Of a DNA stretch of 64,000 nucleotides, positions 1 to 64,000 are shown in pieces (positions within the stretch are counted from its first letter, which is position 1; each line of letters opens with the position of its first letter). The stretch comes from Demequina sp. NBRC 110056 (GTDB lineage Bacteria; Actinomycetota; Actinomycetes; Actinomycetales; Demequinaceae): contig NZ_BBRM01000003.1 in NCBI RefSeq assembly GCF_002090155.1, positions 310,001-374,000 on the forward strand. Direction: 5' to 3'. The position numbers and the translations under genes are program-made. A model generated the notes under the pieces. That model was given only the letters and a program-made list of their open reading frames with translations, was not told where the DNA came from and ran no database searches.

Positions 1-257
1 TCGGGCGGGTGCGGACGGCTCAGCTCATGGGTGAGCGGATGGCGTCCGGCGCTGGCCGCAGGATGCGCGCGTCGCGGGCGGCCTCCATTCTAGGCGCCGC
101 GCCGCGCGGGCCCGGCAGAGCCCGCCGCCCCTCCAGGCGCACAGCCTGGGCGGCTCAGCGCCTCCCGCCGCGGTCACGTGGCGAAGTGGCCACGGCGACT
201 TGCGGGCCCCGACGCGACGCTTCCCGGCCGCGCGCACGCAGCCGGGAGGACGCAGCC
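1..257. other. Left edge, no gene recognised
   Basis: High-GC sequence downstream of the GntR gene. Open frames exist on both strands, but none has a recognisable product or a convincing ribosome binding site, so I treat them as high-GC shadows. No RNA gene or clear terminator is visible. Confidence 0.5.
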
Positions 258-944
258 TCAGAACCTCCCGACCGACCCGTGCTGCGGCCGGTTCTCGGTG
301 TGGGTCGCGTCGTACTCCATGACGGCCTTGAGGGTGTTGACCTCGTGGCGGCGTGCGGCCGTCTCGATCACGTCCGGGTCGGCGCCGCCCTCGATGAGGT
401 CGAGCAGCGCGTCGTGCTCGGACAGCGACGCCTGCGCCCGGCCCGGGGCGTAGAAGAAGGCGGAGCGGCGGATCAGCTCGAGGCGCGTCCACTCGTGGTG
501 CACGAGCGTGAACAGCCGGTCGTCCTCGCACTTGGAGCACAGCAGCTCATGGAAGCGGCGGTTGAGGTCGCCGAACCTGGCCGTGTCGAAGTCGGCGAGC
601 GCCTCGCCGGCCTGCCGGTTGAGCTCGCGCGCCTGGGCGATCTCCTCCTCGGTGAGGTTCGCGGCGGACAGTGACGTGGCGAGGCCCTCGAGCCGGGCAA
701 GGAGTCGCATGGTGCGCTGCCACGCGTCGGTGTCGAAGGTCTTCACGAGCGCTCCGACGTTGGGGACGATGTCGACCCAGCCCTCGGCCTCGAGCCGGCG
801 CAGCGACTCGCGCCAGGGGACCGACGAGATCCCATGCTCGCGCGCGAGCTGGTCGATCACCAGGCGGTGGCCCGGCGCGTAGGTGCCGTCCATGATGCGT
901 GCCTTGAGGATGTCGTACGCCTGGTCGGCCTTGCTGGTCGCCAC
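258..944 (-). CDS. GntR-family (FadR subfamily) transcriptional regulator
   Basis: A DNA-binding repressor or activator of about 228 residues. Residues 1-70 form the winged helix-turn-helix of GntR proteins, with the typical stretches AYDILKARIMDGTYAPGHRL and LRRLEAEGWV. Residues about 80-215 are an all-helical FCD ligand domain with the metal-ligand histidines expected of that fold (HELLCS, EHDALLDLI, RRHEVNTLKAVM). FCD ligands are usually organic acids, which fits the aromatic catabolism genes 1.2 kb away. Length is normal for the family. It is transcribed away from those genes, so control of them is an inference. The ATG at 944 is preceded on the minus strand by AAGGAGC, a good ribosome binding site. 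Confidence 0.85.
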   Translation of the reverse strand: MATSKADQAYDILKARIMDGTYAPGHRLVIDQLAREHGISSVPWRESLRRLEAEGWVDIVPNVGALVKTFDTDAWQRTMRLLARLEGLATSLSAANLTEEEIAQARELNRQAGEALADFDTARFGDLNRRFHELLCSKCEDDRLFTLVHHEWTRLELIRRSAFFYAPGRAQASLSEHDALLDLIEGGADPDVIETAARRHEVNTLKAVMEYDATHTENRPQHGSVGRF

Positions 945-1010
945 TGAAGCTCCTTGTCGCTGCGTCGTCGAAGCGGGCCGCGGCCCACTACGGCTCAGCC
1001 GTGCTTGATC

Positions 1011-2048
1011 CTATCCCGCGTCGTGTGCGATTCCAGGGACATCGCGCCCGATCGCGGCCACCAATCGCCGCACGGTGGGATCGGTGTCGCCGGCGCGCGT
1101 GAGCGCGAGCGCGCGCAGGGGCCGCGGGGCGGGGGCGAGCTGGCGCACCTCCACGTCGAAGCGCCGCAGGCTCGCGCGGTCGGGGTCGGGCAGCAGCGCC
1201 CACGCGACCCCGGCCTCGATGAGCGGCAGCGAGGTCTGGATGGTCTCCACGGTCCTGATCTGGGCAGGGACGATGCGGTGGCGGCGCAGCAGGTCGTCGA
1301 CGGCCTCGGGAAGGCTCGGCACGGCCGCGGTGCGGCGTGGCACGAGCAGCACCTGCCCCTCGAGCGCGGCGACGGGCAGGGGCTCGGCAATGCCGCCGTC
1401 CGGCGGGGAGGTCCGGGAGGCCGATGCGCTCGTCGCCCCCGCGTCCCGCCTCCCCTGTGCGGTGCGGGCGCCGCTCGTGCTGGCCCCGCGCGAGGACGCG
1501 CCTCCGAGCGTGCCGGGCGGCATCGCGACCACCATCGGCACCGGGCCCCAATCGTGGATGTCGAGGTCGCCCTGGTGCCGGGCGGCGAAGCGCGCAGCGT
1601 CGGCGACGATGATCGCCGCGACGTCCGCACGGCGCTCGAGCAGCAGGTCGATGGCGGTCCACGGTGGCGGGTCGGCGAGGTGCACCTCGACGTCGGGTGC
1701 CTCGGCCGCGAACTCTCGCAGCAGCGCGGGGATGCGGTGCCACATCAGCGCGGGCACGGCGGCGAGCGTGAGGCTGCCCGCGGTGCCCGCGCCGAACGAC
1801 GCGAGCGCCTCGCGGATCTCGTCGACCTCGCCGAGCACCCGGGCGGACCGGTCGAGCAGGAAGCGGCCCGCGCTCGTGGGCTCGACGCCCTTGGCGCTGC
1901 GGGTGAGCAGCGGCACGCCCACCTCGGCCTCGAGCTTCTGGATGGCCACGGACAGCGGCGGCTGGGACATGTGCAGGCGCGCCGCGGCGGACGTGAGGGA
2001 GCCGGCCTCGACGACGGCGGCGAAGTAGCGCAGGTGGCGCAGTTCCAT
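1011..2048 (-). CDS. LysR-family transcriptional regulator
   Basis: 345 residues. Residues 1-62 are a textbook LysR helix-turn-helix (MELRHLRYFAAVVEAGSL, followed by SQPPLSVAIQKLE). Residues 90-345 form the periplasmic-binding-protein-like effector domain. An Ala/Ser/Thr/Arg/Gly-rich stretch at about residues 182-219 interrupts the effector domain where LysR proteins normally have a short connection; it looks like a low-complexity expansion. The open frame continues far upstream, but the ATG at 2048 is chosen because the family starts exactly at MEL. The gene is divergent from the dioxygenase operon with a 126-bp gap holding a T-N11-A motif, the classical arrangement for a LysR regulator and its target, so it probably controls the 2175-4792 operon. 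Confidence 0.88.
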   Translation of the reverse strand: MELRHLRYFAAVVEAGSLTSAAARLHMSQPPLSVAIQKLEAEVGVPLLTRSAKGVEPTSAGRFLLDRSARVLGEVDEIREALASFGAGTAGSLTLAAVPALMWHRIPALLREFAAEAPDVEVHLADPPPWTAIDLLLERRADVAAIIVADAARFAARHQGDLDIHDWGPVPMVVAMPPGTLGGASSRGASTSGARTAQGRRDAGATSASASRTSPPDGGIAEPLPVAALEGQVLLVPRRTAAVPSLPEAVDDLLRRHRIVPAQIRTVETIQTSLPLIEAGVAWALLPDPDRASLRRFDVEVRQLAPAPRPLRALALTRAGDTDPTVRRLVAAIGRDVPGIAHDAG

Positions 2049-2077
2049 AACCTCAACGCTATACGCAAACCCAGCCG

Positions 2078-2092
2078 ATAGCCAGAGCCTAT
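2078..2092. promoter_or_regulatory. LysR-type operator (ATAG-N7-CTAT)
   Basis: A perfect inverted repeat, ATAG-CCAGAGC-CTAT, that satisfies the LysR consensus T-N11-A. It sits between the divergent LysR gene and the dioxygenase operon. An additional CTAT half-site at 2059-2062 lies 15 bp away. Binding is inferred from position and symmetry. Confidence 0.55.
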
Positions 2093-2174
2093 GACCAAGG
2101 TGCGTGGAAGGTAGTTCCCAGCGAGCGCATCGGCCCTTCACCATGGAGGGAACCGCACCTGAGAGGAGACAGCG

Positions 2175-3173
2175 ATGACGCTGCCCACCACGAACTTCGA
2201 CGCCCCGTTCGACATCACCCGCGCGAGCCACGTGCGGATGGGATGCCAAGACCTCGAGAAGAGCCGCGACTTCTACCGCGACACCATCGGCCTGGTGGTG
2301 ACGGAGGAGACCGACCACGCGATCTACCTGCGCGGCCTCGAGGAGTCCGCGCACCACTCGCTGGTGCTCGAGCGCTCCGACGTCGCCAAGGCGCACCGCG
2401 TGGGCCTGCGCGTGCGCCGCGAGCAGGACGTGCTCAACGCCGAGAAGTACTTCAAGGCGGTCGGCATTGAGCACGAGCGCGTCGAGGTCGACCACCAGGG
2501 TCCCACGCTGCGCTTCCGGGACTCCGTGGGCACGCTCATGGAGATCACCTCGGAGATGAGCCTGGTCGAGCGCAAGATGGCCGCGTTCGACGAGTTCGTC
2601 GCGGGCGCGCCGCAGCGCCTCGACCACTACCAGGTGGTGACGTTCGACGTGCAGGAGGCCACGGACTTCTGGACCGGCCTGGGCATGCGGATGAGCGAGT
2701 ACACGGCCAAGGACGGCACCGACGAGCTGTGGGGCTCGTGGATGGAGGTCAAGGGCAACACTCACGACCTGGTCTTCACCAACGGCCGCGGTCCGCGCCT
2801 GCACCACTTCGCGTACACGGTGCCCGACGCCACCTCGCTCATCCACGCCGCCGACGTCGCTGGCGCTCGCGGCTTCGGCCAGGAGATCGACCGCGGCCCC
2901 GGCCGCCACGGCATCTCCAACGCGCTGTTCCTGTACCTGCGCGACCCCGACCAGCACCGCATCGAGCTGTTCACCACGCACTACCAGTTCATCGACCTCG
3001 AGGACGAGCCCATCCGCTGGGACGTGTCCGACCCCCGCCGCGCGCAGCAGTGGGGCATGCCGGCCAGCCGCCGGTGGTTCTTCGAGGCCAGCGAGTTCCC
3101 GGGCGAGGTGGTGCGCGAGCCGCTGCTGACGGCGACGCCCGATACGCTCGAGGACTACCTGGCCATTCACTAA
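2175..3173 (+). CDS. hpaD: Extradiol ring-cleavage dioxygenase, homoprotocatechuate 2,3-dioxygenase type
   Basis: A 332-residue type I extradiol dioxygenase of the vicinal-oxygen-chelate fold, with two beta-alpha-beta-beta-beta modules (about 15-135 and 148-275). It cleaves a catechol meta to the hydroxyls; the substrate is probably 3,4-dihydroxyphenylacetate. The Fe/Mn ligands expected for the Brevibacterium/Arthrobacter enzyme can be assigned: H151 (LDHYQ), H211 (RLHHFAY) and E264 (HRIELF). The second-sphere acid-base pair H197 (NTHDLV) and Y254 (LFLYLRDPD) is also present. The C-terminal tail (WDVSDPRRAQQWG) matches the lid of that enzyme group. The ribosome binding site is GAGAGGAGA before the ATG. 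It is the first gene of a three-gene operon with an RraA-like protein and an HpaI-type aldolase. Confidence 0.82.
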   Translation: MTLPTTNFDAPFDITRASHVRMGCQDLEKSRDFYRDTIGLVVTEETDHAIYLRGLEESAHHSLVLERSDVAKAHRVGLRVRREQDVLNAEKYFKAVGIEHERVEVDHQGPTLRFRDSVGTLMEITSEMSLVERKMAAFDEFVAGAPQRLDHYQVVTFDVQEATDFWTGLGMRMSEYTAKDGTDELWGSWMEVKGNTHDLVFTNGRGPRLHHFAYTVPDATSLIHAADVAGARGFGQEIDRGPGRHGISNALFLYLRDPDQHRIELFTTHYQFIDLEDEPIRWDVSDPRRAQQWGMPASRRWFFEASEFPGEVVREPLLTATPDTLEDYLAIH

Positions 3174-3176
3174 GGG

Positions 3177-3989
3177 GTGACGGTGAACTTCACTGCTGCT
3201 GGTGTGCCGGCGCTCGACGCCGAGGTGCGGGCCCTGCTCGAGAAGGCGCCCGTCGCGGCCCTGTCGCAGCGGCTGCGCGCGCACGGGCTCAACGCCGTGA
3301 CGATCGACGGCGTCGCCGCCCTCAAGCCGGGGACGTCCTTCGTGGGCGTCGCCCGCACGCTGAGGTACATCCCGTTCCGCGAGGACCTGTTCGAGTCCCA
3401 CGGCGGCGGCTACAACGCGCAGAAGCGCCTGTTCGACTCGGTCGCCGACGGCGAGGTGATCGTGATCGAGGCGCGCGGCGTCACCGACGCCGGCACGCTC
3501 GGCGACGTGCTCGCCGCACGGGCCCGCGCGCTCGGGGCCACCGGCATCGTCACCGACGGCGCCGTCCGGGACGCCGATGCGGTCGCCGGGCTCGGCCTGC
3601 CCGTCTTCTCCGCGGGGGCTCACCCCGCGGTGCTCGGCCGCCGTCACGTGCCCTGGGAGTCGGACGTGACCGTCGCGTGCGGCGGGGCGTCGGTTCAGCC
3701 GGGCGACGTCATCGTGGGCGACGGGGACGGGGTCATCGTGATCCCGCCGGCGCTCGCGGCGGTCGTGGCGCGCGAGGCGCTCGAGCTCGAGGAGAAGGAC
3801 GGCTGGGTGCTCGACCGGGTCGACGAGGGCGAGCGGATCGAAGACGTGTTCCCCATGAACGCCGAGTGGAAGGCGCGGTACGACGCGCGCTCCGACGCGA
3901 GCTCGGGTGGCGCGAGTGCGGTCGCGGGGGCCGGCCCCGGCGCCGACTCTGGTCCCGGGTCTTCCCCGACCGGCGGGGCGGCGTCGTGA
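3177..3989 (+). CDS. RraA-like family protein of an aromatic degradation operon
   Basis: A 270-residue protein with the RraA/demethylmenaquinone-methyltransferase-like fold. The signature runs from GDVLAARARALGATGIVTDG into AVRD, containing the Asp/Arg residues used by divalent-metal aldolases and decarboxylases of this family. Some RraA-like proteins are oxaloacetate decarboxylases or 4-hydroxy-4-methyl-2-oxoglutarate aldolases. Here it lies between a dioxygenase (3-bp gap) and an HpaI aldolase (4-bp overlap), so a step on the ring-cleavage product is likely but the reaction cannot be read from sequence. About 35 C-terminal residues are Gly/Ala/Ser/Pro-rich and extra to the fold. GTG at 3177 or 3183 could start it. 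Confidence 0.7.
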   Translation: MTVNFTAAGVPALDAEVRALLEKAPVAALSQRLRAHGLNAVTIDGVAALKPGTSFVGVARTLRYIPFREDLFESHGGGYNAQKRLFDSVADGEVIVIEARGVTDAGTLGDVLAARARALGATGIVTDGAVRDADAVAGLGLPVFSAGAHPAVLGRRHVPWESDVTVACGGASVQPGDVIVGDGDGVIVIPPALAAVVAREALELEEKDGWVLDRVDEGERIEDVFPMNAEWKARYDARSDASSGGASAVAGAGPGADSGPGSSPTGGAAS

Positions 3990-4792
3990 CCGGCCCGTCG
4001 CTCCCTCCGACCCTCGCGGCGCGGCTCGCGTCGGCGGACCGGCCCCTCGCGGGCATGTGGGTGTGCTCGGGCTCGCCCGTGATCGCCGAGATCTGCGCGG
4101 GCGGCGGCCTCGACTGGCTGCTCATCGACATGGAGCACGGACCCAACGGGCTCGAGTCTGTCCTCGCGCAGCTGCAGGCGGTCGCGGCGTACCCCGTGAC
4201 GCCCGTGGTGCGCGTGCCCGCGAACGACCCGGTGACGCTCAAGCAGTTGCTCGACCTGGGGGCGCAGAACATCCTCGTGCCGATGGTGTCGTCCGCTGAC
4301 GAGGCCCGCGCCGCCGTCGAGGCCGTGCACTACCCGCCGCGCGGCCGCAGGGGAGTGGGTTCCGCGCTCGCCCGCTCGGCGCGCTGGAACCGGGTCCCGA
4401 ACTACCTGGCCGACGCGTCCTCGCACGTGTCGCTGTTCGTGCAGGTGGAGACGGCCGATGCGGTCGCGGCCGCCCGCGAGATCGCGGCCGTCGACGGGGT
4501 CGACGGCGTGTTCGTGGGGCCGAGCGACCTCGCGGCCTCGATGGGGCTGCTCGGCCAGCAGACGCACCCGGACGTGACGGCCGCAGTGGGCCGGGCGTTC
4601 TCGGCGGTGCGCGAGGTGGGGACGCCGGTTGGCGTCAACGCGTTCGACCCCGCGGTGGCGCGGTCCTACGCCGATGCCGGGGCAGCCTTCATCCTCGTGG
4701 GCGCCGACGTGGCGATGCTCGCGCGCGGGTCCGAGGCGCTCGCGGCCGAGTGGGTGCCGGACGGGGCTGAGGGGCCGGACGCCTCGTACTGA
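3986..4792 (+). CDS. hpaI: HpcH/HpaI-family class II pyruvate aldolase
   Basis: 268 residues, probably 4-hydroxy-2-oxoheptane-1,7-dioate aldolase, which splits the last homoprotocatechuate intermediate into pyruvate and succinic semialdehyde. The TIM-barrel active site is complete: H51 (DMEHGP), R76 (VVRVP), metal ligands E155 (QVETADAV) and D181 (GPSDLAASMG). The GTG start overlaps the TGA of the RraA-like gene (GTGA), implying translational coupling. Related family members act on 2-keto-3-deoxy sugar acids, so the substrate rests on the adjacent dioxygenase. No HpaE, HpaF or HpaG homologue is seen in the window, so a complete pathway needs genes elsewhere. Confidence 0.8.
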   Translation: MTGPSLPPTLAARLASADRPLAGMWVCSGSPVIAEICAGGGLDWLLIDMEHGPNGLESVLAQLQAVAAYPVTPVVRVPANDPVTLKQLLDLGAQNILVPMVSSADEARAAVEAVHYPPRGRRGVGSALARSARWNRVPNYLADASSHVSLFVQVETADAVAAAREIAAVDGVDGVFVGPSDLAASMGLLGQQTHPDVTAAVGRAFSAVREVGTPVGVNAFDPAVARSYADAGAAFILVGADVAMLARGSEALAAEWVPDGAEGPDASY

Positions 4793-5226
4793 TCTGGTCG
4801 ACGCCAGGCGCGCGACGGGCGAGCCGCCGCGCGATGGACATCGAGAGAGCGGCAGGCGCTTCTCGGAGCTAGGTCACATCGCACGACGGCTCGATGCCAG
4901 TCTGCCGCCTGGCGGGCCGTGGTGCCATTCGCGGGTGCCTCGGCTACGGCCGAACGGTCGAGTTGCGGCAGTCGCACTGCGACAATGCGTGCCGCGGTCG
5001 GCTGGGCCTTGTCGACGCTCAGCCACCATCGGCGCGCAGGTGGGTCACCAAGACCGACAGCCAGCCACCAACTGGACGCTAAGGCAGGGGAGGGACCCGC
5101 GGTGAGCCCGCGCGGCGCTCTGGACCCGCGCGACGCTTTAGGCCGAGCACCCAAGTGGGCTAGGCATTGCACCTTGCGGGTCAGGCGCTGAACCCAGCGG
5201 GCCGGGTTCGGCGGTGGGGTCCGAGC
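4793..5226. other. 434-bp intergenic stretch
   Basis: Lies between the converging aldolase (+) and DUF389 gene (-). No coding frame, RNA gene or strong hairpin stands out. A short imperfect direct repeat occurs near 5110-5136 (two GCGCGnCGCT-type blocks separated by CTGGACC). I see nothing else. Confidence 0.4.
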
Positions 5227-6882
5227 CTAGGGCACCGGGATCGCGGCGGCCGGGAAGTGGGTCACTTCGATGGGGGTGAACCGCACGGTCAGGCCCAGGG
5301 GGAGCACTGCGCTCTGGTTGAGCATGGTGTGCAGCTCGTCGGTGTCGGGCAGCGGGCCCACGCCGATGAGGTCGACGGTCACCTCGCGTCCGTCGACGTC
5401 GATGCCTTGGACGGCGATCTCCGAGTCGTCGCCCAGCCACTCCTCGACGATGTCCTCGGCCTCCGTCTCCCGCTGCGCGGTGTTGACGATGCCGTCGGAG
5501 TTGAACATCAGCGGCACGAGGATCACCATCGCGACGGCGACGAAGGGCACGACGGTGGTGAGGATGCCGGTGGTGTTGGACCTCAGCACGCTCTGCTTGG
5601 CGAAGCCGCCGAGCACGAAGACCACGGCGGCGCTGAGGACGATCGACACGAAGTTGGTGAGGAAGAGCAGGAAGGCGCCGGCCGCATCGTCCCCCCGGCC
5701 GGCACCGAGCGTGATGCCCACGACCGCGAGCGGCGGGACGAGCGCGACGGCGATCGCGACGCCCGCGATCGAGCTCGAGACGCGCTTGTCGATCGTGGCG
5801 AACGCGCCCGCGGCGCCGGCCGCGATGGCGATGAGCATGTCGAGGAGCGTTGGCGTCACGCGCGACGTCACCTGGCTGTTGACGTCGAGCTGGACCGCGG
5901 TGGGCGCCCACTGCGACAGCGCGAGCGCGAGCAGGATCGCGACGCCCGTGCCGAAGGCCACGAGCAGCGAGGACTCCACGGCCCTGCGCGTCCAGCCGTT
6001 GACGATCGCACCGGCAAGTCCGAGGATCGGCACCATCAGCGGGGCGACGAGCATCGCGCCGATCACCACCGCGGTCGAGTCCGCCAGCACGGCGTAGGTG
6101 GCGATCGCGACGGAGAGGCCGAGCATCACCCACCAGGCCGAGCGCTTCGCGAGACGGTCGGGAGGCTCGTGATAGAGCGTCTCGGCGAGGTCCTCGCGCC
6201 GCCGGTCGCCGATGTCCGAGCTGCGAATCCAGTCCCACAGGACCTCGAGCACCGTGGCCGTCGCGGGCTCGAGGCGGCTCACCGATCCCTCCGCGCGGCG
6301 CATGCCCCACGTGACCAGCACGAGGCCGAGCACGATCGCGACGGTCGCGACGCTCGCGATCACCGTGGTGGACACCGAGTCGGGCGAGCTGAAGGCGAGC
6401 ACGCCGAGCGCCATCGCGATGACGCCGGCCGTGACGCGGATCCAGCGGTGCTCCTGCTGACGCCGCACCAGGGCGGCGATGGTGACGATGGCTCCGCGCA
6501 CCGTGAGGTAGAGCCCCGAGACGATGATGACGAGGGTCACGCCGATCGCGGCGCCGTCGTCGACCTGCAGGGTGAGCGCCGCGATGACCACGGCGAACAG
6601 CAGCGCCGACAGGCCGCGGATGAAGGCCCAGAAGCGCGAGCGCCGCGCGGGACCGATGCGCTTGCGGCCCGTGACGGCGTAGATGACCTCGAGCACGGCG
6701 GTCAGCACCAGGCCGATGAAGATCAGCAGCTGGAGCAGGAACTCCGTGAGGTCCGGGAGGAGGAGCACGAGCGCGCCGCCGATGATGGCGAACAGACCCT
6801 TGAGCGACGCGGGGTTCGAGATGGCGCGGATCCCGTTCGACCACCGCGTCAGCAGCGTCGTCTCGTGCTTGGTGTTCTCCAT
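5227..6882 (-). CDS. HdeD-like/DUF389 integral membrane protein
   Basis: A 551-residue polytopic membrane protein. Residues about 20-190 form six hydrophobic segments like the DUF308/HdeD repeat (FAIIGGALVLLLPDLTEFLL; FWAFIRGLSALLFAVVIAAL). Residues about 250-470 match the DUF389 hydrophobic domain (STAVVIGAMLVAPLMVPILG and SSIAGVAIAVALVPPLAVVG). A soluble tail of about 80 residues with an alpha/beta look follows. Most DUF389 proteins have an N-terminal soluble domain instead, so an HdeD-like front is unusual. Function is unknown; no transport or catalytic motif is visible. The ATG at 6882 is preceded by GAGGGGAGCC. A divergent promoter with the L,D-transpeptidase gene probably lies in 6883-7043. 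Confidence 0.72.
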   Translation of the reverse strand: MENTKHETTLLTRWSNGIRAISNPASLKGLFAIIGGALVLLLPDLTEFLLQLLIFIGLVLTAVLEVIYAVTGRKRIGPARRSRFWAFIRGLSALLFAVVIAALTLQVDDGAAIGVTLVIIVSGLYLTVRGAIVTIAALVRRQQEHRWIRVTAGVIAMALGVLAFSSPDSVSTTVIASVATVAIVLGLVLVTWGMRRAEGSVSRLEPATATVLEVLWDWIRSSDIGDRRREDLAETLYHEPPDRLAKRSAWWVMLGLSVAIATYAVLADSTAVVIGAMLVAPLMVPILGLAGAIVNGWTRRAVESSLLVAFGTGVAILLALALSQWAPTAVQLDVNSQVTSRVTPTLLDMLIAIAAGAAGAFATIDKRVSSSIAGVAIAVALVPPLAVVGITLGAGRGDDAAGAFLLFLTNFVSIVLSAAVVFVLGGFAKQSVLRSNTTGILTTVVPFVAVAMVILVPLMFNSDGIVNTAQRETEAEDIVEEWLGDDSEIAVQGIDVDGREVTVDLIGVGPLPDTDELHTMLNQSAVLPLGLTVRFTPIEVTHFPAAAIPVP

Positions 6883-7043
6883 GGCTCCCCTCGTCCTGTG
6901 CTCATCGTAGGACTGGCCGCGCACGCGGGCGCGCGGGCGCGCGCATGGTCGAGCCGCAGGTACGGGCGGTGCTCCGAGGTCAGGAGCGGTAGGTGCGCGG
7001 GGTGGCGCCGGGCTAGACTCGATAGACACTGAGGGGAGGGCCG

Positions 7044-7874
7044 ATGCGCGTGTCAGCACAGCTGCGCGGCACCGTCGCGATCGTGGCGGCAGCGGCACTG
7101 ATCCTTGCGGGCTGCTCGGGCGACGAGGACCCCGACGAGGGCGAGGTGGTGGCCAGCGGCCTGCCCGTTCCGGAGGTGAGCGCGCCGGACGCTTCGGGTT
7201 CGCCGAGCCCCGAGGCCGCGCCCGGCGTGGAGCGTCCGACCACCTCCGTGGTCGCGACGGCCGTCGAGTCGAGCGTCGAGGTGTTCGACGCTCCTGACGG
7301 TGCGGTGACGCAGACCGTCGCGGCGGCCGATGTGCTCACCGTGCCCGACCAGACCCCGCTGACCTTCCTCGTCGAGGAGGAGGACGACAGCGGCGAGTGG
7401 GTCAACGTGCACCTCCCGGTGCGGCCGAATGGCTCGACCGGCTGGGTGCGGGCCGAGGACGTGACGCTCGGCAGCACCGAGATGCGCGTCGAGATCGAGC
7501 TCGACGAGTTCCAGCTCACCGTCTACGAGGGCGACGAGGCGGTCCTCGAGTCCGCGATCGGCGTCGGCCGCTCGGACCGGCCGACCCCCGGCGGCGTCTA
7601 CTACATCCGCGAGCTGCTGCAGCCGCCGGATGCGGGCGGCGTCTACGGCCCGTATGCCTACGGCCTGAGCGGCTACTCGCCGGTGCTCGACTCGTTCAAC
7701 GGGGGCGACGCGGTGATCGGCATCCACGGCACCAACGAGCCCGACTCGATCGGCACCCTGGCGTCGAGCGGCTGCATCCGGCTTCCGAACGACGTCATCA
7801 CCGAGCTGGTGACCGAGGTGGGCATCCCGCTCGGCACGCCGGTGTACATCTCCGAGGGCGACGTCGAGGCCTGA
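7044..7874 (+). CDS. L,D-transpeptidase lipoprotein
   Basis: A 276-residue exported enzyme that forms 3-3 cross-links in peptidoglycan or attaches proteins to it. The N-terminal signal has a lipobox ending LAGC (about residue 26), so it should be lipid-anchored outside the membrane. Residues about 65-140 form a beta-rich SH3-like region. Residues about 147-275 are the YkuD domain with the catalytic motif HGTNEP...SSGCIRLPN, where Cys is the nucleophile and His, Gly and Arg are conserved. Length is usual. The ribosome binding site is GAGGGGAGGG, and the ATG lies inside a copy of the genome-wide GCCGATGCG motif (7040-7048). A TAGACT box at 7014 may be the -10. Confidence 0.9.
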   Translation: MRVSAQLRGTVAIVAAAALILAGCSGDEDPDEGEVVASGLPVPEVSAPDASGSPSPEAAPGVERPTTSVVATAVESSVEVFDAPDGAVTQTVAAADVLTVPDQTPLTFLVEEEDDSGEWVNVHLPVRPNGSTGWVRAEDVTLGSTEMRVEIELDEFQLTVYEGDEAVLESAIGVGRSDRPTPGGVYYIRELLQPPDAGGVYGPYAYGLSGYSPVLDSFNGGDAVIGIHGTNEPDSIGTLASSGCIRLPNDVITELVTEVGIPLGTPVYISEGDVEA

Positions 7875-8091
7875 CGGCCCTCCGCGTGGGAGAGCCAGCC
7901 GCCGCTGGCGTGGCTCCGTCACCTGCCCGGCCGCGGCGCCGCCACCCGCCTCGTCGCCCACCCCTTCTCTTCCCAAGCGCCCAGGTGGTGCGTGAGCGTC
8001 GCTTTCTCGAGTCGCGCGTCGCCCGTTGGTGACTGAGCGTCGCAGCGGAACCCGGTGAGCGCATGGGCGCTGCGGAGGCCCCCAGACAGCG

Positions 8092-8126
8092 AGACGCCCG
8101 TCCCGCGCGATGCGGGACGGGCGTCT
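8092..8126. terminator. Bidirectional hairpin terminator
   Basis: A perfect 15-bp inverted repeat (AGACGCCCGTCCCGC and its complement) with a 5-nt loop GCGAT, followed on the plus strand by TCGTTTCCCC. It sits between the convergent L,D-transpeptidase (+, ends 7874) and the large secreted protein (-, ends 8142). It lies 16 bp beyond the stop codon of the latter, so it most likely ends that transcript. Confidence 0.85.
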
Positions 8127-8141
8127 TCGTTTCCCCCTAGG

Positions 8142-11100
8142 TCAGCCTGCGTAGGTCACAACCCCCCTGACCGGTGCCGCAGGCTCGAGCGGCGGAGCCC
8201 CGAGGACGTTGTCCTCGATCTCCTCTTCCTCGTCGTCAGGACCGGCGACGCAGGCGTCCGTGGGCGGCGGGTACTGCACCGTCACCGTGGTCGAGGGGTT
8301 GACCTCGATCATCACGTCGACGCCGTTGCGGGTCCACTTGAAGTTGTCCTGCTCGTCCGTGTACTCCTCCCACTCCCCGGCGGAGTTCACGAACCAACCA
8401 GGCCAGTCCGTCGCGACGAACGTGGTCGGGTCCTCGGGATCGATGTCAGCGGCCGTCAGCCCAGGGGCCGGCGCCACCGAGGCACCGGGCCACAGCACCC
8501 ACTCCTTGGACAGCGGCACCACCATCACGTGGTTCTCGCCGTCCGGGTTGAGGAACGTGATCGTCGCCGTGGTGATGGCGGGGTTCACGCGCTGGTGCGG
8601 GTCGTTGATGAGCACCTGGTAGTTGATCCAGGGCGCGTCGGCCGAGCACTCGGGCGTGAGGATCGTGCCGTCGATGGTCGGCTCGGCGGGACCGCAGTCG
8701 CCCGAGGCCGTCGGGTACACGACGCCCTCGATGATGACCTCGGGGTTGAGCTGCACCGTCACGGTCGCGCCGGAGCGGGTCCACCCGTAGTTGTCATCGC
8801 CGACGTCCTGCAGGAAGCCGTCCACGAAGTCCCAGCCGGGCCAGGTCAGCGAGTTGCCCTCGGGGTCCTCGGTGTACCCGGGCCAGTCGAACGTGCCGGT
8901 CCACAGCGGGTAGTCGGCGGCGTCGATCGGGATCGTGGTGGTCCAGGGCTCGAAGCCCTCCTTCGAGAAGGTGATGGTCACCTCCGTCGGCGCGGCCTCA
9001 CCGGTCAGCTCGCTGAACGGGTCGTTGAGGTCCACGTCCCACGTCACGACCGGAACGCCCTCGACGCACTGCGCGGTGATGCTCGACTCGTCGATGTCGG
9101 CGCAGTCGCTCGGGTTGTCGATCGTGAACTCGTACGTGAAGTGGCTCAGGTCCACCTCCTGCTGGAACCCGCGGGAGGTCCCGAAGGAGCGCGCGAACGG
9201 GAAGCCCGTCTCGGCGGTCAGCGTGTACGTGCCCGGCTCGAGGTCATCGTGCCCGAAGGTCGGGTTGTCCTCGGGAGCGAAGGGGCCGTACGTCTCGACG
9301 ACGTCCTCACCCTTGCGCAGGACGAACCGCACCGGCCCGTCGAGCGTGCCCACGGTCACGTTGTAGCTGAACCCGCCGTTGGGGGCCTCGCAGATGCCGC
9401 CGAACGAGTCAGGCACGAACCCGCCGTCCACGAGCGGGACGCAGTCCCGCTTGAGGAGCAGCCAGCCGTAGTCCTCGAGGTTCTGGCCCTCGATGAGCGT
9501 GGTGCCGTAGACCTTCACCCCGTTGAAGACGTCGTCCTCGTGGGAGAAGTGGCTGCTGGCCCAGTCGAGCGTCCACTCCGGGTTGTCGGCCGACTTCACG
9601 GCCTTCCACCAGGCGTAGGGCACGTACTCCCAGCCGCCCTCGCCGTCGGCGTGGCAGACCTCGGTGTGGCCCTTCTTGGAGAGCTCGCAGTCGCCGTCCT
9701 TGTTCAGCGGCGGGTAGTAGCCCTCGTTGCCGGCCTCGGTCGCGGGGACGCGGACCAGGTCCCAGCCGCCCTCGTCCATGACGCAGACCTTGGTGGTCAC
9801 GCACTTGGAGTCGAGCAGCGCGGGGTTGCCCTGCGCGGCGATGAGCTCGGTGCCGTCGTGGGAGACCGCCGGGAACACGTCGCCGTCGTGGCCGAAGTGC
9901 TCGGAGGTGTAGCGCTCCCAGATGCGCCAGGTCGGGTCATCCGCGGTGCGGATCGCCTTCCACCACGCCGACTCGTACTCGTAGCCGTAGCGCTTGGCGT
10001 GGCAGACCTTCACCTTGCCGTCCGCCTTCTCCCAGCAGTCGCCGTTGTCGAGCGGGGCGTAGTACCCCTCGGTGCCGGAGAGCGAGGCGGGCACCCACTT
10101 CATGGTCCAGCCCTTGTCTCCGTCGACGCAGACCTTGACCTTGACGCAGTCGGAGGCCAGCAGCTCCTGGTCACCCTGCGCGGCGATCAGGACGTTGTCG
10201 CCCACCTGGACGGCCGGGAACACGTTGTCCTCGTCGTCGAAGTAGTCGGAGGTGTGGCGGTCGACGAGCGACCACTCGGGCTGCGCGACGTTGCGGGTCG
10301 CCTTCCACTCGGCCGTCTTGAGCTCGTAGGAGTAGCCCTTGGCCTTGCAGATCTCGACCTCGCCGCGGGTGTACTCCCAGCAGTCGCCGTCGTCGTTCAG
10401 CGGCAGGTAGCGTCCCTGGCCCACCTGGGTGCCGGCGGGGAACTCCTTGAGCTTCCAGTCGCCGTTCTTCCAGACGCAGTACTCGACGGGCGGGTCACAG
10501 GTCTCGCCGGTGTTCTGCACGAACGTGTGACGGTTGTTGTAGATGTTGCCGTCGTGGTTCGGCAGGTGCTTCGAGCCCCCGTGCAGGTCGTTCTCGATGG
10601 CGTCCTTGAGCTCCTGCAGGTCGTCCTTGTTCTCGATCTTGTACTCGTCGATCTGGTACTGGTCGATGCCCTCGCAGACGTCGACCTCACGGTTCTTGCA
10701 GTAGGAGAGCACCTCCTCCCAGCTCTTGCCCTGGTAGACGAATGCCTGCGGGAAGGACGGCATGGAGCGCACGCCGGTCTTGACCGTGGTGGACGGGAAG
10801 ACGACAGGGTCCGCGAAGTAGCTCGCCGGGACCTCCTTGTCCTCGACGACCTGCCAGCAGACGTAGGTCAGGTACTCCTTGAAGCACTTGTCGTCGTTGA
10901 CGATCTTCTTGCCCCACCAGCCGAAGTCGCCGTCGTCGTAGAACGCCTTGATCTCGTACTTGCCGTCCTTCGCGACGCACTTGTCGACCTTGTCGGGCTT
11001 GCAGTCGTCCTTGTCGTCGGACTGCGCCCAGATCGTGGAGCCATTGCGCGGCTCCCAGCCGGACTTCTCCCAGACGATCTTCGCCTTGTCGTCCTCCGCG

Positions 11101-11669
11101 TCCCAGACGCAGTAGGGGAGCTTCCGGTCGTCGTTCGGCTTGTCGACCAGCAGCACGGCGAAGTGGGACACGCTGTTCTTGTACGGGTGCTTGATGGTGA
11201 CGTTCTTGGCGTTCGGGTCGACGTCGATGATGAACGCGCCGCCGCCGGGCTGGTTCTCCGAGCCGGCCTTCACGCAGTACTTGTCGACGAGCTTGCCGCT
11301 CGGCGCGGTGTACGGGACGGGCGACTCGGAGTCGATGTCGTCCTTGAGCGTCCAGTTGCCGTTGATCAGGTAGTCGCACTTCTTGGCGCCCGACGGGAGC
11401 TGGCTCTGCGTCGACTGCGTGGCGGCCGACGGGGCGGGCTCCTCCTGCTTCTTCTCAGCAGGCTTCTCCGTGGGCTTCTCCTCAGTCGACTCGGTCGACT
11501 CCTCCGTCGACTCCGGTGCCGACTGCTTCTCGAGCTCCTCAGACTGCTGCGTCTGCTCGACCGGTTCGACGGGATCCTGCTCTGTTCCGTAGGCCGCAGG
11601 TACGGCCCATCCGGCGAACGCGAGCGTCGTTGCGCATGCGGTCGCCAGGAACTTTGTCCCCAGCTTCAT
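8142..11669 (-). CDS. Large cysteine-rich secreted repeat protein
   Basis: 1175 residues, not matched to a named family. Residues 1-28 are a signal peptide (cleavage near AAYG/TEQ). Residues 30-95 are a Glu/Thr/Ser/Lys/Pro-rich stalk. From about 98 onward there are many short Trp/Tyr/Cys-containing modules (C-x-W-x-n-G-x-W patterns). Three tandem units of about 120 residues lie at roughly 425-770, each with GYYxPLNxxGDC, an EVCxAxGxxYE-like stretch, W-KA-R-ADxPxW, a HFxxEDxVF block, and a final Cys-rich strand. The C-terminal third carries beta-sandwich-like repeats (GTYTLTAETG; two WPGW-containing units). It ends VVTYAG with no transmembrane anchor. Probably a surface-associated adhesin or matrix protein. 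The ribosome binding site GGGGAGGAAG precedes the ATG. Confidence 0.75.
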   Translation of the reverse strand: MKLGTKFLATACATTLAFAGWAVPAAYGTEQDPVEPVEQTQQSEELEKQSAPESTEESTESTEEKPTEKPAEKKQEEPAPSAATQSTQSQLPSGAKKCDYLINGNWTLKDDIDSESPVPYTAPSGKLVDKYCVKAGSENQPGGGAFIIDVDPNAKNVTIKHPYKNSVSHFAVLLVDKPNDDRKLPYCVWDAEDDKAKIVWEKSGWEPRNGSTIWAQSDDKDDCKPDKVDKCVAKDGKYEIKAFYDDGDFGWWGKKIVNDDKCFKEYLTYVCWQVVEDKEVPASYFADPVVFPSTTVKTGVRSMPSFPQAFVYQGKSWEEVLSYCKNREVDVCEGIDQYQIDEYKIENKDDLQELKDAIENDLHGGSKHLPNHDGNIYNNRHTFVQNTGETCDPPVEYCVWKNGDWKLKEFPAGTQVGQGRYLPLNDDGDCWEYTRGEVEICKAKGYSYELKTAEWKATRNVAQPEWSLVDRHTSDYFDDEDNVFPAVQVGDNVLIAAQGDQELLASDCVKVKVCVDGDKGWTMKWVPASLSGTEGYYAPLDNGDCWEKADGKVKVCHAKRYGYEYESAWWKAIRTADDPTWRIWERYTSEHFGHDGDVFPAVSHDGTELIAAQGNPALLDSKCVTTKVCVMDEGGWDLVRVPATEAGNEGYYPPLNKDGDCELSKKGHTEVCHADGEGGWEYVPYAWWKAVKSADNPEWTLDWASSHFSHEDDVFNGVKVYGTTLIEGQNLEDYGWLLLKRDCVPLVDGGFVPDSFGGICEAPNGGFSYNVTVGTLDGPVRFVLRKGEDVVETYGPFAPEDNPTFGHDDLEPGTYTLTAETGFPFARSFGTSRGFQQEVDLSHFTYEFTIDNPSDCADIDESSITAQCVEGVPVVTWDVDLNDPFSELTGEAAPTEVTITFSKEGFEPWTTTIPIDAADYPLWTGTFDWPGYTEDPEGNSLTWPGWDFVDGFLQDVGDDNYGWTRSGATVTVQLNPEVIIEGVVYPTASGDCGPAEPTIDGTILTPECSADAPWINYQVLINDPHQRVNPAITTATITFLNPDGENHVMVVPLSKEWVLWPGASVAPAPGLTAADIDPEDPTTFVATDWPGWFVNSAGEWEEYTDEQDNFKWTRNGVDVMIEVNPSTTVTVQYPPPTDACVAGPDDEEEEIEDNVLGAPPLEPAAPVRGVVTYAG

Positions 11670-11741
11670 GACTTCCTCCCCAGCGGGGGGCAGGCCACGA
11701 ACTTCGTGATCCCCTCAGCGCCCCCTCTTCTCGCCACGCTA

Positions 11742-11755
11742 GTGAGATTTCTCAC
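11742..11755. promoter_or_regulatory. CRP/GlxR-like palindrome GTGA-N6-TCAC
   Basis: GTGA-GATTTC-TCAC, a perfect palindrome core flanked by A and A. It lies 73-86 bp upstream of the secreted protein's start codon. It fits the half-site spacing of the CRP/FNR family (GlxR in corynebacteria). The regulator itself is not in the window. Confidence 0.5.
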
Positions 11756-11771
11756 AGTGTCAACGCGAGCG

Positions 11772-11795
11772 TGTGACAGGAGTGACGCATGTGAC
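11772..11795 (+). repeat. Triple 9-bp-period TGTGAC direct repeat, MtrA-box-like
   Basis: TGTGAC at 11772, AGTGAC at 11781 and TGTGAC at 11790, exactly 9 bp apart. A further TGTGAC at 11809 falls within the palindrome at 11808-11825. On the opposite strand the unit reads GTCACA plus three bases, the form described for tandem 9-mers bound by the actinobacterial response regulator MtrA. A second such array occurs upstream of the NlpC/P60 gene. Confidence 0.5.
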
Positions 11796-11807
11796 GGGGG
11801 GCTAGTC

Positions 11808-11825
11808 GTGTGACAGAACTCACAC
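11808..11825. promoter_or_regulatory. Perfect CRP/GlxR consensus site
   Basis: GTGTGA-CAGAAC-TCACAC, a perfect 6+6+6 palindrome containing the full TGTGA-N6-TCACA consensus. It lies about 140 bp upstream of the 1175-aa protein's start and over 500 bp from the plus-strand gene, so it more likely serves the minus-strand gene. Occupancy by a cAMP-type regulator is inferred from sequence alone. Confidence 0.6.
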
Positions 11826-12353
11826 TGTTATCGGCAGATTTCGGGGATCTCTCTCAGAAGTGGTACCGAATGTGAGCGATGTTAGCCACGTCACTCCGGC
11901 GCGGCGCGGCAATCGTGCGCGCCGGGCGTGTCGGACGGAGGGACGATGCGCGGGCTGGGTCACGCCGCCCGCCCTGCCCGGTCGGGGCGGAGGGGCATCC
12001 GGTCACCGACTTGCCGTGCGGACGTCACCTGCGCGCAACACGGGGCCCTCGCCGCGCCGATGCGGGTGTCCCGTCCGCTCGTTCGTCACCCTCTGGCAAC
12101 CTTGCGCCCCGCGTCGTACGCTCGTGACGTGGTCGGGCTCGGCGATGCCGGCCATCGGTGCTCGACGGCGGCTCCCCACGGCGCCCGCAGCGGGAGCCTC
12201 ACGATCATCGCCACTCCGCACGCCGGACCGGACCGGTCGAGACGACACTCCTGGCCCCGGCACTCCGCAGGGCTCGCCGCCAGCGAGACCCAGCACCCGC
12301 ATCGGCTCGCCGCTCGCCACCCTGCGCGCGGCCCCCAACGAACGGGCAGTGCC

Positions 12354-12620
12354 ATGACGATCATCTCCGACCGCTTTCCCGACCTCGGAACCGACCAGAC
12401 CTACGGGCTCGACACCGCGCTGGGCGAGCTCGCCCACGACTACGGCGCCGAGGTCGAGCACGACGCCATCGAGCAGGCGCTCGCCGACAGCTACGCAGAG
12501 GTCGCCGGGCCCGCCAAGGTGGACAGCTTCCTGCCGCTGCTGGCCGAGAGGCGCGCCAGGGAGAGGCTGGACGCGGCGATCGGCCACCGCGTGCATCGGC
12601 TCGCCGGCCCCGCCGCGTGA
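12354..12620 (+). CDS. Small three-helix-bundle dimerization-domain protein
   Basis: 88 residues. The C-terminal half (VEHDAIEQALADSYAEVAG, then AKVDSFLPLLAERRARERLDAA) matches the short helical three-helix-bundle dimerization proteins common in actinobacteria, often seen near phosphatases or regulators. No catalytic residues or export signal are visible, so it is expected to be cytoplasmic. Role unknown. It lies 63 bp upstream of the FAD/Fe-S dehydrogenase on the same strand and may be cotranscribed, although a separate promoter is possible. Confidence 0.6.
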   Translation: MTIISDRFPDLGTDQTYGLDTALGELAHDYGAEVEHDAIEQALADSYAEVAGPAKVDSFLPLLAERRARERLDAAIGHRVHRLAGPAA

Positions 12621-12683
12621 GCCGAGCCCGCAGAGCCAGTCGAGCCCGACGGGCGCGCGGCCCTCGCGCGCGTGCGTGGAACA

Positions 12684-15600
12684 ATGACGCACGTGACCAC
12701 GACCGCGCCCGAGACCTCCGATCTCACGGCGGTCCTGCGCGACGCGGTCGACGGCGAGGTCGACGCGAGTACGCGACGCCGCGCCGAGTACTCGACCGAT
12801 GCGTCGAACTACCGCGTCCCGCCGGCGGTCGTGGTGTTCCCCCGGGACGCCGACGACCTTCAGGCAGTCCTCGACGCGGCGCGCACTGCTGGCGCCGCGG
12901 TGACGATGCGCGGCGGCGGCACCTCGGTCGCGGGCAACTCGATCGGCCCTGGCGTCGTCATCGACACCTCGCGCCACATGAACCGCATCCTCGCCGTGGA
13001 CGCCGAGGCCGGCACCGCGCGCGTCCAGCCGGGCGTCGTGCTGTCGGAGCTGCAGAAGGTCGCGGCGCCGCACGGGCTGCGCTTCGGCCCGGACCCGTCG
13101 ACCACCAACCGGGCGACGCTCGGTGGCATGATCGGCAACAACGCGTGCGGACCCCACGCGGTCGCGCACGGCAAGACGGCGCAGAACACGCTCGAGCTCG
13201 ACGTCGTCACCGGCGACGGACGGCGCCTCACCGCCGGGCCCAAGACCGCCGATGCGGTCGCCGGGCTTGCCGACCTCGTCCGGGCCAACCTCGCTCTGGT
13301 CCGCACGGAGTTCGGCCGGTTCGACCGCCAGGTGAGCGGCTACTCGATGGAGCACCTGCTGCCGGAGAACGGCGCCGACCTCGCGCGCTTCCTCGTCGGC
13401 ACGGAGGGCACGCTCGCGACGACGCTCGAGGCGACGGTGCGGCTGGTGCCCATCGCGCCGCACCGGATCACGGTGGCGTTCGGCTACGAGGACATGCCGG
13501 CGGCCGCCGATGCGGTCATGCCGATCATGGCGCACGGCCCCCACGCGGTGGAGGGCCTCGACGCCCGGCTCGTGGAGCGCATCCGCCTCGCGAAGGGTGA
13601 TGGCGCGATCCCGGACCTGCCCCCGGGCGCGGGCTGGCTGTTCGTCGAGGTGGGGGCCTCCACGGAGGAGGAGGCGCGGGAGATCCTCGCGCGCGTGCGC
13701 GCGCACGCGGGTACGGACTGGGTCAGCGTGCTCGACGACCCGCGCGAGGCTGCGCGTCTGTGGGCGATCCGCGCCGACGGCGCCGGGCTCGCCGGCCGCA
13801 GCGCCGACAACAAGGAGTGCTGGCCCGGCTGGGAGGACGCGGCGGTGCCGCCGGAGCGGCTCGGTCAGTACCTGCGCGACTTCGACGAGCTCATGGCGCG
13901 CCACGGGGTGACGGGCCAGCCATTCGGCCACTTCGGCGACGGCTGCATCCACGTGCGGCTCGACATCCCGCTGACGTCGTCCGGCCGGCCGCTGCGCGCG
14001 TTCATGGAGGACGCCGCGGCCCTGGTCGCCTCGCACGGCGGATCGCTGTCGGGCGAGCACGGCGACGGCCGCGCCCGCGGCGAGCTCCTCAAGGCCATGT
14101 ACTCGCCCGAGGCGATCGACCTGTTCGGCCAGGTGAAGGCGCTGTTCGACCCGGCGGGCGCGCTCAACCCGGGGGTCGTCGTCGACCCGGCGCCGCTCGA
14201 TGCTGACTTGCGGCGCCCGGCCGCCCCGCGCATCGGCCGCTCGGCGGGTGGGTTCGCGTGGGCGCACGACCACGGCGACCTCACCGAGGCGGTCCACCGC
14301 TGCACGGGCGTGGGCAAGTGCCGCGCCGATGCGATCGGCTCCGGCTCGGGCTTCATGTGCCCCTCGTACACGGCGACCCAGGACGAGAAGGACGTCACGC
14401 GCGGCCGCGCGCGGGTGCTGCAGGACGCGATCAACGGCACGCTCGTGGGCGGGCTCACGGCGCCCGAGGTGCGCGAGAGCCTCGACCTGTGCCTGTCGTG
14501 CAAGGCCTGCAGCTCGGACTGCCCGAGCGGCATCGACATGGCGGCGTACAAGTCCGAGGTGCTCCACCAGTCCTACAAGGGCAAAGTGAGGCCGCTCACT
14601 CACTATTCGATCGGCTGGCTGCCGAGGTGGCTCAAGGTGGTGGGCGTCGCGCCTCGGGTGATCAATGCGGTGCTGCGGCCGGCGTGGATCCAGAGGTTCG
14701 CGGTGGGCGCGGCCGGGATGGACACGCGGCGCCGGCTTCCCGAGTTCGCGGCGGTGCCCTTCCGAAAGAGCGCCGATGCGCGCGCTCGCCGAGCCTCCAC
14801 GCTCGGCTTGGAACCCGGGTCGCACGAGGCGGCACGTCCGTCCCGCCGGCCCGCCTCGGGCGGTGCGGGCGCGACGCCGGGCGGCACTGGTGTTGGCGAC
14901 CCCGCGCTTGACGGCGAGCTCGCCGGTCCCGCCGGCGGGCAGATCGCTGATGCCGACGTCGAGCCGAGCGGCGATGCTCAGCCCGCCTGCGCATCGGCCG
15001 TGCGGACGCGGCCTGCCCGCGTGGTGCTGTGGGCGGACAGCTTCACCGACGGGCTCGACCCCGAGATCCCGGGCGCGATCCTCACGGTGCTCGAGGCGGC
15101 CGGCTTCGAGGTGATCGTTCCTGACGCGCAGGCGTGCTGCGGCGTGACGTGGATCTCGACGGGGCAGCTCGATGGTGCGCGCCGCCGCATGGAGCAGCTG
15201 CTGCAGGTCCTGGGGCCGTGGGCGGTCAACGGAGTGCCGATCATCGGCGTCGAGCCGTCGTGCACGGCGACGCTGCGCAGCGACCTGACGGAGCTGCTGC
15301 CCGACGACCCGCGTGCTCACGCGGTCGCTCGCGGTACCTTCACGTTGGCCGAGGTGCTCACGGGCCGCGCGCCGGTTGCTCCTGCGGAGGACTGGGAGGC
15401 GCCGCGCCTCGACGACGTCACCGCTGTGGTGCAGCCGCACTGCCACCAGTACTCGGTGGTCGGGTTCGGCGCGGATCGAGAGCTGCTGGCCTCGCTCGGC
15501 GCGACGGTGACCGAGACGGCCGGGTGCTGCGGGCTCGCGGGCAACTGGGGTACCGAGAAGGGCCACTATGACGTGTCGGTCCAGGTGGCGGAGAGCTCGC

Positions 15601-15743
15601 TGCTGCCGGCGCTGCGCTCGGCTCCTGAGGGCAGCGTGTATCTCGCCGATGGTGTCAGCTGCCGCACCCAGGCCGACGACCTCGCGGGTGTGCAGGGCCG
15701 TCATCTTGCCCAGCTCCTCGCGGACCGGCTTCCGGCGGCGTGA
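12684..15743 (+). CDS. FAD-binding and Fe-S (CCG-domain) oxidoreductase, D-lactate dehydrogenase type
   Basis: A 1019-residue fusion of a FAD-linked oxidase (GlcD/Dld2-like) with a GlpC/LldE-like Fe-S part. Residues about 35-245 bind FAD (RGGGTSVAGNS; GGMIGNNACG); about 270-525 are the FAD-oxidase C domain (HFGDGCIHVR; SGEHGDGRARGELL). Two ferredoxin cysteine clusters follow (CTGVGKC with FMCPSY; CLSCKACSSDCP), then a CCG region with CCGVTW and CCGLAGNWG for a second Fe-S site. It probably oxidises D-lactate or another 2-hydroxyacid and passes electrons to quinone at the membrane. An Arg/Ala/Gly/Ser-rich insertion of about 60 residues lies between the ferredoxin and CCG parts. ATG 12684 is chosen; a start four codons earlier or at GTG 12693 is possible. 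Confidence 0.85.
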   Translation: MTHVTTTAPETSDLTAVLRDAVDGEVDASTRRRAEYSTDASNYRVPPAVVVFPRDADDLQAVLDAARTAGAAVTMRGGGTSVAGNSIGPGVVIDTSRHMNRILAVDAEAGTARVQPGVVLSELQKVAAPHGLRFGPDPSTTNRATLGGMIGNNACGPHAVAHGKTAQNTLELDVVTGDGRRLTAGPKTADAVAGLADLVRANLALVRTEFGRFDRQVSGYSMEHLLPENGADLARFLVGTEGTLATTLEATVRLVPIAPHRITVAFGYEDMPAAADAVMPIMAHGPHAVEGLDARLVERIRLAKGDGAIPDLPPGAGWLFVEVGASTEEEAREILARVRAHAGTDWVSVLDDPREAARLWAIRADGAGLAGRSADNKECWPGWEDAAVPPERLGQYLRDFDELMARHGVTGQPFGHFGDGCIHVRLDIPLTSSGRPLRAFMEDAAALVASHGGSLSGEHGDGRARGELLKAMYSPEAIDLFGQVKALFDPAGALNPGVVVDPAPLDADLRRPAAPRIGRSAGGFAWAHDHGDLTEAVHRCTGVGKCRADAIGSGSGFMCPSYTATQDEKDVTRGRARVLQDAINGTLVGGLTAPEVRESLDLCLSCKACSSDCPSGIDMAAYKSEVLHQSYKGKVRPLTHYSIGWLPRWLKVVGVAPRVINAVLRPAWIQRFAVGAAGMDTRRRLPEFAAVPFRKSADARARRASTLGLEPGSHEAARPSRRPASGGAGATPGGTGVGDPALDGELAGPAGGQIADADVEPSGDAQPACASAVRTRPARVVLWADSFTDGLDPEIPGAILTVLEAAGFEVIVPDAQACCGVTWISTGQLDGARRRMEQLLQVLGPWAVNGVPIIGVEPSCTATLRSDLTELLPDDPRAHAVARGTFTLAEVLTGRAPVAPAEDWEAPRLDDVTAVVQPHCHQYSVVGFGADRELLASLGATVTETAGCCGLAGNWGTEKGHYDVSVQVAESSLLPALRSAPEGSVYLADGVSCRTQADDLAGVQGRHLAQLLADRLPAA

Positions 15744-16501
15744 CGGCGGGGGAGGGGCGTCCGGCCGGGCTCGACGGGGACTCGGTCGCGGGCGAGACCC
15801 CGGATGGGCTCGGCGGGACCGATCTCGAGGTTCAAGCGCGGGCCGCGACCCCGGCCCCAGCACCGGCGCACGTATCCGCGGCTCCGGCGGAGCCCGTTCC
15901 GGTGGAGTCCGGCGCGACTCGCCGCCGACCGTCCCGTCGTCGCGCGGTGCGGATCGCTTTCGTCGTCGCCGGCGCGTTCGCGGCGGTCGTGGCGATCGCC
16001 GGCATCCCGCTCTACGTCCTTCCGGCCCTCGATGAGCCCTCGTCCACCGATGTGGTCTACGTGATCGGCCCGCCGACCGAGGCGCGCCTCGACGTCGCGC
16101 GCGAGTTCGTCGAGGACGGCCTCACCGGCGCCGTGATGATCAGCCTCGACCCCGACGAGTCTGAGCGGTGGGAGGCCGCCGCGGCCGTGTGCGACGGAGC
16201 GTGGCAGGACGATCCCGCGACTGCGGACGCCGAGGTCATCTGCGCCAAGCCCGAGCCGTTCACCACTCGCGGCGAGGCGCGCGAGCTCGAGCGGGAGATG
16301 GCGGCGCACGGCTGGGAGTCGGCGGCTGTCGTCACGATCCGCCCTCACGTGTCGCGGGCACGAATGATCATTGAGCGCTGCGAGGTGGGGGAATTGTCGA
16401 TGGTCGACTCGGGCGAGTCGCTTCACCCCTGGTATTGGGCCTACCACTACGCCTATCAGTCGGCGGGTTTCGTCAAGGCGGGAGTCCTGAGCGGCTGCTG
16501 A
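15740..16501 (+). CDS. DUF218/YdcF-like membrane-anchored protein
   Basis: 253 residues. After a long Pro/Ala-rich cytoplasmic tail (about 1-65) there is one transmembrane helix (about 72-92) and an extracytoplasmic alpha/beta domain. The domain resembles DUF218 (YdcF/SanA/ElyC): VVYVIGPPTEARLDVAREFV near its start and TTRGEARELEREMAAHGWES followed by VVTIRPHVSRARMI, the family's usual second half. Such proteins affect envelope processes, with biochemical roles poorly defined. The GTG start overlaps the TGA of the preceding dehydrogenase gene, so it is probably coupled; an internal start removing part of the tail is also possible. Confidence 0.65.
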   Translation: MTAGEGRPAGLDGDSVAGETPDGLGGTDLEVQARAATPAPAPAHVSAAPAEPVPVESGATRRRPSRRRAVRIAFVVAGAFAAVVAIAGIPLYVLPALDEPSSTDVVYVIGPPTEARLDVAREFVEDGLTGAVMISLDPDESERWEAAAAVCDGAWQDDPATADAEVICAKPEPFTTRGEARELEREMAAHGWESAAVVTIRPHVSRARMIIERCEVGELSMVDSGESLHPWYWAYHYAYQSAGFVKAGVLSGC

Positions 16502-16543
16502 CGGGCCCGTCTCGCCCTGCAGATCCGGCCCGCCGATGCGACA

Positions 16544-17338
16544 GTGGAGTGCATGTGGTTGCCCGGCGGACAACGGGGACGTGCACCGTTGCGCGCCCGG
16601 CTTGGCGTCGGCGTGCTCGCGGCCGGACTCGTGGTGGCGGGGTGTGCGAGCGCCGGCGTCGAGATCGTCGCGACGCCATCGACCACCGTCTCTGTGGCCG
16701 AGCGCGAGCTTCCGGTGGTCGGCCAGTCGATCACGGCCGAGCCTGAGTCCTCGGACGCTGGGAGCGACGAGTCGCGCATCAGCGTCGAGGCCGACGAGGA
16801 GTCCGCGTCCAGTGGCGCGGCGAGCGACACCGACGGATCCGAGGGCGAGTCTGGCGACAGTGCCGGTGAGGGCGACGCCGCAGACTCGGGTGAGGGAGCA
16901 GCGGTCGGCGAGGTCAATGGTCTGAACGGTTCGCTGTCCAAGCGCGCCGAGCAGCTTGCCCAGCAGCTCTTCGACCTCGCCAACGAGGCTCGCGCCGACG
17001 CCGATGCCGACGAGCTCGAGTGGGCCGACTGCGCCGCCGATCAGGCTGAGAAGCGCGCCACGCACGCCCGCGGCCTCGACGAGCTCAAGCACCAGAAGCT
17101 GACCTTCGACTGCACTGCGCAGTTGGTGGGGGAGAACCTCGTGCGCGGCGATGCTCCGGCGTCGAATCTGCACCAGCTCTGGATGGACTCGAAGGGCCAC
17201 AAGGAGAACATCCTCAACGAGGACTTCGACAGGCTGGGGATCGGCTGCGTCGCGCACGCGGTGGGGGACCGGACCTCGAAGGCCGAGTCCGCCGAGGACA
17301 TCGGCGGCTGGGTCTGCTCGCAGATGTTCTACGGCTGA
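16544..17338 (+). CDS. CAP-domain (SCP/PR1-like) lipoprotein 1
   Basis: About 264 residues. The signal peptide ends in a lipobox, LVVAGC, giving an exported lipid-anchored protein. It is followed by an acidic Ser/Glu/Asp/Gly-rich linker of about 95 residues and a CAP domain (about 125-264). CAP hallmarks are ELEWADCAADQAEKRA, GENLVRG, and the LHQLWMDSKGHKENIL motif with its conserved His. Paired cysteines (DC, FDC, GC, VC) suggest disulfides. Molecular function of bacterial CAP proteins is unresolved. It is the first of three CAP lipoproteins within 6.5 kb (others at 21100 and 22464). GTG 16544 or ATG 16553 could be the start; a GCCGATGCG motif lies at 16532. Confidence 0.8.
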   Translation: MECMWLPGGQRGRAPLRARLGVGVLAAGLVVAGCASAGVEIVATPSTTVSVAERELPVVGQSITAEPESSDAGSDESRISVEADEESASSGAASDTDGSEGESGDSAGEGDAADSGEGAAVGEVNGLNGSLSKRAEQLAQQLFDLANEARADADADELEWADCAADQAEKRATHARGLDELKHQKLTFDCTAQLVGENLVRGDAPASNLHQLWMDSKGHKENILNEDFDRLGIGCVAHAVGDRTSKAESAEDIGGWVCSQMFYG

Positions 17339-17377
17339 TCGCTCGGCGCTGGTCTCTCGGCACACCCTGAATCGCCC

Positions 17378-19192
17378 CTACAGGAGGACGAAGTGGCCGT
17401 CGGGTGGCGGCTGGTTGAGCCAGTCGGGGGTTGAGCTCGGCGTGGCGTCGGGTTTGGGGCTCGCGCCGCGAGTCGCGGGCGTCCCCGGCACGCCGGACTT
17501 GTTGGTCTTGCTGGCCTTGCGTGGCTTGCGGGGCTGGGCGCGGTGCTGGTTGGCCCGGTTGGCCGATGCGCGTGCTGGCTTGCCGTTCGAGCCGGGCTCG
17601 GGCAGCGCCTCGTCTCCTGAGGTGGGTGCGGGGCTGGCGTTGGGCGCACTGGTCCCAGGGGTGTCGGGGTCGGGTGTTCGGCTCTGGTTGTCAGTGTCCG
17701 CGGGGTCGGTGTCGAGTTCTTTCCCGCTTCCCGCGTTTGGGTGGTTGGGTGGGGTTTCGGTTGCGGCGAGGTGGGTTCGTTCGTGTTCGGTGAGTCCGAA
17801 TCTTGCTCGGCCTCCGAGTTTCCAGGGCCGGTTGGGGTCGACGGTGCCCGGTGGTCGGAAGTACACGTCCGTTGCGGTGGCGTCGATGTCCCAGCCGCCG
17901 TGATGAATCGTGTGGTGGCAGGCGACGCACAGCAGGACGCCGTTGGCGAGGTCGGTGGGGCCGCCGTGGGTCCACCAGTCGATGTGGTGGGCTTCACAGT
18001 GCGATGGGGGTGCTCCGCACATCGCGCAGCCTCCGTCACGCACCAGGAGCGCTTCACGCTGTGCGGCGGTGAACAGCCGCTCCTCACGGCCGACGTCGAG
18101 GGGCTGGGAGTCGGTGCCCATGATCATGGGCAGGATCTCCGCATCGACCGCCAAACGCCGCAGTTGGCTGATGGGGATGGCGGTACCGCCGTCGACCTCA
18201 GCGACGCCGAGCCCAGCAGTGAGGTCGGTGGCGTTGGCGTGGATGGTGATCCTGGTGGTCGCATGCGACAGGGGTGCCTTGTTGCAGCCGAGCATGTGGT
18301 TGGAGAACGCCACGAGCGCGTCGGCACGGATCTGGCCAGGTGAGCGGGTGTCGTCGCTCAGGCGTCCGGCGTCTCGCTTGGCTCGGAAGGCGTCCTTGAC
18401 GGCGCCTTCCAGTGCTGCGCGGATGGGGGCGGCGGAGATGGGATCCAGGAGTGCGGTGATCTGGAGGGCTCCGTCTTTGCGGTCGGACAGGATCACATGC
18501 CGCTTGGCATGCAGATCGGCTTGCCGTGCCTCAGCCGCCGAAGCCTGCAACGTGTCCTGCAATCGCCTGACGATGGGCGCGAGTTGGTTGACCGACAAGC
18601 CCCGCGCCTTGTCCACCAGCATCGTCTCGGCCCTGCTGATCCGCTCCACGGAAGCATCCGCCGACACGGAGTCGAGCATGTCGGTGATCATCGCCGCCGC
18701 ACCGGCGGACAACTCACCAGCAGCCAAGGCCGCCGCCACGGCGGGATAGACGGGTGTCTCAGGCTCGGGCACCGGCAGGCCTGCCTGCTCAGCCTCGAGG
18801 GTGTTCTTGTGGTGGATCTCCGCCTGACCCATCGTCTTGCCCGTGGAGATCAGGTCGTGGGCGTCCTTGCGGGATCCGCCGGTCATGCCGGCGATGAACC
18901 TCTCCGGGGTCGTGTGTCCGTTCCTCCGTGCCAGGCCCTTGCGGCCGAACTCTGGTGCGGAACGGCGTCCGATCTCCGCGGCCGCGGTCGCGACCATCAG
19001 ATCCCACTCCTTACGTGCCGCCACGGTCGCATGCTGGAGCTCCAGCAACGCACCCTCAGACAGGTCTTGCACCGTCGAGGCACAGATCAGAGCACGAGCG
19101 GCCTCACGGGCACACCGGTCAGCCTCCAACGCTTGGGCAAGCTCGGCAGGGACCTCCGTGAAGGACGCCTCAGGTGTGGTCGTGGTGGACAT
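17378..19192 (-). CDS. DUF222/HNH endonuclease domain protein
   Basis: 604 residues. Residues about 20-330 form the helical DUF222 region typical of actinobacterial HNH proteins (FIAGMTGGSRKDAHDLI; SPGQIRADALVAFSNHM). Residues about 400-460 are the HNH nuclease: a CAMCGAPPSHCEAHHI stretch with zinc-type Cys pair and catalytic His, then WTHGGPTDLANGVLLC and CHHTIHHGGW. The C-terminal 140 residues are a disordered Pro/Thr/Asp/Lys tail. These multicopy genes are often linked to mobile DNA, but their role is undefined. The ATG at 19192 is chosen from the alignment of typical N-termini. It converges on CAP lipoprotein 1, with 39 bp between stop codons. Confidence 0.85.
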   Translation of the reverse strand: MSTTTTPEASFTEVPAELAQALEADRCAREAARALICASTVQDLSEGALLELQHATVAARKEWDLMVATAAAEIGRRSAPEFGRKGLARRNGHTTPERFIAGMTGGSRKDAHDLISTGKTMGQAEIHHKNTLEAEQAGLPVPEPETPVYPAVAAALAAGELSAGAAAMITDMLDSVSADASVERISRAETMLVDKARGLSVNQLAPIVRRLQDTLQASAAEARQADLHAKRHVILSDRKDGALQITALLDPISAAPIRAALEGAVKDAFRAKRDAGRLSDDTRSPGQIRADALVAFSNHMLGCNKAPLSHATTRITIHANATDLTAGLGVAEVDGGTAIPISQLRRLAVDAEILPMIMGTDSQPLDVGREERLFTAAQREALLVRDGGCAMCGAPPSHCEAHHIDWWTHGGPTDLANGVLLCVACHHTIHHGGWDIDATATDVYFRPPGTVDPNRPWKLGGRARFGLTEHERTHLAATETPPNHPNAGSGKELDTDPADTDNQSRTPDPDTPGTSAPNASPAPTSGDEALPEPGSNGKPARASANRANQHRAQPRKPRKASKTNKSGVPGTPATRGASPKPDATPSSTPDWLNQPPPDGHFVLL

Positions 19193-19378
19193 GAGGCCAG
19201 TCAAACAGCCTGGTCTGACATTCCAAGGTCCCTGGCAGCCACCTGTGGACAACCCAAACCCGACACGGGGCTGGGGACTGATGAGCGCATCGGCGCTGTG
19301 GAAGGGCCGGCCGCCGGCCGTCCACAGTTCTGCCGGGATGCCTAGCCGGGGTTCCGCTTTGCCCGATATGGTCGCGAC

Positions 19379-19990
19379 ATGACTCGACGCGGGTGGGGCG
19401 CGGGTGCTGCGGCGGTGGCAGCGTGCCTGGTGCTGGCCGGATGCGGGGGCGATCCGGCGCCCGTGGTGACGCCCACGCCGTCGCCCACGGAGACCCCCTC
19501 GCCGACGCCGACGCCGAGCCCCACGGCCACCACGCTGACCGAGGACGAGGTGCTGGCGGCGCTGCCGCCCGAGGCGCTTGTGGAGAGCTTCCCGGGGGCC
19601 GTGGCGTTTGCGGAGTTCTTCGTCGGGTTGTTTCCCGAACTGTTTCAAGAGTCAGCTCAGCCGGAGCTATTCGCAGCGTTGAGCGGCCCAGACTGCGTGT
19701 TTTGCGCGAATGCGCTTGAGAACGCTGCGACGGCCCAAGAGCGTGGCCTGACGACGACTGGCGGAGGGATCGCACTGGACTCAGCGAGTGCGCAAGGTGG
19801 ACTCCGCGAGGAACCACTCTGGCAGGTCGAGGCACCATTCACCGAGGCAGCGATCGACTACCTAGACGCCGAGGGTCAGGTCGTCGATGAGGACGGAGAG
19901 CGGTCTGGGAACCTTGTTGCCGTTCTCTCGTACGAGGACGAGCGCTGGTCGATGGCTGACGTCGCGTTTGAGTACCGCGATGCCGACTAG
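19379..19990 (+). CDS. DUF6318-family lipoprotein
   Basis: 203 residues. Signal peptide with lipobox LAGC, a Pro/Thr/Ser repeat stalk (about 30-50), then the DUF6318 fold: LPPEALVESFPGAVAFAEFFV, a Cys pair in SGPDCVFCANAL, and a beta-rich second half resembling NTF2-like proteins. Function unknown; presumably anchored on the outer face of the membrane. A TATGGT box at 19367-19372 ends 6 nt before the ATG with no ribosome binding site, so the mRNA may be leaderless. It overlaps the following gene by 11 bp, and the pair is likely cotranscribed. Confidence 0.75.
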   Translation: MTRRGWGAGAAAVAACLVLAGCGGDPAPVVTPTPSPTETPSPTPTPSPTATTLTEDEVLAALPPEALVESFPGAVAFAEFFVGLFPELFQESAQPELFAALSGPDCVFCANALENAATAQERGLTTTGGGIALDSASAQGGLREEPLWQVEAPFTEAAIDYLDAEGQVVDEDGERSGNLVAVLSYEDERWSMADVAFEYRDAD

Positions 19991-21032
19991 TGCAGTGGTT
20001 CTCCTAGTCGCGGGCGCTCTCGCGCTTGCCGGACCAGGCTCGCCTTGGGACGACGTCGACGCGCGAGCGGGCAACGTCGGCGATTCAGGCTACGTCGAGC
20101 TCGCGGCCGAGAACACGGACCAAGGATCTTCGGGGCCCGGTCCCGCAACAACCCAAACCTCAACCGCCTCCACCACCCCCGCCCCTCACCGCTACCAACG
20201 CCACCCGACCTGCCTCGAGTGGGAGGTCTGGGCCGACGGCACGACGCCCACAGCAGGCGTCTGGCCCGACGACATCCCCGCGTGCGAACAAGCCTTCGCC
20301 CCACCCGCCGACTTCTGTCCCAACAACGAAACCCCTCAGACACCCCTCTGGCGCTCGAGCCTCCAGGCGAACGGCGAGTACGGCCCCTGGACCCAGGTCT
20401 CCGGCTACACCTGCGCCGCGCCCGCACAGGACCTCTCGGCAGCCATCGCCGCCGCCTGGCGCCAGATGCCCATCGAAGCCACGGACATCAGCTACACCCC
20501 GAACCTCGGCTGGGCGATCGCCCGCCTCGGCATCACGCCGGCTCTCGACGCCTCGCCGCAGCACCAGCAGACATCGGTCCTCGGCACGCCCGTCATCCTC
20601 CGCGCGACGCCCGTCGAGTTCGCGTGGACCACGTCCGACGGCACCGGCGTCACCCACGCGTCCACGGCGGGCACCGCAACCAACGACAGCAGCGCCGATG
20701 CGCTCGTCACCATCACCTTCCACCCCGCCGAGCATCGGGTCCAGCTGGGTCTCGCCACCACCTGGGAGGGCCACTACAGCCTGGACGACGGCGCCACGTG
20801 GCAGCCGGCCCCGGGCACCGCGACGACGACGTCGGCACAGCAGTCAGTCCATGTCTTCAACCCGCGTGCGCGCCTCGTCGACTGCGACACCACCGGCACC
20901 TGCGCGAGCACCGCGACAACCACAGCGACGACGAACCCCGCCACCATCACCGATCCCGACGCGGACGGCATCGACAACCACATCGTCCCCGACGAGGACA
21001 TCGACGCCTACCTCGCCCGCCGCGCGAGCTAG
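19980..21032 (+). CDS. Secreted protein of unknown function paired with DUF6318
   Basis: 350 residues. A short hydrophobic signal (VVLLVAGALALAGPGSPW) is followed by a Thr/Ser/Pro linker and a globular region rich in Trp and Cys (TCLEWEVWADG; GYTCAAPAQDL) and a beta-rich portion (FAWTTSDGTGVTH; GHYSLDDGATWQPAPG) that may be Ig- or PKD-like. The C-terminus carries an acidic DxDxDGxDNHxxPDED stretch resembling a calcium-binding dockerin or thrombospondin-3 loop. I do not recognise a named family. The ATG lies inside the DUF6318 reading frame (11-bp overlap), so the two probably act together at the cell surface. Confidence 0.6.
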   Translation: MPTSAVVLLVAGALALAGPGSPWDDVDARAGNVGDSGYVELAAENTDQGSSGPGPATTQTSTASTTPAPHRYQRHPTCLEWEVWADGTTPTAGVWPDDIPACEQAFAPPADFCPNNETPQTPLWRSSLQANGEYGPWTQVSGYTCAAPAQDLSAAIAAAWRQMPIEATDISYTPNLGWAIARLGITPALDASPQHQQTSVLGTPVILRATPVEFAWTTSDGTGVTHASTAGTATNDSSADALVTITFHPAEHRVQLGLATTWEGHYSLDDGATWQPAPGTATTTSAQQSVHVFNPRARLVDCDTTGTCASTATTTATTNPATITDPDADGIDNHIVPDEDIDAYLARRAS

Positions 21033-21099
21033 CAGCGCGCGAGCTAGCACCGGGCGAGCACCGCACCGGCACAGAGCGACCACCAACTACCCTGAACCG

Positions 21100-21621
21100 G
21101 TGACCCGCGCCAAGACGAGCCCCGCCAGAGCCGCCGCCACCGCCCTCGCAATCGCCGCGATCACGGCGACAGCAACAGCAGGCTGCAGCATGCGCGAGCC
21201 AGTGGACCTCCCCGAGCCAGAGCAGTTCGAGCAGGAGCTCCTCGACCAGATCAACGCCCTCCGCCTTGAGCAGGGCCAGGTCCGCCTCGAAGAGGACGCC
21301 TGCATCCAGGACCACGCCCGCACCCGCGCAGCCCAGCTCCCCGGCGCCGAGGACGTCCCCCGCGACGACCTCCCCGCCGACTGCGGCGACTTCGACTACG
21401 CGGGCGAGAACGTGTCACGCTCGGACCAGACGGCCGCCGAGGTGGTCGACACCTGGGCCGCCGACGAGCTCCAGTACCCCAACCTCGTGGACCCGCTCTT
21501 CACGACGGCGGGCGTCGGCTGCGTGGGCGTCGCGTTCGACGACACGGGCCGCGTCGCCGAGCCGGGCGAAGACCTCGCGGGCATGGCATGCTCGGTCATC
21601 TTCCAGGGCTACACGGAGTAG
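21100..21621 (+). CDS. CAP-like lipoprotein 2, degenerate
   Basis: 173 residues with a lipobox (ATAGC) and a CAP-like domain: FEQELLDQINALRLEQGQ, ACIQDHARTRAAQL, AGENVSR, then VVDTWAADELQYPNLVDPLF where the usual W-x-S-x-G-H motif has lost its Gly-His. The domain probably keeps the fold but not the usual CAP pocket. Mature N-terminus REPVDLPEPEQF is close to APVDLPSPEDY of CAP lipoprotein 3, showing the two are recent paralogues. A GTG start is preceded by TACCCT at 21088-21093 and no ribosome binding site (leaderless pattern). Confidence 0.7.
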   Translation: MTRAKTSPARAAATALAIAAITATATAGCSMREPVDLPEPEQFEQELLDQINALRLEQGQVRLEEDACIQDHARTRAAQLPGAEDVPRDDLPADCGDFDYAGENVSRSDQTAAEVVDTWAADELQYPNLVDPLFTTAGVGCVGVAFDDTGRVAEPGEDLAGMACSVIFQGYTE

Positions 21622-21792
21622 GTCTACACCGAGCAGCGCCGATGCGCGGGTTGGCTTCCACGCCGCCCGCACCACCACACGCCCCAGCCAGCCGAGGGGG
21701 GCGCTACTCAGCAGGGCCCCAATAACGCCCCAAACCCTCATAAACCCCATCGGGTACGGTGGACGGCAAGCTATTCCAGGAGTGCCGACGCC

Positions 21793-22449
21793 ATGCCCCA
21801 AGACGTCATGCGCAAGCTCAAGGTCCGCACGCAGTCGCAGATCGACATCCCGATCATCGTGAACAGCTTCGGCCGTTCCGGTTCGACGGTGCTGTACAAG
21901 GCGGTGCGCGACTCGGCGCTCAAACCGCTGTTCCGCGACAAGCACGAGGATCACGGCCTCGGCGGCCAGGCGTGGATCCTGGACGAGACGCGCACGGAGC
22001 GCGGCCGCGCCTACAAGTCGCATGATCGCGCCGCCAAACGCCTCCCGGGCGACGCGAAGATGTTCTACGTCTTCGGCGAGCCGGTGGCGGCCACGCTGTC
22101 GGTGATGAAGCGCGGCTACAAGCGCCAGGACTGGTTCGACCTCCACTGCGACCACATGCGGGTTCCGCACTGCGCCCCGGACGACCTGATCGAGGACGAC
22201 GCCCTCCGGATCGAGGAGCACCTCCAGGGCTGGCTCGACAGCCCCGCGACGCCGGTGGCGTTCGTTCGCTACGAGGCGATGTGGGACTACGTCGAGGAGA
22301 TGAGCGAGTTCATCGGCTTCCCTCTCGAGCTCCCGCCGCAGCGCGAGCGCTCGAGCCGCGCCGAGGACGCCCCCGCAGCCCTCGTGGACACCTACGCCTC
22401 GACCGCGCGACTGGTCGACTCGCTGCCGGACTGGCACGTGCGCGAGTAG
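21793..22449 (+). CDS. Sulfotransferase-like protein
   Basis: 218 residues. The PAPS 5'-phosphosulfate loop is visible near the start (VNSFGRSGSTVLYKAV, about 22-38), and a region around FVRYEAMWDYVEEMSEFIGFPLE resembles the C-terminal part of bacterial sulfotransferases. At about 220 residues it is short for the family. There is no signal peptide, so it is cytoplasmic. The acceptor is unknown. It stands alone between CAP lipoproteins 2 and 3, about 30 kb from the PAPS genes. Its start codon is 18 bp after an AGGAG. It could instead be a related P-loop enzyme, but the GRSGST loop argues for sulfotransfer. Confidence 0.6.
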   Translation: MPQDVMRKLKVRTQSQIDIPIIVNSFGRSGSTVLYKAVRDSALKPLFRDKHEDHGLGGQAWILDETRTERGRAYKSHDRAAKRLPGDAKMFYVFGEPVAATLSVMKRGYKRQDWFDLHCDHMRVPHCAPDDLIEDDALRIEEHLQGWLDSPATPVAFVRYEAMWDYVEEMSEFIGFPLELPPQRERSSRAEDAPAALVDTYASTARLVDSLPDWHVRE

Positions 22450-22463
22450 GTATCGTTCACCAC

Positions 22464-23036
22464 GTGCCTCCTCACCACCGCGAGCGTCGCCCGGTCTCGC
22501 AGCGCCGATGCGCGGGCTGGCTTCGCTACCTCCGCGCCGCCATCGCGGCGACGGTGGTCGCCGCGGCGGTGTCCGCGTGCAGTGCGGACGCGCCCGTGGA
22601 CCTGCCTTCACCTGAGGACTACGCACAGCAGCTGCACCAGGGTGCCAATGCCGAGCGGGTCTCAGCCGGGCTCGAGCCCCTCGAGTGGTCGGAGTGCATC
22701 CTCCCGGTCGCGCAGGAACGGTCCGAGAAGGTCAACGAGACCGGCGAGCTCACTCACGAGCCCCTCGCGGCGACCTGCAACGACGGCGCTACCACGGGCG
22801 AGAACCTCTCGCGAGCGGAGGACTCGCCCGAGCGCATCGTCGAGATGTGGATGGCGTCGCCCGGCCACGAGGCGAACATCCTCAACCCCGCGTTCACGAC
22901 GGTCGCTGTGGCCTGCGCGCGCGAGACGGAGGACGCGGGCCCGATGTCGTGCTCCTGGGTGGCCGAGGGGCTCTCTCCAGATGACCCTGACTACGACCCC
23001 GACGCCCAGGGCGAGGGCACCATTACCGTCGACTAG
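22464..23036 (+). CDS. CAP-domain lipoprotein 3
   Basis: 190 residues. Signal region with Cys in VSACSA, then a CAP domain retaining the full motif: LEPLEWSECILPVAQERSEK, GENLSRA, IVEMWMASPGHEANIL with the Gly-His, then VAVAC. Cysteine positions match the other two CAP proteins. The C-terminal tail is acidic (Asp/Pro/Gly). The GTG start at 22464 is supported by a TATCGT box 7 nt upstream (leaderless pattern). A 26-bp stretch around the GCCGATGCG motif at 22499-22524 is repeated, with one mismatch, just after CAP gene 2. Confidence 0.78.
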   Translation: MPPHHRERRPVSQRRCAGWLRYLRAAIAATVVAAAVSACSADAPVDLPSPEDYAQQLHQGANAERVSAGLEPLEWSECILPVAQERSEKVNETGELTHEPLAATCNDGATTGENLSRAEDSPERIVEMWMASPGHEANILNPAFTTVAVACARETEDAGPMSCSWVAEGLSPDDPDYDPDAQGEGTITVD

Positions 23037-23057
23037 CCACCCGCTAGCATCGCGCCC

Positions 23058-24260
23058 ATGGCCGCCTCCGCAACCTCCGCAAGCGGCACAACGGTTCCCC
23101 CACGGACCTTCCGCCCCGACATCCAAGGTCTGCGCGCGCTCGCGGTCCTCCTGGTGATGGCCCAGCACCTCGGCATCCCGACCGGCGCGGGCGGCTTCGT
23201 CGGCGTCGACGTCTTCCTCGTGATCTCGGGCTTCCTCATCACTGGCTTCATCGTCGAGCGTCTCGCCGCCGGCACGTTCAACTTCGGCGACTTCTATGCA
23301 CGCCGAGTCCGCCGCCTTCTTCCCGCTTCGCTGCTGACGGTCCTGCTCACGCTCATCGCCGCAGCGCTCTTCCTTCCCCCAGCTCTGGCGCAGGCGACCG
23401 CTCAGGACGCCACGGCGTCGGCGCTCTACCTGCCGAACGTGTTCTGGACATGGGAGTGGTGGAACGGGATCTTCTCGGAACGCCGAGCGTTCGGCCACTT
23501 CTGGTCGCTGGGCCTCGAGGAGCAGTTCTACCTGCTGTGGCCGTTGCTCCTTGTGGCGGCGTTCGCCCTCGGCCGCCGAAGCCGGCTCGCCTTCACCGTT
23601 GGCATCGCCGTCGTCTTCGTCGGTTCGTTCGTCACCTCGGTGGTGATGACTCCCGGAGACCCCATCGCCGCGTACTACCTGCTGCACACGCGGGCGTGGG
23701 AGTTTGCACTGGGCGGCCTTGTATGGATGGCGGTGGCGCAGCTTCGAGCGCCTGGGCCCGATGCACCTCGAAGTTCGCCGTCGCGTGCGCCGGTCTACGC
23801 ATCACTCGCAGTCCTCGGCCTCGCACTCGTCGCTGTGGGGTATGTCGTGTGCCGGGCGCTGCCGTTCCCCGGCTGGTCGGCGATGTTGCCGGCCGGTGGT
23901 GCCGCGCTGGTGATCATGGGCGGCGCGATTGCGCCGAGTGGACTCGGGACGCGTTTGCTATCGCTCAGGCCAGCGGTGTGGCTCGGCACCATCTCCTACT
24001 CGCTGTATCTCATCCATCTGCCGATGGTCGTCATCCCCCAGCTCGCGAACGGCGAGCCGCTGTGGGGCCCCTGGCGCGTTCTGATCGGAGCGGCCGCTGT
24101 CCCGCTCGCCTGGCTGATGTGGCGATACATCGAGCAGCCCTTCCGCATCGCGCGCGGTCACGTCGCGGGCGGGTGGAAGACCGTCGCCGTCGGAGTTGTC
24201 GCATCGTTGGCGGTCGCTGGAGTGTCATGGCTGTCGGGTGGAGCCATCTTCGTTCGATGA
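23058..24260 (+). CDS. Membrane-bound acyltransferase 3 (OafA/YrhL type)
   Basis: 400 residues with about ten transmembrane segments. Family motifs are present: RPDIQGLRALAVLLVMAQHL with the catalytic His, FVGVDVFLVISGFLIT, the RRLLPAS basic loop, FGHFWSLGLEEQFYLLWPL and SYSLYLIHLPMV. These enzymes transfer acetyl or other acyl groups to surface glycans. The common C-terminal SGNH partner domain is absent. It lies just before the exopolysaccharide locus and may modify that polymer. A TAGCAT box at 23045-23050 is 7 nt from the ATG, and there is no ribosome binding site. Confidence 0.88.
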   Translation: MAASATSASGTTVPPRTFRPDIQGLRALAVLLVMAQHLGIPTGAGGFVGVDVFLVISGFLITGFIVERLAAGTFNFGDFYARRVRRLLPASLLTVLLTLIAAALFLPPALAQATAQDATASALYLPNVFWTWEWWNGIFSERRAFGHFWSLGLEEQFYLLWPLLLVAAFALGRRSRLAFTVGIAVVFVGSFVTSVVMTPGDPIAAYYLLHTRAWEFALGGLVWMAVAQLRAPGPDAPRSSPSRAPVYASLAVLGLALVAVGYVVCRALPFPGWSAMLPAGGAALVIMGGAIAPSGLGTRLLSLRPAVWLGTISYSLYLIHLPMVVIPQLANGEPLWGPWRVLIGAAAVPLAWLMWRYIEQPFRIARGHVAGGWKTVAVGVVASLAVAGVSWLSGGAIFVR

Positions 24261-24373
24261 GTGAGGTGGGTCGTGTCCTTTTCCTTCCCATTTCTGATGC
24301 GCGATCTCGCATTGTGGACACATTTCTGTCGATGCTTTCCCGGAGCGTCGGCCATCGTCGCTAGAGTGATGGC

Positions 24374-25864
24374 GTGCGAGACCCCCAGGACATCCAGTTT
24401 CCGCAGGACGCCTCTATCCAGCGCATGGGTGGCCGCAAGGGTTGGGCGCGAAAGTACGTCGCACGGCTCTTCGTGACGGACGTCATCGTCCTGGCGCTGG
24501 TGATGGTTCTCGCCCACGCGGTGCGCTTCGGCTGGGACGTCATCGCGCCTGTGGCAGGCCCCGCAGCGCCCAACTTCGGGTGGCTCTCGGCAGGCATCGT
24601 GGCGCTGTGGGTGCTGCAGCTCGGATGGAGCAAGTCCCGCGAGGCGCGCATTCTCGGCCACGGACCTCAAGAGTTCCAGCGGGTCATTTCTGCGTCGTGG
24701 CGGACCTTCGCGATCATCGCGATCGTCGGTTTCCTCACGCAATGGCAGATAAGCCGCGGCTACCTGCTCTTCGCCATCCCCGTCGGCACGCTGATGCTGC
24801 TTGTGTACCGCGGCGCCTGGCGCACCTGGATCCACGCCCAGCGCGACCGCGGAGAGCTTCGGGCACAGGTGATCGTGGTGGGTCCGGTGCAGCTGAGTCA
24901 GCAGCTCATGCGTCGTCTCCGCAAGAACGACCGCGCCGGGCTTCACATTCTGGGTGTGTGCCTTCCTCCGACCGCCTGGGGAGTCCTCGACGAGGACCTC
25001 GCGGACATTCCGGTGCTCGGCACCATCGACGACGCGGCGGAGATTGCCACGCGCATTGGAGCGGAGTACCTCATCATCTCCGGCACCGACGAACTCTCGC
25101 TCAAGGAGGCACGCCAGCTGGGATGGGAGCTCGAAGGCACGGGCACGGGCCTCATCGTGGCGCCGGCCATGGCGGACATCGCCGGGCCTCGTGTGCAGAT
25201 CACCCCGGTCGAAGGCATGCCGCTCCTCCACGTCGACGCGCCCCGCTTCGCTGGCGGCAAGTACGTGATGAAGGCCGTCGCGGACGAGATCACGGCGTTC
25301 TTCCTGTTGCTCCTGCTCGCGCTCCCCCTGGGCCTCATCGCGCTCGCGGTGAAGCTCACCTCAAGAGGTCCAGTCCTCTTCAAGCAGGTCCGTGTGGGAC
25401 GCAACGAGCAGCTCTTCACCATGTACAAGTTCCGCTCGATGTATGTCGACGCCGAGGCGCGCCTTGCAGCGCTCAAGGCCGACGACGACCGGGACGCGGG
25501 GAACGATGTCCTATTCAAGATGAGGGACGACCCTCGAGTCACGAAGGTCGGCAAGTTCTTGCGTCGCTACTCGCTTGACGAGTTGCCACAGCTGCTCAAC
25601 GTCTTCAAGGGCGACATGGCCATCGTGGGCCCGCGCCCACCGCTGCCGAGCGAGGTCGAGAGCTGGGAGGACGGCGTCGCCCGTCGCCAGCTGGTCAAGC
25701 CCGGCATCACGGGTCTCTGGCAGGTGAGTGGGCGGTCCGATCTCGACTGGGAGCAGAGCGTCCGGCTGGACCTGTACTACACGGAGAACTGGAGCCTCGC
25801 TGGCGACTTCGTCATCGTGCTACGTACTGCCTGGGCGGTGCTCGCCGGGCGCGGCGCATACTGA
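24374..25864 (+). CDS. Undecaprenyl-phosphate sugar phosphotransferase (initiating PGT)
   Basis: 496 residues. It starts polysaccharide assembly by moving a sugar-1-phosphate from a nucleotide sugar to the lipid carrier. Four N-terminal transmembrane helices (about 30-150) are followed by a CoA-binding-like soluble region (about 155-295). A further membrane helix comes next (about 298-322). The catalytic WbaP/PglC domain follows, with LTSRGPVLFKQVRVGRN, MYKFRSMYVDAE, SLDELPQLLNVFKGDMAIVGPRP and KPGITGLWQVSGRSD all intact. The sugar is not predictable. GTG start with TAGAGT at 24362-24367 only 6 nt upstream (leaderless pattern). It converges on the BY-kinase gene, 10 bp apart. Confidence 0.92.
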   Translation: MRDPQDIQFPQDASIQRMGGRKGWARKYVARLFVTDVIVLALVMVLAHAVRFGWDVIAPVAGPAAPNFGWLSAGIVALWVLQLGWSKSREARILGHGPQEFQRVISASWRTFAIIAIVGFLTQWQISRGYLLFAIPVGTLMLLVYRGAWRTWIHAQRDRGELRAQVIVVGPVQLSQQLMRRLRKNDRAGLHILGVCLPPTAWGVLDEDLADIPVLGTIDDAAEIATRIGAEYLIISGTDELSLKEARQLGWELEGTGTGLIVAPAMADIAGPRVQITPVEGMPLLHVDAPRFAGGKYVMKAVADEITAFFLLLLLALPLGLIALAVKLTSRGPVLFKQVRVGRNEQLFTMYKFRSMYVDAEARLAALKADDDRDAGNDVLFKMRDDPRVTKVGKFLRRYSLDELPQLLNVFKGDMAIVGPRPPLPSEVESWEDGVARRQLVKPGITGLWQVSGRSDLDWEQSVRLDLYYTENWSLAGDFVIVLRTAWAVLAGRGAY

Positions 25865-25874
25865 CGCAAGCGCG

Positions 25875-27248
25875 TTACTTCTTGCTTGCCGTCTCCGCGT
25901 AGGCGTAGCCGTAGCGGCCGTAGCCGTAGGCGTCAGGTCCCTTGACGGGAAGCATCGTAAGCACGAGGCCCGACAGCGGCGCACCAACGTTGTCGAGCGA
26001 GTCCAGCGCTGCCTCGACTTGCTGGCGGCGGGTGCGTCCCGCAGACACGATGAGGATGGATCCACCGACCAGGCGCGCGAGCACAGCAGCATCGGTGACG
26101 GGTAGCAGCGGCGGCGCGTCGTAGAGGACCACGTCGTACTGTTGCTGGAGGTCCTCGATCAGGTCAGACATCGTAGTAGAGCCCAACAGCTCCGAAGGGT
26201 TGGGCGGGATCGTGCCGGCAGGCAGCAGGTGCAGGCTGGTGCGCCCCCAGCGCTGGGTCGCGTCCTCGAGGGCGGCTCGCCCGACGAGGACGTCCGTGAG
26301 TCCAACGCCGCCTTCAACTCCCATGTAGTTCGCCATCTTGGGCTTGCGCAGGTCAGCGCCCACCAGCAGCACGCGCGCGCCGGCGTCGGCCAGCGCGATC
26401 GCGAGGTTGGACGCCGTGGTCGACTTGCCCTCGCTCGGTAGCGCGCTGGTGAGCACGAAGCTGCGGTGGCGCTTGCCGGCGTCGAGGAACTGCAGGTTGG
26501 TGCGCAACGTGCGGAACGACTCGGCGCGGGGGCTACGTGGGTCAGCGTGCAGCACGAGCGGCCGCTCTTTCGCCTTGGGATCGAAGACGATGCCGCCGAT
26601 GACCGGGCGCTCGGTCACGTGCTCGAGGTCGCGCTCGTTGCGGATCCGGGTGTCGAGCGCGTGCCGCAAGAGCGCGATGGCGAGGCCGAGCGCGGCACCA
26701 AGCAGCAGGCCCAGCGCGACGTTGAGCGTCGTGTTGGGGCTCGCTGGCGATGAGGGAATCTCCGCCTCTTGCACGACAGTGAGGCTCACGGGCGAACCAC
26801 CTGCAGCGTCAGTGGTCTCGATGTCCTCGACCACCGAGATGAGCTCATTCGCTGTGGCGGTCGCTAGTGACGCGGCGAACACCGGATCGGTGTTGGTGAC
26901 GGAGACGTCGATGACCGTGGTGTTGAGCGGGGCTGTCGCTGACACATTCGAGCGGAGCCGCTGCACGGATGTATCGATGCCGAGCGCGTCGATGGTCGGC
27001 TGCAACACCGCCGCGGTCTTGACGAGGTCTGCGTAGGTCTTGACGCGCTGTTGAGTGAACGTGTTGCCCTGCTGGAGCTCGGCCGCGGAGGAAGCTCCCG
27101 AGGTCGAGACGAAGACTTTCGCGGAAGCGGCGTACGTTGGCGTGGCCAGCGCCGAGTAGGTGTAGCCGAGGGCTCCGCCAATGAGCGTCGCGACGAGCAG
27201 CACCACCCAGTTCTTCTTCAGCACCAGGAGGTAGTCCTGCAGTTCCAC
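25875..27248 (-). CDS. Polysaccharide co-polymerase/BY-kinase fusion, copy 1
   Basis: 457 residues with Wzz-like and tyrosine kinase parts on one chain, controlling polymer length and export. Residues 1-35 and about 175-197 are membrane helices bracketing a Wzz-type outer domain. The cytoplasmic kinase has Walker A PSEGKST (271-277), Walker B VVLYDAPP and a Tyr-rich tail (YGYGRYGYAY). The Walker A' motif reads VLLVGADLR: the first of the two aspartates of the family DxDxR pattern is Gly297. Activity may therefore be impaired. The GTG start at 27248 has GAAGGGG upstream. It is the last gene of the minus-strand run ptp-GT-gmd-fcl-kinase and is paralogous to the intact kinase at 53625. Confidence 0.88.
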   Translation of the reverse strand: MELQDYLLVLKKNWVVLLVATLIGGALGYTYSALATPTYAASAKVFVSTSGASSAAELQQGNTFTQQRVKTYADLVKTAAVLQPTIDALGIDTSVQRLRSNVSATAPLNTTVIDVSVTNTDPVFAASLATATANELISVVEDIETTDAAGGSPVSLTVVQEAEIPSSPASPNTTLNVALGLLLGAALGLAIALLRHALDTRIRNERDLEHVTERPVIGGIVFDPKAKERPLVLHADPRSPRAESFRTLRTNLQFLDAGKRHRSFVLTSALPSEGKSTTASNLAIALADAGARVLLVGADLRKPKMANYMGVEGGVGLTDVLVGRAALEDATQRWGRTSLHLLPAGTIPPNPSELLGSTTMSDLIEDLQQQYDVVLYDAPPLLPVTDAAVLARLVGGSILIVSAGRTRRQQVEAALDSLDNVGAPLSGLVLTMLPVKGPDAYGYGRYGYAYAETASKK

Positions 27249-27335
27249 GGCGGCCCCTTCATGAATTGCTAGTGGTGGACGGGCATCAGTCTGCCACGCT
27301 GGCTGTTGTCGGCCCGCGCAGAAAGCGGGAGGAAC

Positions 27336-28340
27336 CTAACCGCGGTAGTCGTCTTGGTGGTCGAGGAACCATTGGTAGGTCTGTCGGAGTCCGTCTTCGA
27401 GGGTGATGTTGGCGGTCCAGCCGGCGTTGGCGAGTTTGGACACGTCGAGGAGCTTTTGGGGTGTGCCGTCGGGCTTTGACGTGTCCCACGAGGTGGTGCC
27501 GGTGTAGCCGGTGACGTTTGCGATGGTGGCGGCGATGTCGTGGATGGTGACGTCTGTGCCGGTGCCGACGTTGACTTGTTGGGGTCCGTCGTAGTGTTCG
27601 AGGAGGTGCAGGCAGGCGTCGGCCATGTCGTCGACGTGGAGGAATTCACGGCGGGGGGTGCCGGTGCCCCAGTTGGTGACCTCGCTCGCGCCGGTCTGGA
27701 CGGCTTCGTGGTAGCGGCGGATCAGTGCGGGTAGGACGTGGGAGCCGGTGGGGGAGAAGTTGTCGTTGGGTCCATACAGGTTGGTGGGCATGGCGGAGAT
27801 CCATGCTTTGCCGTATTCACGTCTCGCGGCTTGGATGTGCATGATGCCGGCGATCTTCGCGATCGCGTAGGCGTCGTTGGTGTGCTCCAAGTATCCGGTG
27901 TGGAGGGCGTCTTCGGTGATGGGCTGGGTCGCCATCTTGGGGTAGATGCACGATGAGCCCAGGAACAGCAGCCGCTCGACGTCGGTGTCGAGGGCGGCGT
28001 CGATGACGTTGGTTTGGATGCGGATGTTGTCCGAGAGGAACTCGACGGGGTAGGTGTTGTTCGCCAGGATCCCGCCGACCTTCGCTGCAGCCAGCACCAC
28101 ATAGCGGGGCTTGATGTCGCGCATGAACGCGAACACGGCGTCGCGGTCTGTGAGGTCGAGCTCTGTGGAGGTGCGGCCGATGATGTTGGTGAAGCCGGCT
28201 GCCTCGAGGCGGCGCACGATGGCCGAGCCGACGAGGCCGCGGTGGCCGGCGACGTAGACGGCCGCAGAGCGGTCCAGGGGGCCGGGGGTGAAGGTCACGT
28301 CGTCGCTGAGGCGCGGCCCGTCATCGATGCGGTCAGCCAT
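27336..28340 (-). CDS. fcl: GDP-L-fucose synthase
   Basis: 334 residues of the short-chain dehydrogenase fold. It epimerises and reduces GDP-4-keto-6-deoxymannose to GDP-L-fucose with NADPH. The nucleotide-binding loop AGHRGLVGSAIVRRLE, the catalytic S/Y/K set (GSSCIYPK; NDAYAIAKIAG) and the specificity block NLYGPNDNFSP are all seen. There is an N-terminal extension of about 25 residues. It follows gmd with a 6-bp gap, so the pair makes GDP-fucose from GDP-mannose. Codon usage here has more T and G at third positions than neighbours, which may point to separate acquisition. Confidence 0.93.
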   Translation of the reverse strand: MADRIDDGPRLSDDVTFTPGPLDRSAAVYVAGHRGLVGSAIVRRLEAAGFTNIIGRTSTELDLTDRDAVFAFMRDIKPRYVVLAAAKVGGILANNTYPVEFLSDNIRIQTNVIDAALDTDVERLLFLGSSCIYPKMATQPITEDALHTGYLEHTNDAYAIAKIAGIMHIQAARREYGKAWISAMPTNLYGPNDNFSPTGSHVLPALIRRYHEAVQTGASEVTNWGTGTPRREFLHVDDMADACLHLLEHYDGPQQVNVGTGTDVTIHDIAATIANVTGYTGTTSWDTSKPDGTPQKLLDVSKLANAGWTANITLEDGLRQTYQWFLDHQDDYRG

Positions 28341-28346
28341 GGATGC

Positions 28347-29372
28347 CTACTTGTAGGTGTCGAGTTGCACGGTGTCGATCCAGGGCTTGCCTTCATGGGC
28401 TAGGGCCTGGATGTCGGCGTCGACCATGAGGCGGGCCAAGTCTGCGGAGTGGACGGTGGCCTTCCAGCCCAGGTTCTTCTCGGCCTTGGTCGGGTCGCCG
28501 ATGAGAGCGTCGACCTCGGTGGGACGCAGGTAGCGCTCGTCGAACTTGACGTGGTCCTGCCAGTTCAGCCCCACGTGCTCGAACGAGGCATCCAGGAACT
28601 CGCGCACGGTGATGCCGACACCGGTGGCCAGCACGTAGTCCTCGGGTTCGTCGACCTGCAGCATGCGCCACATGCCCTCGGCGTATTCGGCGGCGTAGCC
28701 CCAGTCACGGATCGCATCGAGGTTGCCCAGCCACAGCTCGTTCTGGACGCCGGCCTTGATGCGTGCCACCGCGCGGGTGATCTTGCGGGTCACGAACGTC
28801 TCACCACGACGGGGAGATTCGTGGTTGAACAGGATGCCGTTGACGGCGAACATCCCGTAACCCTCACGGTAGTTCTTCGTCACCCAATACGAGTACACCT
28901 TCGCCGCGCCATACGGACTACGCGGATAGAACGGGGTGTCCTCACCCTGCGGCGGCGGGGTCGCACCAAACATCTCTGACGTCGACGCCTGATAGAACCG
29001 GCAGTGAATGCCAGCCTTGCGCACCGCTTCGAGCATCCGCATCGAGCCGATACCGGTCACATCACCGGTGTGCTCGGGCTCATCGAAGCTGACGCGCACA
29101 TGCGACTGCGCGGCAAGGTTGTACACCTCGTCGGGGTTGATGTCATGCAGCAGAGACACCAGACGCGAACCATCACTGAGGTCGCCGTAGTGGAGGAAGA
29201 ACTTCGCATCCGGGTTGTGCGGATCGGTATACAGGTGATCGATCCGCGACGTGTTGAACGTCGACGCACGACGAATCAGACCATGAACCTCATAGCCCTT
29301 GGCGAGCAGCAACTCCGCCAGATACGAACCATCCTGACCCGTCACACCAGTGATGAATGCCTTCTTTGTCAC
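28347..29372 (-). CDS. gmd: GDP-mannose 4,6-dehydratase
   Basis: 341 residues. It converts GDP-mannose to GDP-4-keto-6-deoxymannose. The NADP loop [38 protein letters not shown], catalytic YxxxK in [11 protein letters not shown], and [16 protein letters not shown] are intact and diagnostic. The chosen GTG at 29372 gives MTKKAFITG, the family's normal N-terminus, rather than the longer open frame. It lies 19 bp after the glycosyltransferase and 6 bp before fcl, within the minus-strand exopolysaccharide operon. Confidence 0.95.
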
Positions 29373-29391
29373 GGTTTTGACGCCCCCTGAG

Positions 29392-30636
29392 CTACGGTTC
29401 TTGATGCGCTGCCGGTGCATTCCGGTCAGCGTTCGAAATGACATTCTGCCACGCCGCGAGCGCCGAGTCGGCGGACAGGTTGCTTCGCCAGTACTCTCGT
29501 GCGGCAGCGCCAAAGGCGGTTCGTGCACCCTCATCGTTGCGCAGCGTCTCGAGTGCTTCGAGCAGGGCGTGAGGTTCTTCGTTCGTCACCACCGGCCCGG
29601 CTCCAGCCTTCGCCATGATCTGCGAGACGATTCCGTCGGCAGACACGGCCGCGGCGACCGGACGGCCGGCGGCGAAGTAGCTTGTGAGCTTGCTCGGTGC
29701 AGCCATCTCGCGGATCCCAGGCAACTCATTCACGAGCAGCACGTCGGCAGCAGCGAGCGCCAACGGGAACGAGTCGCCCGGCAGGGGGTCGACAAAGCGG
29801 ATCGACGTCATGCCAGCCGACGCCGCCTCAAGGCGACTCCGCTCGCCCCCATCTCCCAGCATGACGAACTCGACCGAGCCAGCGCGCGCATCGGCGAGCC
29901 GTGCCGCCTCGACGATGTTGTCGAGGCCCTGCTTCGACCCCATGTTCCCTGCGTGGAGCGCGATGAAGGCGTCCGGATCCCATCCCAAAGCCTCGCGCGC
30001 TTCAGAGCGCGTCGCAGTGCTGGCCCGAATGTGCGTCCAGTTGGGGATCACCGTGATCCGCTCGCGGTCCACGCCCAGGCTCTCGACCATGCGGGAGGCC
30101 ATCGCGTCGTGAATGGCGACCACGGCATCGGCCCTGCGCAAGGTCCACCCCTCCAGTGCCCCAGCGATCCGCACGACCGCACCGGAGCCCTCTCCCGTCT
30201 CCTGCATCCCTTGGGAGTACAGGTCCTGCACCCAGACCGCCGTCCGCCCTCGCCGCAGCGCCGCGCGCGCCATCGAGATGGTCGCGCCGAACAGCGCGGG
30301 GGAGACGACCACGACAGTGTCCGGCGACTTCCACCGAGCGAGCGTGCTGGTCACCCCGAACGTGAGCTCGGACACGAGGCGCTTGAGCCCGCGAGGCGAG
30401 GCGGGGATGTAGTGCCAGCGGCGCCTGACCTGCACGCCACTGATCTCTTCAGTCATGGTGAGGCCGCTGTAGTCCGCGTACCGCTTCCATTGGGGGTAGT
30501 GCGGGAACGCTGTCACCACTGTGACGCCCATGCCCGCGTCTGCGCAGTGCTCGGCGAGGGCGGTCGTGTAGGGCGGGATCCCCGAGATCTCCGGGGCGTA
30601 GTTGATGCCGACGACCGTGAGTCGCTGTGCGCTCAT
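29392..30636 (-). CDS. GT4-family glycosyltransferase (WcaI-like)
   Basis: 414 residues, cytoplasmic GT-B glycosyltransferase. The N-terminal [23 protein letters not shown] and [10 protein letters not shown] stretches resemble WcaI-type enzymes of colanic-acid clusters, which are linked to fucose-containing polymers. The C-terminal domain has [20 protein letters not shown] and a [14 protein letters not shown] motif in place of the usual E-x7-E. The donor is unknown, with GDP-fucose or GDP-mannose plausible from the neighbours. The ATG at 30636 overlaps the TGA of the phosphatase gene (ATGA), so translation is coupled. Confidence 0.82.
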
Positions 30637-31172
30637 CCGCGCACCCACGCGCTGATGTACTTGACGGCGGCGTCGATGACGGCGAACGCCTCGTCGTAGC
30701 GCGCCTGACTGCGCCGGTAAGGGTCGGGCACGTCGGTGCTGCTGACCGATGCGAGCTCGGGGCGGAAGTCGCGGATCGCGGCGGGTACGTTGCAGAGCCG
30801 CTCTGCCGGGGTGGCGCCGTCGAGCGGGGCATTCGCCCGGCCGGCCCGGGCGATCTCGTCAAGCAGGAACGTCTTGCGCAGCGCGGCAGGCGAGTCCTGC
30901 ACGATCCTCGTGCGGTGCTCCGCCGCCATGACGATGACGAGGTCAGCCTCCTGGAGGAGGGCCACGGTGGCGGGCTGCGCGCGGTGCTCGCGCCCGTCGA
31001 GGCCGGCGCCGTCGAGATTCATCAGCATCTCCGCCGGGATGCCGTGGCCCGTCATGGCGCTGGTGCCCGCACTGGAGATCACGGCGATATCTCCCAGGTA
31101 CTCTCTGAGCAGCAGTTCGGCGGCGGGTGATCGGCAGATGTTTCCGGTGCACACCGTGAGGATGCTGGTCAC
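30633..31172 (-). CDS. Low-molecular-weight protein-tyrosine phosphatase
   Basis: 179 residues. The active-site loop CTGNICRSP (C8...R14) and the general-acid loop VPDPYRRS are both present, so the enzyme should be catalytically competent. In exopolysaccharide operons such enzymes dephosphorylate the Tyr-rich tail of the BY-kinase (here copy 1, four genes downstream). GTG start. It is the first gene of a minus-strand operon and is divergent from the DUF4012 gene with a 56-bp gap. Confidence 0.92.
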   Translation of the reverse strand: MTSILTVCTGNICRSPAAELLLREYLGDIAVISSAGTSAMTGHGIPAEMLMNLDGAGLDGREHRAQPATVALLQEADLVIVMAAEHRTRIVQDSPAALRKTFLLDEIARAGRANAPLDGATPAERLCNVPAAIRDFRPELASVSSTDVPDPYRRSQARYDEAFAVIDAAVKYISAWVRG

Positions 31173-31228
31173 TAGTTGGTCCCGTCGTTCGTTGTCGTGC
31201 CGACCGCGCAGCAGTCCAGGAGAGATCG

Positions 31229-32998
31229 ATGACCACGGTACCGTCCCACGCCCGTCCGCCTCGGCGTCGGATCTGGCCGTGGATCGTAGGCGGTGTGCTC
31301 CTGGTGCTCGCCCTCTTCGCCGGGCTGTTCGCGTGGGATGGCTGGCGGATACTCGCCTCCGCGGACGAGCTGGAGGCCCATGCTGCCGGTGCGCAGCAGG
31401 CGGTGAGCGAGCGGGACGCGGACGCGCTCGCGAGTGAGGTCACGGCGCTCCAGGCGTCGGCGGATGAGTTCGCGTCGCACACCACCGGTGTTCATTGGAC
31501 CATCGCCGGGTGGATCCCGTGGGTGAAGGACCAGACCGTTCCGCTGCAACAGGCGGGGGCGTCGGTCGCCGTCGTGAGCACCGATGCGCTGGGGCCGCTC
31601 GCCGATCTTGACGACCTGAGCGCGCTCGAGGTGCCGCCCATCGAGCAGGGGCGTATCGACCCGTACTTCCTGGAGCCCTACAGGGAGGTCCTCGCGTCCT
31701 CGGCGCAGACCCTGCACGGGGAGACTGCCGAGCTGGCGGAGGTCTCGCTCGGCTCGACGATCGGCGCTGTCCGTGAACCGTTCCTGACCTTGGAGTCGCA
31801 ACTGGCGACGCTGACGGACTTGGTGCAGGGCGCGCATGTCGCGGCCGAGGTCCTGCCGTCGATGCTGGGCGCAGAGGGCCCGCGCTCCTACATAGTCATG
31901 GTGCAGAACAATGCCGAGCCGCGCTCGAGTGGCGGCATCCCCGGCGCGGTGCTTGAGCTCACGGTCGACGATGGACGGATGTCCCTCGGCCGGTACATCT
32001 CGGCCGCGAGCATGCGCGATCCGGAGAACCCTGTCGCGGCGCTCACGGAGGACGAAGTCCGCGTGTTCACCGAACGCATGGTCTGGTACCCGCAGGATGT
32101 GAATTTCACCCCGGAGTATCCGCGTGCTGCCGAGATCATGGCTGCCTTCTGGGAGCGCGAGACTGGTGAGTCGCCTGAAGCCGTCATTTCGATTGATCCT
32201 GTCGCTTTGCAGCAGATGCTTTCGGGTATGGAGCCGGTGGATATCGACGGCGTCGAGATCACCGACGACAACCTGGCTGACGTGATGCTCAACAAGGTCT
32301 ACTTCGCCTTCGACGAGCCAGCAGAGCAAGATGCCTTCTTCTCTCGCGCCTCCCTGACCCTGTTCGGGCAACTCTTCACCGGATCGACGAGCGTGGTGGC
32401 GGGTACCGAGTCTGCGATCGAGCAGGGACGTTTCCTCGTCTGGTCGGCCACCGATGCAGAGCAGGACCTACTCGAGACGACCGATATAGCAGGGGACTTC
32501 ATCGCGCGGAGCGAGGACCTAGGCGTTTTTCTCAGCGATGGCTCAGGCTCGAAGATTGGCTACTACATCGACACGGAGCTGTCGGTCGTGGACCACCTGT
32601 GCGAGTCCGACGGTAGCCTCAACCGGCAGGCCCTGACCTACCGGTTGACGCATACTTACGACGAAGCCATCGACGACCTCCCTTGGTACGTGGGCGGGGG
32701 CGACGTCTACGTCCCTTCTGGCGAGTTTCACGCGAATGTCCGAATCGTGCCGCCAGTTGGAATGGGAGTGACACATTTCACCCGTGATGGCCAGGCAGAT
32801 TCGTTGAATGGCGAGCAACTGCACACACGTGACATCGCGACCGCGCGAGTGGTGCTTCTACCTGGAGAGACGACGACGCTCGAGTTCGAGGTCGCCGCCC
32901 GCAACCGGGGACTTGTCAATGAGAGCATCGCGCAGACTCCGGGTCCGAAACTCAATGTTTACAGCAGAGCGGTCGATACTGAGAGAGACGACTGTTAG
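31229..32998 (+). CDS. DUF4012 membrane-anchored extracellular protein
   Basis: 589 residues with a basic N-terminus, one transmembrane helix (about 14-37), a helical stalk (about 40-200) and a large extracytoplasmic domain of the DUF4012 family (SYIVMVQNNAEPRSSGGIPG; VWYPQDVNFTPEYPRAAEIM; EAVISIDPVALQQML). Family members are common in actinobacterial and Gram-positive polysaccharide loci, and this one sits at the head of the plus-strand part of the locus. Biochemical role unknown; attachment or display of the polymer at the wall is a guess. A good ribosome binding site (AGGAGAG) precedes the ATG. Confidence 0.8.
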   Translation: MTTVPSHARPPRRRIWPWIVGGVLLVLALFAGLFAWDGWRILASADELEAHAAGAQQAVSERDADALASEVTALQASADEFASHTTGVHWTIAGWIPWVKDQTVPLQQAGASVAVVSTDALGPLADLDDLSALEVPPIEQGRIDPYFLEPYREVLASSAQTLHGETAELAEVSLGSTIGAVREPFLTLESQLATLTDLVQGAHVAAEVLPSMLGAEGPRSYIVMVQNNAEPRSSGGIPGAVLELTVDDGRMSLGRYISAASMRDPENPVAALTEDEVRVFTERMVWYPQDVNFTPEYPRAAEIMAAFWERETGESPEAVISIDPVALQQMLSGMEPVDIDGVEITDDNLADVMLNKVYFAFDEPAEQDAFFSRASLTLFGQLFTGSTSVVAGTESAIEQGRFLVWSATDAEQDLLETTDIAGDFIARSEDLGVFLSDGSGSKIGYYIDTELSVVDHLCESDGSLNRQALTYRLTHTYDEAIDDLPWYVGGGDVYVPSGEFHANVRIVPPVGMGVTHFTRDGQADSLNGEQLHTRDIATARVVLLPGETTTLEFEVAARNRGLVNESIAQTPGPKLNVYSRAVDTERDDC

Positions 32999-33046
32999 CA
33001 TCGCTGTGTTCGTCGATCACACGATGGCCGACCCTCTGGAGTAGAT

Positions 33047-33532
33047 ATGAAGATTCGTCGCGCGTTCGCCATCGGTGCACTGGCCGCTGTGGTGGCCGCT
33101 GTGCCCACCGCCGCTAGTGCCACCTACCCTGACCCGAACGCTGCCGGCACGTGCTCGGCGACGCAGACGGTGCCCGAAGGGACCGTTACCTGCACCCTTG
33201 CCTCGGCAGGGACCGAGGGATACATCACCGTGACGACGTCCGGCGCTGACGCGTCGACGACTGTCGCAGGCACTGTCACGTCAGCCACGCAGTCGCTTGC
33301 AAGCGGCTCGGCGAGCTGGAACGTTACCGCGCCCAATGCCGAAGGCACTATGGGGGTTTCGTTCTTCGTGGACGGGGCCCCCGTTGACACCGTCACCGTG
33401 GTCGTTGCGGAGGAGCTCTCCGCGACGGGTTTTGAGAACATGGGGCTTGCGGTCGGCGCGGGTGCTTTGCTGGTGATCGGCGCGGGTGCGGTGATGATCG
33501 GCGCGCGGCGACGCGTTTCTCAGGGCGCCTAG
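33047..33532 (+). CDS. Small wall-anchored surface protein with LSATG sorting signal
   Basis: 161 residues. The signal peptide is cleaved near ASA/TYP. A Thr/Ser/Ala-rich beta-type domain of about 95 residues with one Cys pair follows. The C-terminal sorting signal is ELSATGFENMG, then a hydrophobic helix and RRR, a sortase motif of the LxxTG class. It should be exported and linked to peptidoglycan. It follows the DUF4012 gene by 48 bp, with ribosome binding site CTGGAG, and may be cotranscribed. Ligand unknown. Confidence 0.75.
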   Translation: MKIRRAFAIGALAAVVAAVPTAASATYPDPNAAGTCSATQTVPEGTVTCTLASAGTEGYITVTTSGADASTTVAGTVTSATQSLASGSASWNVTAPNAEGTMGVSFFVDGAPVDTVTVVVAEELSATGFENMGLAVGAGALLVIGAGAVMIGARRRVSQGA

Positions 33533-34250
33533 CGGAGTGTTCTCGATCTAACAACGCTCATTGACCCGATGAGTTTCAGGGTATTGCCGTGCACGGCCGG
33601 CCCATCATGTGGCGAGTGATGAGACTTGAAGTTGGATTCGAAGTTGACGGCTTGTCCAGTTCATGCCGGCCACGTTACTTCCCGCACCACCGCGCGATGT
33701 GCGAGCCCGCCGCCCGCACCGCCAGCGTGGGTCATGCGGTCGAACCATATCGATCTGAGCTAGGCGACGTCGCCGCGTGCATGCCGCCGGGTGACACCAT
33801 GGACCGCGCGGTTGCCGTCGCGAGTCTTACGCGCGGCAGGGTGGGGCAACCCGCGACGTCACGCTTGCTCCGGATCGCGCGAGTCTGCGGCTTGAGTCGA
33901 GCGTGCAGAGGCAGGGCTACATCGCCGCTTGCGGGAGTGTCTTGGCGGCTTGTGTGCTCGAGCGGCGCGTCGGCGTCGCACGATCGTGTGGCGAGCACGA
34001 GCGGTGGTCGCCGAAGGGCTGCATCGCGTAGCGTTGACTGTCACCGTACGAGGACCGCAACCTGCAAGCGTTCGGTTCCTCGAGCTAGCGTGTGCGGCTC
34101 GACTATTCCGGCCAGTGCGGGGACTAGTCGTGGGATGGCAGGAGATGCTTACCACTTGAGCGGTACCGTCGCCCGCCACGTCCTCGCGCCGAGCGAAGTT
34201 GTCAGCTGTGATCTCGCCCGAGCGCTCAAACACCGCATAGCGAGCACGTG
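33533..34250. other. 718-bp stretch without a convincing gene
   Basis: GC drops and Arg/Ser/Cys-rich open frames appear on both strands, none resembling a protein family or having a good start. It marks the left edge of the lower-GC glycan block and may be decayed coding DNA or a recombination join. A TAGCGA box at 34238-34243 may be the -10 of the next gene. Confidence 0.45.
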
Positions 34251-35261
34251 GTGAAGGTCCAACCGCGCCCGCGAGTAATGCACTCCGTCGGAAGCCTCGA
34301 CGAGAACTCCAACCCATACATCGTTGAACTCGTGACGCGGCTGGCGACTCGAGTCGAGACACGGACGTTCTCGTGGCTGGCACTACTCATGCGGGACGTA
34401 GACATCCTCCACGTGCACTGGCCGGAGAGCTTGTTGCGTGGTCCTACAAGACTGCGTAGGTGGGCTAAGTCGATCTGCTTCGCGGTCTTAGTATGGGCTC
34501 CGCGCGTAGCACGTCCGACCCTAGTTTGGACCGTCCACAACGCGAGCCCTCACGAAATGGGTGGGGGGGTTGAGAAGGCGTTGCTGAGGCGCTTCGAGAA
34601 GATCGTCGACCACCGAATCATGCTCAGTCCTGGAGCGTTAACGATTACCGCTGATGCGACCGTAGTTCCTCACCCCTCTTATCGTGAGTGGTATGGGCTC
34701 CGTTCCGCTCCTGACCTTCCGTTGGAGCGTCGCAACAATGTGGTTCACTTCGGGTTGCTTCGACCGTACAAGAACATTGAGGAACTACTTGACGCTTGGG
34801 CGGGCATGCCGAAGTCCAAGGGGATGAGCACGCTTTCGATAGTCGGTGACGCCTCGCCCGCCTATGCAGCCCATTTATCGGTGCTCGTCAATCGGATTGA
34901 CGGCGCTAAGCTGGTGCCCCGGAGGGCGTCGGACGACGAGCTCGTTTCGCTGATTTCACAGTCGCTACTTGCTGTCTTTCCTCGACGGAACACTACCAAT
35001 TCAGGGGCGGTACTTCTCGCCCTTAGTGTCGGTACTCCTGTCTTGATTGAAGGGAACGCTCATGGGCAATCACTCGAGAAGGAGTTCGGAAGTCAGTGGG
35101 TCAAACTCTTCGATGCGCCTCTCGACGCCACCGCGCTAGAAGCTTCCTTGGTGTCAGTCCAGTCTGAAGGCCGTGCTGGGTGGCCCGACATGTCGAATCG
35201 GACGTGGGCGCGTACAGTGGACGCCCACGTTGACCTTTATCAGCGCTACGCGCCGGCATGA
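34251..35261 (+). CDS. Glycosyltransferase (GT-B fold)
   Basis: About 336 residues. LHVHWPESLLRG and VWTVHNASPHE mark the N-terminal Rossmann domain, and NVVHFGLLRPYKNIEELLDAW plus NSGAVLLALSVGTPVLI the donor-binding domain. This pattern resembles mannosyl- or glucuronosyltransferases of exopolysaccharide loci, but the donor cannot be assigned. GTG at 34251 is preferred over 34248 because it lies 7 nt after the TAGCGA box. It is the first of a run of polymer assembly genes on the plus strand with more A and T than the flanks. Confidence 0.72.
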   Translation: MKVQPRPRVMHSVGSLDENSNPYIVELVTRLATRVETRTFSWLALLMRDVDILHVHWPESLLRGPTRLRRWAKSICFAVLVWAPRVARPTLVWTVHNASPHEMGGGVEKALLRRFEKIVDHRIMLSPGALTITADATVVPHPSYREWYGLRSAPDLPLERRNNVVHFGLLRPYKNIEELLDAWAGMPKSKGMSTLSIVGDASPAYAAHLSVLVNRIDGAKLVPRRASDDELVSLISQSLLAVFPRRNTTNSGAVLLALSVGTPVLIEGNAHGQSLEKEFGSQWVKLFDAPLDATALEASLVSVQSEGRAGWPDMSNRTWARTVDAHVDLYQRYAPA

Positions 35262-35281
35262 GACCGCTAGGCTAGCGACTC

Positions 35282-36301
35282 GTGAGAGTGATCGTCGTGG
35301 GCAACATGTCGTATGGGCAAAACTCGCGGAGCGTTGCCGAAGGCTACCGTCGCGCGGGGCACGACGTGCGAAGTGTTGACACTACGAAATACCACGCCGG
35401 AACTTTGCTCACCCCGACCTGGGCGAGGCTGCGATTCACTGGCAAGGTGTCGACTGCGGCCGCGAGTTCGTTCCGACGCGAGTTGGGCGACGTCTCTCGC
35501 GGCTTTGATGCGGACTTGCTCCTGGCAATTAAGACTGTAAACCTTCCGCAAGAGGATTTACTCGCGACGCCGGCGCGCGTACACGCTCACATGTCGTTCG
35601 ACGATGTGAGTAACCCCGACAACATCACGGACTCCTACCTTGAATACGAGCCTCAGTGGGACATTGTCCTCACCACGAAGCGGCACAACGTTCCGGAGTT
35701 GATCGAGCGCGGAGTTCGGCATCCACACTTTGTGTGGGGCGCCTATGACCCCGATATAAGGAAGCGAACCAGAGAGTTTCGTAGCCGCGAGTACTTGGTC
35801 GGTTTCATTGGCGCTGCTCGCCCGGACCGTATGGACTTGCCGCGTCAGTTCGCCAGGTACGCGCGTGGCCAATCAATCGTTGTGGGACCTCGATGGAGGC
35901 GGCGATACCCCTTCGGACAGAGAGGGGTCGAGATGCGGACTCCTGCAATGGGGGGAGACTATACGGCGGTCGCCAACATGATTCGTTTCGGGCTAGTGCG
36001 CCTAAACTCGGAGAATCGTGACCGCCATACCAATCGAAGCATTGAGACCCCTGCCACCGGTCAACTAGCATTTCTCGAACGGACCAGCGAACACGAGGAA
36101 CTCTTCGACGATGGTCGCAATGCCGTCTTGTTTGGCTCAGAGTCAGAGTTGTGGGAGCGAGTTGCTGAGCTTGCCGCGCACCCCGCATCCGCCGAGCGCT
36201 TGGCTGATGCCGGGTACCGCCTCATAACGCAAGGCGGATTCACGTACGAAGACCGCGCGGCAGAGTTCGAGCGCCATTTGATCGAGGTCGGAGCGCTTTG
36301 A
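35282..36301 (+). CDS. CgeB-like glycosyltransferase
   Basis: 339 residues. The N-terminal half (SYGQNSRSVAEGYRRAGHDV; HMSFDDVSN) and the C-terminal block NRSIETPATGQLAFLERTSEHEELF with NAVLFGSESEL match the CgeB/Glyco_trans_1_2 type, which has the GT-B fold and a Glu-containing donor site. Cytoplasmic; sugar unknown. GTG start with TAGGCT at 35268-35273 upstream and no ribosome binding site. The stop overlaps the TTG start of the polymerase-like gene, so the two are coupled. Confidence 0.75.
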   Translation: MRVIVVGNMSYGQNSRSVAEGYRRAGHDVRSVDTTKYHAGTLLTPTWARLRFTGKVSTAAASSFRRELGDVSRGFDADLLLAIKTVNLPQEDLLATPARVHAHMSFDDVSNPDNITDSYLEYEPQWDIVLTTKRHNVPELIERGVRHPHFVWGAYDPDIRKRTREFRSREYLVGFIGAARPDRMDLPRQFARYARGQSIVVGPRWRRRYPFGQRGVEMRTPAMGGDYTAVANMIRFGLVRLNSENRDRHTNRSIETPATGQLAFLERTSEHEELFDDGRNAVLFGSESELWERVAELAAHPASAERLADAGYRLITQGGFTYEDRAAEFERHLIEVGAL

Positions 36302-37719
36302 CTTCGCAAGCGCCTGCACTTGCGCTCGTGTTTCTAAACTTCCTTGTGGTCGTGTTGCAGGGCCGGCTTGCTTTCAAGTATCGCGGGGTGTTCGGCGTAG
36401 TTCTCGGGGCCAACGCCGCTTTCTCGTTTATCGCGTTTACGATCCGACCGGCCTACCTCTTGCTGGCCAAACCGCGGGATGCCGACTCGCTCGCCGATTT
36501 GCGGCTGCTCGAGTCTGGCTACGCGTCAAGTCTGGTTCCGGTGCTCGCGATCGCCGCCACGGCTCAAATCGCATTCTTGGTTGCCGCGTCGGTCACTGGG
36601 AAGCGCCTCGGGCTACTTTCGCATAGGGGCAAGGGCCTGATGCTGACCGACGTCGACCGGCATGCGCTCGCAGCAACGGGCCTCGTGCTATGGCTTGCCG
36701 GTGCCTTAGCCCGCACCCTGCCCCTCGGCGACCTCACCGCATCGATTACGATCTTGCGTTCCGTGGGCCCCGTGGGAGCCGGAGTGTTCATCGTGTGCTA
36801 CGGAGGCACGCGGCGGCGTGCGCTAATGCCCTTGCCTGTGGTCGTTGTTGTCGCTACGGAGGCGTTCATAGGCATTGGCGCGGCGTCGAAGACGGCTTTC
36901 CTAGTTCCCTTCTTGGCGCTGGTAGTCCGCTGGGTAATTGAAGGTCGTCGTCGTTTGGCTAAGCCATTACTCTCTGTCGGACTCGCGGCCCTGGCGGCGT
37001 TCGCAATCATCCAACCGTTGAAGGGAATCAACACCGCCGAGGTGTATGAGCAGCGCTACGGTGGCTCAGTTGTTGCGGCGCAAGCGCTGTCAGTGCTGGA
37101 GCGTTTCGATGGCCTAACGGCCATTGTTGACGCGCAAGCTGTTGGCAGCAATGCGTGGCTCAACGCGGGTGAGTTCTCGCAACGGATCGTGCAGTACACG
37201 GTGCCCGGGATGGATGACGGCGTGACACTGGGGCAACGTTGGACTCGCGAGGTACGCACCCAGACTGTGCCTGGCCAGTTCGCCGACGTGTCGCTGGCAG
37301 CAGGCTACGGTGCAGAGGGCTATGCACTTTGGGGGCCGTTCGGAGCGGTACTTTGGGGCGCTGGGGGCGGCGCTCTCGCGGCCATCGTGTCTAAGGGCTT
37401 TTACTCCCGACGCGCCCTACTTGTGGTTGCATCGAGCACCTTCCTCTTCTCGACGGTGCTCTTTGAGCTAGCGATTCTCGGAGCAGCTCAACAACTGAAT
37501 CGAGCCCTGTTGCTCGGAGTACTTGCCTGGCCGATGCTGCAGCTTTTTCGCGCGGTGGCAAGGAACCAGAATCGGCCCCACGCCCGCTCCGCGACGGGAC
37601 GCATGCAACGGATGGCTCGACCGCCGCGCCGTGCTGAGGCTCGCCGTTCTGCACTTTCGCGGCGGCCCCAATACTCAGTCTCGACGACAGAGTTCTCTCG
37701 CCAAGGGAGCGCCAAGTGA
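36298..37719 (+). CDS. Probable Wzy-type polysaccharide polymerase, membrane protein
   Basis: 473 residues, about ten to twelve transmembrane helices with a long loop (about 240-335) that includes the short GMDDGVTLGQRW stretch. Wzy proteins share little sequence; the assignment rests on topology, length and position between glycosyltransferases. Such an enzyme would join lipid-linked repeat units outside the membrane. TTG start at 36298 overlaps the upstream TGA, and the end overlaps the next GTG. The last 60 residues are an Arg-rich cytoplasmic tail, unusual for this class. Confidence 0.6.
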   Translation: MTSQAPALALVFLNFLVVVLQGRLAFKYRGVFGVVLGANAAFSFIAFTIRPAYLLLAKPRDADSLADLRLLESGYASSLVPVLAIAATAQIAFLVAASVTGKRLGLLSHRGKGLMLTDVDRHALAATGLVLWLAGALARTLPLGDLTASITILRSVGPVGAGVFIVCYGGTRRRALMPLPVVVVVATEAFIGIGAASKTAFLVPFLALVVRWVIEGRRRLAKPLLSVGLAALAAFAIIQPLKGINTAEVYEQRYGGSVVAAQALSVLERFDGLTAIVDAQAVGSNAWLNAGEFSQRIVQYTVPGMDDGVTLGQRWTREVRTQTVPGQFADVSLAAGYGAEGYALWGPFGAVLWGAGGGALAAIVSKGFYSRRALLVVASSTFLFSTVLFELAILGAAQQLNRALLLGVLAWPMLQLFRAVARNQNRPHARSATGRMQRMARPPRRAEARRSALSRRPQYSVSTTEFSRQGSAK

Positions 37720-38909
37720 AGAACACGCCCGTGCTCGTTGTGGGAGCCCATCCCAGTCACGGTCTCAGCATGCGTCGCTACGCGCGGTTACTGTTCGAAG
37801 CCTATGAAGCCGCGTGCCCGGGCTCAGTTCTCATCGAGCCATCAGATTGGTTGAGCCGACGATCACCTCGTCTATTGCGGAAGTGGGTCGCCTACGCAGA
37901 GAAGCTCTTGTACTTTCCGTTCCAACTTAGGTCAGTGGCTCGCAACTTCCCCATCGTCCATATCGCCGATCATTCGGACGCGATCTATCAGATGTTTGTC
38001 CCAAGGGAGAAGCAGACCATTGTGACATGCCACGACGTGTTCGCAATCCGTTCCGCGTACGGGTTGATCCCGGAGCACAAGACGCGCCCTACGGGCCGCA
38101 TCCTCCAAGCCTCGATCCTCCGGTCGCTTGGCCGCGCTAACTGGCTTGTTGCCGTCTCGGAGGGTACCCGGCGTGACGCGAAGAGCATCGGACTCGACCC
38201 GAGGCGGATGGTCGTGATACCAAACCCCGTCGATGATGTGTTCTTTCAGCACCCCAGAATCCCATACGCCAGGGCCGCCAACGATCTCGAAGTGTTCGAA
38301 GCGGCACAAGTCACAGAACGGTTTGCTCTGGTGGTGTCGTCGCTGGGCTGGCGGAAGCGAAGGTGGCTCGCGATCGAGTGGTGGATTGCTGCCAGCAGTT
38401 CCCCTGAGTTCTATGGCTTGCCACTCAAAATCGTCGGCCCACCACTTGACCCAGATGAGTTGGAGATCGTCAGGCGCGAGAACTTGGAGGCACGCGTTGA
38501 GGTCCTCGCTGACATCGACGATGGGCGACTCGTTTCGCTCTACGTTGATGCGGCGATGCTGATCCAAGCATCACGCTACGAGGGCTTTTGCTGGCCAATT
38601 GTCGAGGCGAATGCTTGCGGGACGTTGGCAGTGTGTGCTGACGAACCAGTAATCCGCGACACAGGAGCCGGAAACGTGTTTGTTAGCGCGGACAGCGTGC
38701 CCGACTGGCGGGTGGTTCGAGATGCGGCTCAGTCCGACCATTTGTTGTCTAAACTGCACGAACGGTCGCGCAGCTATTCAACGGCTCGCTTCAGAGCCTC
38801 CGTCGCGGAGCTCGCTGCTTCCGTTTCTCCGAATGCAGTACGGCTCGACGGTAGGCACCGGCCCGTTCCGCATAGGGACGCTTCTGACGAAACCGAGGGC
38901 TTGGTCTGA
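37716..38909 (+). CDS. GT4-family glycosyltransferase
   Basis: 397 residues, GT-B. VTCHDVFAIRSAYG, NWLVAVSEGTRRDAKSIGL and VVIPNPVDDVFF identify the N-terminal part. ASRYEGFCWPIVEANACGT carries the E-x7-E donor-binding motif of retaining GT4 enzymes. The GTG start overlaps the previous TGA by 4 bp. It belongs to the 34.2-40.1 kb assembly block. The linkage it makes is not predictable. Confidence 0.82.
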   Translation: MKNTPVLVVGAHPSHGLSMRRYARLLFEAYEAACPGSVLIEPSDWLSRRSPRLLRKWVAYAEKLLYFPFQLRSVARNFPIVHIADHSDAIYQMFVPREKQTIVTCHDVFAIRSAYGLIPEHKTRPTGRILQASILRSLGRANWLVAVSEGTRRDAKSIGLDPRRMVVIPNPVDDVFFQHPRIPYARAANDLEVFEAAQVTERFALVVSSLGWRKRRWLAIEWWIAASSSPEFYGLPLKIVGPPLDPDELEIVRRENLEARVEVLADIDDGRLVSLYVDAAMLIQASRYEGFCWPIVEANACGTLAVCADEPVIRDTGAGNVFVSADSVPDWRVVRDAAQSDHLLSKLHERSRSYSTARFRASVAELAASVSPNAVRLDGRHRPVPHRDASDETEGLV

Positions 38910-38958
38910 GTCATGACGGCAATTACACTCCGGACTCATTCGCGGAAGGATTTCCTGG

Positions 38959-40077
38959 GTGACTGGCACTTCTAGCACACCGGTGTTCATTGTCGGTGTC
39001 CCGCGCTCGGGGACTACCGTGCTCGCGTCCATGATCGCGGGCCATACCGGGTTCGTGGTCGGTCCTGAAACACACTTCTTTCGCACGTTAAGCGACAGGC
39101 GTTTGAGACGGGCGATCAGTGACGATCGGTGGCCGAGGGAAGCCGTTGCAGCGCTCATGCGAATCGAGGTCAACGATACAAGCGTCGCCGAACAGGTCCA
39201 CGTCACGGAGGCAACCCTTTGGAAACGATTGGAGGATCGCCCGGCCACTGCTGAGAGCATGATCCGTGCGCTCACGGCGACGCCGGCCCCCGACCGCCTT
39301 CTCGCAGAGAAGACCCCGGGGCATCTCGCGCACATCGAACGCATCTGGCGGTATGTGCCAGGGGCTCGCGTAGTTCACATGGTGCGCGATCCTCGCGATG
39401 TGGCACGGTCGCTCGCCAAAGTTCCCTGGACTTCGTTCTCGTCCGAGATCGCGGGAGCGTTTGAGTGGAGCAAGCGACTCGCAGAGAGTGAGGCCGCCTT
39501 GCGCTCGAGGCAGGACCTCGTTTACAACTTGCGATATGAGGATCTCGTGAGAGATCCAGAGCTTGAGTTGCGCGGATTGTGCGGGTTCTTGAGGTGTGAC
39601 TTCGAGGCGCAGATGCTGGATGTCGAAGACCACGCTTCGAGTGTGGTGGCCGATGGTGAGCACTGGAAGTCACGCAACGCCGGAAAGCTGGTTTCCACGC
39701 GGTCGGGCGCATGGCGAGACGAAGGGTCCGAGTCCGGAGCGAAGGCTGTTGAGTTGCTGTGCAGCGAGCAGATGGAGTCGTTCGGCTACGAATCGGACTG
39801 TGTCGTAGATCGACGTGAGCTATTGTTACCGCTCTCCGGGCCGGCGCTAGATGCGATCGAGGCTCAAGTTGTGGCGCTCGCGCTTCGCGATGTGTCCATA
39901 GAATTCACCACCCGTTTCCTGGATCCGCGCCCCCTTGGAGTGGCAAGTCGGGAAATGCGCAAACTGCTGCCGCGTCGCTTGGCGCTCACGCACTTCGTTG
40001 CGGCGATGGTACGTAGTTGCCTTCGGCTCCCGATAGTTCGGCTCGTACCAAGCGCGCCTCGTCCGTCCATGCCGTGA
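38959..40077 (+). CDS. Sulfotransferase family protein
   Basis: 372 residues. Both PAPS-binding elements are clear: the 5'-phosphosulfate loop FIVGVPRSGTTVLASMI and the 3'-phosphate site VRDPRDVARSL. An aspartate/histidine-rich middle (EKTPGHLAHIERIW) is typical of carbohydrate sulfotransferases. Cytoplasmic, so it would sulfate a lipid-linked sugar before export. It follows the glycosyltransferases by 49 bp on the same strand and is 7 kb from the PAPS-making cys genes, supporting a sulfated polymer. About 100 C-terminal residues are extra to the core. GTG start. Confidence 0.85.
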   Translation: MTGTSSTPVFIVGVPRSGTTVLASMIAGHTGFVVGPETHFFRTLSDRRLRRAISDDRWPREAVAALMRIEVNDTSVAEQVHVTEATLWKRLEDRPATAESMIRALTATPAPDRLLAEKTPGHLAHIERIWRYVPGARVVHMVRDPRDVARSLAKVPWTSFSSEIAGAFEWSKRLAESEAALRSRQDLVYNLRYEDLVRDPELELRGLCGFLRCDFEAQMLDVEDHASSVVADGEHWKSRNAGKLVSTRSGAWRDEGSESGAKAVELLCSEQMESFGYESDCVVDRRELLLPLSGPALDAIEAQVVALALRDVSIEFTTRFLDPRPLGVASREMRKLLPRRLALTHFVAAMVRSCLRLPIVRLVPSAPRPSMP

Positions 40078-40231
40078 GCCGTTTGCATAGCAGTGCGCCA
40101 AGTGGTGTCGATTGTCTGAGCCCGAATGGGACGAGGCAGTGCGATCTGAGCCAGGAGTGGGCGAAGATGGTGTGCTACTAGCATTGCGTCCGGCGCTGGG
40201 CTTGCGCGCTTCGGGTGCTCCGACTTCGAGC

Positions 40232-40237
40232 GCTAAG
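40232..40237. repeat. Target-site duplication of IS481 element, left copy
   Basis: GCTAAG directly before the left terminal repeat, matched by GCTAAG at 41293-41298 after the right one. A 6-bp duplication with no differences indicates a fairly recent, complete insertion. Confidence 0.75.
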
Positions 40238-41292
40238 TGTTCTTCCCTGGGAGGTTGTGAACGCGTGAAGTAAGCGAAGACCTCCGGGACGATGTGGGTT
40301 ACCACACTCACTTCGTTCCACGGAGGCCTTCGTGACCCACGCTAACGCTCCCTTGACGCCCGAGGGGCGTCGCAGGCTTGCTTCACTGATCGTTGATGAC
40401 CATTGGACGGTGCGGCGAGCGGCTGAACGGTTCCAGGTGTCACCGGCCACCGCGTCGCGGTGGGCTGGCAGGTATCGTGCCGGGCTGGCACTGATTGACC
40501 GGTCGTCGCGGCCCGGCCATTGTCCGGGCCGGTTGTCGCTCAGGCGCGAGCGACGCATCATTGCACTGCGGTTCAACCGCCGTTGGGGTCCCCACCGCAT
40601 CAGCTATCACCTGGGGATCCCCCGCTCGACCGTGGGGCGGGTGCTGGCCCGCTATCGGATGCCGCTGCTGCATCACCTGGACCAGGCCACCGGGCTGGCG
40701 GTGCGCAAGCCCAAGCCCGTCCACTACGTCAAGGACACCCCGGGCGAACTCGTGCATGTCGACATCAAGAAGCTCGGTCGGATCCCCGACGGTGGAGGCT
40801 GGCGCAAGGTCGGCAAGAAGACCGGCCGGCACAACAGTGGCAAACGCGGCATCGGCTACGCCTACCTCCACCACGCCGTTGATGACTGCAGCCGGTTGGT
40901 CTACTCCGAACAGCTCGCCGACGAACGCAAGGAGACCGCGGCCGCGTTCTGGCATCGAGCGAACGCGTTCTTCGCCGACCATGGCATCACCGTCACCGCC
41001 GTGATGACAGACAACGGCTCGTGCTACCGCTCGAGAGTGTTTGCTCAAGCCCTCGGTGACGACATCACCCATGTCCGCATCCGGCCCTACCGGCCGCAAA
41101 CCAACGGCAAGGTCGAACGGTTCAACCGGACCCTGGCCGCCGAATGGGCCTACGCCCAGACCTACCGCTCAGACGCCGCCCGCGCAGCCACCTACGACGA
41201 CTGGCTCCATCACTACAATCACCATCGCGCCCACACCGCACTCGACGGATCAACGCCCGCCGACCGCGTTCACAACCTCACGGGGAAGAACA
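40238..41292 (+). mobile_element. Intact IS481-family insertion sequence
   Basis: A 1055-bp element bounded by 28-bp imperfect inverted repeats (40238-40265 and 41265-41292, 26 of 28 positions matching, outer ends TGTTCTTCCC) and flanked by the GCTAAG duplication. It carries one transposase gene. It sits between the sulfotransferase and the hydrolase gene within the low-GC polysaccharide block and does not interrupt a recognisable gene. Confidence 0.9.
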
Positions 41293-41297
41293 GCTAA
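40332..41297 (+). CDS. IS481-family transposase
   Basis: 321 residues. Residues 1-100 hold two helix-turn-helix parts (RRAAERFQVSPATASRWAGR; WGPHRISYHLGIPRSTVGR). Residues about 130-310 are the DDE integrase core, with aspartates in HVDIKKLG and AVMTDNGSCYRS and glutamate in TNGKVERFNRTL. The reading frame runs through the right inverted repeat, and its TAA stop lies in the target-site duplication, outside the element. The gene appears intact and potentially active. Confidence 0.93.
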   Translation: MTHANAPLTPEGRRRLASLIVDDHWTVRRAAERFQVSPATASRWAGRYRAGLALIDRSSRPGHCPGRLSLRRERRIIALRFNRRWGPHRISYHLGIPRSTVGRVLARYRMPLLHHLDQATGLAVRKPKPVHYVKDTPGELVHVDIKKLGRIPDGGGWRKVGKKTGRHNSGKRGIGYAYLHHAVDDCSRLVYSEQLADERKETAAAFWHRANAFFADHGITVTAVMTDNGSCYRSRVFAQALGDDITHVRIRPYRPQTNGKVERFNRTLAAEWAYAQTYRSDAARAATYDDWLHHYNHHRAHTALDGSTPADRVHNLTGKNS

Positions 41298-41298
41298 G
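41293..41298. repeat. Target-site duplication of IS481 element, right copy
   Basis: GCTAAG, identical to 40232-40237. It supplies the TAA stop codon of the transposase gene. Confidence 0.75.
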
Positions 41299-41679
41299 GC
41301 GAGGAGTGCGGCGTGAACTTGGTGCCGTTGCCAAGGCCGTCACCCAGGAGTCTCGGGGGCCGGGTTGTTCGAAATTCTGCTCGCGGGTGAATGCCCCAGA
41401 GCAGCGCGGCCATGCTTCCGCCTAAGCTCAGCTTCTGGCCCGAGTTCAGACTAGTAGGAGTCCGGCCATGCAGTGGTCGCTACGATGGCGTTAACTTGCC
41501 CCGACCTAACCTGGTCTGCAGATCCGCGGTTTCGATTCCAACTGCGAGTTCGCACTAGTTTGCGTTGCGACTCCGTACGACGGACAACCCGGGAGCAACA
41601 TCAATCGTGCGTCGGGCCCCGAAGTTGCACGACACGCCCCCGCGCGGTTTCGGCCGACGAAGACTTCGCTGTTCCGGTT
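41299..41679. other. 381-bp stretch beside the IS element
   Basis: No gene recognised. Short open frames are Arg/Ser-rich and lack family resemblance. It lies between the IS481 right end and the 3' end of the hydrolase gene, and may be remains of older insertions. Confidence 0.4.
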
Positions 41680-42360
41680 TCACGCCAATCCAAGCGCGCC
41701 GTGCAGAATATCGCTCAAGTCGCCACTGTCACGAAGATGCTTCACGACCTGGTGCCCGCCGTCCGCGTAACGATGGACGTCAACGTTTGGGAGTCGCTCC
41801 ACTAGTTTCGCGTGACGCATATCCAACTGGTCCGCCTGAGAAACGTGGATTGAGACGCGTGTACCGGGCGCCGATCTCAGTAGAGGGCGCAGGTCAAGAA
41901 TCGGATCTGGGGAGTCCCTAAGGCGGGCGACGTGCTCTGGCCACCGCCCATCCCGCATGCGCACGCGGTCTGCCCAGCGTAGCGACACCTGTGGACTAAA
42001 GACATGGGCTTCAGCGGAGCCTGTCAGCGCCGCAGCGGCTACAGCAGCGAACCCGCCGGCCGATACGCCAACAAATACGGGACGGAAACCATGCTTGCTC
42101 GCTAGGGCCTCGATGCTCGTCGCGACCTCGCGTAGATTCTCTCCGAGTCCCGGTACGCCACGTGCGTACCAACACTGCTCTAGATCGCGAACGAACAGTT
42201 TCGTGACTTGGGTATCGCTCAAGAGACTGAAGAACTCGAACGGTGGAACGACGAGCCCTCCCTTGATCCCTCCGAAGGCGACGAGTCCCAGGCGACTTGA
42301 AGCGTCTTCAAACGCGAAACCTCGTTGCTTGTCATTGAGGTGCCTCTCGAAGTCAGCCAC
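41680..42360 (-). CDS. Alpha/beta-hydrolase-like protein
   Basis: 226 residues. Residues about 30-45 form the first strand and oxyanion-type GGIKGG turn. FVGVSAGGFAAVAAAA carries the nucleophile elbow G-x-S-x-G (Ser about 100). Acid and His candidates are HVSQADQLDM and DGGHQVVK. There is no signal peptide. Similar proteins occur as accessory genes in capsule loci, with no proven substrate; deacylation or export of the glycan are possible. It is transcribed opposite to the glycosyltransferase block and in line with the flippase gene upstream. Confidence 0.6.
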   Translation of the reverse strand: MADFERHLNDKQRGFAFEDASSRLGLVAFGGIKGGLVVPPFEFFSLLSDTQVTKLFVRDLEQCWYARGVPGLGENLREVATSIEALASKHGFRPVFVGVSAGGFAAVAAAALTGSAEAHVFSPQVSLRWADRVRMRDGRWPEHVARLRDSPDPILDLRPLLRSAPGTRVSIHVSQADQLDMRHAKLVERLPNVDVHRYADGGHQVVKHLRDSGDLSDILHGALGLA

Positions 42361-42495
42361 GCATCAAGCATAGCTAGGTACGGATGCCGCTCGCGTGGGC
42401 GCCGGTGAGGCGTGCCGTACACCCCGCCGGTTCACGCGAACGGATGATCGCCGCCCTTCCTGAGACGCACAGAGCGCAGACTGCCACCGCGCTGT

Positions 42496-43965
42496 CTACT
42501 GACTCCTAGCACGACGGGGACCTGCTAGCGAGTCGCGCATGAGTGACACGACCCCCCGCATATCTTCGCGAACGGTTCGGGACGCGCCAACAAGTGCTGC
42601 GAGCGAGAGCGAGAACGCGACACTTCCGCCTGCTAGTGCAATCCAGTCTCCACCGAGCCGATACGCGATGCCCGCACACATGTGCACGATCGGCCATGTC
42701 GCGAACATTATGAGTAGTACCCGCACTTGCAATAGGTGGAGCGGCCTAGCATCAAGTTCCAATCGCCGCATGGCTACGAACGACATGATCAGATAGTGGA
42801 GCAGCATGCCGCCTGCCGTTGCAGCGGCGACGATAACGCCGCCGCTCGCCGCAGTGGCCGCCACGACTGTGACGGCGATCGCCCGCGACAGCAGAGCGTA
42901 GCGAAACTGCACACCAGTCATGCCTAGCGACGAGAACACCCAACTCTGTGAGGTGCCAACTGCTTGCGCAATGAGACCGAGCCCAAGTATCGCGACAATT
43001 GGGCTCGCGTCGCTCCAGTCACTGCCGAGGTACACCGCGACAACGTGCGTGGACATGGCGCTAATCAACACCATAGCGGTGCCTAGACTGTAGGCGACCG
43101 CTGCAGTCCCGTGAAGGAGATAGGGAATGTAGGACTGCGTCGTGCGCAGCTGGGACAAGATTGGGAAGGCGACACGGGTGATTGGTGGCCCAATCTGTTG
43201 CACCGGGAGCTGAGTGACGGTCTGCGCTCGGTTATAGATTCCAACCTCGTATGTGGAAGCGGCACGGGACAAGAAGAAGACAGGCGCTGCGGAGCCGAGG
43301 TATGTCACCAACTGTGCTCCCAGGCTGCCGACCCCAAAGGACAGAAGGTCCGAAATGTCCGCTCGACGGAAGGGACTGCTTGGCCGCCACCCAGAGAGTG
43401 GCCCCGCCAACGCAACGAGCAACAGTGGCTGAACCAGCTGTTGAAGGATCAGAGCCCAGAAGCCCAGGCCTTCGAGTGCCCCCCACACGGCCGCCAGTAT
43501 CGCGCCCGCGTGTGCGAGCGACTCGGCCAACACTATCCTGCGGAAACTTAGATCGCGTGTGAGCTTGGCGACGAACACCGCAGCGATTGCAGAGCAGAAG
43601 TAGCCTACTGACAAGAACCTAAATGCCACGAGAAGCGCACTCTCGCCCATTAGAGAAGCCAATGTCGAGGCACCAAGAAAGACGAGAGCAGAAGCAGCCG
43701 CACCCACGAGTGCGCTGAACCAGAATGCGCGACTCAATCGCGCCTGCGTGAGCGACCCCGTTTGGACGAGCGCTTGCGGTATTCCAGCGGTCGCGATGAC
43801 TCCAGTAACTCCGCCAACCACGGCGGCCATCGCTGCGATACCAAAATCCTCAGGTGTGAGGAGACGTGCGAGGACCGCAACCGAAACTAGTTGCAGCAGC
43901 AACTTGATGCCTTGTCCAACGTATGTGGCACGTCCGCCGCTCAGCGCTGCGGATCTGAGACTCAT
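42496..43965 (-). CDS. Wzx-type polysaccharide flippase (MOP superfamily)
   Basis: 489 residues, about fourteen transmembrane helices. The start SGGRATYVGQGIKLLLQLVSVAVLARLLTPEDFGIAAMA (quoted in part here as YVGQGIKLLLQ and LARLLTPEDFG) and GIPQALVQ are typical of the polysaccharide transport family (PST) of MOP proteins. It would move lipid-linked repeat units across the membrane. The ATG at 43965 (ribosome binding site GGGGAG) is chosen over an upstream extension. Together with the polymerase-like gene and the BY-kinases it makes a Wzx/Wzy-type export route likely. Confidence 0.85.
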   Translation of the reverse strand: MSLRSAALSGGRATYVGQGIKLLLQLVSVAVLARLLTPEDFGIAAMAAVVGGVTGVIATAGIPQALVQTGSLTQARLSRAFWFSALVGAAASALVFLGASTLASLMGESALLVAFRFLSVGYFCSAIAAVFVAKLTRDLSFRRIVLAESLAHAGAILAAVWGALEGLGFWALILQQLVQPLLLVALAGPLSGWRPSSPFRRADISDLLSFGVGSLGAQLVTYLGSAAPVFFLSRAASTYEVGIYNRAQTVTQLPVQQIGPPITRVAFPILSQLRTTQSYIPYLLHGTAAVAYSLGTAMVLISAMSTHVVAVYLGSDWSDASPIVAILGLGLIAQAVGTSQSWVFSSLGMTGVQFRYALLSRAIAVTVVAATAASGGVIVAAATAGGMLLHYLIMSFVAMRRLELDARPLHLLQVRVLLIMFATWPIVHMCAGIAYRLGGDWIALAGGSVAFSLSLAALVGASRTVREDMRGVVSLMRDSLAGPRRARSQ

Positions 43966-44267
43966 CGACACTCTCCCCGATGCTCCGAGATTCTTGCGGG
44001 CGTGAGCAACACTATTTGACTCGTGGTATCGGCCCCGCACCTAGGCGTGCACGAGCCAGTGCGCTCCACTGGGACCCCCTTCGCGGGTACGAAGCAGCGG
44101 AACGATGGCGACCCAATCGCGCGCCTTGGCTCTACTCGCATACCAAACCTTTCGTTCCAAACGGCACACACGGCGCAGCGTTCGTCACATTAGGTTTGGA
44201 CGGCGGAAAGCGACCAACGCCCTTTCGTAGCCACAAACCTGCTGACAGTGCAGTTGCTCGCGTTGGC
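43966..44267. other. 302-bp intergenic stretch
   Basis: Lies between the flippase gene start and the end of the second sulfotransferase gene, both on the minus strand. Lower GC than average. A promoter for the flippase gene may be here, but no consensus box is convincing. Confidence 0.35.
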
Positions 44268-44960
44268 CTAGAACGCGTATCCGAACACTTCGATCTGTGG
44301 ATGTGCAACTGAGCGCACCCGTTCCACGCCCTCTGCGTCGTACATTTCCCGGTACCTGGCGGACGCAGGTCGAGTACTTGACTTCGCGTGCGGTAGAGCG
44401 GCGCCAGCGGGCAGTTTGAGGGACCGGAGTATTGAAGAATAGTCATCTGAGAGTTGCTCGAACCGCAGTACATGGTCCACAACCACGGAGTTATCGATCG
44501 AAATGATCTCCCAGTTTCTGGTCAAGAACTCAAGGTGTGGACTGCGCAGGTACTCGTCAAACGAGAGGGTGTCTGAATGCAGCCAGTAGTAATGGGAAAC
44601 GGCGGCGTCCCACGGGTTGCGTATTACTGCAAACTTGACGTAATCGGCAAAGCGCTCTGGACCAATTAGCTGTCGCACCTCGCAGGCCGACATGTGGTTG
44701 TACGCCTTTCTCCATCCACGCCCGAGGACAAAGCGCTTCCAGTCAGAACCGCTGAGCGTGCTTGCGCGAGTGACCGGGAATCGGAAGTTCTGCGCACCCA
44801 GACCAGACCGAGCGCGGCGGGCCTCTTCGTCTGCAGGCGGGTGCAATGGTGTCAGGATGTCTTCCCGCCCGCACACTCCGGACAACGCAATCTCAATGCT
44901 CGTTCCTGCCGTCTTGAGAGTCTTCAAGAAAACGAAACCGTGCTTGTGGGACGCGATCAC
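44268..44960 (-). CDS. Sulfotransferase, family 2 (carbohydrate type)
   Basis: 230 residues. HKHGFVFLKTLKTAGTSIEIAL is the 5'-phosphosulfate loop of the Sulfotransfer_2 group (HNK-1, chondroitin and heparan 2-O type), and FAVIRNPWDAAVSHYYW the 3'-phosphate site. HVLRFEQLSDDYSSILRSL fits the C-terminal helix. Cytoplasmic, without a signal peptide. It belongs to a different subfamily from the enzyme at 38959, so the polymer could be sulfated at two positions. The GTG at 44960 is chosen because the family begins just before the HKH loop. Confidence 0.82.
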   Translation of the reverse strand: MIASHKHGFVFLKTLKTAGTSIEIALSGVCGREDILTPLHPPADEEARRARSGLGAQNFRFPVTRASTLSGSDWKRFVLGRGWRKAYNHMSACEVRQLIGPERFADYVKFAVIRNPWDAAVSHYYWLHSDTLSFDEYLRSPHLEFLTRNWEIISIDNSVVVDHVLRFEQLSDDYSSILRSLKLPAGAALPHAKSSTRPASARYREMYDAEGVERVRSVAHPQIEVFGYAF

Positions 44961-45138
44961 GGTCTCAACTCTACTTGAGTGCAGCGGCCACGCCGGGCAC
45001 ATCGTAGCCAGACGACGTCTGTGCGCGCAGAGACAATACGCCGTGCACGCCCATGCCGTCGCTAGTCCATTGCAGCATGGTGCGCCGAGGACGTGCGACT
45101 CAGTTGTAGGTCGACACGGCCTTCAGCTGTATTGCTCA

Positions 45139-46263
45139 TCAAACGAGCGGACTCGCGCGCTGTTGGTAGTGGCTCAACAATAGGGCGCGCTGCGCGTCGC
45201 CGCTAAAGCGATCGGTGACCAACGCGAGCCCATTCCTCACTTGAGACTGAGCCAAAGCCGGGTCTTGAAGGAGTTCACTCACTCCCGACGCAATGGCAGC
45301 CGCCGAATCACCAACTACCGTGCCAGCACGCCACTTGCGCAGAATTGGAGCGAGGGCTGCAGACTCCGTGACGACGACCGGCACGCCGCGCGCTAGTGCC
45401 TCGATGATTGTCAGCCCGAACGGCTCGTCTCGTGCGGAGTGAACATAGATAGCAGATGCGTCGAGCACGCCAGTGAGCTCGAAATCTCTCGCTGGGCCCT
45501 GCCACGAGACCGAATCCTCTACGCCGAGCGCGGCAATTCGGGACAAGCAGCGCTTGGCTTCGCCGCCATCGGGGCCGACGAGCACGAATTTCGCTGCCGG
45601 AATGCGCGGCGCGACGAGCGCCGCGGCTTCGATGAACATGAGCGGCCGCTTTCTCGCATGCAAGCGAGAGAGAAACAGCACTTGGGGCGTTGCTGACGGC
45701 TCGCGGAACGACTCCACGGTTGGAATCCTTGTGAAATTAGGGTGCGTGACGACGCGCTCGGGAGGGACACCTCGCTCGACGAAGATACGCCGTTCCTCCT
45801 CCGTCAACGCGAGTACGACGGATGCTCGCGATAGAACATCGTCGACACGATGCCCTAATAACGCTGTGGCTAGCCGATTCGCGACTTGGTGCATGCCGTG
45901 TGTTTGAACAACAAGCGTTGCGGCCGAAACAGCGGCTGCTGCGGAGAGTGTGACGAAGTCGCGTGCCATATGGACGTGGACCACGTCGAAGCGCGCGGAA
46001 CTGCGCCGGACGTAAGCCACAAGGTCCGGTGACACGAGGCCCAAGTATCGAGAGCGGCCTGCGAGGAAGCGGCCAGGCAGCCGAACGATTTTGGCGCCTG
46101 ATCCCCGGGAGCAGGAGTCTTGATGCGGACCGCCAGAGCTACCGACGAGCGTCACGTCAACGCCTGCGTTTGCCAATAAGTCCGCTTGCGCTTCTGCAAC
46201 TCGTGCTGGGCCGCCGTAAGAGGCAACCTGGTCGAGGTGCGCGACTACGTGCAAAACTCTCAA
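45139..46263 (-). CDS. GT4-family glycosyltransferase
   Basis: 374 residues, GT-B retaining enzyme. YGGPARVAEAQADLLANAG near the start, VVHVHMARDFVTLSAAA, VLFLSRLHARKRPLMFIEAA and the E-x7-E box in DEPFGLTIIEALARGVP are intact. Probably acts on the lipid-linked intermediate of the polymer. It lies on the minus strand between the family-2 sulfotransferase and the acetyltransferase, suggesting a right-hand arm of the locus transcribed leftward. Confidence 0.84.
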   Translation of the reverse strand: MRVLHVVAHLDQVASYGGPARVAEAQADLLANAGVDVTLVGSSGGPHQDSCSRGSGAKIVRLPGRFLAGRSRYLGLVSPDLVAYVRRSSARFDVVHVHMARDFVTLSAAAAVSAATLVVQTHGMHQVANRLATALLGHRVDDVLSRASVVLALTEEERRIFVERGVPPERVVTHPNFTRIPTVESFREPSATPQVLFLSRLHARKRPLMFIEAAALVAPRIPAAKFVLVGPDGGEAKRCLSRIAALGVEDSVSWQGPARDFELTGVLDASAIYVHSARDEPFGLTIIEALARGVPVVVTESAALAPILRKWRAGTVVGDSAAAIASGVSELLQDPALAQSQVRNGLALVTDRFSGDAQRALLLSHYQQRASPLV

Positions 46264-46420
46264 TGCCCGACGACCTCGCTTGCGGCTGCGCGACCGCGAT
46301 ACCAGTGGGTGACGACCAATCTATTGTTCGAAATCAGTCGGTGCACCTTGGCCAGGGCGGGATTCTTGAGCTCTCGGCGTGTACGGCTGCCATGACCTTG
46401 AAGGGAGTTCATAGGCACGA

Positions 46421-47035
46421 CTAGAACCGACGACCTGTCTCAACAGCCGGCGCTCCCCAAACGATGGCGCCAGGGGGGACATCGCCGACTACCACCGCAG
46501 TGGGAGCGACGAGCGCTGATTGGCCCACGCTGCTACCGCCGAGTAGGACGGCCCTAGTTGAGACCCAAGCACCGTCGGATACGACGACGGGGCTAGTTAG
46601 CAGCGCCATGTCTGTGCGGTGTGCGTGGCTTCCTGTCGTGATGAAGGCTTCCTGTGACAAGACTACGTCGTGTCCAACCCGGACCTTGTCCTGATTGTGA
46701 ATCCAGACGCCCTCACCCACCCAGCAGCCATCGCCTAACTCTAGATTCCACGGGAACTTTACCCGGGTGCGCGCGCGAAACACGACTTGCTTGCCTATTT
46801 TCGCACCGAACAGCCTGAGCACGCCGACCCGCACTCTAGAAGAAACTTGGAGCGGATTGGTGACAAGGCTCCACTCGGCCAAGGACCACATCGCCATTGC
46901 GAATCGACCGCGGGCCCACTTGTCGCGACCGCGAGGTGCTTCTGCGAGCGGAATTACAGGTGGCCAACTGGCGGTTTCGGCGACACCAGGTGATTCAAGT
47001 GGGTTCAGTCTTTGTCCATCTCCAGGGTGTACCAC
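46421..47035 (-). CDS. WcaF/WcaB-like hexapeptide-repeat O-acetyltransferase
   Basis: About 204 residues. The family block RVGVLRLFGAKIGKQVVFRA, followed by VKFPWNLELGDGCWVGEGVWI and left-handed beta-helix hexapeptides (VRVGHDVVLSQEAF, AWVSTRAVLLGGSSVG, ALVAPTAVVVGDVPPG), is clear, with an active-site His near TGSHAHRTD. It would acetylate a sugar of the polymer. The start is uncertain: no strong ribosome binding site, and GTG 47035, ATGs at the MAMWSL residues, or a longer N-terminus to 47128 are possible; typical relatives are 180-210 residues long. Confidence 0.72.
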   Translation of the reverse strand: MVHPGDGQRLNPLESPGVAETASWPPVIPLAEAPRGRDKWARGRFAMAMWSLAEWSLVTNPLQVSSRVRVGVLRLFGAKIGKQVVFRARTRVKFPWNLELGDGCWVGEGVWIHNQDKVRVGHDVVLSQEAFITTGSHAHRTDMALLTSPVVVSDGAWVSTRAVLLGGSSVGQSALVAPTAVVVGDVPPGAIVWGAPAVETGRRF

Positions 47036-47200
47036 TCGACCGACTCTACCGGAATGCCGTTTCTTCAGTCGAAGACCGTAACAGCAAGGTAAGTGCGCAC
47101 GGAACATTGCTGGCCATCGCGGAGACACGTTCGGGAGCGGCCCGCCACTGTCCCCGCAAACCTGGCGTGAGCCACGGAGAACACAGGTGCAGGCTATGAA

Positions 47201-48316
47201 CTAGATCACGTAGCCCAATTCCGACTCCCCAACTAGTGCGAGGGTGACCCGATCTGCTGCGGACTCCGCACGTTCGCCGTGCGCGCCGACCGTGACGTCT
47301 GCGAGTTCTGGAGTCTCGTAGGGGTCTGAGATGCCTGTGAACTCCATTATCTCGCCGGCCCGGGCCTTGGCGTAGAGCCCCTTGCGGTCGCGGGCCTCGC
47401 ACTCCTCGAGTGGCGTGGCAACGTGCACTAGCACGAAGCGCCCGACGCGTTCGGCCATCTCGCGCACCTCGCGTCGCATGGATTCGTATGGAGCGATGGG
47501 CGCACAGATGGCGATGCCGCCGTGCGCGCTGATCTGGGATGCCACCCAGCCGATGCGTCGAACGTTGAGTTCGCGATCCTCTCGTGAGAATCCTAGGCCG
47601 GCGGAGAGCATCGCACGCACCTCGTCACCGTCAAGGAGGGTGACTCGCTGGCTGGACTCGGCGCGCAGGCGACGAGTTACCTGACGCGCGATGGTGGACT
47701 TGCCAGAGCCCGAAAGGCCGGTGAAGAGCACGACGATGCCATTACCGGGCGCCTTCTGTTCGCCGCGGATGACCTTGACGTTCGAAGCGAACACGATGGA
47801 GGCAAGGTGCTCAAGAAGCTCGCCGCGCTGCCCGGCGGGCACGTGGTCGGCGGCGGGTTCGGGGAGCACTCGGACTCTGAGCCCGTCCGTACGCAGCCCC
47901 CTAACTATTTGGGCGAGGGCGTGCGCGTCGCCGGTGTCTGTCACGATAACGGTGCCGTCAAGCCGCCCGCTGCGTCGGCCCAGCAGCAGCGTGGCGTCGC
48001 TCAAGGGCTCCGCGGTGCGCGAGGGCCGAAGCTCTGAGAAGGCGGCCGGCGCGGGCTCGCGAACGACTTCGACGAGGCCGCCAATCCAGGTTCCTCGGCT
48101 GTCAGCGGACGTCTCTAGAACGCGGACGCGTGCCACGGGGGTGGCCTCCGTGTCGAGCAGCGTGAGCGCCCGCTCGTCGACGGCTCCCGCGAGCCGCAGG
48201 GTAGCGTTGTGCGGGCCCTTGGTGGGCAGCTCGTAGCGCAGCGCATGGCCGTAAGCGCCGGCGCGCATCAGCTCGAGTTCGTTCAGTTGCTGGGGGGACA
48301 AGCGGATCTCGGTCAC
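47201..48316 (-). CDS. cysC: Adenylyl-sulfate kinase with N-terminal sulfurylase-like domain
   Basis: 371 residues. Residues about 190-355 are APS kinase: P-loop TGLSGSGKSTIA, LLDGDEVRAMLS, FSREDRELNVRRIGWVA and ATPLEECEARDRKGLY. The enzyme phosphorylates adenylyl sulfate to PAPS. The first 180 residues resemble the PUA-like domain of ATP sulfurylases (LSPQQLNELELMRAGAY) and lack that enzyme's catalytic HxGH motif, so the role there is probably structural. Its ATG overlaps the TGA of the tauE gene by 4 bp. It is last in the leftward cysQ-D-N-tauE-C set that feeds the sulfotransferases. Confidence 0.9.
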   Translation of the reverse strand: MTEIRLSPQQLNELELMRAGAYGHALRYELPTKGPHNATLRLAGAVDERALTLLDTEATPVARVRVLETSADSRGTWIGGLVEVVREPAPAAFSELRPSRTAEPLSDATLLLGRRSGRLDGTVIVTDTGDAHALAQIVRGLRTDGLRVRVLPEPAADHVPAGQRGELLEHLASIVFASNVKVIRGEQKAPGNGIVVLFTGLSGSGKSTIARQVTRRLRAESSQRVTLLDGDEVRAMLSAGLGFSREDRELNVRRIGWVASQISAHGGIAICAPIAPYESMRREVREMAERVGRFVLVHVATPLEECEARDRKGLYAKARAGEIMEFTGISDPYETPELADVTVGAHGERAESAADRVTLALVGESELGYVI

Positions 48317-49257
48317 TGATTGTGCTCCTGCTCTGCTGTGGCTTCACGCTTCTCCTGCCATGTGAAGAGGCGAAAGCCCATCGATTGGCGCACCCAGGCC
48401 CAGGCGAGCGTGCCGCCGGCGGCGATGAACACGAGTGAGACCAGTACCCACGCGCCATCGACGCCGAGGAGGGCGAGGCCTGCGACGAAGAGGATGATCG
48501 CGAGCGCCCGGCGCACGAGCCCGCCGTTCATGCGAGAAGAGAGCTGTGCGCCGAGGTACGCGCCAGGCACCGAGCCCAGGATGATCGGGATGGTCACCGA
48601 CCAGTCGACATCGCCGAAGAAGAGGTGCGCGACGGCCGCGGCGACGACGAGCGGGACTGCCTGCACGAGGTCCGTGCCGACAAGCTGGTTGGCCTTCAGC
48701 ATCGGGTACAGCGCCATGAGGGCGATAATGATGAGCGAGCCGGAACCCACCGAGGTGAGGCCGACCATGAGGCCCCCGACCACGCCGACGATGATCGTCG
48801 GAACAGGCCGTGCGACGACGTCGGGCCGCTCCGTGGGCAGCGGCGCTGCGCGGCCGTCGCGTTGCATCGCGTGTTCCCGCAGCCGCAGGTATGCGCGCAC
48901 AAACAGTCCGAGCGAGGCGATGATGAGCACCACGCCGAGCGCGTGCTTGACGAAGGACTGCACCTCGGGCCCTGGGCCCATCCAGTGGGCGATGAGCACC
49001 CCACCGAAGGCCGCGGGGACGGAGCCGTAGACGAGCAGCCGTACGAGCTGCCAGTTCACGGTGCCGTTGCGCATATGCACCCACGAGCCCGCGGGCTTCA
49101 TTGCGGCCGATGCGACCACGTCGCTGGACACTGCTGTAAGGGGCGGGACGCCGAAGAAGAGCACCAGCGTGGGCGTCATGAGCGCGCCCCCGCCCATGCC
49201 GGTGAGGCCGACGACGACACCGATGCCGACGGCGGCGATCAGGAGCCCGACGTCCAT
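48313..49257 (-). CDS. TauE/SafE-family sulfite or sulfur-compound transporter
   Basis: 314 residues, about eight transmembrane helices with the family's paired glycine-rich repeats (GLTGMGGGALMTPTLVLFFG; GLTSVGSGSLIIIALMAL). Family members export sulfite or sulfoacetate or take up sulfate-related anions. Its place inside the cys operon, 51 bp after cysN and overlapping cysC, suggests anion traffic for PAPS synthesis, possibly sulfate import. The direction cannot be read from the sequence. Confidence 0.82.
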   Translation of the reverse strand: MDVGLLIAAVGIGVVVGLTGMGGGALMTPTLVLFFGVPPLTAVSSDVVASAAMKPAGSWVHMRNGTVNWQLVRLLVYGSVPAAFGGVLIAHWMGPGPEVQSFVKHALGVVLIIASLGLFVRAYLRLREHAMQRDGRAAPLPTERPDVVARPVPTIIVGVVGGLMVGLTSVGSGSLIIIALMALYPMLKANQLVGTDLVQAVPLVVAAAVAHLFFGDVDWSVTIPIILGSVPGAYLGAQLSSRMNGGLVRRALAIILFVAGLALLGVDGAWVLVSLVFIAAGGTLAWAWVRQSMGFRLFTWQEKREATAEQEHNQ

Positions 49258-49308
49258 GGCTAGACGCTACCTGTCACGCGCGCGTACAGGACGTCACCAG
49301 GGCCGGGC

Positions 49309-50556
49309 TCAGGAATCGCGGACAACTCCCGCGCCCACAGTGCGGTTGGTCGCCTCGTCGATCAGCACGAAGGAACCCGTCGTCCGGTTCTCGTCATAGT
49401 CGTCGAGCAGCAGCGGCGTGGTGACCCGCAGCTTGACGCGACCAATCGAGTTGAGGTTCAGCTGGTTGATCTCGCTGTCGCGGTGAAGCGTGTTCACGTT
49501 GAGCTCGTACGGGATCTCCTTGACCATCGCGCGCGCCATACGGCTGGTGTGGAAGATGCCGAGCTTGCGGCCCACCGTCAGCGCGTCCTGGTCCATCCAG
49601 CACACCATCGCCTCGACGTCCTGCGTGGGCGCCGGGTGGTTGCCAGGGCGGCACAGCATGTCGCCGCGGGAGATGTCGATCTCGTCCTCGAGGCGCACCG
49701 TCACCGACATGGGCGGGTAGGCCTCCTCGACGGGGCCGTTGGGGCCGTCGATCGCGGCGACCTTCGTGGTCAGACCCGAGTGAAGCGCCATGACCTGGTC
49801 GCCCACCTTGAGGATGCCCGAGGCGACCTGACCAGCGAAGCCACGGTAGTCGCGCGAGTCCGCCTGCTGGGGGCGGATCACGTACTGCACCGGGAAGCGC
49901 ACGTCCTGGAGGTTGCGGTCCGAGGCGATGTGCACGTGCTCCAGGTGGTGCAGCAGGCTGGTACCGCCGTACCAGGGCATATTGGCCGAGCGCTCGACGA
50001 CGTTGTCGCCCATGAGGGCGCTCACAGGGATCGCGGTGAGGTCCGGGATGTCGAGCTTCGAGGCGAAGTCAGAGAACTCCTGGTAGATCTCCTCGAACCG
50101 CGCCTCCGACCAGTCCACGAGGTCCATCTTGTTGACAGCGAGCACCACGTGGGGCACGCGTAGCAGCGAGGAGATCGTGGCGTGGCGGCGCGACTGCTCG
50201 GTGAGGCCCTTGCGGGCGTCGACCAGGATGACCGCGAGGTTTGCGGTCGATGCGCCGGTCACCATGTTGCGGGTGTACTGCTGGTGGCCCGGGGTGTCCG
50301 CGATGATGAATTTGCGGCGCGGGGTGGCGAAGTAGCGGTAGGCGACGTCGATGGTGATGCCCTGCTCGCGCTCGGCGCGCAGGCCGTCGGTGAGCAGCGA
50401 CAGGTCGGTGTAGTCGTTGCCGCGGGACTTCGAGGCGGCCTCGACCGACTCAAGCTGGTCCTCGAAGATGGACTTCGAGTCGAACAGCAGGCGGCCGATC
50501 AGCGTGGACTTTCCGTCGTCGACGGATCCAGCGGTGGCGAAGCGCAACAGGTCCAT
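49309..50556 (-). CDS. cysN: Sulfate adenylyltransferase subunit 1 (GTPase)
   Basis: 415 residues. EF-Tu-like GTPase that drives ATP sulfurylase: P-loop GSVDDGKSTLIGRLL, switch GITIDVAYRYF, DTPGHQQYTRNM and NKMDLVD are intact, followed by two beta-barrel domains. No APS kinase is fused; that activity is in the separate cysC gene. The start codon shares one base with the cysD stop (TAATG), so the subunits are made together. Confidence 0.95.
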   Translation of the reverse strand: MDLLRFATAGSVDDGKSTLIGRLLFDSKSIFEDQLESVEAASKSRGNDYTDLSLLTDGLRAEREQGITIDVAYRYFATPRRKFIIADTPGHQQYTRNMVTGASTANLAVILVDARKGLTEQSRRHATISSLLRVPHVVLAVNKMDLVDWSEARFEEIYQEFSDFASKLDIPDLTAIPVSALMGDNVVERSANMPWYGGTSLLHHLEHVHIASDRNLQDVRFPVQYVIRPQQADSRDYRGFAGQVASGILKVGDQVMALHSGLTTKVAAIDGPNGPVEEAYPPMSVTVRLEDEIDISRGDMLCRPGNHPAPTQDVEAMVCWMDQDALTVGRKLGIFHTSRMARAMVKEIPYELNVNTLHRDSEINQLNLNSIGRVKLRVTTPLLLDDYDENRTTGSFVLIDEATNRTVGAGVVRDS

Positions 50557-51464
50557 TAGAAGTACCCCTCCTTCTTCCGGTCCTCCATAGCTGCCTCGGA
50601 CACGCGGTCGTCGCCGCGGGTCGCCCCGCGCTCCGTCAGGCGCGTGGCGGCCGTCTCTTCGATGATCTTGTCGATGGTGTCAGCGTCGGATTCGACGGCG
50701 GCCGTCAGCGTGGCGTCACCGACGGTGCGGTAGCGCACCTTCTTGACCACGGTCTCGTCCGCGTCGCCGGGGACGGCGAACTCGTTCGCTGCCATCCACA
50801 TGCCGTCGCGCAGGAACACCTCGCGCTCGTGCGCGTAGTAGATGCTCGGCACTTCGATCTCGCGCGAGCGGATGTAGTCCCAGATGTCGAGCTCGGTCCA
50901 GTTGGACAGAGGGAAGACGCGGATGGACTCGCCAGAGTGGACCTTGCCGTTGTAGAGGTTCCAAAGTTCGGGACGCTGGTTGCGTGGGTCCCACTGACCG
51001 AAGTCGTCGCGGAAGGAGAAAACGCGCTCCTTGGCGCGAGCCTTCTCCTCGTCGCGGCGGGCGCCGCCCATGCACGCGTCGAACTTGTTGGACTCGATGG
51101 TCTCGAGAAGCACGGGCGTCTGGATTCGGTTGCGCGAGCCGTTGGGCTCCTCCTTGACGCGTCCGGCGTCGATGGCGTCTTGCACGGAGCCCACGATGAG
51201 GTTGAGTCCGTGCTCGGCCACGATGCGGTCGCGGTACTCGAGCACCTCGGGGAAGTTCTGGCCGGTGTCGATGTGGACGACGGGCATCGGCAGGCGCGCG
51301 GGTGCGAAGGCCTTGATCGCGAGGTGCAGCAGACAGATGGAGTCCTTACCGCCCGAGAAGAGCAGCGCGGGGCGCTCCATCTGGGCGACGACCTCGCGGA
51401 TGATGTGGATGCCCTCAGCCTCGAGGGCATCGAGCTGGCTCAGCGCGTGACTGGGCTGGGTCAT
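50556..51464 (-). CDS. cysD: Sulfate adenylyltransferase subunit 2
   Basis: 302 residues. ATP-pyrophosphatase fold with the PP-loop LLFSGGKDSICLLHLA, then HIDTGQNFPEVLEYRD, MGGARRDEEKARAKERVFSF and SNWTELDIWDYI, all diagnostic of CysD. With CysN it makes adenylyl sulfate from sulfate and ATP. The ATG at 51464 overlaps the TGA of cysQ (ATGA). The longer upstream open frame is rejected because the family begins near this Met. Confidence 0.95.
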   Translation of the reverse strand: MTQPSHALSQLDALEAEGIHIIREVVAQMERPALLFSGGKDSICLLHLAIKAFAPARLPMPVVHIDTGQNFPEVLEYRDRIVAEHGLNLIVGSVQDAIDAGRVKEEPNGSRNRIQTPVLLETIESNKFDACMGGARRDEEKARAKERVFSFRDDFGQWDPRNQRPELWNLYNGKVHSGESIRVFPLSNWTELDIWDYIRSREIEVPSIYYAHEREVFLRDGMWMAANEFAVPGDADETVVKKVRYRTVGDATLTAAVESDADTIDKIIEETAATRLTERGATRGDDRVSEAAMEDRKKEGYF

Positions 51465-52225
51465 GAAGCGTCTCCGTGGTCGGCGGCCTGGGCGATCAAA
51501 TCGAGGATCCTCGATGCGAGCTCCGGACGGCACACCACCAGATCGGGTAGATAGGGGTCGGCGCCATTGTAGAGGAGTGGAGAGCCGTCGATGCGTGACG
51601 TGTGCAGGCCTGCGGCGCGAGCAACCGCGACAGGTGCGGCCGAGTCCCATTGGTACTGGCCTCCAGCGTGGACATAGGCGTCAACCTGGCCGCGGACGAC
51701 GGCCGCGATCTTGACGCCAGCAGATCCCATCGGGACGAGTTCTGCGTCGAGTCCGGCGCGCACTGGTTCGGTGATGGCGGGTGGGCGCGAGCGGCTCACC
51801 GCGAGTCGCACCTTCTCGGCGACCGATGCGGGGGCCGGGTCGACGGTATCGGTGTCGAGGACGAGATCCTCACCGGGAATGGCGACGGCGCCAGCCGCCA
51901 GTTCGCCCTCCTCCCACAGCGCGACATGCACGGCCCAGTCGGCTCGGCCCTCGGAGTACTCGCGGGTGCCATCGAGAGGGTCGATGATCCACACGCGGCT
52001 TGCCGTAAGGCGAACGTCGGTGTCCCGAGCCTCCTCGCTCAGAACGGCGTCATCGGGGAAGCGCTCGGCCAGTAGCGCCGCGATGCGCTCTTGCGCTGCT
52101 GCGTCGCCTCGATTGCCCCGTTCCTTGCCTTGCACTTCCTCTCCGAAGTCGGCGCGAATCTCCAGCAGTACCTCGCCGGCTTCGCGCGCGATCTCCGCCG
52201 CCGCGGCGGCATGGGTGGTGGTCAT
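51461..52225 (-). CDS. cysQ: 3'(2'),5'-bisphosphate nucleotidase
   Basis: 254 residues of the inositol-monophosphatase superfamily. Metal motif WIIDPLDGTREYSEGRADWAVHVAL and the C-terminal QWDSAAPVAVARAAGLH are present; an upstream Glu in LSEEARD is the third ligand. It hydrolyses PAP, the inhibitory by-product of sulfotransferases and PAPS reductase. It is the first gene of the cys operon and has AAGGAG upstream, with a divergent gene at 52303. Its inclusion fits heavy sulfotransferase use. Confidence 0.9.
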   Translation of the reverse strand: MTTTHAAAAAEIAREAGEVLLEIRADFGEEVQGKERGNRGDAAAQERIAALLAERFPDDAVLSEEARDTDVRLTASRVWIIDPLDGTREYSEGRADWAVHVALWEEGELAAGAVAIPGEDLVLDTDTVDPAPASVAEKVRLAVSRSRPPAITEPVRAGLDAELVPMGSAGVKIAAVVRGQVDAYVHAGGQYQWDSAAPVAVARAAGLHTSRIDGSPLLYNGADPYLPDLVVCRPELASRILDLIAQAADHGDAS

Positions 52226-52289
52226 GGCGAAGTGTCTCCTTCGGGATCAAGGGCCGCCCGGAGGCTATCAGCCTCAGGTTTCTCGTGGG

Positions 52290-52302
52290 TACCGTGAGCA
52301 TC
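52290..52302 (+). promoter_or_regulatory. -10 box and 7-nt spacer for a leaderless start
   Basis: TACCGT at 52290-52295 followed by 7 nt and the ATG at 52303. There is no ribosome binding site. The arrangement fits transcription starting at or next to the start codon, as known for many actinobacterial genes. Confidence 0.5.
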
Positions 52303-53265
52303 ATGAGCGCCGGACCTCGACTGCAACTCGTTGACGCCGTTGCGCTCGCGCACGCGATGACAGCGGCGACGGCCGCTCAAGCCGGCGTGAGGGCACTCGT
52401 TGTTAAGGGACTAGTGGCTTCCCATCACGGGATCAGGGAAGAACGAGTGAGCGCCGATGCCGACGTACTAGTTGAGCCTCGACGCTACGGGGAGTACCGG
52501 GCGGCACTCGAAGCGCTCGGCTGGCGGGAGCGACCCGAGCCGCAGACCTACGAAGCACTGCTCGACCATTCAGCAACCATGGTTCACGACCAGTGGCCAT
52601 GCGACATCGACGTGCACTGGACGTTTCCAGGGTTCCTGACCTCGCGCGAAGACTTGTTTGACGTGCTGTGGGCGCGCCGTATCGCCGTGACCTTTGCCGG
52701 TTCCAGGGCACAGGCTGCGGACCGCAGCACATCGATTCTGGTCGCGACGTTGCACGCGTTACGAACTCCCTCCCAGACCACGCGGCACGGGCGCGAGGTT
52801 CGGCATCTGGTTGAATCGGTCATTCCGGCACTCTCGTCGGTCGAACGGGAGGACCTGCTCGACTTGGCTCGTGATACGGGATGTATCGATACCGCTCGTC
52901 CCGTGCTGGAACGCCTCGCGATACCGATCCCCGCATCCACGCCAGCGGGTACGGATCCAGCACTCGACGCGTGGAGAGAACGCGTCGCCGGCCGAGGCGA
53001 CGTCGCGAACCAATGGCGCGTCCACGCTCGCTCTCTGCCCAGGAAAGAGCGGTCGCGACTGGCACTCAGAGTCCTGTGGCCGCCAGAGGACGAGCTTCGT
53101 CAGATGTACCCAGAAGTAGCGGGTACGCGACGAGCCCTTCTGAGCGCTCGTTTCGCGCGACTCGGCAGGGGATTGCGGCAGATGCCGGATGTACTCCGCG
53201 GCCGCCGCCTCGCTCGCCGCGGCATCACCGACGACTCCCTCCTCCGCGAAGGCGACGACAAGTGA
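52303..53265 (+). CDS. Nucleotidyltransferase-family protein (NTP_transf_5-like)
   Basis: 320 residues. ALVVKGLVASHHGIREERVSADADVLVEPRRY carries the Lys and the D-x-D metal-binding pair (SADADVLV) of minimal nucleotidyltransferases; CDIDVHWTFPG provides a further acidic site. This family regularly accompanies HprK-related kinases and PqqD-like proteins in polysaccharide or peptide-modification loci, as here. What it transfers is unknown. ATG 52303 is chosen because of the TACCGT box. The gene overlaps the PqqD-like gene by 4 bp. Confidence 0.7.
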   Translation: MSAGPRLQLVDAVALAHAMTAATAAQAGVRALVVKGLVASHHGIREERVSADADVLVEPRRYGEYRAALEALGWRERPEPQTYEALLDHSATMVHDQWPCDIDVHWTFPGFLTSREDLFDVLWARRIAVTFAGSRAQAADRSTSILVATLHALRTPSQTTRHGREVRHLVESVIPALSSVEREDLLDLARDTGCIDTARPVLERLAIPIPASTPAGTDPALDAWRERVAGRGDVANQWRVHARSLPRKERSRLALRVLWPPEDELRQMYPEVAGTRRALLSARFARLGRGLRQMPDVLRGRRLARRGITDDSLLREGDDK

Positions 53266-53588
53266 CCAACCCAGCGACCGCATCGGCCCTCCACCGGGCA
53301 CAGGGCCTCGCCCACGTCGACCATGACGACTACACCGTCGTCCTCAACCTCCCGCGCCTCCAGGAGCAGCAGAGCCCCTACATCTTCGACGGCACCTCGT
53401 TCGCGATCTGGAACCTCATCGACGGCACCCGTACTCAGGAGCAGATCGCCGCGGAACTCGCCGACACGTACGGCGCCCCGCGCGACCAAGTCGCGCCCGA
53501 CGTCGACGCCTTCATCGCCCAACTCCTTGACCTGGGCCTCGTCACCCACGACCCGCCGAGTGACGGTTCCGTCACCCCCGTGAAGTAG
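53262..53588 (+). CDS. PqqD-like peptide chaperone 1
   Basis: 108 residues. The PqqD fold is suggested by YIFDGTSFAIWNLIDGTRTQEQIAAELADTYGAP (given here in parts: LNLPRLQEQ, FAIWNLIDG, DVDAFIAQLLDLGLV). Such proteins bind peptides and present them to modifying enzymes. The partner here is probably the HPrK-like fusion two genes downstream. GTG start overlaps the nucleotidyltransferase stop. A second PqqD-like gene closes the cassette at 56564. Confidence 0.72.
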   Translation: MTNPATASALHRAQGLAHVDHDDYTVVLNLPRLQEQQSPYIFDGTSFAIWNLIDGTRTQEQIAAELADTYGAPRDQVAPDVDAFIAQLLDLGLVTHDPPSDGSVTPVK

Positions 53589-53624
53589 CCTGAACAACAG
53601 TTCCGGCACAGCGAGGGAGAGCGG

Positions 53625-55100
53625 ATGGAGCTGCAGGACTACGCGAAGGTGCTGCGCGCGCACTGGATCGCGATCGCCGCCTTCACGCTTGCTGGCGCCC
53701 TGCTCGCGTTCGGCTGGACGCTCACGCAGACCAAGGTCTACACCGCCAACGCCTCGGCGATCATCACCACCGGCGTGAGCGAGGACCTCGGCCAGGCACT
53801 TGTCGGAGACAACTACGCCAAGTCGCGCGTGAAGTCCTACGTCGACATCGCCGAGTCCCGCCGCGTCGCCGAGTACGCCATCGACACCCTCGGCCTCGAC
53901 ACGAGCCCACAGGCCCTCGTAGGCCGCGTGTCCGTGACCAACCCGCTCGACACCGCGGTGCTGCGAATCAGCGCCGACGCCGCCTCGCCCCAGGAGGCCA
54001 TGGACCTCGCCGAGGCGTGGATCGAGGGCATGGTCGTCGCCGTCCAGTTGCTCGAGAACAACGTCTCCACGGTCGAGGAGCTGCCCGCGACCGCGACGTC
54101 GGTGGTCGAGTTGCAGACGCTCGACTCGGCCGTCCTCCCCGGCGCCCCGTCGTATCCCAACACGCAGCTCTCGGTGGCGCTCGGCCTCCTCGTCGGTGCA
54201 GCGCTCGGCGTCGCCTACGCGCTCATCCGCGGCGCCGTCGACCGGCGCCTGCGCACCCCGGCGAACGTCGAGAAGGAGTTCGACCTGCCCGTCTTGGGCG
54301 CGATCCCCTTCGACAAGTCCATCGCAGCCAAGGGCGCGCTCGCGCCCAACCCCGAGTTCGCCACCGTCGAGTCCATCCGCGAGCTGCGCACCAACCTGCA
54401 GTTCATGGACGTCGACAACCCGCCGCGCCTCATCGTCATCACCTCGTCGCTGCCCGGCGACGGCAAGTCCACCGTGTCGATCAACCTCGCGCGCGCCATC
54501 GCGGACTCCGGCCAGGCCGTGGTCCTCGTCGACGCCGACCTGCGCCGCCCGCGCATCGCCCGTTACCTCGGCCTCGTCGAGGGCGCGGGCCTCACCGACG
54601 TCCTCGTCGGCCGCGCCGAGCTCGACGACGTCCTCCAAGACTTCGGCCCCGGCGGCAAGCTCAAGGTGCTCGGCGCCGGCTCGGTGCCGCCCAACCCATC
54701 CGAGCTCGTCGGCTCGGCGACCATGCGCAAGGTCCTCGACGACCTCGACCCCAACGCCATCGTCCTCATCGACAGCCCGCCGCTCATCCCCGTCACCGAC
54801 GCCGCGATCCTCACCGCGCGCACCGACGGCGCTCTCGTGGTCGTGCGTGCAGGCAAGACCACCATCGACCAGCTCGACCGCGCCCTCATGAGCCTCGACA
54901 AGGTCAAGGGCCGCGCCATGGGCGTCATCCTCGACGGTCTCGCGCCCAAGGGTCCCGACAGCCGTGGCTACGGCTACGGGTACGGGTACGAGGAGTCTTC
55001 CGTCGGCTCCCACAGCGCCGATGCGCCCGCCGGCCCCCGTCACGCAGGTGGCAGTCAGCGCCGGACTCGTCGCGCATCGGCGGCCTCGGCGGGGGAGTAG
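53625..55100 (+). CDS. Polysaccharide co-polymerase/BY-kinase fusion, copy 2
   Basis: 491 residues. Same architecture as the gene at 25875: starts MELQDY, Wzz-type outer domain between two membrane helices (about 15-35 and 185-205), then the kinase. Here all motifs are canonical: Walker A PGDGKSTVS, Walker A' VVLVDADLRRPR, Walker B AIVLIDSPP. The Tyr-rich tail is YGYGYGYEE followed by about 35 Ser/Ala/Arg-rich residues. It should be an active tyrosine autokinase controlling chain length. Ribosome binding site GAGGGAGAG before the ATG. It lies 3 bp before the pseudo-phosphatase fusion. Confidence 0.9.
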   Translation: MELQDYAKVLRAHWIAIAAFTLAGALLAFGWTLTQTKVYTANASAIITTGVSEDLGQALVGDNYAKSRVKSYVDIAESRRVAEYAIDTLGLDTSPQALVGRVSVTNPLDTAVLRISADAASPQEAMDLAEAWIEGMVVAVQLLENNVSTVEELPATATSVVELQTLDSAVLPGAPSYPNTQLSVALGLLVGAALGVAYALIRGAVDRRLRTPANVEKEFDLPVLGAIPFDKSIAAKGALAPNPEFATVESIRELRTNLQFMDVDNPPRLIVITSSLPGDGKSTVSINLARAIADSGQAVVLVDADLRRPRIARYLGLVEGAGLTDVLVGRAELDDVLQDFGPGGKLKVLGAGSVPPNPSELVGSATMRKVLDDLDPNAIVLIDSPPLIPVTDAAILTARTDGALVVVRAGKTTIDQLDRALMSLDKVKGRAMGVILDGLAPKGPDSRGYGYGYGYEESSVGSHSADAPAGPRHAGGSQRRTRRASAASAGE

Positions 55101-55103
55101 CCC

Positions 55104-56567
55104 ATGGGGGTCGAGACCGCGGACACCTTCCGGGTGCTCATCGTCGACCTCGAGGGCATCGGCCGCGCGCCTGCGGGCGAGCGGTTCCTGCGGCACGAGC
55201 TCGAGGCACGGGGCATCGGCCCCGACGTCATCTCCGTCCGATCCGCCGGCCTCACGGCGCAGGACGGCGGCCCGCTGCACCCGCGCACCGTCAAGGCCAT
55301 CGAGGACCGCGGCGCGGACGCCTCCGGCTACACCCAGCGTCAGCTCAACCGCGACTGGGTCGACGAGGCGGACATGATCATCTGCGGCAACGGCGCAGAC
55401 CGCGATGAGGTCGCGGCTCGCTTCCCCGCAGCGGCGAAGAAGACCTTCTCGCTGTCGGAGATCTTCTACCTCTACGAGATGGTCGTCGCGATCGCGCCGC
55501 TGCGCGAGCACCCCGCGCTGCTGATGTCGCGCGTCGCCGGCGCGGACCTCACCGACGACTTCGACCTGCCACCCATGTCGCACGACCCCGTCGAGCTCGA
55601 GGCGCGCATCGAGGCGCTCGCGGACCAGATCCAGCGCGCGGCGTTCTGGGTCGCGACCATCTGGCAGTCGATGCTCCCCGAGGACCCGTCGTCGCGCCCC
55701 GCGATGCAGCCGGGCGACCACCAGGTCGACCTGGTCGCGTTCGGCGTGACCGTGCGCGTGGTGTGCACCGGTGACGCGCCCTACACGCTCGCCACGCTCG
55801 TCGATCGGACGTGGCTGTGGCTCAAGGCACCCGCGCCGCACGAGGGCGAGCCGGACGTGACGATCTCGATCGCGGTCTACGCCGACGAGGACGCCCGTCT
55901 CCAGGCGCGCGCCGACGGGTGGATGACCTACGAGACGCTGAGCCAGGCGATGCACTTCCTGTCCTCGACCGTCACGGTCCGCGCGATCGACCGGCGCGCC
56001 GGCCAACTGGTGATGCTGCACGCCGCGGGTCTCGCGACGCCGGACGGCAAGGTCGTCGGCTTCGTGGCGCCTTCGGGGACGGGCAAGACGACCATCTCGC
56101 GCACCCTGGGCAAGCACTTCGGGTACGTCACCGACGAGACGCTGGCCATCGAGTTCGACGGCACGGTCCTGAGGTACCCGAAGCCGCTGTCGGTCATCAC
56201 CGACCGCGACGCGCGCCTCAAGGAGCAGATGCCCGCACACGACCTCGACCTGATGCGGGCGCCCTCGTCGCTGTCGCTCGCGCGCGTCGTGATCCTCAAC
56301 CGCGACCCCGACGCGGGCGACGAGCCCGTCGTCGAGCAGATGCCGCTGCTGCACGGCCTCGCCGTGATCGCGGAGCAGACCAGCTACATCACGCATCTGC
56401 CTGCGAAGCTCCATACCCTCGCGGACACGGTCGAGTCCGTCGGCGGCGTGTGGCGCGTGACGTATCGCGAGGCCGCGCACCTCGTGGCTCTGGTGCCCGC
56501 GCTCGCGGACGGCACGGTAGACCTCGCGGAGGCCGAGGTGCCCGCGGCGGTGGGAGGTGTGGCGTGA
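55104..56567 (+). CDS. Pseudo-tyrosine-phosphatase fused to an HPr-kinase-like domain
   Basis: 487 residues. Residues 8-185 follow the low-molecular-weight phosphatase pattern (RVLIVDLEGIGRAPAGERFL; ISVRSAGL; WVDEADMIICG; LSEIFYL), but the catalytic Cys is Asp15 while Arg21 is kept, so it cannot use the usual cysteine chemistry. Residues about 205-487 are HPrK-like: GFVAPSGTGKTTISRTL (P-loop at 322-330), GYVTDETLAIEFDG and a beta-rich surround. HprK-related kinases with PqqD-like and nucleotidyltransferase partners are a known but biochemically undefined association. ATG with GGGGGAG upstream; coupled to the kinase before it and overlapping the PqqD-like gene after it. Confidence 0.78.
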   Translation: MGVETADTFRVLIVDLEGIGRAPAGERFLRHELEARGIGPDVISVRSAGLTAQDGGPLHPRTVKAIEDRGADASGYTQRQLNRDWVDEADMIICGNGADRDEVAARFPAAAKKTFSLSEIFYLYEMVVAIAPLREHPALLMSRVAGADLTDDFDLPPMSHDPVELEARIEALADQIQRAAFWVATIWQSMLPEDPSSRPAMQPGDHQVDLVAFGVTVRVVCTGDAPYTLATLVDRTWLWLKAPAPHEGEPDVTISIAVYADEDARLQARADGWMTYETLSQAMHFLSSTVTVRAIDRRAGQLVMLHAAGLATPDGKVVGFVAPSGTGKTTISRTLGKHFGYVTDETLAIEFDGTVLRYPKPLSVITDRDARLKEQMPAHDLDLMRAPSSLSLARVVILNRDPDAGDEPVVEQMPLLHGLAVIAEQTSYITHLPAKLHTLADTVESVGGVWRVTYREAAHLVALVPALADGTVDLAEAEVPAAVGGVA

Positions 56568-56869
56568 GCCTTCCCGACTTCCCTTCGCCGGTGGAGCTCG
56601 ACGACGGCGCGCGGCTGCGCTCAGAAGTCGATGACTTCATCGAACGCGATGGGCAGCTCCTCGTGCTTAAGGGCAACGACCTGACGCTGCTGTCGCACGT
56701 CGCGTCCGCAGCGGTGCTCGCGACCATGGACGAGGAGCAGACCGTCGTCTCGCTGGCCGAGATCCTGATCGACCTGTACGGCGTTCCCGAGGGCGTCGAC
56801 CCGGCGATCGCAATCCGTCAGATCGTCGCCGTGCTCGTCGAGCGCGGGATCGTCCACGCCCTGCCTTGA
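56564..56869 (+). CDS. PqqD-like peptide chaperone 2
   Basis: 101 residues. LLVLKGNDLTLLSHVASAAVLATM and VSLAEILIDLYGVPEG, then QIVAVLVERGIVHAL follow the three-helix PqqD plan. GTG start overlaps the previous TGA. It ends 33 bp before the conserved 51-bp element that precedes the Tat-signal gene series. Confidence 0.65.
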   Translation: MSLPDFPSPVELDDGARLRSEVDDFIERDGQLLVLKGNDLTLLSHVASAAVLATMDEEQTVVSLAEILIDLYGVPEGVDPAIAIRQIVAVLVERGIVHALP

Positions 56870-56901
56870 CCTCGCGCGCACTCTTCCCGATATTAGGAAT
56901 G

Positions 56902-56952
56902 GTGACATGCGTCATAGATCACACTCCGGCGTGTCTCATCTCTTAACATGAC
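56902..56952 (+). promoter_or_regulatory. Conserved 51-bp upstream element, copy 1
   Basis: Starts with an inverted repeat TGAC-ATGC-GTCA and ends CTTAACATGAC. About 75% identical to the element at 58204-58254, with the same length and almost the same distance to a start codon (93 nt here, 96 nt there). Probably a promoter with an operator for the Tat-signal gene at 57045. Confidence 0.6.
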
Positions 56953-57044
56953 GGAACGCCGTGGCTGGTGTGAGGTGTGGAATACCTCGCTCCGGTGCCT
57001 TTCGAGGTTCGGGAGGCTGGCGCTTGAGACTGAGGAACTTCACG

Positions 57045-57623
57045 ATGGCACTCGCTGACCCGTCGGTCGCGCCTGCGCGCTCCGATAGCCCCGTCGACCG
57101 CCGCCGCATCCTGACGGGTGCGGCGTGGGCGACCCCCGCAATCGTGATCGGCATGGCCGCGCCTGCGGCCGCGTCGTCCGGCGGATCGAGCACACCTCAG
57201 CAGCCGGGTGCGCTCGCTCTCGTGAGCGCGAGCGCCGAGCGAGTGATCCTGTTCGGATTCAACGCGTATACGGCTCGAGCGACCGCCGTCTTCGCGGGTG
57301 CGGCTGGCTCGGCGTCGGTGACCGGCGTCCGGATGCGCATCTCGTTCGATTCAGGTCGAGCTGGCGCAACCGCGCCGACGATCGCCTCCGGCTCGACGGG
57401 GTGGTCGTTCAGCGCGACCACTGTCACTGGGAGCCGTCGCCACTACGACTTCGTGTACTCGTCTCCGGTCAGCGCGCCTAGCGGCGCGACGACGGCGCTC
57501 GAGATCAGCTTTGTTGGAACGTGGCGCTTTGGCGCTTCAGAGCGGGTCGACTTCCAGGCGTTCGGCACCAGCCAGAACGTCAACGTCCAGTCCAGCGTTT
57601 TCTCGGACCACGACCTGGACTGA
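57045..57623 (+). CDS. Tat-signal small secreted protein A
   Basis: 192 residues. RRR at 19-21 in VDRRRILTGAAWATPAIVIG, then APAAASS: a twin-arginine-type signal with a fixed GAAWATPAI core. The mature part is about 150 residues, Ser/Thr/Gly/Ala-rich and beta-strand-like (ARATAVFAGAAGSASVTGVR), with no cysteine. No family is recognised. First of six tandem paralogues, transcribed with B. Ribosome binding site GAGGAAC before ATG. Confidence 0.75.
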   Translation: MALADPSVAPARSDSPVDRRRILTGAAWATPAIVIGMAAPAAASSGGSSTPQQPGALALVSASAERVILFGFNAYTARATAVFAGAAGSASVTGVRMRISFDSGRAGATAPTIASGSTGWSFSATTVTGSRRHYDFVYSSPVSAPSGATTALEISFVGTWRFGASERVDFQAFGTSQNVNVQSSVFSDHDLD

Positions 57624-57674
57624 TCAAGAACTATGCGGGCGCGGTCTCTCGCGCCCACTAAGGAGAGTCGAGCA

Positions 57675-58157
57675 GTGACAACGAACGACAACCGCCACCA
57701 CGCGAAGTCCGGTATCTCGCGGCGTCGCGTACTCGTAGGCACCGCTTGGGCGACCCCGGCAGTGATGATCGGTGCAGCGGCACCACAAGCCGCCGCGTCG
57801 GGTGGTTCAGCGAGCCCGCTCGCCGGCGCGACCATCACGCAAGTCGCGAGCAACGGCACTCATGACGCACTACGGGTGACCGTTGCGCTGCCTCAGGGCG
57901 CTTCACTCACCAATGTCTCAGTCGTTGTGCTGTGGGTGCCCGACGGGAACAAGCCCCACGTGAAGATTCCCGCCTGGAACTCCCCGGAGAAGTCCAGCGG
58001 CAACGACACATTCACACGCGCGTCCGTGGGCGCCGGCGACACTTTCGACATCGAGTTCTTCAAGGCCGCGGACAACTCGCAGTACACCGTGACGATCTCT
58101 GGGACCACGCAGGGCGGGGCCTCGGCCTCGCGCTCGTTCACTGGGACGCTTCTGTAG
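57675..58157 (+). CDS. Tat-signal small secreted protein B
   Basis: 160 residues. Signal ISRRRVLVGTAWATPAVMIG followed by AAAPQAAAS. The mature part is a short Ig-like beta domain (DALRVTVALPQGASLTNVSV; DTFDIEFFKAADNSQYTVTI) ending SRSFTGTLL. GTG start with AAGGAGAG; 51 bp after gene A, probably one operon. Its C-terminus resembles the orphan tail at 58949-59068. Confidence 0.72.
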   Translation: MTTNDNRHHAKSGISRRRVLVGTAWATPAVMIGAAAPQAAASGGSASPLAGATITQVASNGTHDALRVTVALPQGASLTNVSVVVLWVPDGNKPHVKIPAWNSPEKSSGNDTFTRASVGAGDTFDIEFFKAADNSQYTVTISGTTQGGASASRSFTGTLL

Positions 58158-58203
58158 CGGGCACCGGGCGCATGCTTCGCGTTCGCTCTCAATACTGGTA
58201 ACT

Positions 58204-58254
58204 GTGACCTGCGTCATAGTGCGCAGATCGGCGTGTCTCATCACTTAACATGAC
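58204..58254 (+). promoter_or_regulatory. Conserved 51-bp upstream element, copy 2
   Basis: Same plan as 56902-56952: inverted repeat TGAC-CTGC-GTCA, then CGGCGTGTCTCATC and CTTAACATGAC. It precedes gene C by 96 nt. The conservation exceeds that of the sequences on either side, which indicates function. Confidence 0.6.
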
Positions 58255-58349
58255 TGAGCGCCACGAGCGGCTGACGGCCTAGCGAGCCTCGCCCTCGAAG
58301 TCCGGGAGAACGGACCCGGACGCGCACCGTTGAGGAGGAATTGAGCACG

Positions 58350-58949
58350 ATGGCACCCGCTGACATCTCGAATGCGCCCGCGCGCGCACATGCTAACCAC
58401 GGCATCTCGCGACGCCGAGTACTGCACGGAGCCGCTTGGATCGCACCGGCAATCACCGTCGCAACGGCGATTCCAGCGGCCGCGTCCTCGCCCGAAACCT
58501 CCGCGCCTCAGCGCTCAGTCGATGTCCAGGGCAACTGGCTAGTTTTCAACGGTGTCGAGCTCTCCAACGTCAATTCTGGAGTTGGTCGCGCTCAGTACGT
58601 GTTCGGGATGGGTTTCCGCGTTTGGAACGATCAGGCCGCGTTCAATGGGTCGGGTGTGCAGGCTTGGCAGGTCTCGACGGCTCAGGAGTTCCAGACGTGG
58701 CCGATCACTTACAAGCTCGAGATTCGCAACGCGGCAGGGACTGTGGTGCACACGACATCGGAAACGCGAGATCTCGCTACCCCCAACGGTGACGGCGGAT
58801 GGAACTCCGGGCACGTTGACCTCAACCTTGGCGCTTCCGGCACGTACACCATGAAGGTGTCGATCTCGAGCTCCAAGATCGCCTTGGTTAACGGCAAGAC
58901 CTTTATGGCGCTCCCGTGGTCGCAAGAGGTCACCAAGAGCATCACTTGA
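58350..58949 (+). CDS. Tat-signal small secreted protein C
   Basis: 199 residues. Signal ISRRRVLHGAAWIAPAITVA then PAAASS. The mature domain is beta-rich (VQGNWLVFNGVELSNVNSG; YKLEIRNAAGTVVHTTSETR; GTYTMKVSISSSKIALVNG) and lacks cysteine. ATG 58350 (GAGGAGG upstream) is preferred to TTG 58341 because it aligns with gene A. A remnant of another paralogue follows directly after its stop. Confidence 0.72.
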   Translation: MAPADISNAPARAHANHGISRRRVLHGAAWIAPAITVATAIPAAASSPETSAPQRSVDVQGNWLVFNGVELSNVNSGVGRAQYVFGMGFRVWNDQAAFNGSGVQAWQVSTAQEFQTWPITYKLEIRNAAGTVVHTTSETRDLATPNGDGGWNSGHVDLNLGASGTYTMKVSISSSKIALVNGKTFMALPWSQEVTKSIT

Positions 58950-59068
58950 TCGGGGCGCAGTTCACGGTTGAGTTCCATCAGGCACAGCCCAACAAGGCGT
59001 ACTCGGTCACGCTGAGCGGAACTGTTGGAGGCGTGCCTGCCGAAATCAGCGGCTCGGGAACCACCTGA
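58949..59068 (+). pseudogene. Orphan C-terminal tail of a further Tat-signal paralogue
   Basis: In a frame shifted by one base relative to gene C, a 39-codon stretch reads IGAQFTVEFHQAQPNKAYSV, continuing TLSGTVGG to a TGA. It aligns with the end of protein B (FDIEFFKAADNSQYTVTISG). No start or signal precedes it, so it looks like the end of a lost gene, or a frameshifted extension of C. Confidence 0.5.
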
Positions 59069-59281
59069 TCGCTCGCTGCCGATGCGGGAGGCCGCGCTTC
59101 GGGGTGCTTCGCCGTAGAACTGAGGCGCTCGTTCGAACGGGGCGGGCGCGAGATTCCTCACACACGGCATGACCTGGGCAACGAACCGAGCACTCGAATC
59201 GTTCTGTCCTATGAGAAGGACGAATTGACCACGCGAGGCGGGCGACTGCGCGCCCGCGGTGCATGAGCTGAGGTGCTCCCC

Positions 59282-59845
59282 ATGTCTGACCCCCGCGCTG
59301 CGGCGCGCCCGAATCCGAATGGTGCCGTCGACCGGCGCCGTGTGTTGAAGGGCGCCGTGTGGACGGCACCCGCGGTCGTCGTGGCGAGTGCTCTACCGGC
59401 AGCGGCGAGCTCGGTCACGGCGCCCGTCGTGACGGTCGCTGGCAACGGAAGCGCCAACTCGAACCCCGAGTACGCGTTCGTGAGCGCCACTGCTGACTTC
59501 TCGACCGTCTCGGCAACGGGCTCCTATCTGGACACGGGCTTCACCGTGACGCTCACCTCTCCTCGGGCGAACGCGACGCTTCAGACCTACGAGTACGACT
59601 CGAGGTACTTCTCCGTGAGCCCGGCTCAACTTCCGGGCAACCAGACGCCGAGCGTGATCTTCACCTACGTGGGTCCGCGCCTGACGGCGCCATCGGCCGC
59701 GCAATTCACCTTCTCCGCGGGGTGGAACCAGGGTGTGCCGCAGAGCCCGGTGAGCGACCGCGTCATCGTTGCGACACTCGTCGGGCAGACGGGCGCGGGG
59801 CGCCTTGAGGTCAGCACGAACATCCCTGTGCCTAAGTCGTCGTAG
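59282..59845 (+). CDS. Tat-signal small secreted protein D
   Basis: 187 residues. Signal VDRRRVLKGAVWTAPAVVVA then LPAAASS. The mature part is a beta-rich domain of about 145 residues (VTVAGNGSANSNPEYAFVSA; GFTVTLTSPRANATLQTYEY), cysteine-free. ATG 59282 is the best-aligned start; the gap to gene C holds the orphan tail and a GCCGATGCG motif at 59078. Function unknown. Confidence 0.7.
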   Translation: MSDPRAAARPNPNGAVDRRRVLKGAVWTAPAVVVASALPAAASSVTAPVVTVAGNGSANSNPEYAFVSATADFSTVSATGSYLDTGFTVTLTSPRANATLQTYEYDSRYFSVSPAQLPGNQTPSVIFTYVGPRLTAPSAAQFTFSAGWNQGVPQSPVSDRVIVATLVGQTGAGRLEVSTNIPVPKSS

Positions 59846-59939
59846 CCACAGCCCGCGACCGAAGTCGCGCAGCGACAGTCGTTGACGCCCAGCCCAACCG
59901 GACATACCGTGACATAACACCTAGTGCGCGGGAGGTCCG

Positions 59940-60431
59940 GTGGACGGTCAGGGGTTTCACTCAGGCATCTCTCGCCGGCGCCTGATCGTGGGAGCAGCGT
60001 GGACGGCCCCGGTCGTCGTGATCGCGACGAGCGTTCCAGCTGCCGCGGCCTCCATCCTGGTACCGGGCTCCGGCATCAACGTCGACTACAGCAACGCGCA
60101 GAGCTTCACCAATGGTCAGCTCCAGGTAGACGTCGACGTCACGTTCGACCCGCCGGACGAGTGGCCCGACGACCTCGTGCTCGCCGTGGTGTGCACCATC
60201 ACTATCGTCGGGCCCGCGCCGAGTACTGCCAGTCAGTCGGTGTACCCGAGCGGGACGTTCTCCGAGGCCAATCACATCGGCCAGTTCGAGCATGTCTTCG
60301 CAGGGCTGGCGACCGGGTCGTATGACGTGACCTGGAGCATCTCCGGCCAGGGGACGTCCTCCAGCACCGGCGACACCTACATCATCAGCCCGCCGCGTGG
60401 AGGCAACTTCTCGGACGTCTCGGTCGCGTAG
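59940..60431 (+). CDS. Tat-signal small secreted protein E
   Basis: 163 residues. Signal ISRRRLIVGAAWTAPVVVIA then SVPAAAAS. The mature domain resembles the DUF11/Ig group of short beta proteins (NGQLQVDVDVTFDPP; GSYDVTWSISGQGTSSSTG). Contains one Cys. GTG start with GGGAGGT upstream. Monocistronic or cotranscribed with D; a separate promoter could lie in 59846-59935. Confidence 0.7.
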   Translation: MDGQGFHSGISRRRLIVGAAWTAPVVVIATSVPAAAASILVPGSGINVDYSNAQSFTNGQLQVDVDVTFDPPDEWPDDLVLAVVCTITIVGPAPSTASQSVYPSGTFSEANHIGQFEHVFAGLATGSYDVTWSISGQGTSSSTGDTYIISPPRGGNFSDVSVA

Positions 60432-60515
60432 GCCCTGGTTGTAGCGCCCGACGGCGAGACCGCCCGCGAGCGGCGCAACGCGGGCAAGTTCATCGGAAAG
60501 TCGCATTCTCGACCA

Positions 60516-60544
60516 TTGACGCAATCTGGGTGCTCCTCTAGCGT
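60516..60544 (+). promoter_or_regulatory. Sigma-70-type promoter for gene F
   Basis: TTGACG at 60516-60521 and TAGCGT at 60539-60544 with a 17-bp spacer, 40 bp before the ATG at 60584. This is the clearest housekeeping promoter in the window. Confidence 0.65.
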
Positions 60545-60583
60545 GGCGCTCAGGGGCAGTTGGGGTTATTGCGGGGGGTGCGC

Positions 60584-61129
60584 ATGGACCGTTCTTTCTT
60601 GGTACCTGGGGTGTCGCGGAGGCGCGTCATGACGGGCGCGGCATGGGCCGCTCCCGCGATAGTCATCGCGAGCGCACTGCCCGCGGCAGCGGCGTCGACG
60701 GACACGCCCACGGTGTCGTTCTTGATCAGCCCGGTCACCGACTCAGGGGAGCCCGGGATCTTCCCGATCACCTTCACCGTCGCGGTCTCCGGTCCCACCG
60801 GCGCCTTCTTGAAGTCCGGGGCGACCATCGAGTTCTCGATCAGTCGCCTCGACGGTTCGGCCGAGGAGGTGCCCGCCACGGGAGTCACCTTCATGGGCTG
60901 GGACGGCGGCGGCTTGTGGTCCGGCCTGCCGCCATCCGATGCCAACAACTTCAACTACGCCAAGGTGACCTACAACGGTCCCGACGTCGTCACGCCTGGC
61001 GGCTTGATGCTCACCGTCGAGGTCGAAAACCTGCAGAACGGCGACCTGATCGCCGGGACGCTCGAGGGCGAATCCGGCGGAGGCGACATCTACGAGACCG
61101 ACCTGCAGGCGGCGACAGACGTTCCCTAG
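60584..61129 (+). CDS. Tat-signal small secreted protein F
   Basis: 181 residues. Signal VSRRRVMTGAAWAAPAIVIA then LPAAAAS. The mature part is beta-rich with DTPTVSFLISPVTDSGEPG and GLMLTVEVENLQNGDLIAG; cysteine-free. The ribosome binding site is a G-run before ATG. It converges on metX with 9 bp between stops. Last of the six paralogues. Confidence 0.72.
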   Translation: MDRSFLVPGVSRRRVMTGAAWAAPAIVIASALPAAAASTDTPTVSFLISPVTDSGEPGIFPITFTVAVSGPTGAFLKSGATIEFSISRLDGSAEEVPATGVTFMGWDGGGLWSGLPPSDANNFNYAKVTYNGPDVVTPGGLMLTVEVENLQNGDLIAGTLEGESGGGDIYETDLQAATDVP

Positions 61130-61138
61130 CCGACGCCG

Positions 61139-62335
61139 CTACAGCGAGCGCTCAAACTCCGCCATGAACGCGTTGAGCTGACCCGACTCCACGAGGAAGC
61201 CGTCGTGGCCCACGGGGGAGTGCACCACCTTGACGCCGTTCGACCCTGACAGCGCCGCATCCAGGCGCTGCGAGTTCTTGAGCGGGTACAGCCGGTCGGA
61301 GTCGACCGCCACGACGAGCGCGGCGTCCGTGTAGCGGGCGAGCGCCGTCTCGACTCCGCCGCGGTCGCGGCCCACGTCGTGCGACTGAATGGCCTGTGCG
61401 AGACGTACGTATGTGTTGGCGTCAAAGCGTCGCGCGAGCTTGCGCGCGTGGTGCTGGAGGTACGACTGGATGGCGAAGAGCCCGCCCTTGCCCAGCGGGT
61501 CGGTCTCGCCCTGGTACGACCGCCCGAAGCGGTCGGCGAGCTCGCCCTCGGAACGGTACGTCGTGTGCGCGATCATGCGCGCGATGCCCAGGCCCGAGTG
61601 GGGTCCGTCGCCGTCAGCCGCTCCGTAGTAGTCGCCGCCGCGAAACTTGGGGTCCGCCGCGATGGCCGCGAGCTGCGTCGTCGACCATGCGATCTGGTCT
61701 GCCGTGACGGCCGCTGTCGATCCGACGGGGGCGATCGCGCCCACGCGCCCTGGTGCCATGACGGTCCACTCGATGGCCCGCATGCCGCCCATGGACGGTC
61801 CGGCGATGAGCCTCCAGCGGTCGATGCCGAGCGCATCGGCGAGCTTGATCTCTGCGGCGACCATGTCGCGCATCGTCACGTACGGGAAGCGCGAGCCCCA
61901 CGGCTCGCCATCCTCGGGGTGCGGCGACGCCGGGCCTGTCGTGCCCTGGCAGCCGCCCACGACGTTCGCCGAGACGATGAAGTGGCGCTCGGGGTCGATG
62001 GGCTTGCCGGGGCCCACCATCGCGTTCCACCAGCCGCCTGTGTGGTGACCAGGCTCAGCCGGGCCCCACACGTGCATGTCTCCGGTGAGCGCGTGCGCGA
62101 TGTACACCGCGTTGTCCTTGGCGGCGTTGAGCTCGCCCCACGTCTCGTACGCGAGTGTCACGTCCGGCAGCGTGCCGAGCGGATCTGCCTCGAGCTCTAG
62201 GTCGCCGATGGGCACGAAGAGACGGCGTCCCGGGTGGTCGCCTTCCCGCCAGGCGGCCGATGCGGGGATCGGGGCGCCCGCGCCCGGCCCCTCGTCAGCG
62301 GCCCAGGCGTCGGTCTCGATGCCGTCGTCATCCAT
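61139..62335 (-). CDS. metX: Homoserine O-acetyltransferase (or succinyltransferase)
   Basis: 398 residues of the alpha/beta-hydrolase fold. It acylates homoserine in methionine synthesis. The nucleophile elbow is AGPSMGGMRAIEW (Ser). The acid is in VAVDSDRLYP and the base in SPVGHDGFLVESGQ. NVVGGCQGTTGPASPHP and SFDANTY-like RRFDANTYVRL are family hallmarks. About 45 N-terminal residues are extra. The ATG at 62335 lies in a divergent promoter region with the NlpC/P60 gene. Acetyl- versus succinyl-CoA specificity is not decided here. Confidence 0.93.
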   Translation of the reverse strand: MDDDGIETDAWAADEGPGAGAPIPASAAWREGDHPGRRLFVPIGDLELEADPLGTLPDVTLAYETWGELNAAKDNAVYIAHALTGDMHVWGPAEPGHHTGGWWNAMVGPGKPIDPERHFIVSANVVGGCQGTTGPASPHPEDGEPWGSRFPYVTMRDMVAAEIKLADALGIDRWRLIAGPSMGGMRAIEWTVMAPGRVGAIAPVGSTAAVTADQIAWSTTQLAAIAADPKFRGGDYYGAADGDGPHSGLGIARMIAHTTYRSEGELADRFGRSYQGETDPLGKGGLFAIQSYLQHHARKLARRFDANTYVRLAQAIQSHDVGRDRGGVETALARYTDAALVVAVDSDRLYPLKNSQRLDAALSGSNGVKVVHSPVGHDGFLVESGQLNAFMAEFERSL

Positions 62336-62430
62336 GCCGCCACGATAGGGCACGGCGTGGCTTGTCCGGTTTCCCACCTGGGGGTAGCCATCGCGGTGGT
62401 TTGTGTTTACTATCTGACAGGTGAGTCGCA

Positions 62431-62454
62431 TGTGACACATGTGACAAGAGTGAC
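62431..62454 (+). repeat. Triple 9-bp-period TGTGAC direct repeat, MtrA-box-like
   Basis: TGTGAC at 62431, TGTGAC at 62440 and AGTGAC at 62449, exactly 9 bp apart, ending 23 bp before the NlpC/P60 start. On the other strand this is GTCACT-GTCACA-GTCACA with 3-bp spacers. The mycobacterial regulator MtrA is known to bind tandem GTCACA-type 9-mers, including at the ripA promoter. The same arrangement occurs at 11772-11795. Confidence 0.6.
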
Positions 62455-62477
62455 GAGCGGCGGCGGAGGCCTTCTAG

Positions 62478-63968
62478 ATGGCGCGAGTGGCGATGGCGAA
62501 GGGCCTGTCTGCGCGCGCGCTCGTGGTCGGACTGATGTTCGTCCTCACGGGCGTCATGCTGGTCTCGATTCCTGCACCCGCCCGCGCCGCCGACTACCCC
62601 GGCCAGGACGAGATCGAGGCCGCGCGTGCCGCGGCAGCCGACGCTGCCGCGGGGGTGTCCCAGCTCGACGCCGCGATCGCACAGCTCGAGGACGCCCTCC
62701 ACGAGGCGGACGTTGCCGCCCGCCTGGCCGACGTCGACTACCACGAGGCCCAGGACGACAACATCGCCGCGCAGCGCTCCCTCTACGCCGCGAACCAGCG
62801 CGCCGAGGAGGCCGACGCGGCCCTCGCGAGCGCCCGCACCGCGCTCGCGGCCGTCGCCATGGCCGACTACCGCAACGCCGGCGGCTTCAGCGAGCTCGAG
62901 GCGATGGTGAAGGCCGACGGCTTCGAGGACGTGGTCCAGCGCGCCGAGTCCATCGACCGCGCCTCCGCCAAGGGCGACGTGACCGTGCAGGAGGTGCGTG
63001 CGGCCGAGATCGTGGCCGACACAACCCGCGGCTATGCCGAGGACGCCGCCACGGATGCCGCCGCCGCAGAGCAGCGCGCGAACGACACCCTCGTGGTCGC
63101 CCAGGACGCCCGCTCCGCAGCCGAGCAGGCCGTCTCCGACGCCGCCACCGCCCGCTCCGCCGCCGTCGCTCGCGTCGCGGAGCTGCGTGGCGTGACCGCG
63201 GAGCTCGAGGAGGAGCGCCAGTCCGGGCTCGCCGCCGAGCGCGCCGCCCGCCAGCAGGCCCAGTTCGAGGAAGAGCAGAAGCGCCTCGAGGAGGCCGCGA
63301 AGGCCGAGCAGGACAAGAACCAGTCGGGCGGCTCCGGCTCGTCCGGCGGCCAGCAGACCGGCAACCAGACCGGCGGATCCAACTCGGGCGGCTCCAACAG
63401 TGGCGGATCGTCCGGTGGTTCCAACAGCGGTGGCTCGAACTCCGGTGGTTCCAACGGCGGCGGATCGACTCCCGAGCCCGAGCCCACCACCCCGGCGCCC
63501 GAGCCCACGACTCCCGAGCCGGAGCCGGAGCCCACGACTCCCGAGCCTCCCACGCCCGAGCCCGAGCCTGAGCCCGACAACTCCTGGCGTTCGAGCGCGG
63601 CCCAGGGCGCATCGGCCGCCTCCTACTCCCAGACCCTCAAGGGAGCCCCGTACGCGTACGGCGGCAACGGTCCGGCGTACGACTGCTCCGGCCTCACCTC
63701 GGCGTCGTGGCGCCAGGCGGGCATCTCGATCCCGCGTTCGTCGCGCACGCAGTATCAGGGCGTCTCGCTGCTGCCCTACAGCCAGCTGCGCAAGGGTGAC
63801 CTCGTCTTCTGGGGCTCCGGCAAGAACGCGTCGCTGATCTATCACGTCGCGATCTACATCGGCGGCGGCATGGTCATGGAGGCCACCACGCCCGGCAACA
63901 CCGCCAAGACGCGCTCGATGTACAACTGGGCTGTCGGCGACATGATGCCGTACATCGGCCGCCCGTAG
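62478..63968 (+). CDS. RipA-like NlpC/P60 peptidoglycan endopeptidase
   Basis: 496 residues. Signal peptide (about 1-37, ending ARA/ADY). Long coiled-coil (about 40-275), rich in Ala/Glu, of the kind used for self-inhibition or FtsEX-type activation. Gly/Ser/Asn linker (about 278-330), then Pro/Glu/Thr repeats (EPEPTTPAPEP; about 330-370). NlpC/P60 domain (about 375-496) with catalytic Cys in YDCSGLT, His in YHVAIYIGGG and LRKGDLVFWGS. It should cleave stem peptides during division or growth. Ribosome binding site GGAGG; triple TGTGAC repeat just upstream. Complete, ending 32 bp from the window edge. Confidence 0.92.
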   Translation: MARVAMAKGLSARALVVGLMFVLTGVMLVSIPAPARAADYPGQDEIEAARAAAADAAAGVSQLDAAIAQLEDALHEADVAARLADVDYHEAQDDNIAAQRSLYAANQRAEEADAALASARTALAAVAMADYRNAGGFSELEAMVKADGFEDVVQRAESIDRASAKGDVTVQEVRAAEIVADTTRGYAEDAATDAAAAEQRANDTLVVAQDARSAAEQAVSDAATARSAAVARVAELRGVTAELEEERQSGLAAERAARQQAQFEEEQKRLEEAAKAEQDKNQSGGSGSSGGQQTGNQTGGSNSGGSNSGGSSGGSNSGGSNSGGSNGGGSTPEPEPTTPAPEPTTPEPEPEPTTPEPPTPEPEPEPDNSWRSSAAQGASAASYSQTLKGAPYAYGGNGPAYDCSGLTSASWRQAGISIPRSSRTQYQGVSLLPYSQLRKGDLVFWGSGKNASLIYHVAIYIGGGMVMEATTPGNTAKTRSMYNWAVGDMMPYIGRP

Positions 63969-64000
63969 CCCGGCCCGCCCGCCACCACCCGCAGCCGTCT

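Follow-up and report, generated by a model that had tools for sequence, protein, structure and literature searches.

An N-terminal export tag that probably marks secreted proteins of Demequina for chemical modification before export

Closest described systems

Known cases of modification guided by a RiPP recognition element (RRE) concern small peptides that have dedicated leaders. Linear polyphosphorylated peptides (LPPs) are RRE-guided and phosphorylated by HprK (Popov et al. 2026, PMC13381572). In that paper, the RRE-binding motif is given as [Y/W]xxPx[L/V/I/F/A], WxxP is bound by PbaB1, and the LPP consensus reads YxxPxVLxHQxIxFETxxS, with Ser3 of the core phosphorylated by an HprK-like kinase. 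The system described below shares with LPPs, as presented there, a [Y/W]xxPx[hydrophobic] leader, a PqqD-like RRE, a putative HprK-like kinase, an NTP transferase, a polysaccharide-locus setting, variable C-termini after a conserved N-terminus, and a Ser 17-18 residues past the aromatic residue; by our count the consensus places this Ser at Y+18, against W+17 in the present signals. It differs in that its leader is a Tat signal, the kinase and the PqqD-like domain often form a single fusion, and its substrates can be several hundred residues long and are frequently dispersed across the genome. The length of many substrates elsewhere, well beyond that of LPP precursors, weighs against the reading favored here. 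Moreover, the present system occurs in Actinomycetes, whereas the paper calls LPPs restricted to Bacillota. Because the genes read at 52285-62440 include no MsbA-like exporter and no SipW-like or dedicated leader peptidase, we describe the system as working like an LPP cluster rather than being one.

Lasso peptides of the paeninodin/pseudomycoidin type also offer a WxxP leader (paeninodin), an RRE, an HprK-like Ser kinase, and an NTP transferase-like protein, PsmN, tied to a hexose on the phospho-Ser (PMC9266682, PMC7533575). In these lasso peptides the acceptor Ser is C-terminal, unlike here, and the genes read at 52285-62440 include no macrolactam synthetase or B2 peptidase. The PEP-CTERM/EpsH system resembles the present one in the many-to-one pairing of a short conserved tag with a partner gene, recognized through a phylogenetic profile, and in its exopolysaccharide link; it differs in that the tag is C-terminal and the proposed transpeptidase is a membrane protein (Haft et al. 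2006, PMC1569441). The present tag is an N-terminal Tat signal and its partner a predicted cytoplasmic kinase. Chaperones of the TorD/DmsD type are cytoplasmic proteins dedicated to recognizing a single class of Tat signal; these have an unrelated fold and no attached kinase. Searches of the open-access PMC literature showed no paper that connects an RRE or an HprK-like kinase to Tat signals, and in PMC11508158 the terms "RiPP recognition element" and "twin-arginine" occur in unrelated places. For the locus analyzed here, we judge it rather likely that a Tat signal doubles as an RRE leader and that a kinase phosphorylates an N-terminal Ser before export.

The shared signal of P1-P6

The window, a stretch of 64,000 nucleotides from Demequina sp. 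NBRC 110056, was originally predicted to hold six tandem paralogues with a common twin-arginine signal. All six reading frames were found in the predicted places on the forward strand (P1-P6; Table 1), and alignment of their signals shows RRR, G, W, P, P, and AA to be invariant. Counted from the Trp, the register is the same in all six: first Arg at W-9, Pro at W+3, Ile or Val at W+5, Pro at W+12, and Ser at W+17. The core of the predicted motif thus stands in 6/6, with two amendments: six rather than four residues separate Ile/Val from the second Pro, and the position written as Val holds Ile or Val.

Table 1. Features of the locus, by position in the window.
Feature	Positions	Strand	Remarks
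NTP_transf_5 protein	52285..53265	+	PF14907, E 8e-11
PqqD-A, PqqD family protein (RRE), 108 aa	53262..53588	+	PF05402, E 4e-15
Wzc-type chain-length/tyrosine autokinase (BY-kinase)	53625..55100	+	
HprK-like kinase fused to LMWP-like domain without catalytic Cys	55104..56567	+	
PqqD-B, PqqD-like (RRE-like) protein, 101 aa	56564..56869	+	PF05402 below cut-off
Upstream repeat before P1	56885..56960	+	78% identical to copy before P3
Tat-signal protein P1, 192 aa	57045..57623	+	ORF; ATG start 57045 likely from ribosome-binding site
P1 signal core, first Arg to Ser(W+17)	57099..57179	+	
Tat-signal protein P2, 160 aa	57675..58157	+	GTG start 57675 likely from ribosome-binding site
P2 signal core, first Arg to Ser(W+17)	57720..57800	+	
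Upstream repeat before P3	58187..58262	+	78% identical to copy before P1
Tat-signal protein P3, 199 aa	58350..58949	+	ATG start 58350 likely from ribosome-binding site
P3 signal core, first Arg to Ser(W+17)	58410..58490	+	
Remnant of seventh, P2-like paralogue (C-terminal 39 codons)	58949..59068	+	47% identity to P2 end over 38 aa
Tat-signal protein P4, 187 aa	59282..59845	+	ATG start 59282 likely from ribosome-binding site
P4 signal core, first Arg to Ser(W+17)	59333..59413	+	
Tat-signal protein P5, 163 aa	59940..60431	+	GTG start 59940 likely from ribosome-binding site
P5 signal core, first Arg to Ser(W+17)	59973..60053	+	
Tat-signal protein P6, 181 aa	60584..61129	+	ATG start 60584 likely from ribosome-binding site
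P6 signal core, first Arg to Ser(W+17)	60617..60697	+	

Tat signal features are present in P1-P6 (twin Arg, a hydrophobic stretch, and A-x-A), and the genome encodes TatC (E 8e-66). The TIGR01409 matches of the genome, taken to E <= 10, include none of the six. Their common core, W-x-x-P-x-[I/V/L], fits the RRE leader motif [Y/W]xxPx[L/V/I/F/A] in 6/6. A genome-wide search for the signal, as the original prediction suggested, was carried out with a profile of the six against the 2.94 Mb genome. Among 11 places at E <= 10, eight signals stand out at E <= 4e-12, the next match having E 0.62. Six of the eight lie in the cluster, one about 170 bases beyond the window end, and one on another contig. 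A Tat-like protein elsewhere in this genome has no W-x-x-P. Loss of the core from close orthologues, which the original prediction named as refuting evidence, was not seen, as all four Demequina activiva paralogues keep it.

A wider set comprised 112 signals that passed a filter for W..P, hydrophobicity, and small-x-small, so that their W and P frequencies follow by construction. Position W+5 is I/L/V in 67/67 distinct Demequina signals and I/L/V/A/F in 43/45 signals of other genera. Ser occupies W+17 in 99/112 (59/67 in Demequina, 40/45 in other genera). As a control, Ser was found at +1/+2 in 5/47 other export-like N-termini from the same loci, a set that includes some membrane helices, and in 4/62 N-termini of a rougher control set. 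In P7, W+17 is Asn and a Ser follows at W+18, which weighs against the reading favored here. A scan blind to W and P found 87 RR-plus-hydrophobic segments in 21 Demequina loci, 60 of them with W..P, and 110 in 40 other kinase loci, 12 with W..P; by eye, the segments without W..P are mostly membrane helices together with several ordinary Tat-type signals.

The upstream cassette and its kinase across genomes

The cassette upstream of P1 forms the end of a polysaccharide locus. Its PqqD-A profile matches solved lasso and LPP RREs (5v1u, E 4.5e-4; 9x90, E 5.3e-4; 9x8z, E 4.8e-3), and PqqD-A keeps most mapped RRE pocket positions. The PqqD-B profile matches PqqD-A (probability 94.7), and the best PDB match of PqqD-B is 9x90_B (E 0.03). 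According to the alignment, the pocket Phe is present in 15/16 PqqD-A rows and missing from PqqD-B and the kinase-fused domain, both of which are weak PqqD matches; this counts against the favored reading. A structure model of PqqD-B, with a mean pLDDT of 51, was discarded for its poor quality.

The gene neighborhood allows a different partner. In 16/18 signal-bearing Demequina relatives, signal genes lie beside the BY-kinase, kinase, and PqqD-B genes, and a BY-kinase also occurs in 21/45 non-Demequina kinase loci. Together with the position of the window cassette at the close of a polysaccharide locus, this fits a sorting of proteins to the exopolysaccharide matrix without modification, in which the polysaccharide machinery (BY-kinase, NTP_transf_5, or a glycan enzyme) would be the true partner and the HprK-like kinase would merely co-travel in the cassette. 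We consider this unlikely, since no BY-kinase was found near the kinase in the other 24/45 loci, 20 of these 24 being in signal-bearing genomes, and the core fits a motif of RREs, which act on peptides. The 45 loci are those read among 60 listed non-Demequina kinase matches, the remaining matches being mostly weaker. A PqqD-like domain, called by a PqqD profile built in this analysis, lies on the same frame as the kinase (31) or adjacent to it (12) in 43/45, and NTP_transf_5 was found in 18/45. A signal-peptidase-like gene adjoins the kinase in four non-window loci.

The kinase has no match to the Hpr_kinase Pfam, which also weighs against the favored reading, as do its TIGR04352 scores, below cut-off where shown; 23/25 kinase fusions match TIGR04352 (HprK-related kinase A), more than any other NCBIfam family, at 24.5 bits against a cut-off of 200 for the single member with a score shown. 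Against PDB profiles, the 60 kinase matches listed are mainly ABC and other P-loop proteins. Kinase scores below named-family cut-offs, where shown, leave some room for an RRE-guided system with an outcome other than phosphorylation. The PqqD-like domain would then act as a chaperone that proof-reads Tat substrates, with ATP used for release, or another group added, by the kinase-like P-loop domain. Tat commonly exports folded cargo and relies on chaperones that bind its signals, which also counts for such a scheme. Nonetheless, it appears quite improbable: the Walker A and D-E residues are invariant across the 25 fusions, and a pure chaperone leaves without a role the frequent Ser at W+17, which lies near the LPP acceptor register. 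A counter-acting phosphatase in the LMWP domain was ruled out, as the catalytic Cys is replaced by Asp (9), Gly (1), or Ser (1) in 11 aligned Demequina fusions; 17 such fusions were found, including the window's own.

Signal and kinase co-occur across genomes. In raw genome counts that ignore kinship (both/signal only/kinase only/neither), the order gives 51/3/6/237 (297 genomes) and 40/2/6/226 without Demequina (274 genomes), the class 10/1/3/232 (246), one other genus 55/3/2/99 (159), and the Demequina relatives 17/1/0/18 (36); the kinase model (A5) had all of its 16 rows drawn from signal-bearing genomes. Among 143 genomes of the other genus at >=90% completeness and <=5% contamination, 52 carry the signal, 54 the kinase, and none the signal alone. 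Against the favored reading, even a relaxed search found no kinase in four signal-bearing genomes of >=90% completeness (G022, G108, G245, G436), and the narrower model A2 gave no signal in 22 other-genus genomes. No signal lies within about 10 kb in 28/40 kinase loci, so substrates are often unlinked; G401 carries 12 signals across four contigs, with the kinase on one. The tandem arrangement, the duplicated upstream region, and the gene remnant could suggest ordinary Tat signals kept alike by recent duplication or membrane constraints, with no partner. This is very improbable, as unlinked genes of other genera have the same core, genomes in which no kinase was found almost entirely lack it, and the co-occurrence largely refutes such a reading. 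Conservation beyond normal Tat needs had originally been taken to indicate a specific partner or processing enzyme. The partner is well supported by the genomics (RRE-motif match, kinase tracking, and ordinary Tat-type signals without W-x-x-P), and the arrangement looks more like docking and modification than processing.

In the favored reading, the signal would have a double function: RRR, A-x-A, and the hydrophobic stretch would serve as a twin-arginine export signal, and the W-x-x-P-x-[I/V/L] within it as a docking leader for the PqqD-like RRE. This RRE, fused to the HprK-like kinase or encoded beside it, would grip the signal in the cytoplasm and present Ser(W+17), where the mature protein begins, to the kinase for phosphorylation. 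In Demequina, the NTP_transf_5 protein may next add a further group, for example, a sugar. Release to Tat, cleavage, and export would follow, in Demequina perhaps to the exopolysaccharide layer. RREs bind an extended strand and the Tat h-region must also function at the membrane, which weighs against a dual role. With chances that we place slightly above even, this could be a many-to-one secretome modification system of Actinomycetes, in which a single PqqD-HprK-like kinase would act on a scattered set of full-length secreted proteins, unrelated in other respects, and phosphorylate their N-terminal Ser ahead of Tat export, perhaps to provide a handle for a glycan link.

If correct, the same RRE logic would act on whole secreted proteins, with the leader written inside the export signal, and a partner and an acceptor residue would be named for proteins otherwise without assigned function. 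It would also provide a Gram-positive, N-terminal counterpart to PEP-CTERM-type sorting and bear on the use of Tat by such proteins, as modification would precede export.

Mature parts of the tandem proteins

The 28-residue signals of P1-P6 share a mean identity of 64%. Their mature parts reach 24%, against 25% for shuffled sequence, and thus show no likeness beyond the shuffle, in agreement with the strong divergence originally noted. They are also cysteine-poor as described, with a single Cys over all six. Searches of P1-P6 against named-family databases gave nothing above cut-off. PEP-CTERM or other C-terminal sorting was ruled out, as the six have no shared C-terminus. The mature part of P2 was modeled as an 8-stranded beta sandwich, for which Foldseek/VIA returned generic Ig/cohesin-like beta sandwiches (best Z 9.5). 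Because these matches are generic and many unrelated rows lie close in score, no function was drawn for P2. The proposal of a variable surface or matrix set is compatible with fast evolution, the one predicted beta sandwich, and the polysaccharide-gene neighbors. A P2-like remnant, overlooked in the original prediction, lies between P3 and P4.

Conserved signals on diverged proteins

The tandem genes P1–P6 encode proteins of 160–199 residues, each carrying a Tat-type N-terminus (the signal) with a W-x-x-P core. Counted from the signal Trp, all six carry Arg at W-9, Pro at both W+3 and W+12, Ile or Val at W+5, and Ser at W+17. Identity among the 28-residue signals averages 64% (range 54–71%); among the mature parts it averages 24% (18–29%), with shuffled controls at 25%. 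A profile of the six signals retrieves eight matches from the 2.94 Mb genome at E <= 4e-12, the next best standing at E 0.62. The seventh signal lies about 170 bases past the window end, and the eighth belongs to a 434-residue protein on contig C6. A 76-base upstream repeat precedes both P1 and P3 (copies 78% identical). Structural evidence is confined to a model of P2, a beta sandwich with a mean pLDDT of 72.

Features in the window and at compared loci
Feature	Coordinates	Strand
Sulfotransferase-family (two) and CysC/CysN/CysD/CysQ-like genes, in or by the polysaccharide locus	38959-40077	+
	44268-45002	-
	47201-52225	-
Integrase-type transposase (by reading), in the polysaccharide locus	40332-41297	+
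PqqD-A	53262-53588	
LMWP-like/HprK-like fusion	55104-56567	
PqqD-B	56564-56869	
P1–P6	57045-61129	+
Remnant of a P2-like gene	58949-59068	
Seventh signal	~64170	
Repeat protein of 1361 residues, its C-terminal repeats SLH-like by eye, just beyond the window, after the seventh signal gene	L012:12538-16623	
Transposase resembling that at 40332-41297, adjoining the G019 signal gene	L061:9684-10427	
Variant signals	L175:5933-6847	
	L197:10100-10993	

The upstream cassette and its RRE-like proteins

Directly upstream of P1–P6 lie genes for an NTP_transf_5 protein (PF14907), the PqqD-like PqqD-A (PF05402), a Wzc-type autokinase, an LMWP-like/HprK-like fusion, and a second PqqD-like protein, PqqD-B; a MetX gene (by reading) lies downstream. 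The LMWP-like domain of the fusion is likely a pseudophosphatase, its catalytic Cys being Asp, Gly or Ser in 11 aligned Demequina fusions. The cassette forms the end of a polysaccharide locus that includes sulfotransferase-family genes. Nearby putative sulfate-activation genes are CysC/CysN/CysD/CysQ-like by reading of the sequence alone, and both sets suggest that the exopolysaccharide may be sulfated.

The signal is present in 18 of 36 same-genus relatives. In 16 of these, one 20 kb stretch holds the signal together with the autokinase, PqqD-B, and the kinase fusion, and 15 of those stretches also include the NTP_transf_5 gene and PqqD-A. Two relatives depart from this pattern: G022 has the signal but lacks the kinase, and in G019 the signal sits among glycosyltransferase-looking genes (by eye) and the two matches cover the kinase part alone. 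Identity to D. activiva NBRC 110675 (G016) is 92% for MetX and 80.5% for the autokinase, but 55% for the mature part of P2 and 29% for that of P3.

The PqqD-A profile matches PqqD and the solved RiPP recognition elements (RREs) of lasso and linear polyphosphorylated peptide (LPP) systems 5v1u, 9x90, and 9x8z, with 6jx3 matching weakly. By that profile alignment and our own mapping, PbaB1 pocket residues I48, L65, Y69, F83, L87, and L92 have identical or similar counterparts in most rows of PqqD-A. The F83 position is kept in 15 of 16 rows, and the Q79 position is Asp in 10 of 16, like LppB D70. Among solved structures, 9x90 matches PqqD-B best (E 0.03); in our alignment the pocket Phe is absent from PqqD-B and from the kinase-fused PqqD-like domain.

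Co-occurrence of signal and kinase

The six-row signal model gave no match at E <= 1e-5 in 22 genomes of other genera. A broader profile, built from 56 Demequina signals and applied at the same threshold, has hits in 54 of the 297 genomes sampled from the order, spread over 20 of 94 genera. The HprK-like-domain profile (16 rows, 11 from Demequina and all from signal-bearing genomes; E <= 1e-15) matches 57 of the same 297. Counted per genome, with kinship ignored and genomes not independent, both occur in 51 of these, the signal alone in 3, and the kinase alone in 6. The corresponding counts are 10, 1, and 3 in 246 class genomes and 55, 3, and 2 in another genus, perhaps Microbacterium, represented by 159 genomes, whose three signal-only assemblies are 72–83% complete. 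The association persists inside two genera where both states occur.

When the seven signal-only genomes were searched again for the kinase at relaxed stringency, only short, weak hits appeared, most of them stopping at the P-loop, plus a C-terminal fragment in G683; G022, G108, G245, and G436 therefore remain exceptions. G515, counted as kinase-only, carries a signal next to its kinase (Arg-Arg at W-12, Ser at W+17) that the profile missed. Two variant signals, in L175 and L197, are three residues longer from Arg-Arg to Trp, with Ser still at W+17.

Outside Demequina, 45 kinase loci were read, 40 from kinase searches and five first met via signals. By a PqqD profile built in this analysis, a PqqD-like domain shares the kinase reading frame in 31 and is adjacent in 12; none was detected in 2. 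A signal was seen no more than about 10 kb away at 12 of the 40 loci from kinase searches, a few loci being cut by contig ends. The SGxGK, DE, and KPxS motifs are invariant in 25 kinase-PqqD fusions, and the kinase is placed as HprK-related by profile only.

Proposed phosphorylation of Ser at W+17

According to PMC13381572, RREs bind leaders of the form [Y/W]xxPx[L/V/I/F/A], with specificity set by Trp versus Tyr, and Ser3 of the LPP core receives several phosphates from an HprK-like kinase. The LPP consensus printed there places Ser 18 residues after Tyr, by our count. Among 112 distinct W-x-x-P signals, for which Trp and Pro were required as a condition of inclusion, Ser stands at W+17 in 59 of the 67 Demequina sequences and in 40 of the 45 belonging to other genera. 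In a rough control, 5 of 47 other export-like N-termini from the same loci have Ser at +1/+2. The genomic evidence agrees across motif, Ser register, domain fusion, and co-occurrence in favouring RRE-guided phosphorylation as the probable mechanism, in which the RRE would grip the signal and the kinase would modify Ser W+17 before export. The NTP_transf_5 protein may add a sugar step, proposed because PsmN, an annotated nucleotidyltransferase, is tied to hexose on phospho-Ser in PMC9266682, which also leaves room for a host enzyme.

By eye, a type I signal peptidase-like gene directly adjoins the kinase in loci L176, L178, L186, and L204, a feature reminiscent of the leader peptidase in LPP clusters; in L189 such a gene lies about 4 kb from the kinase.
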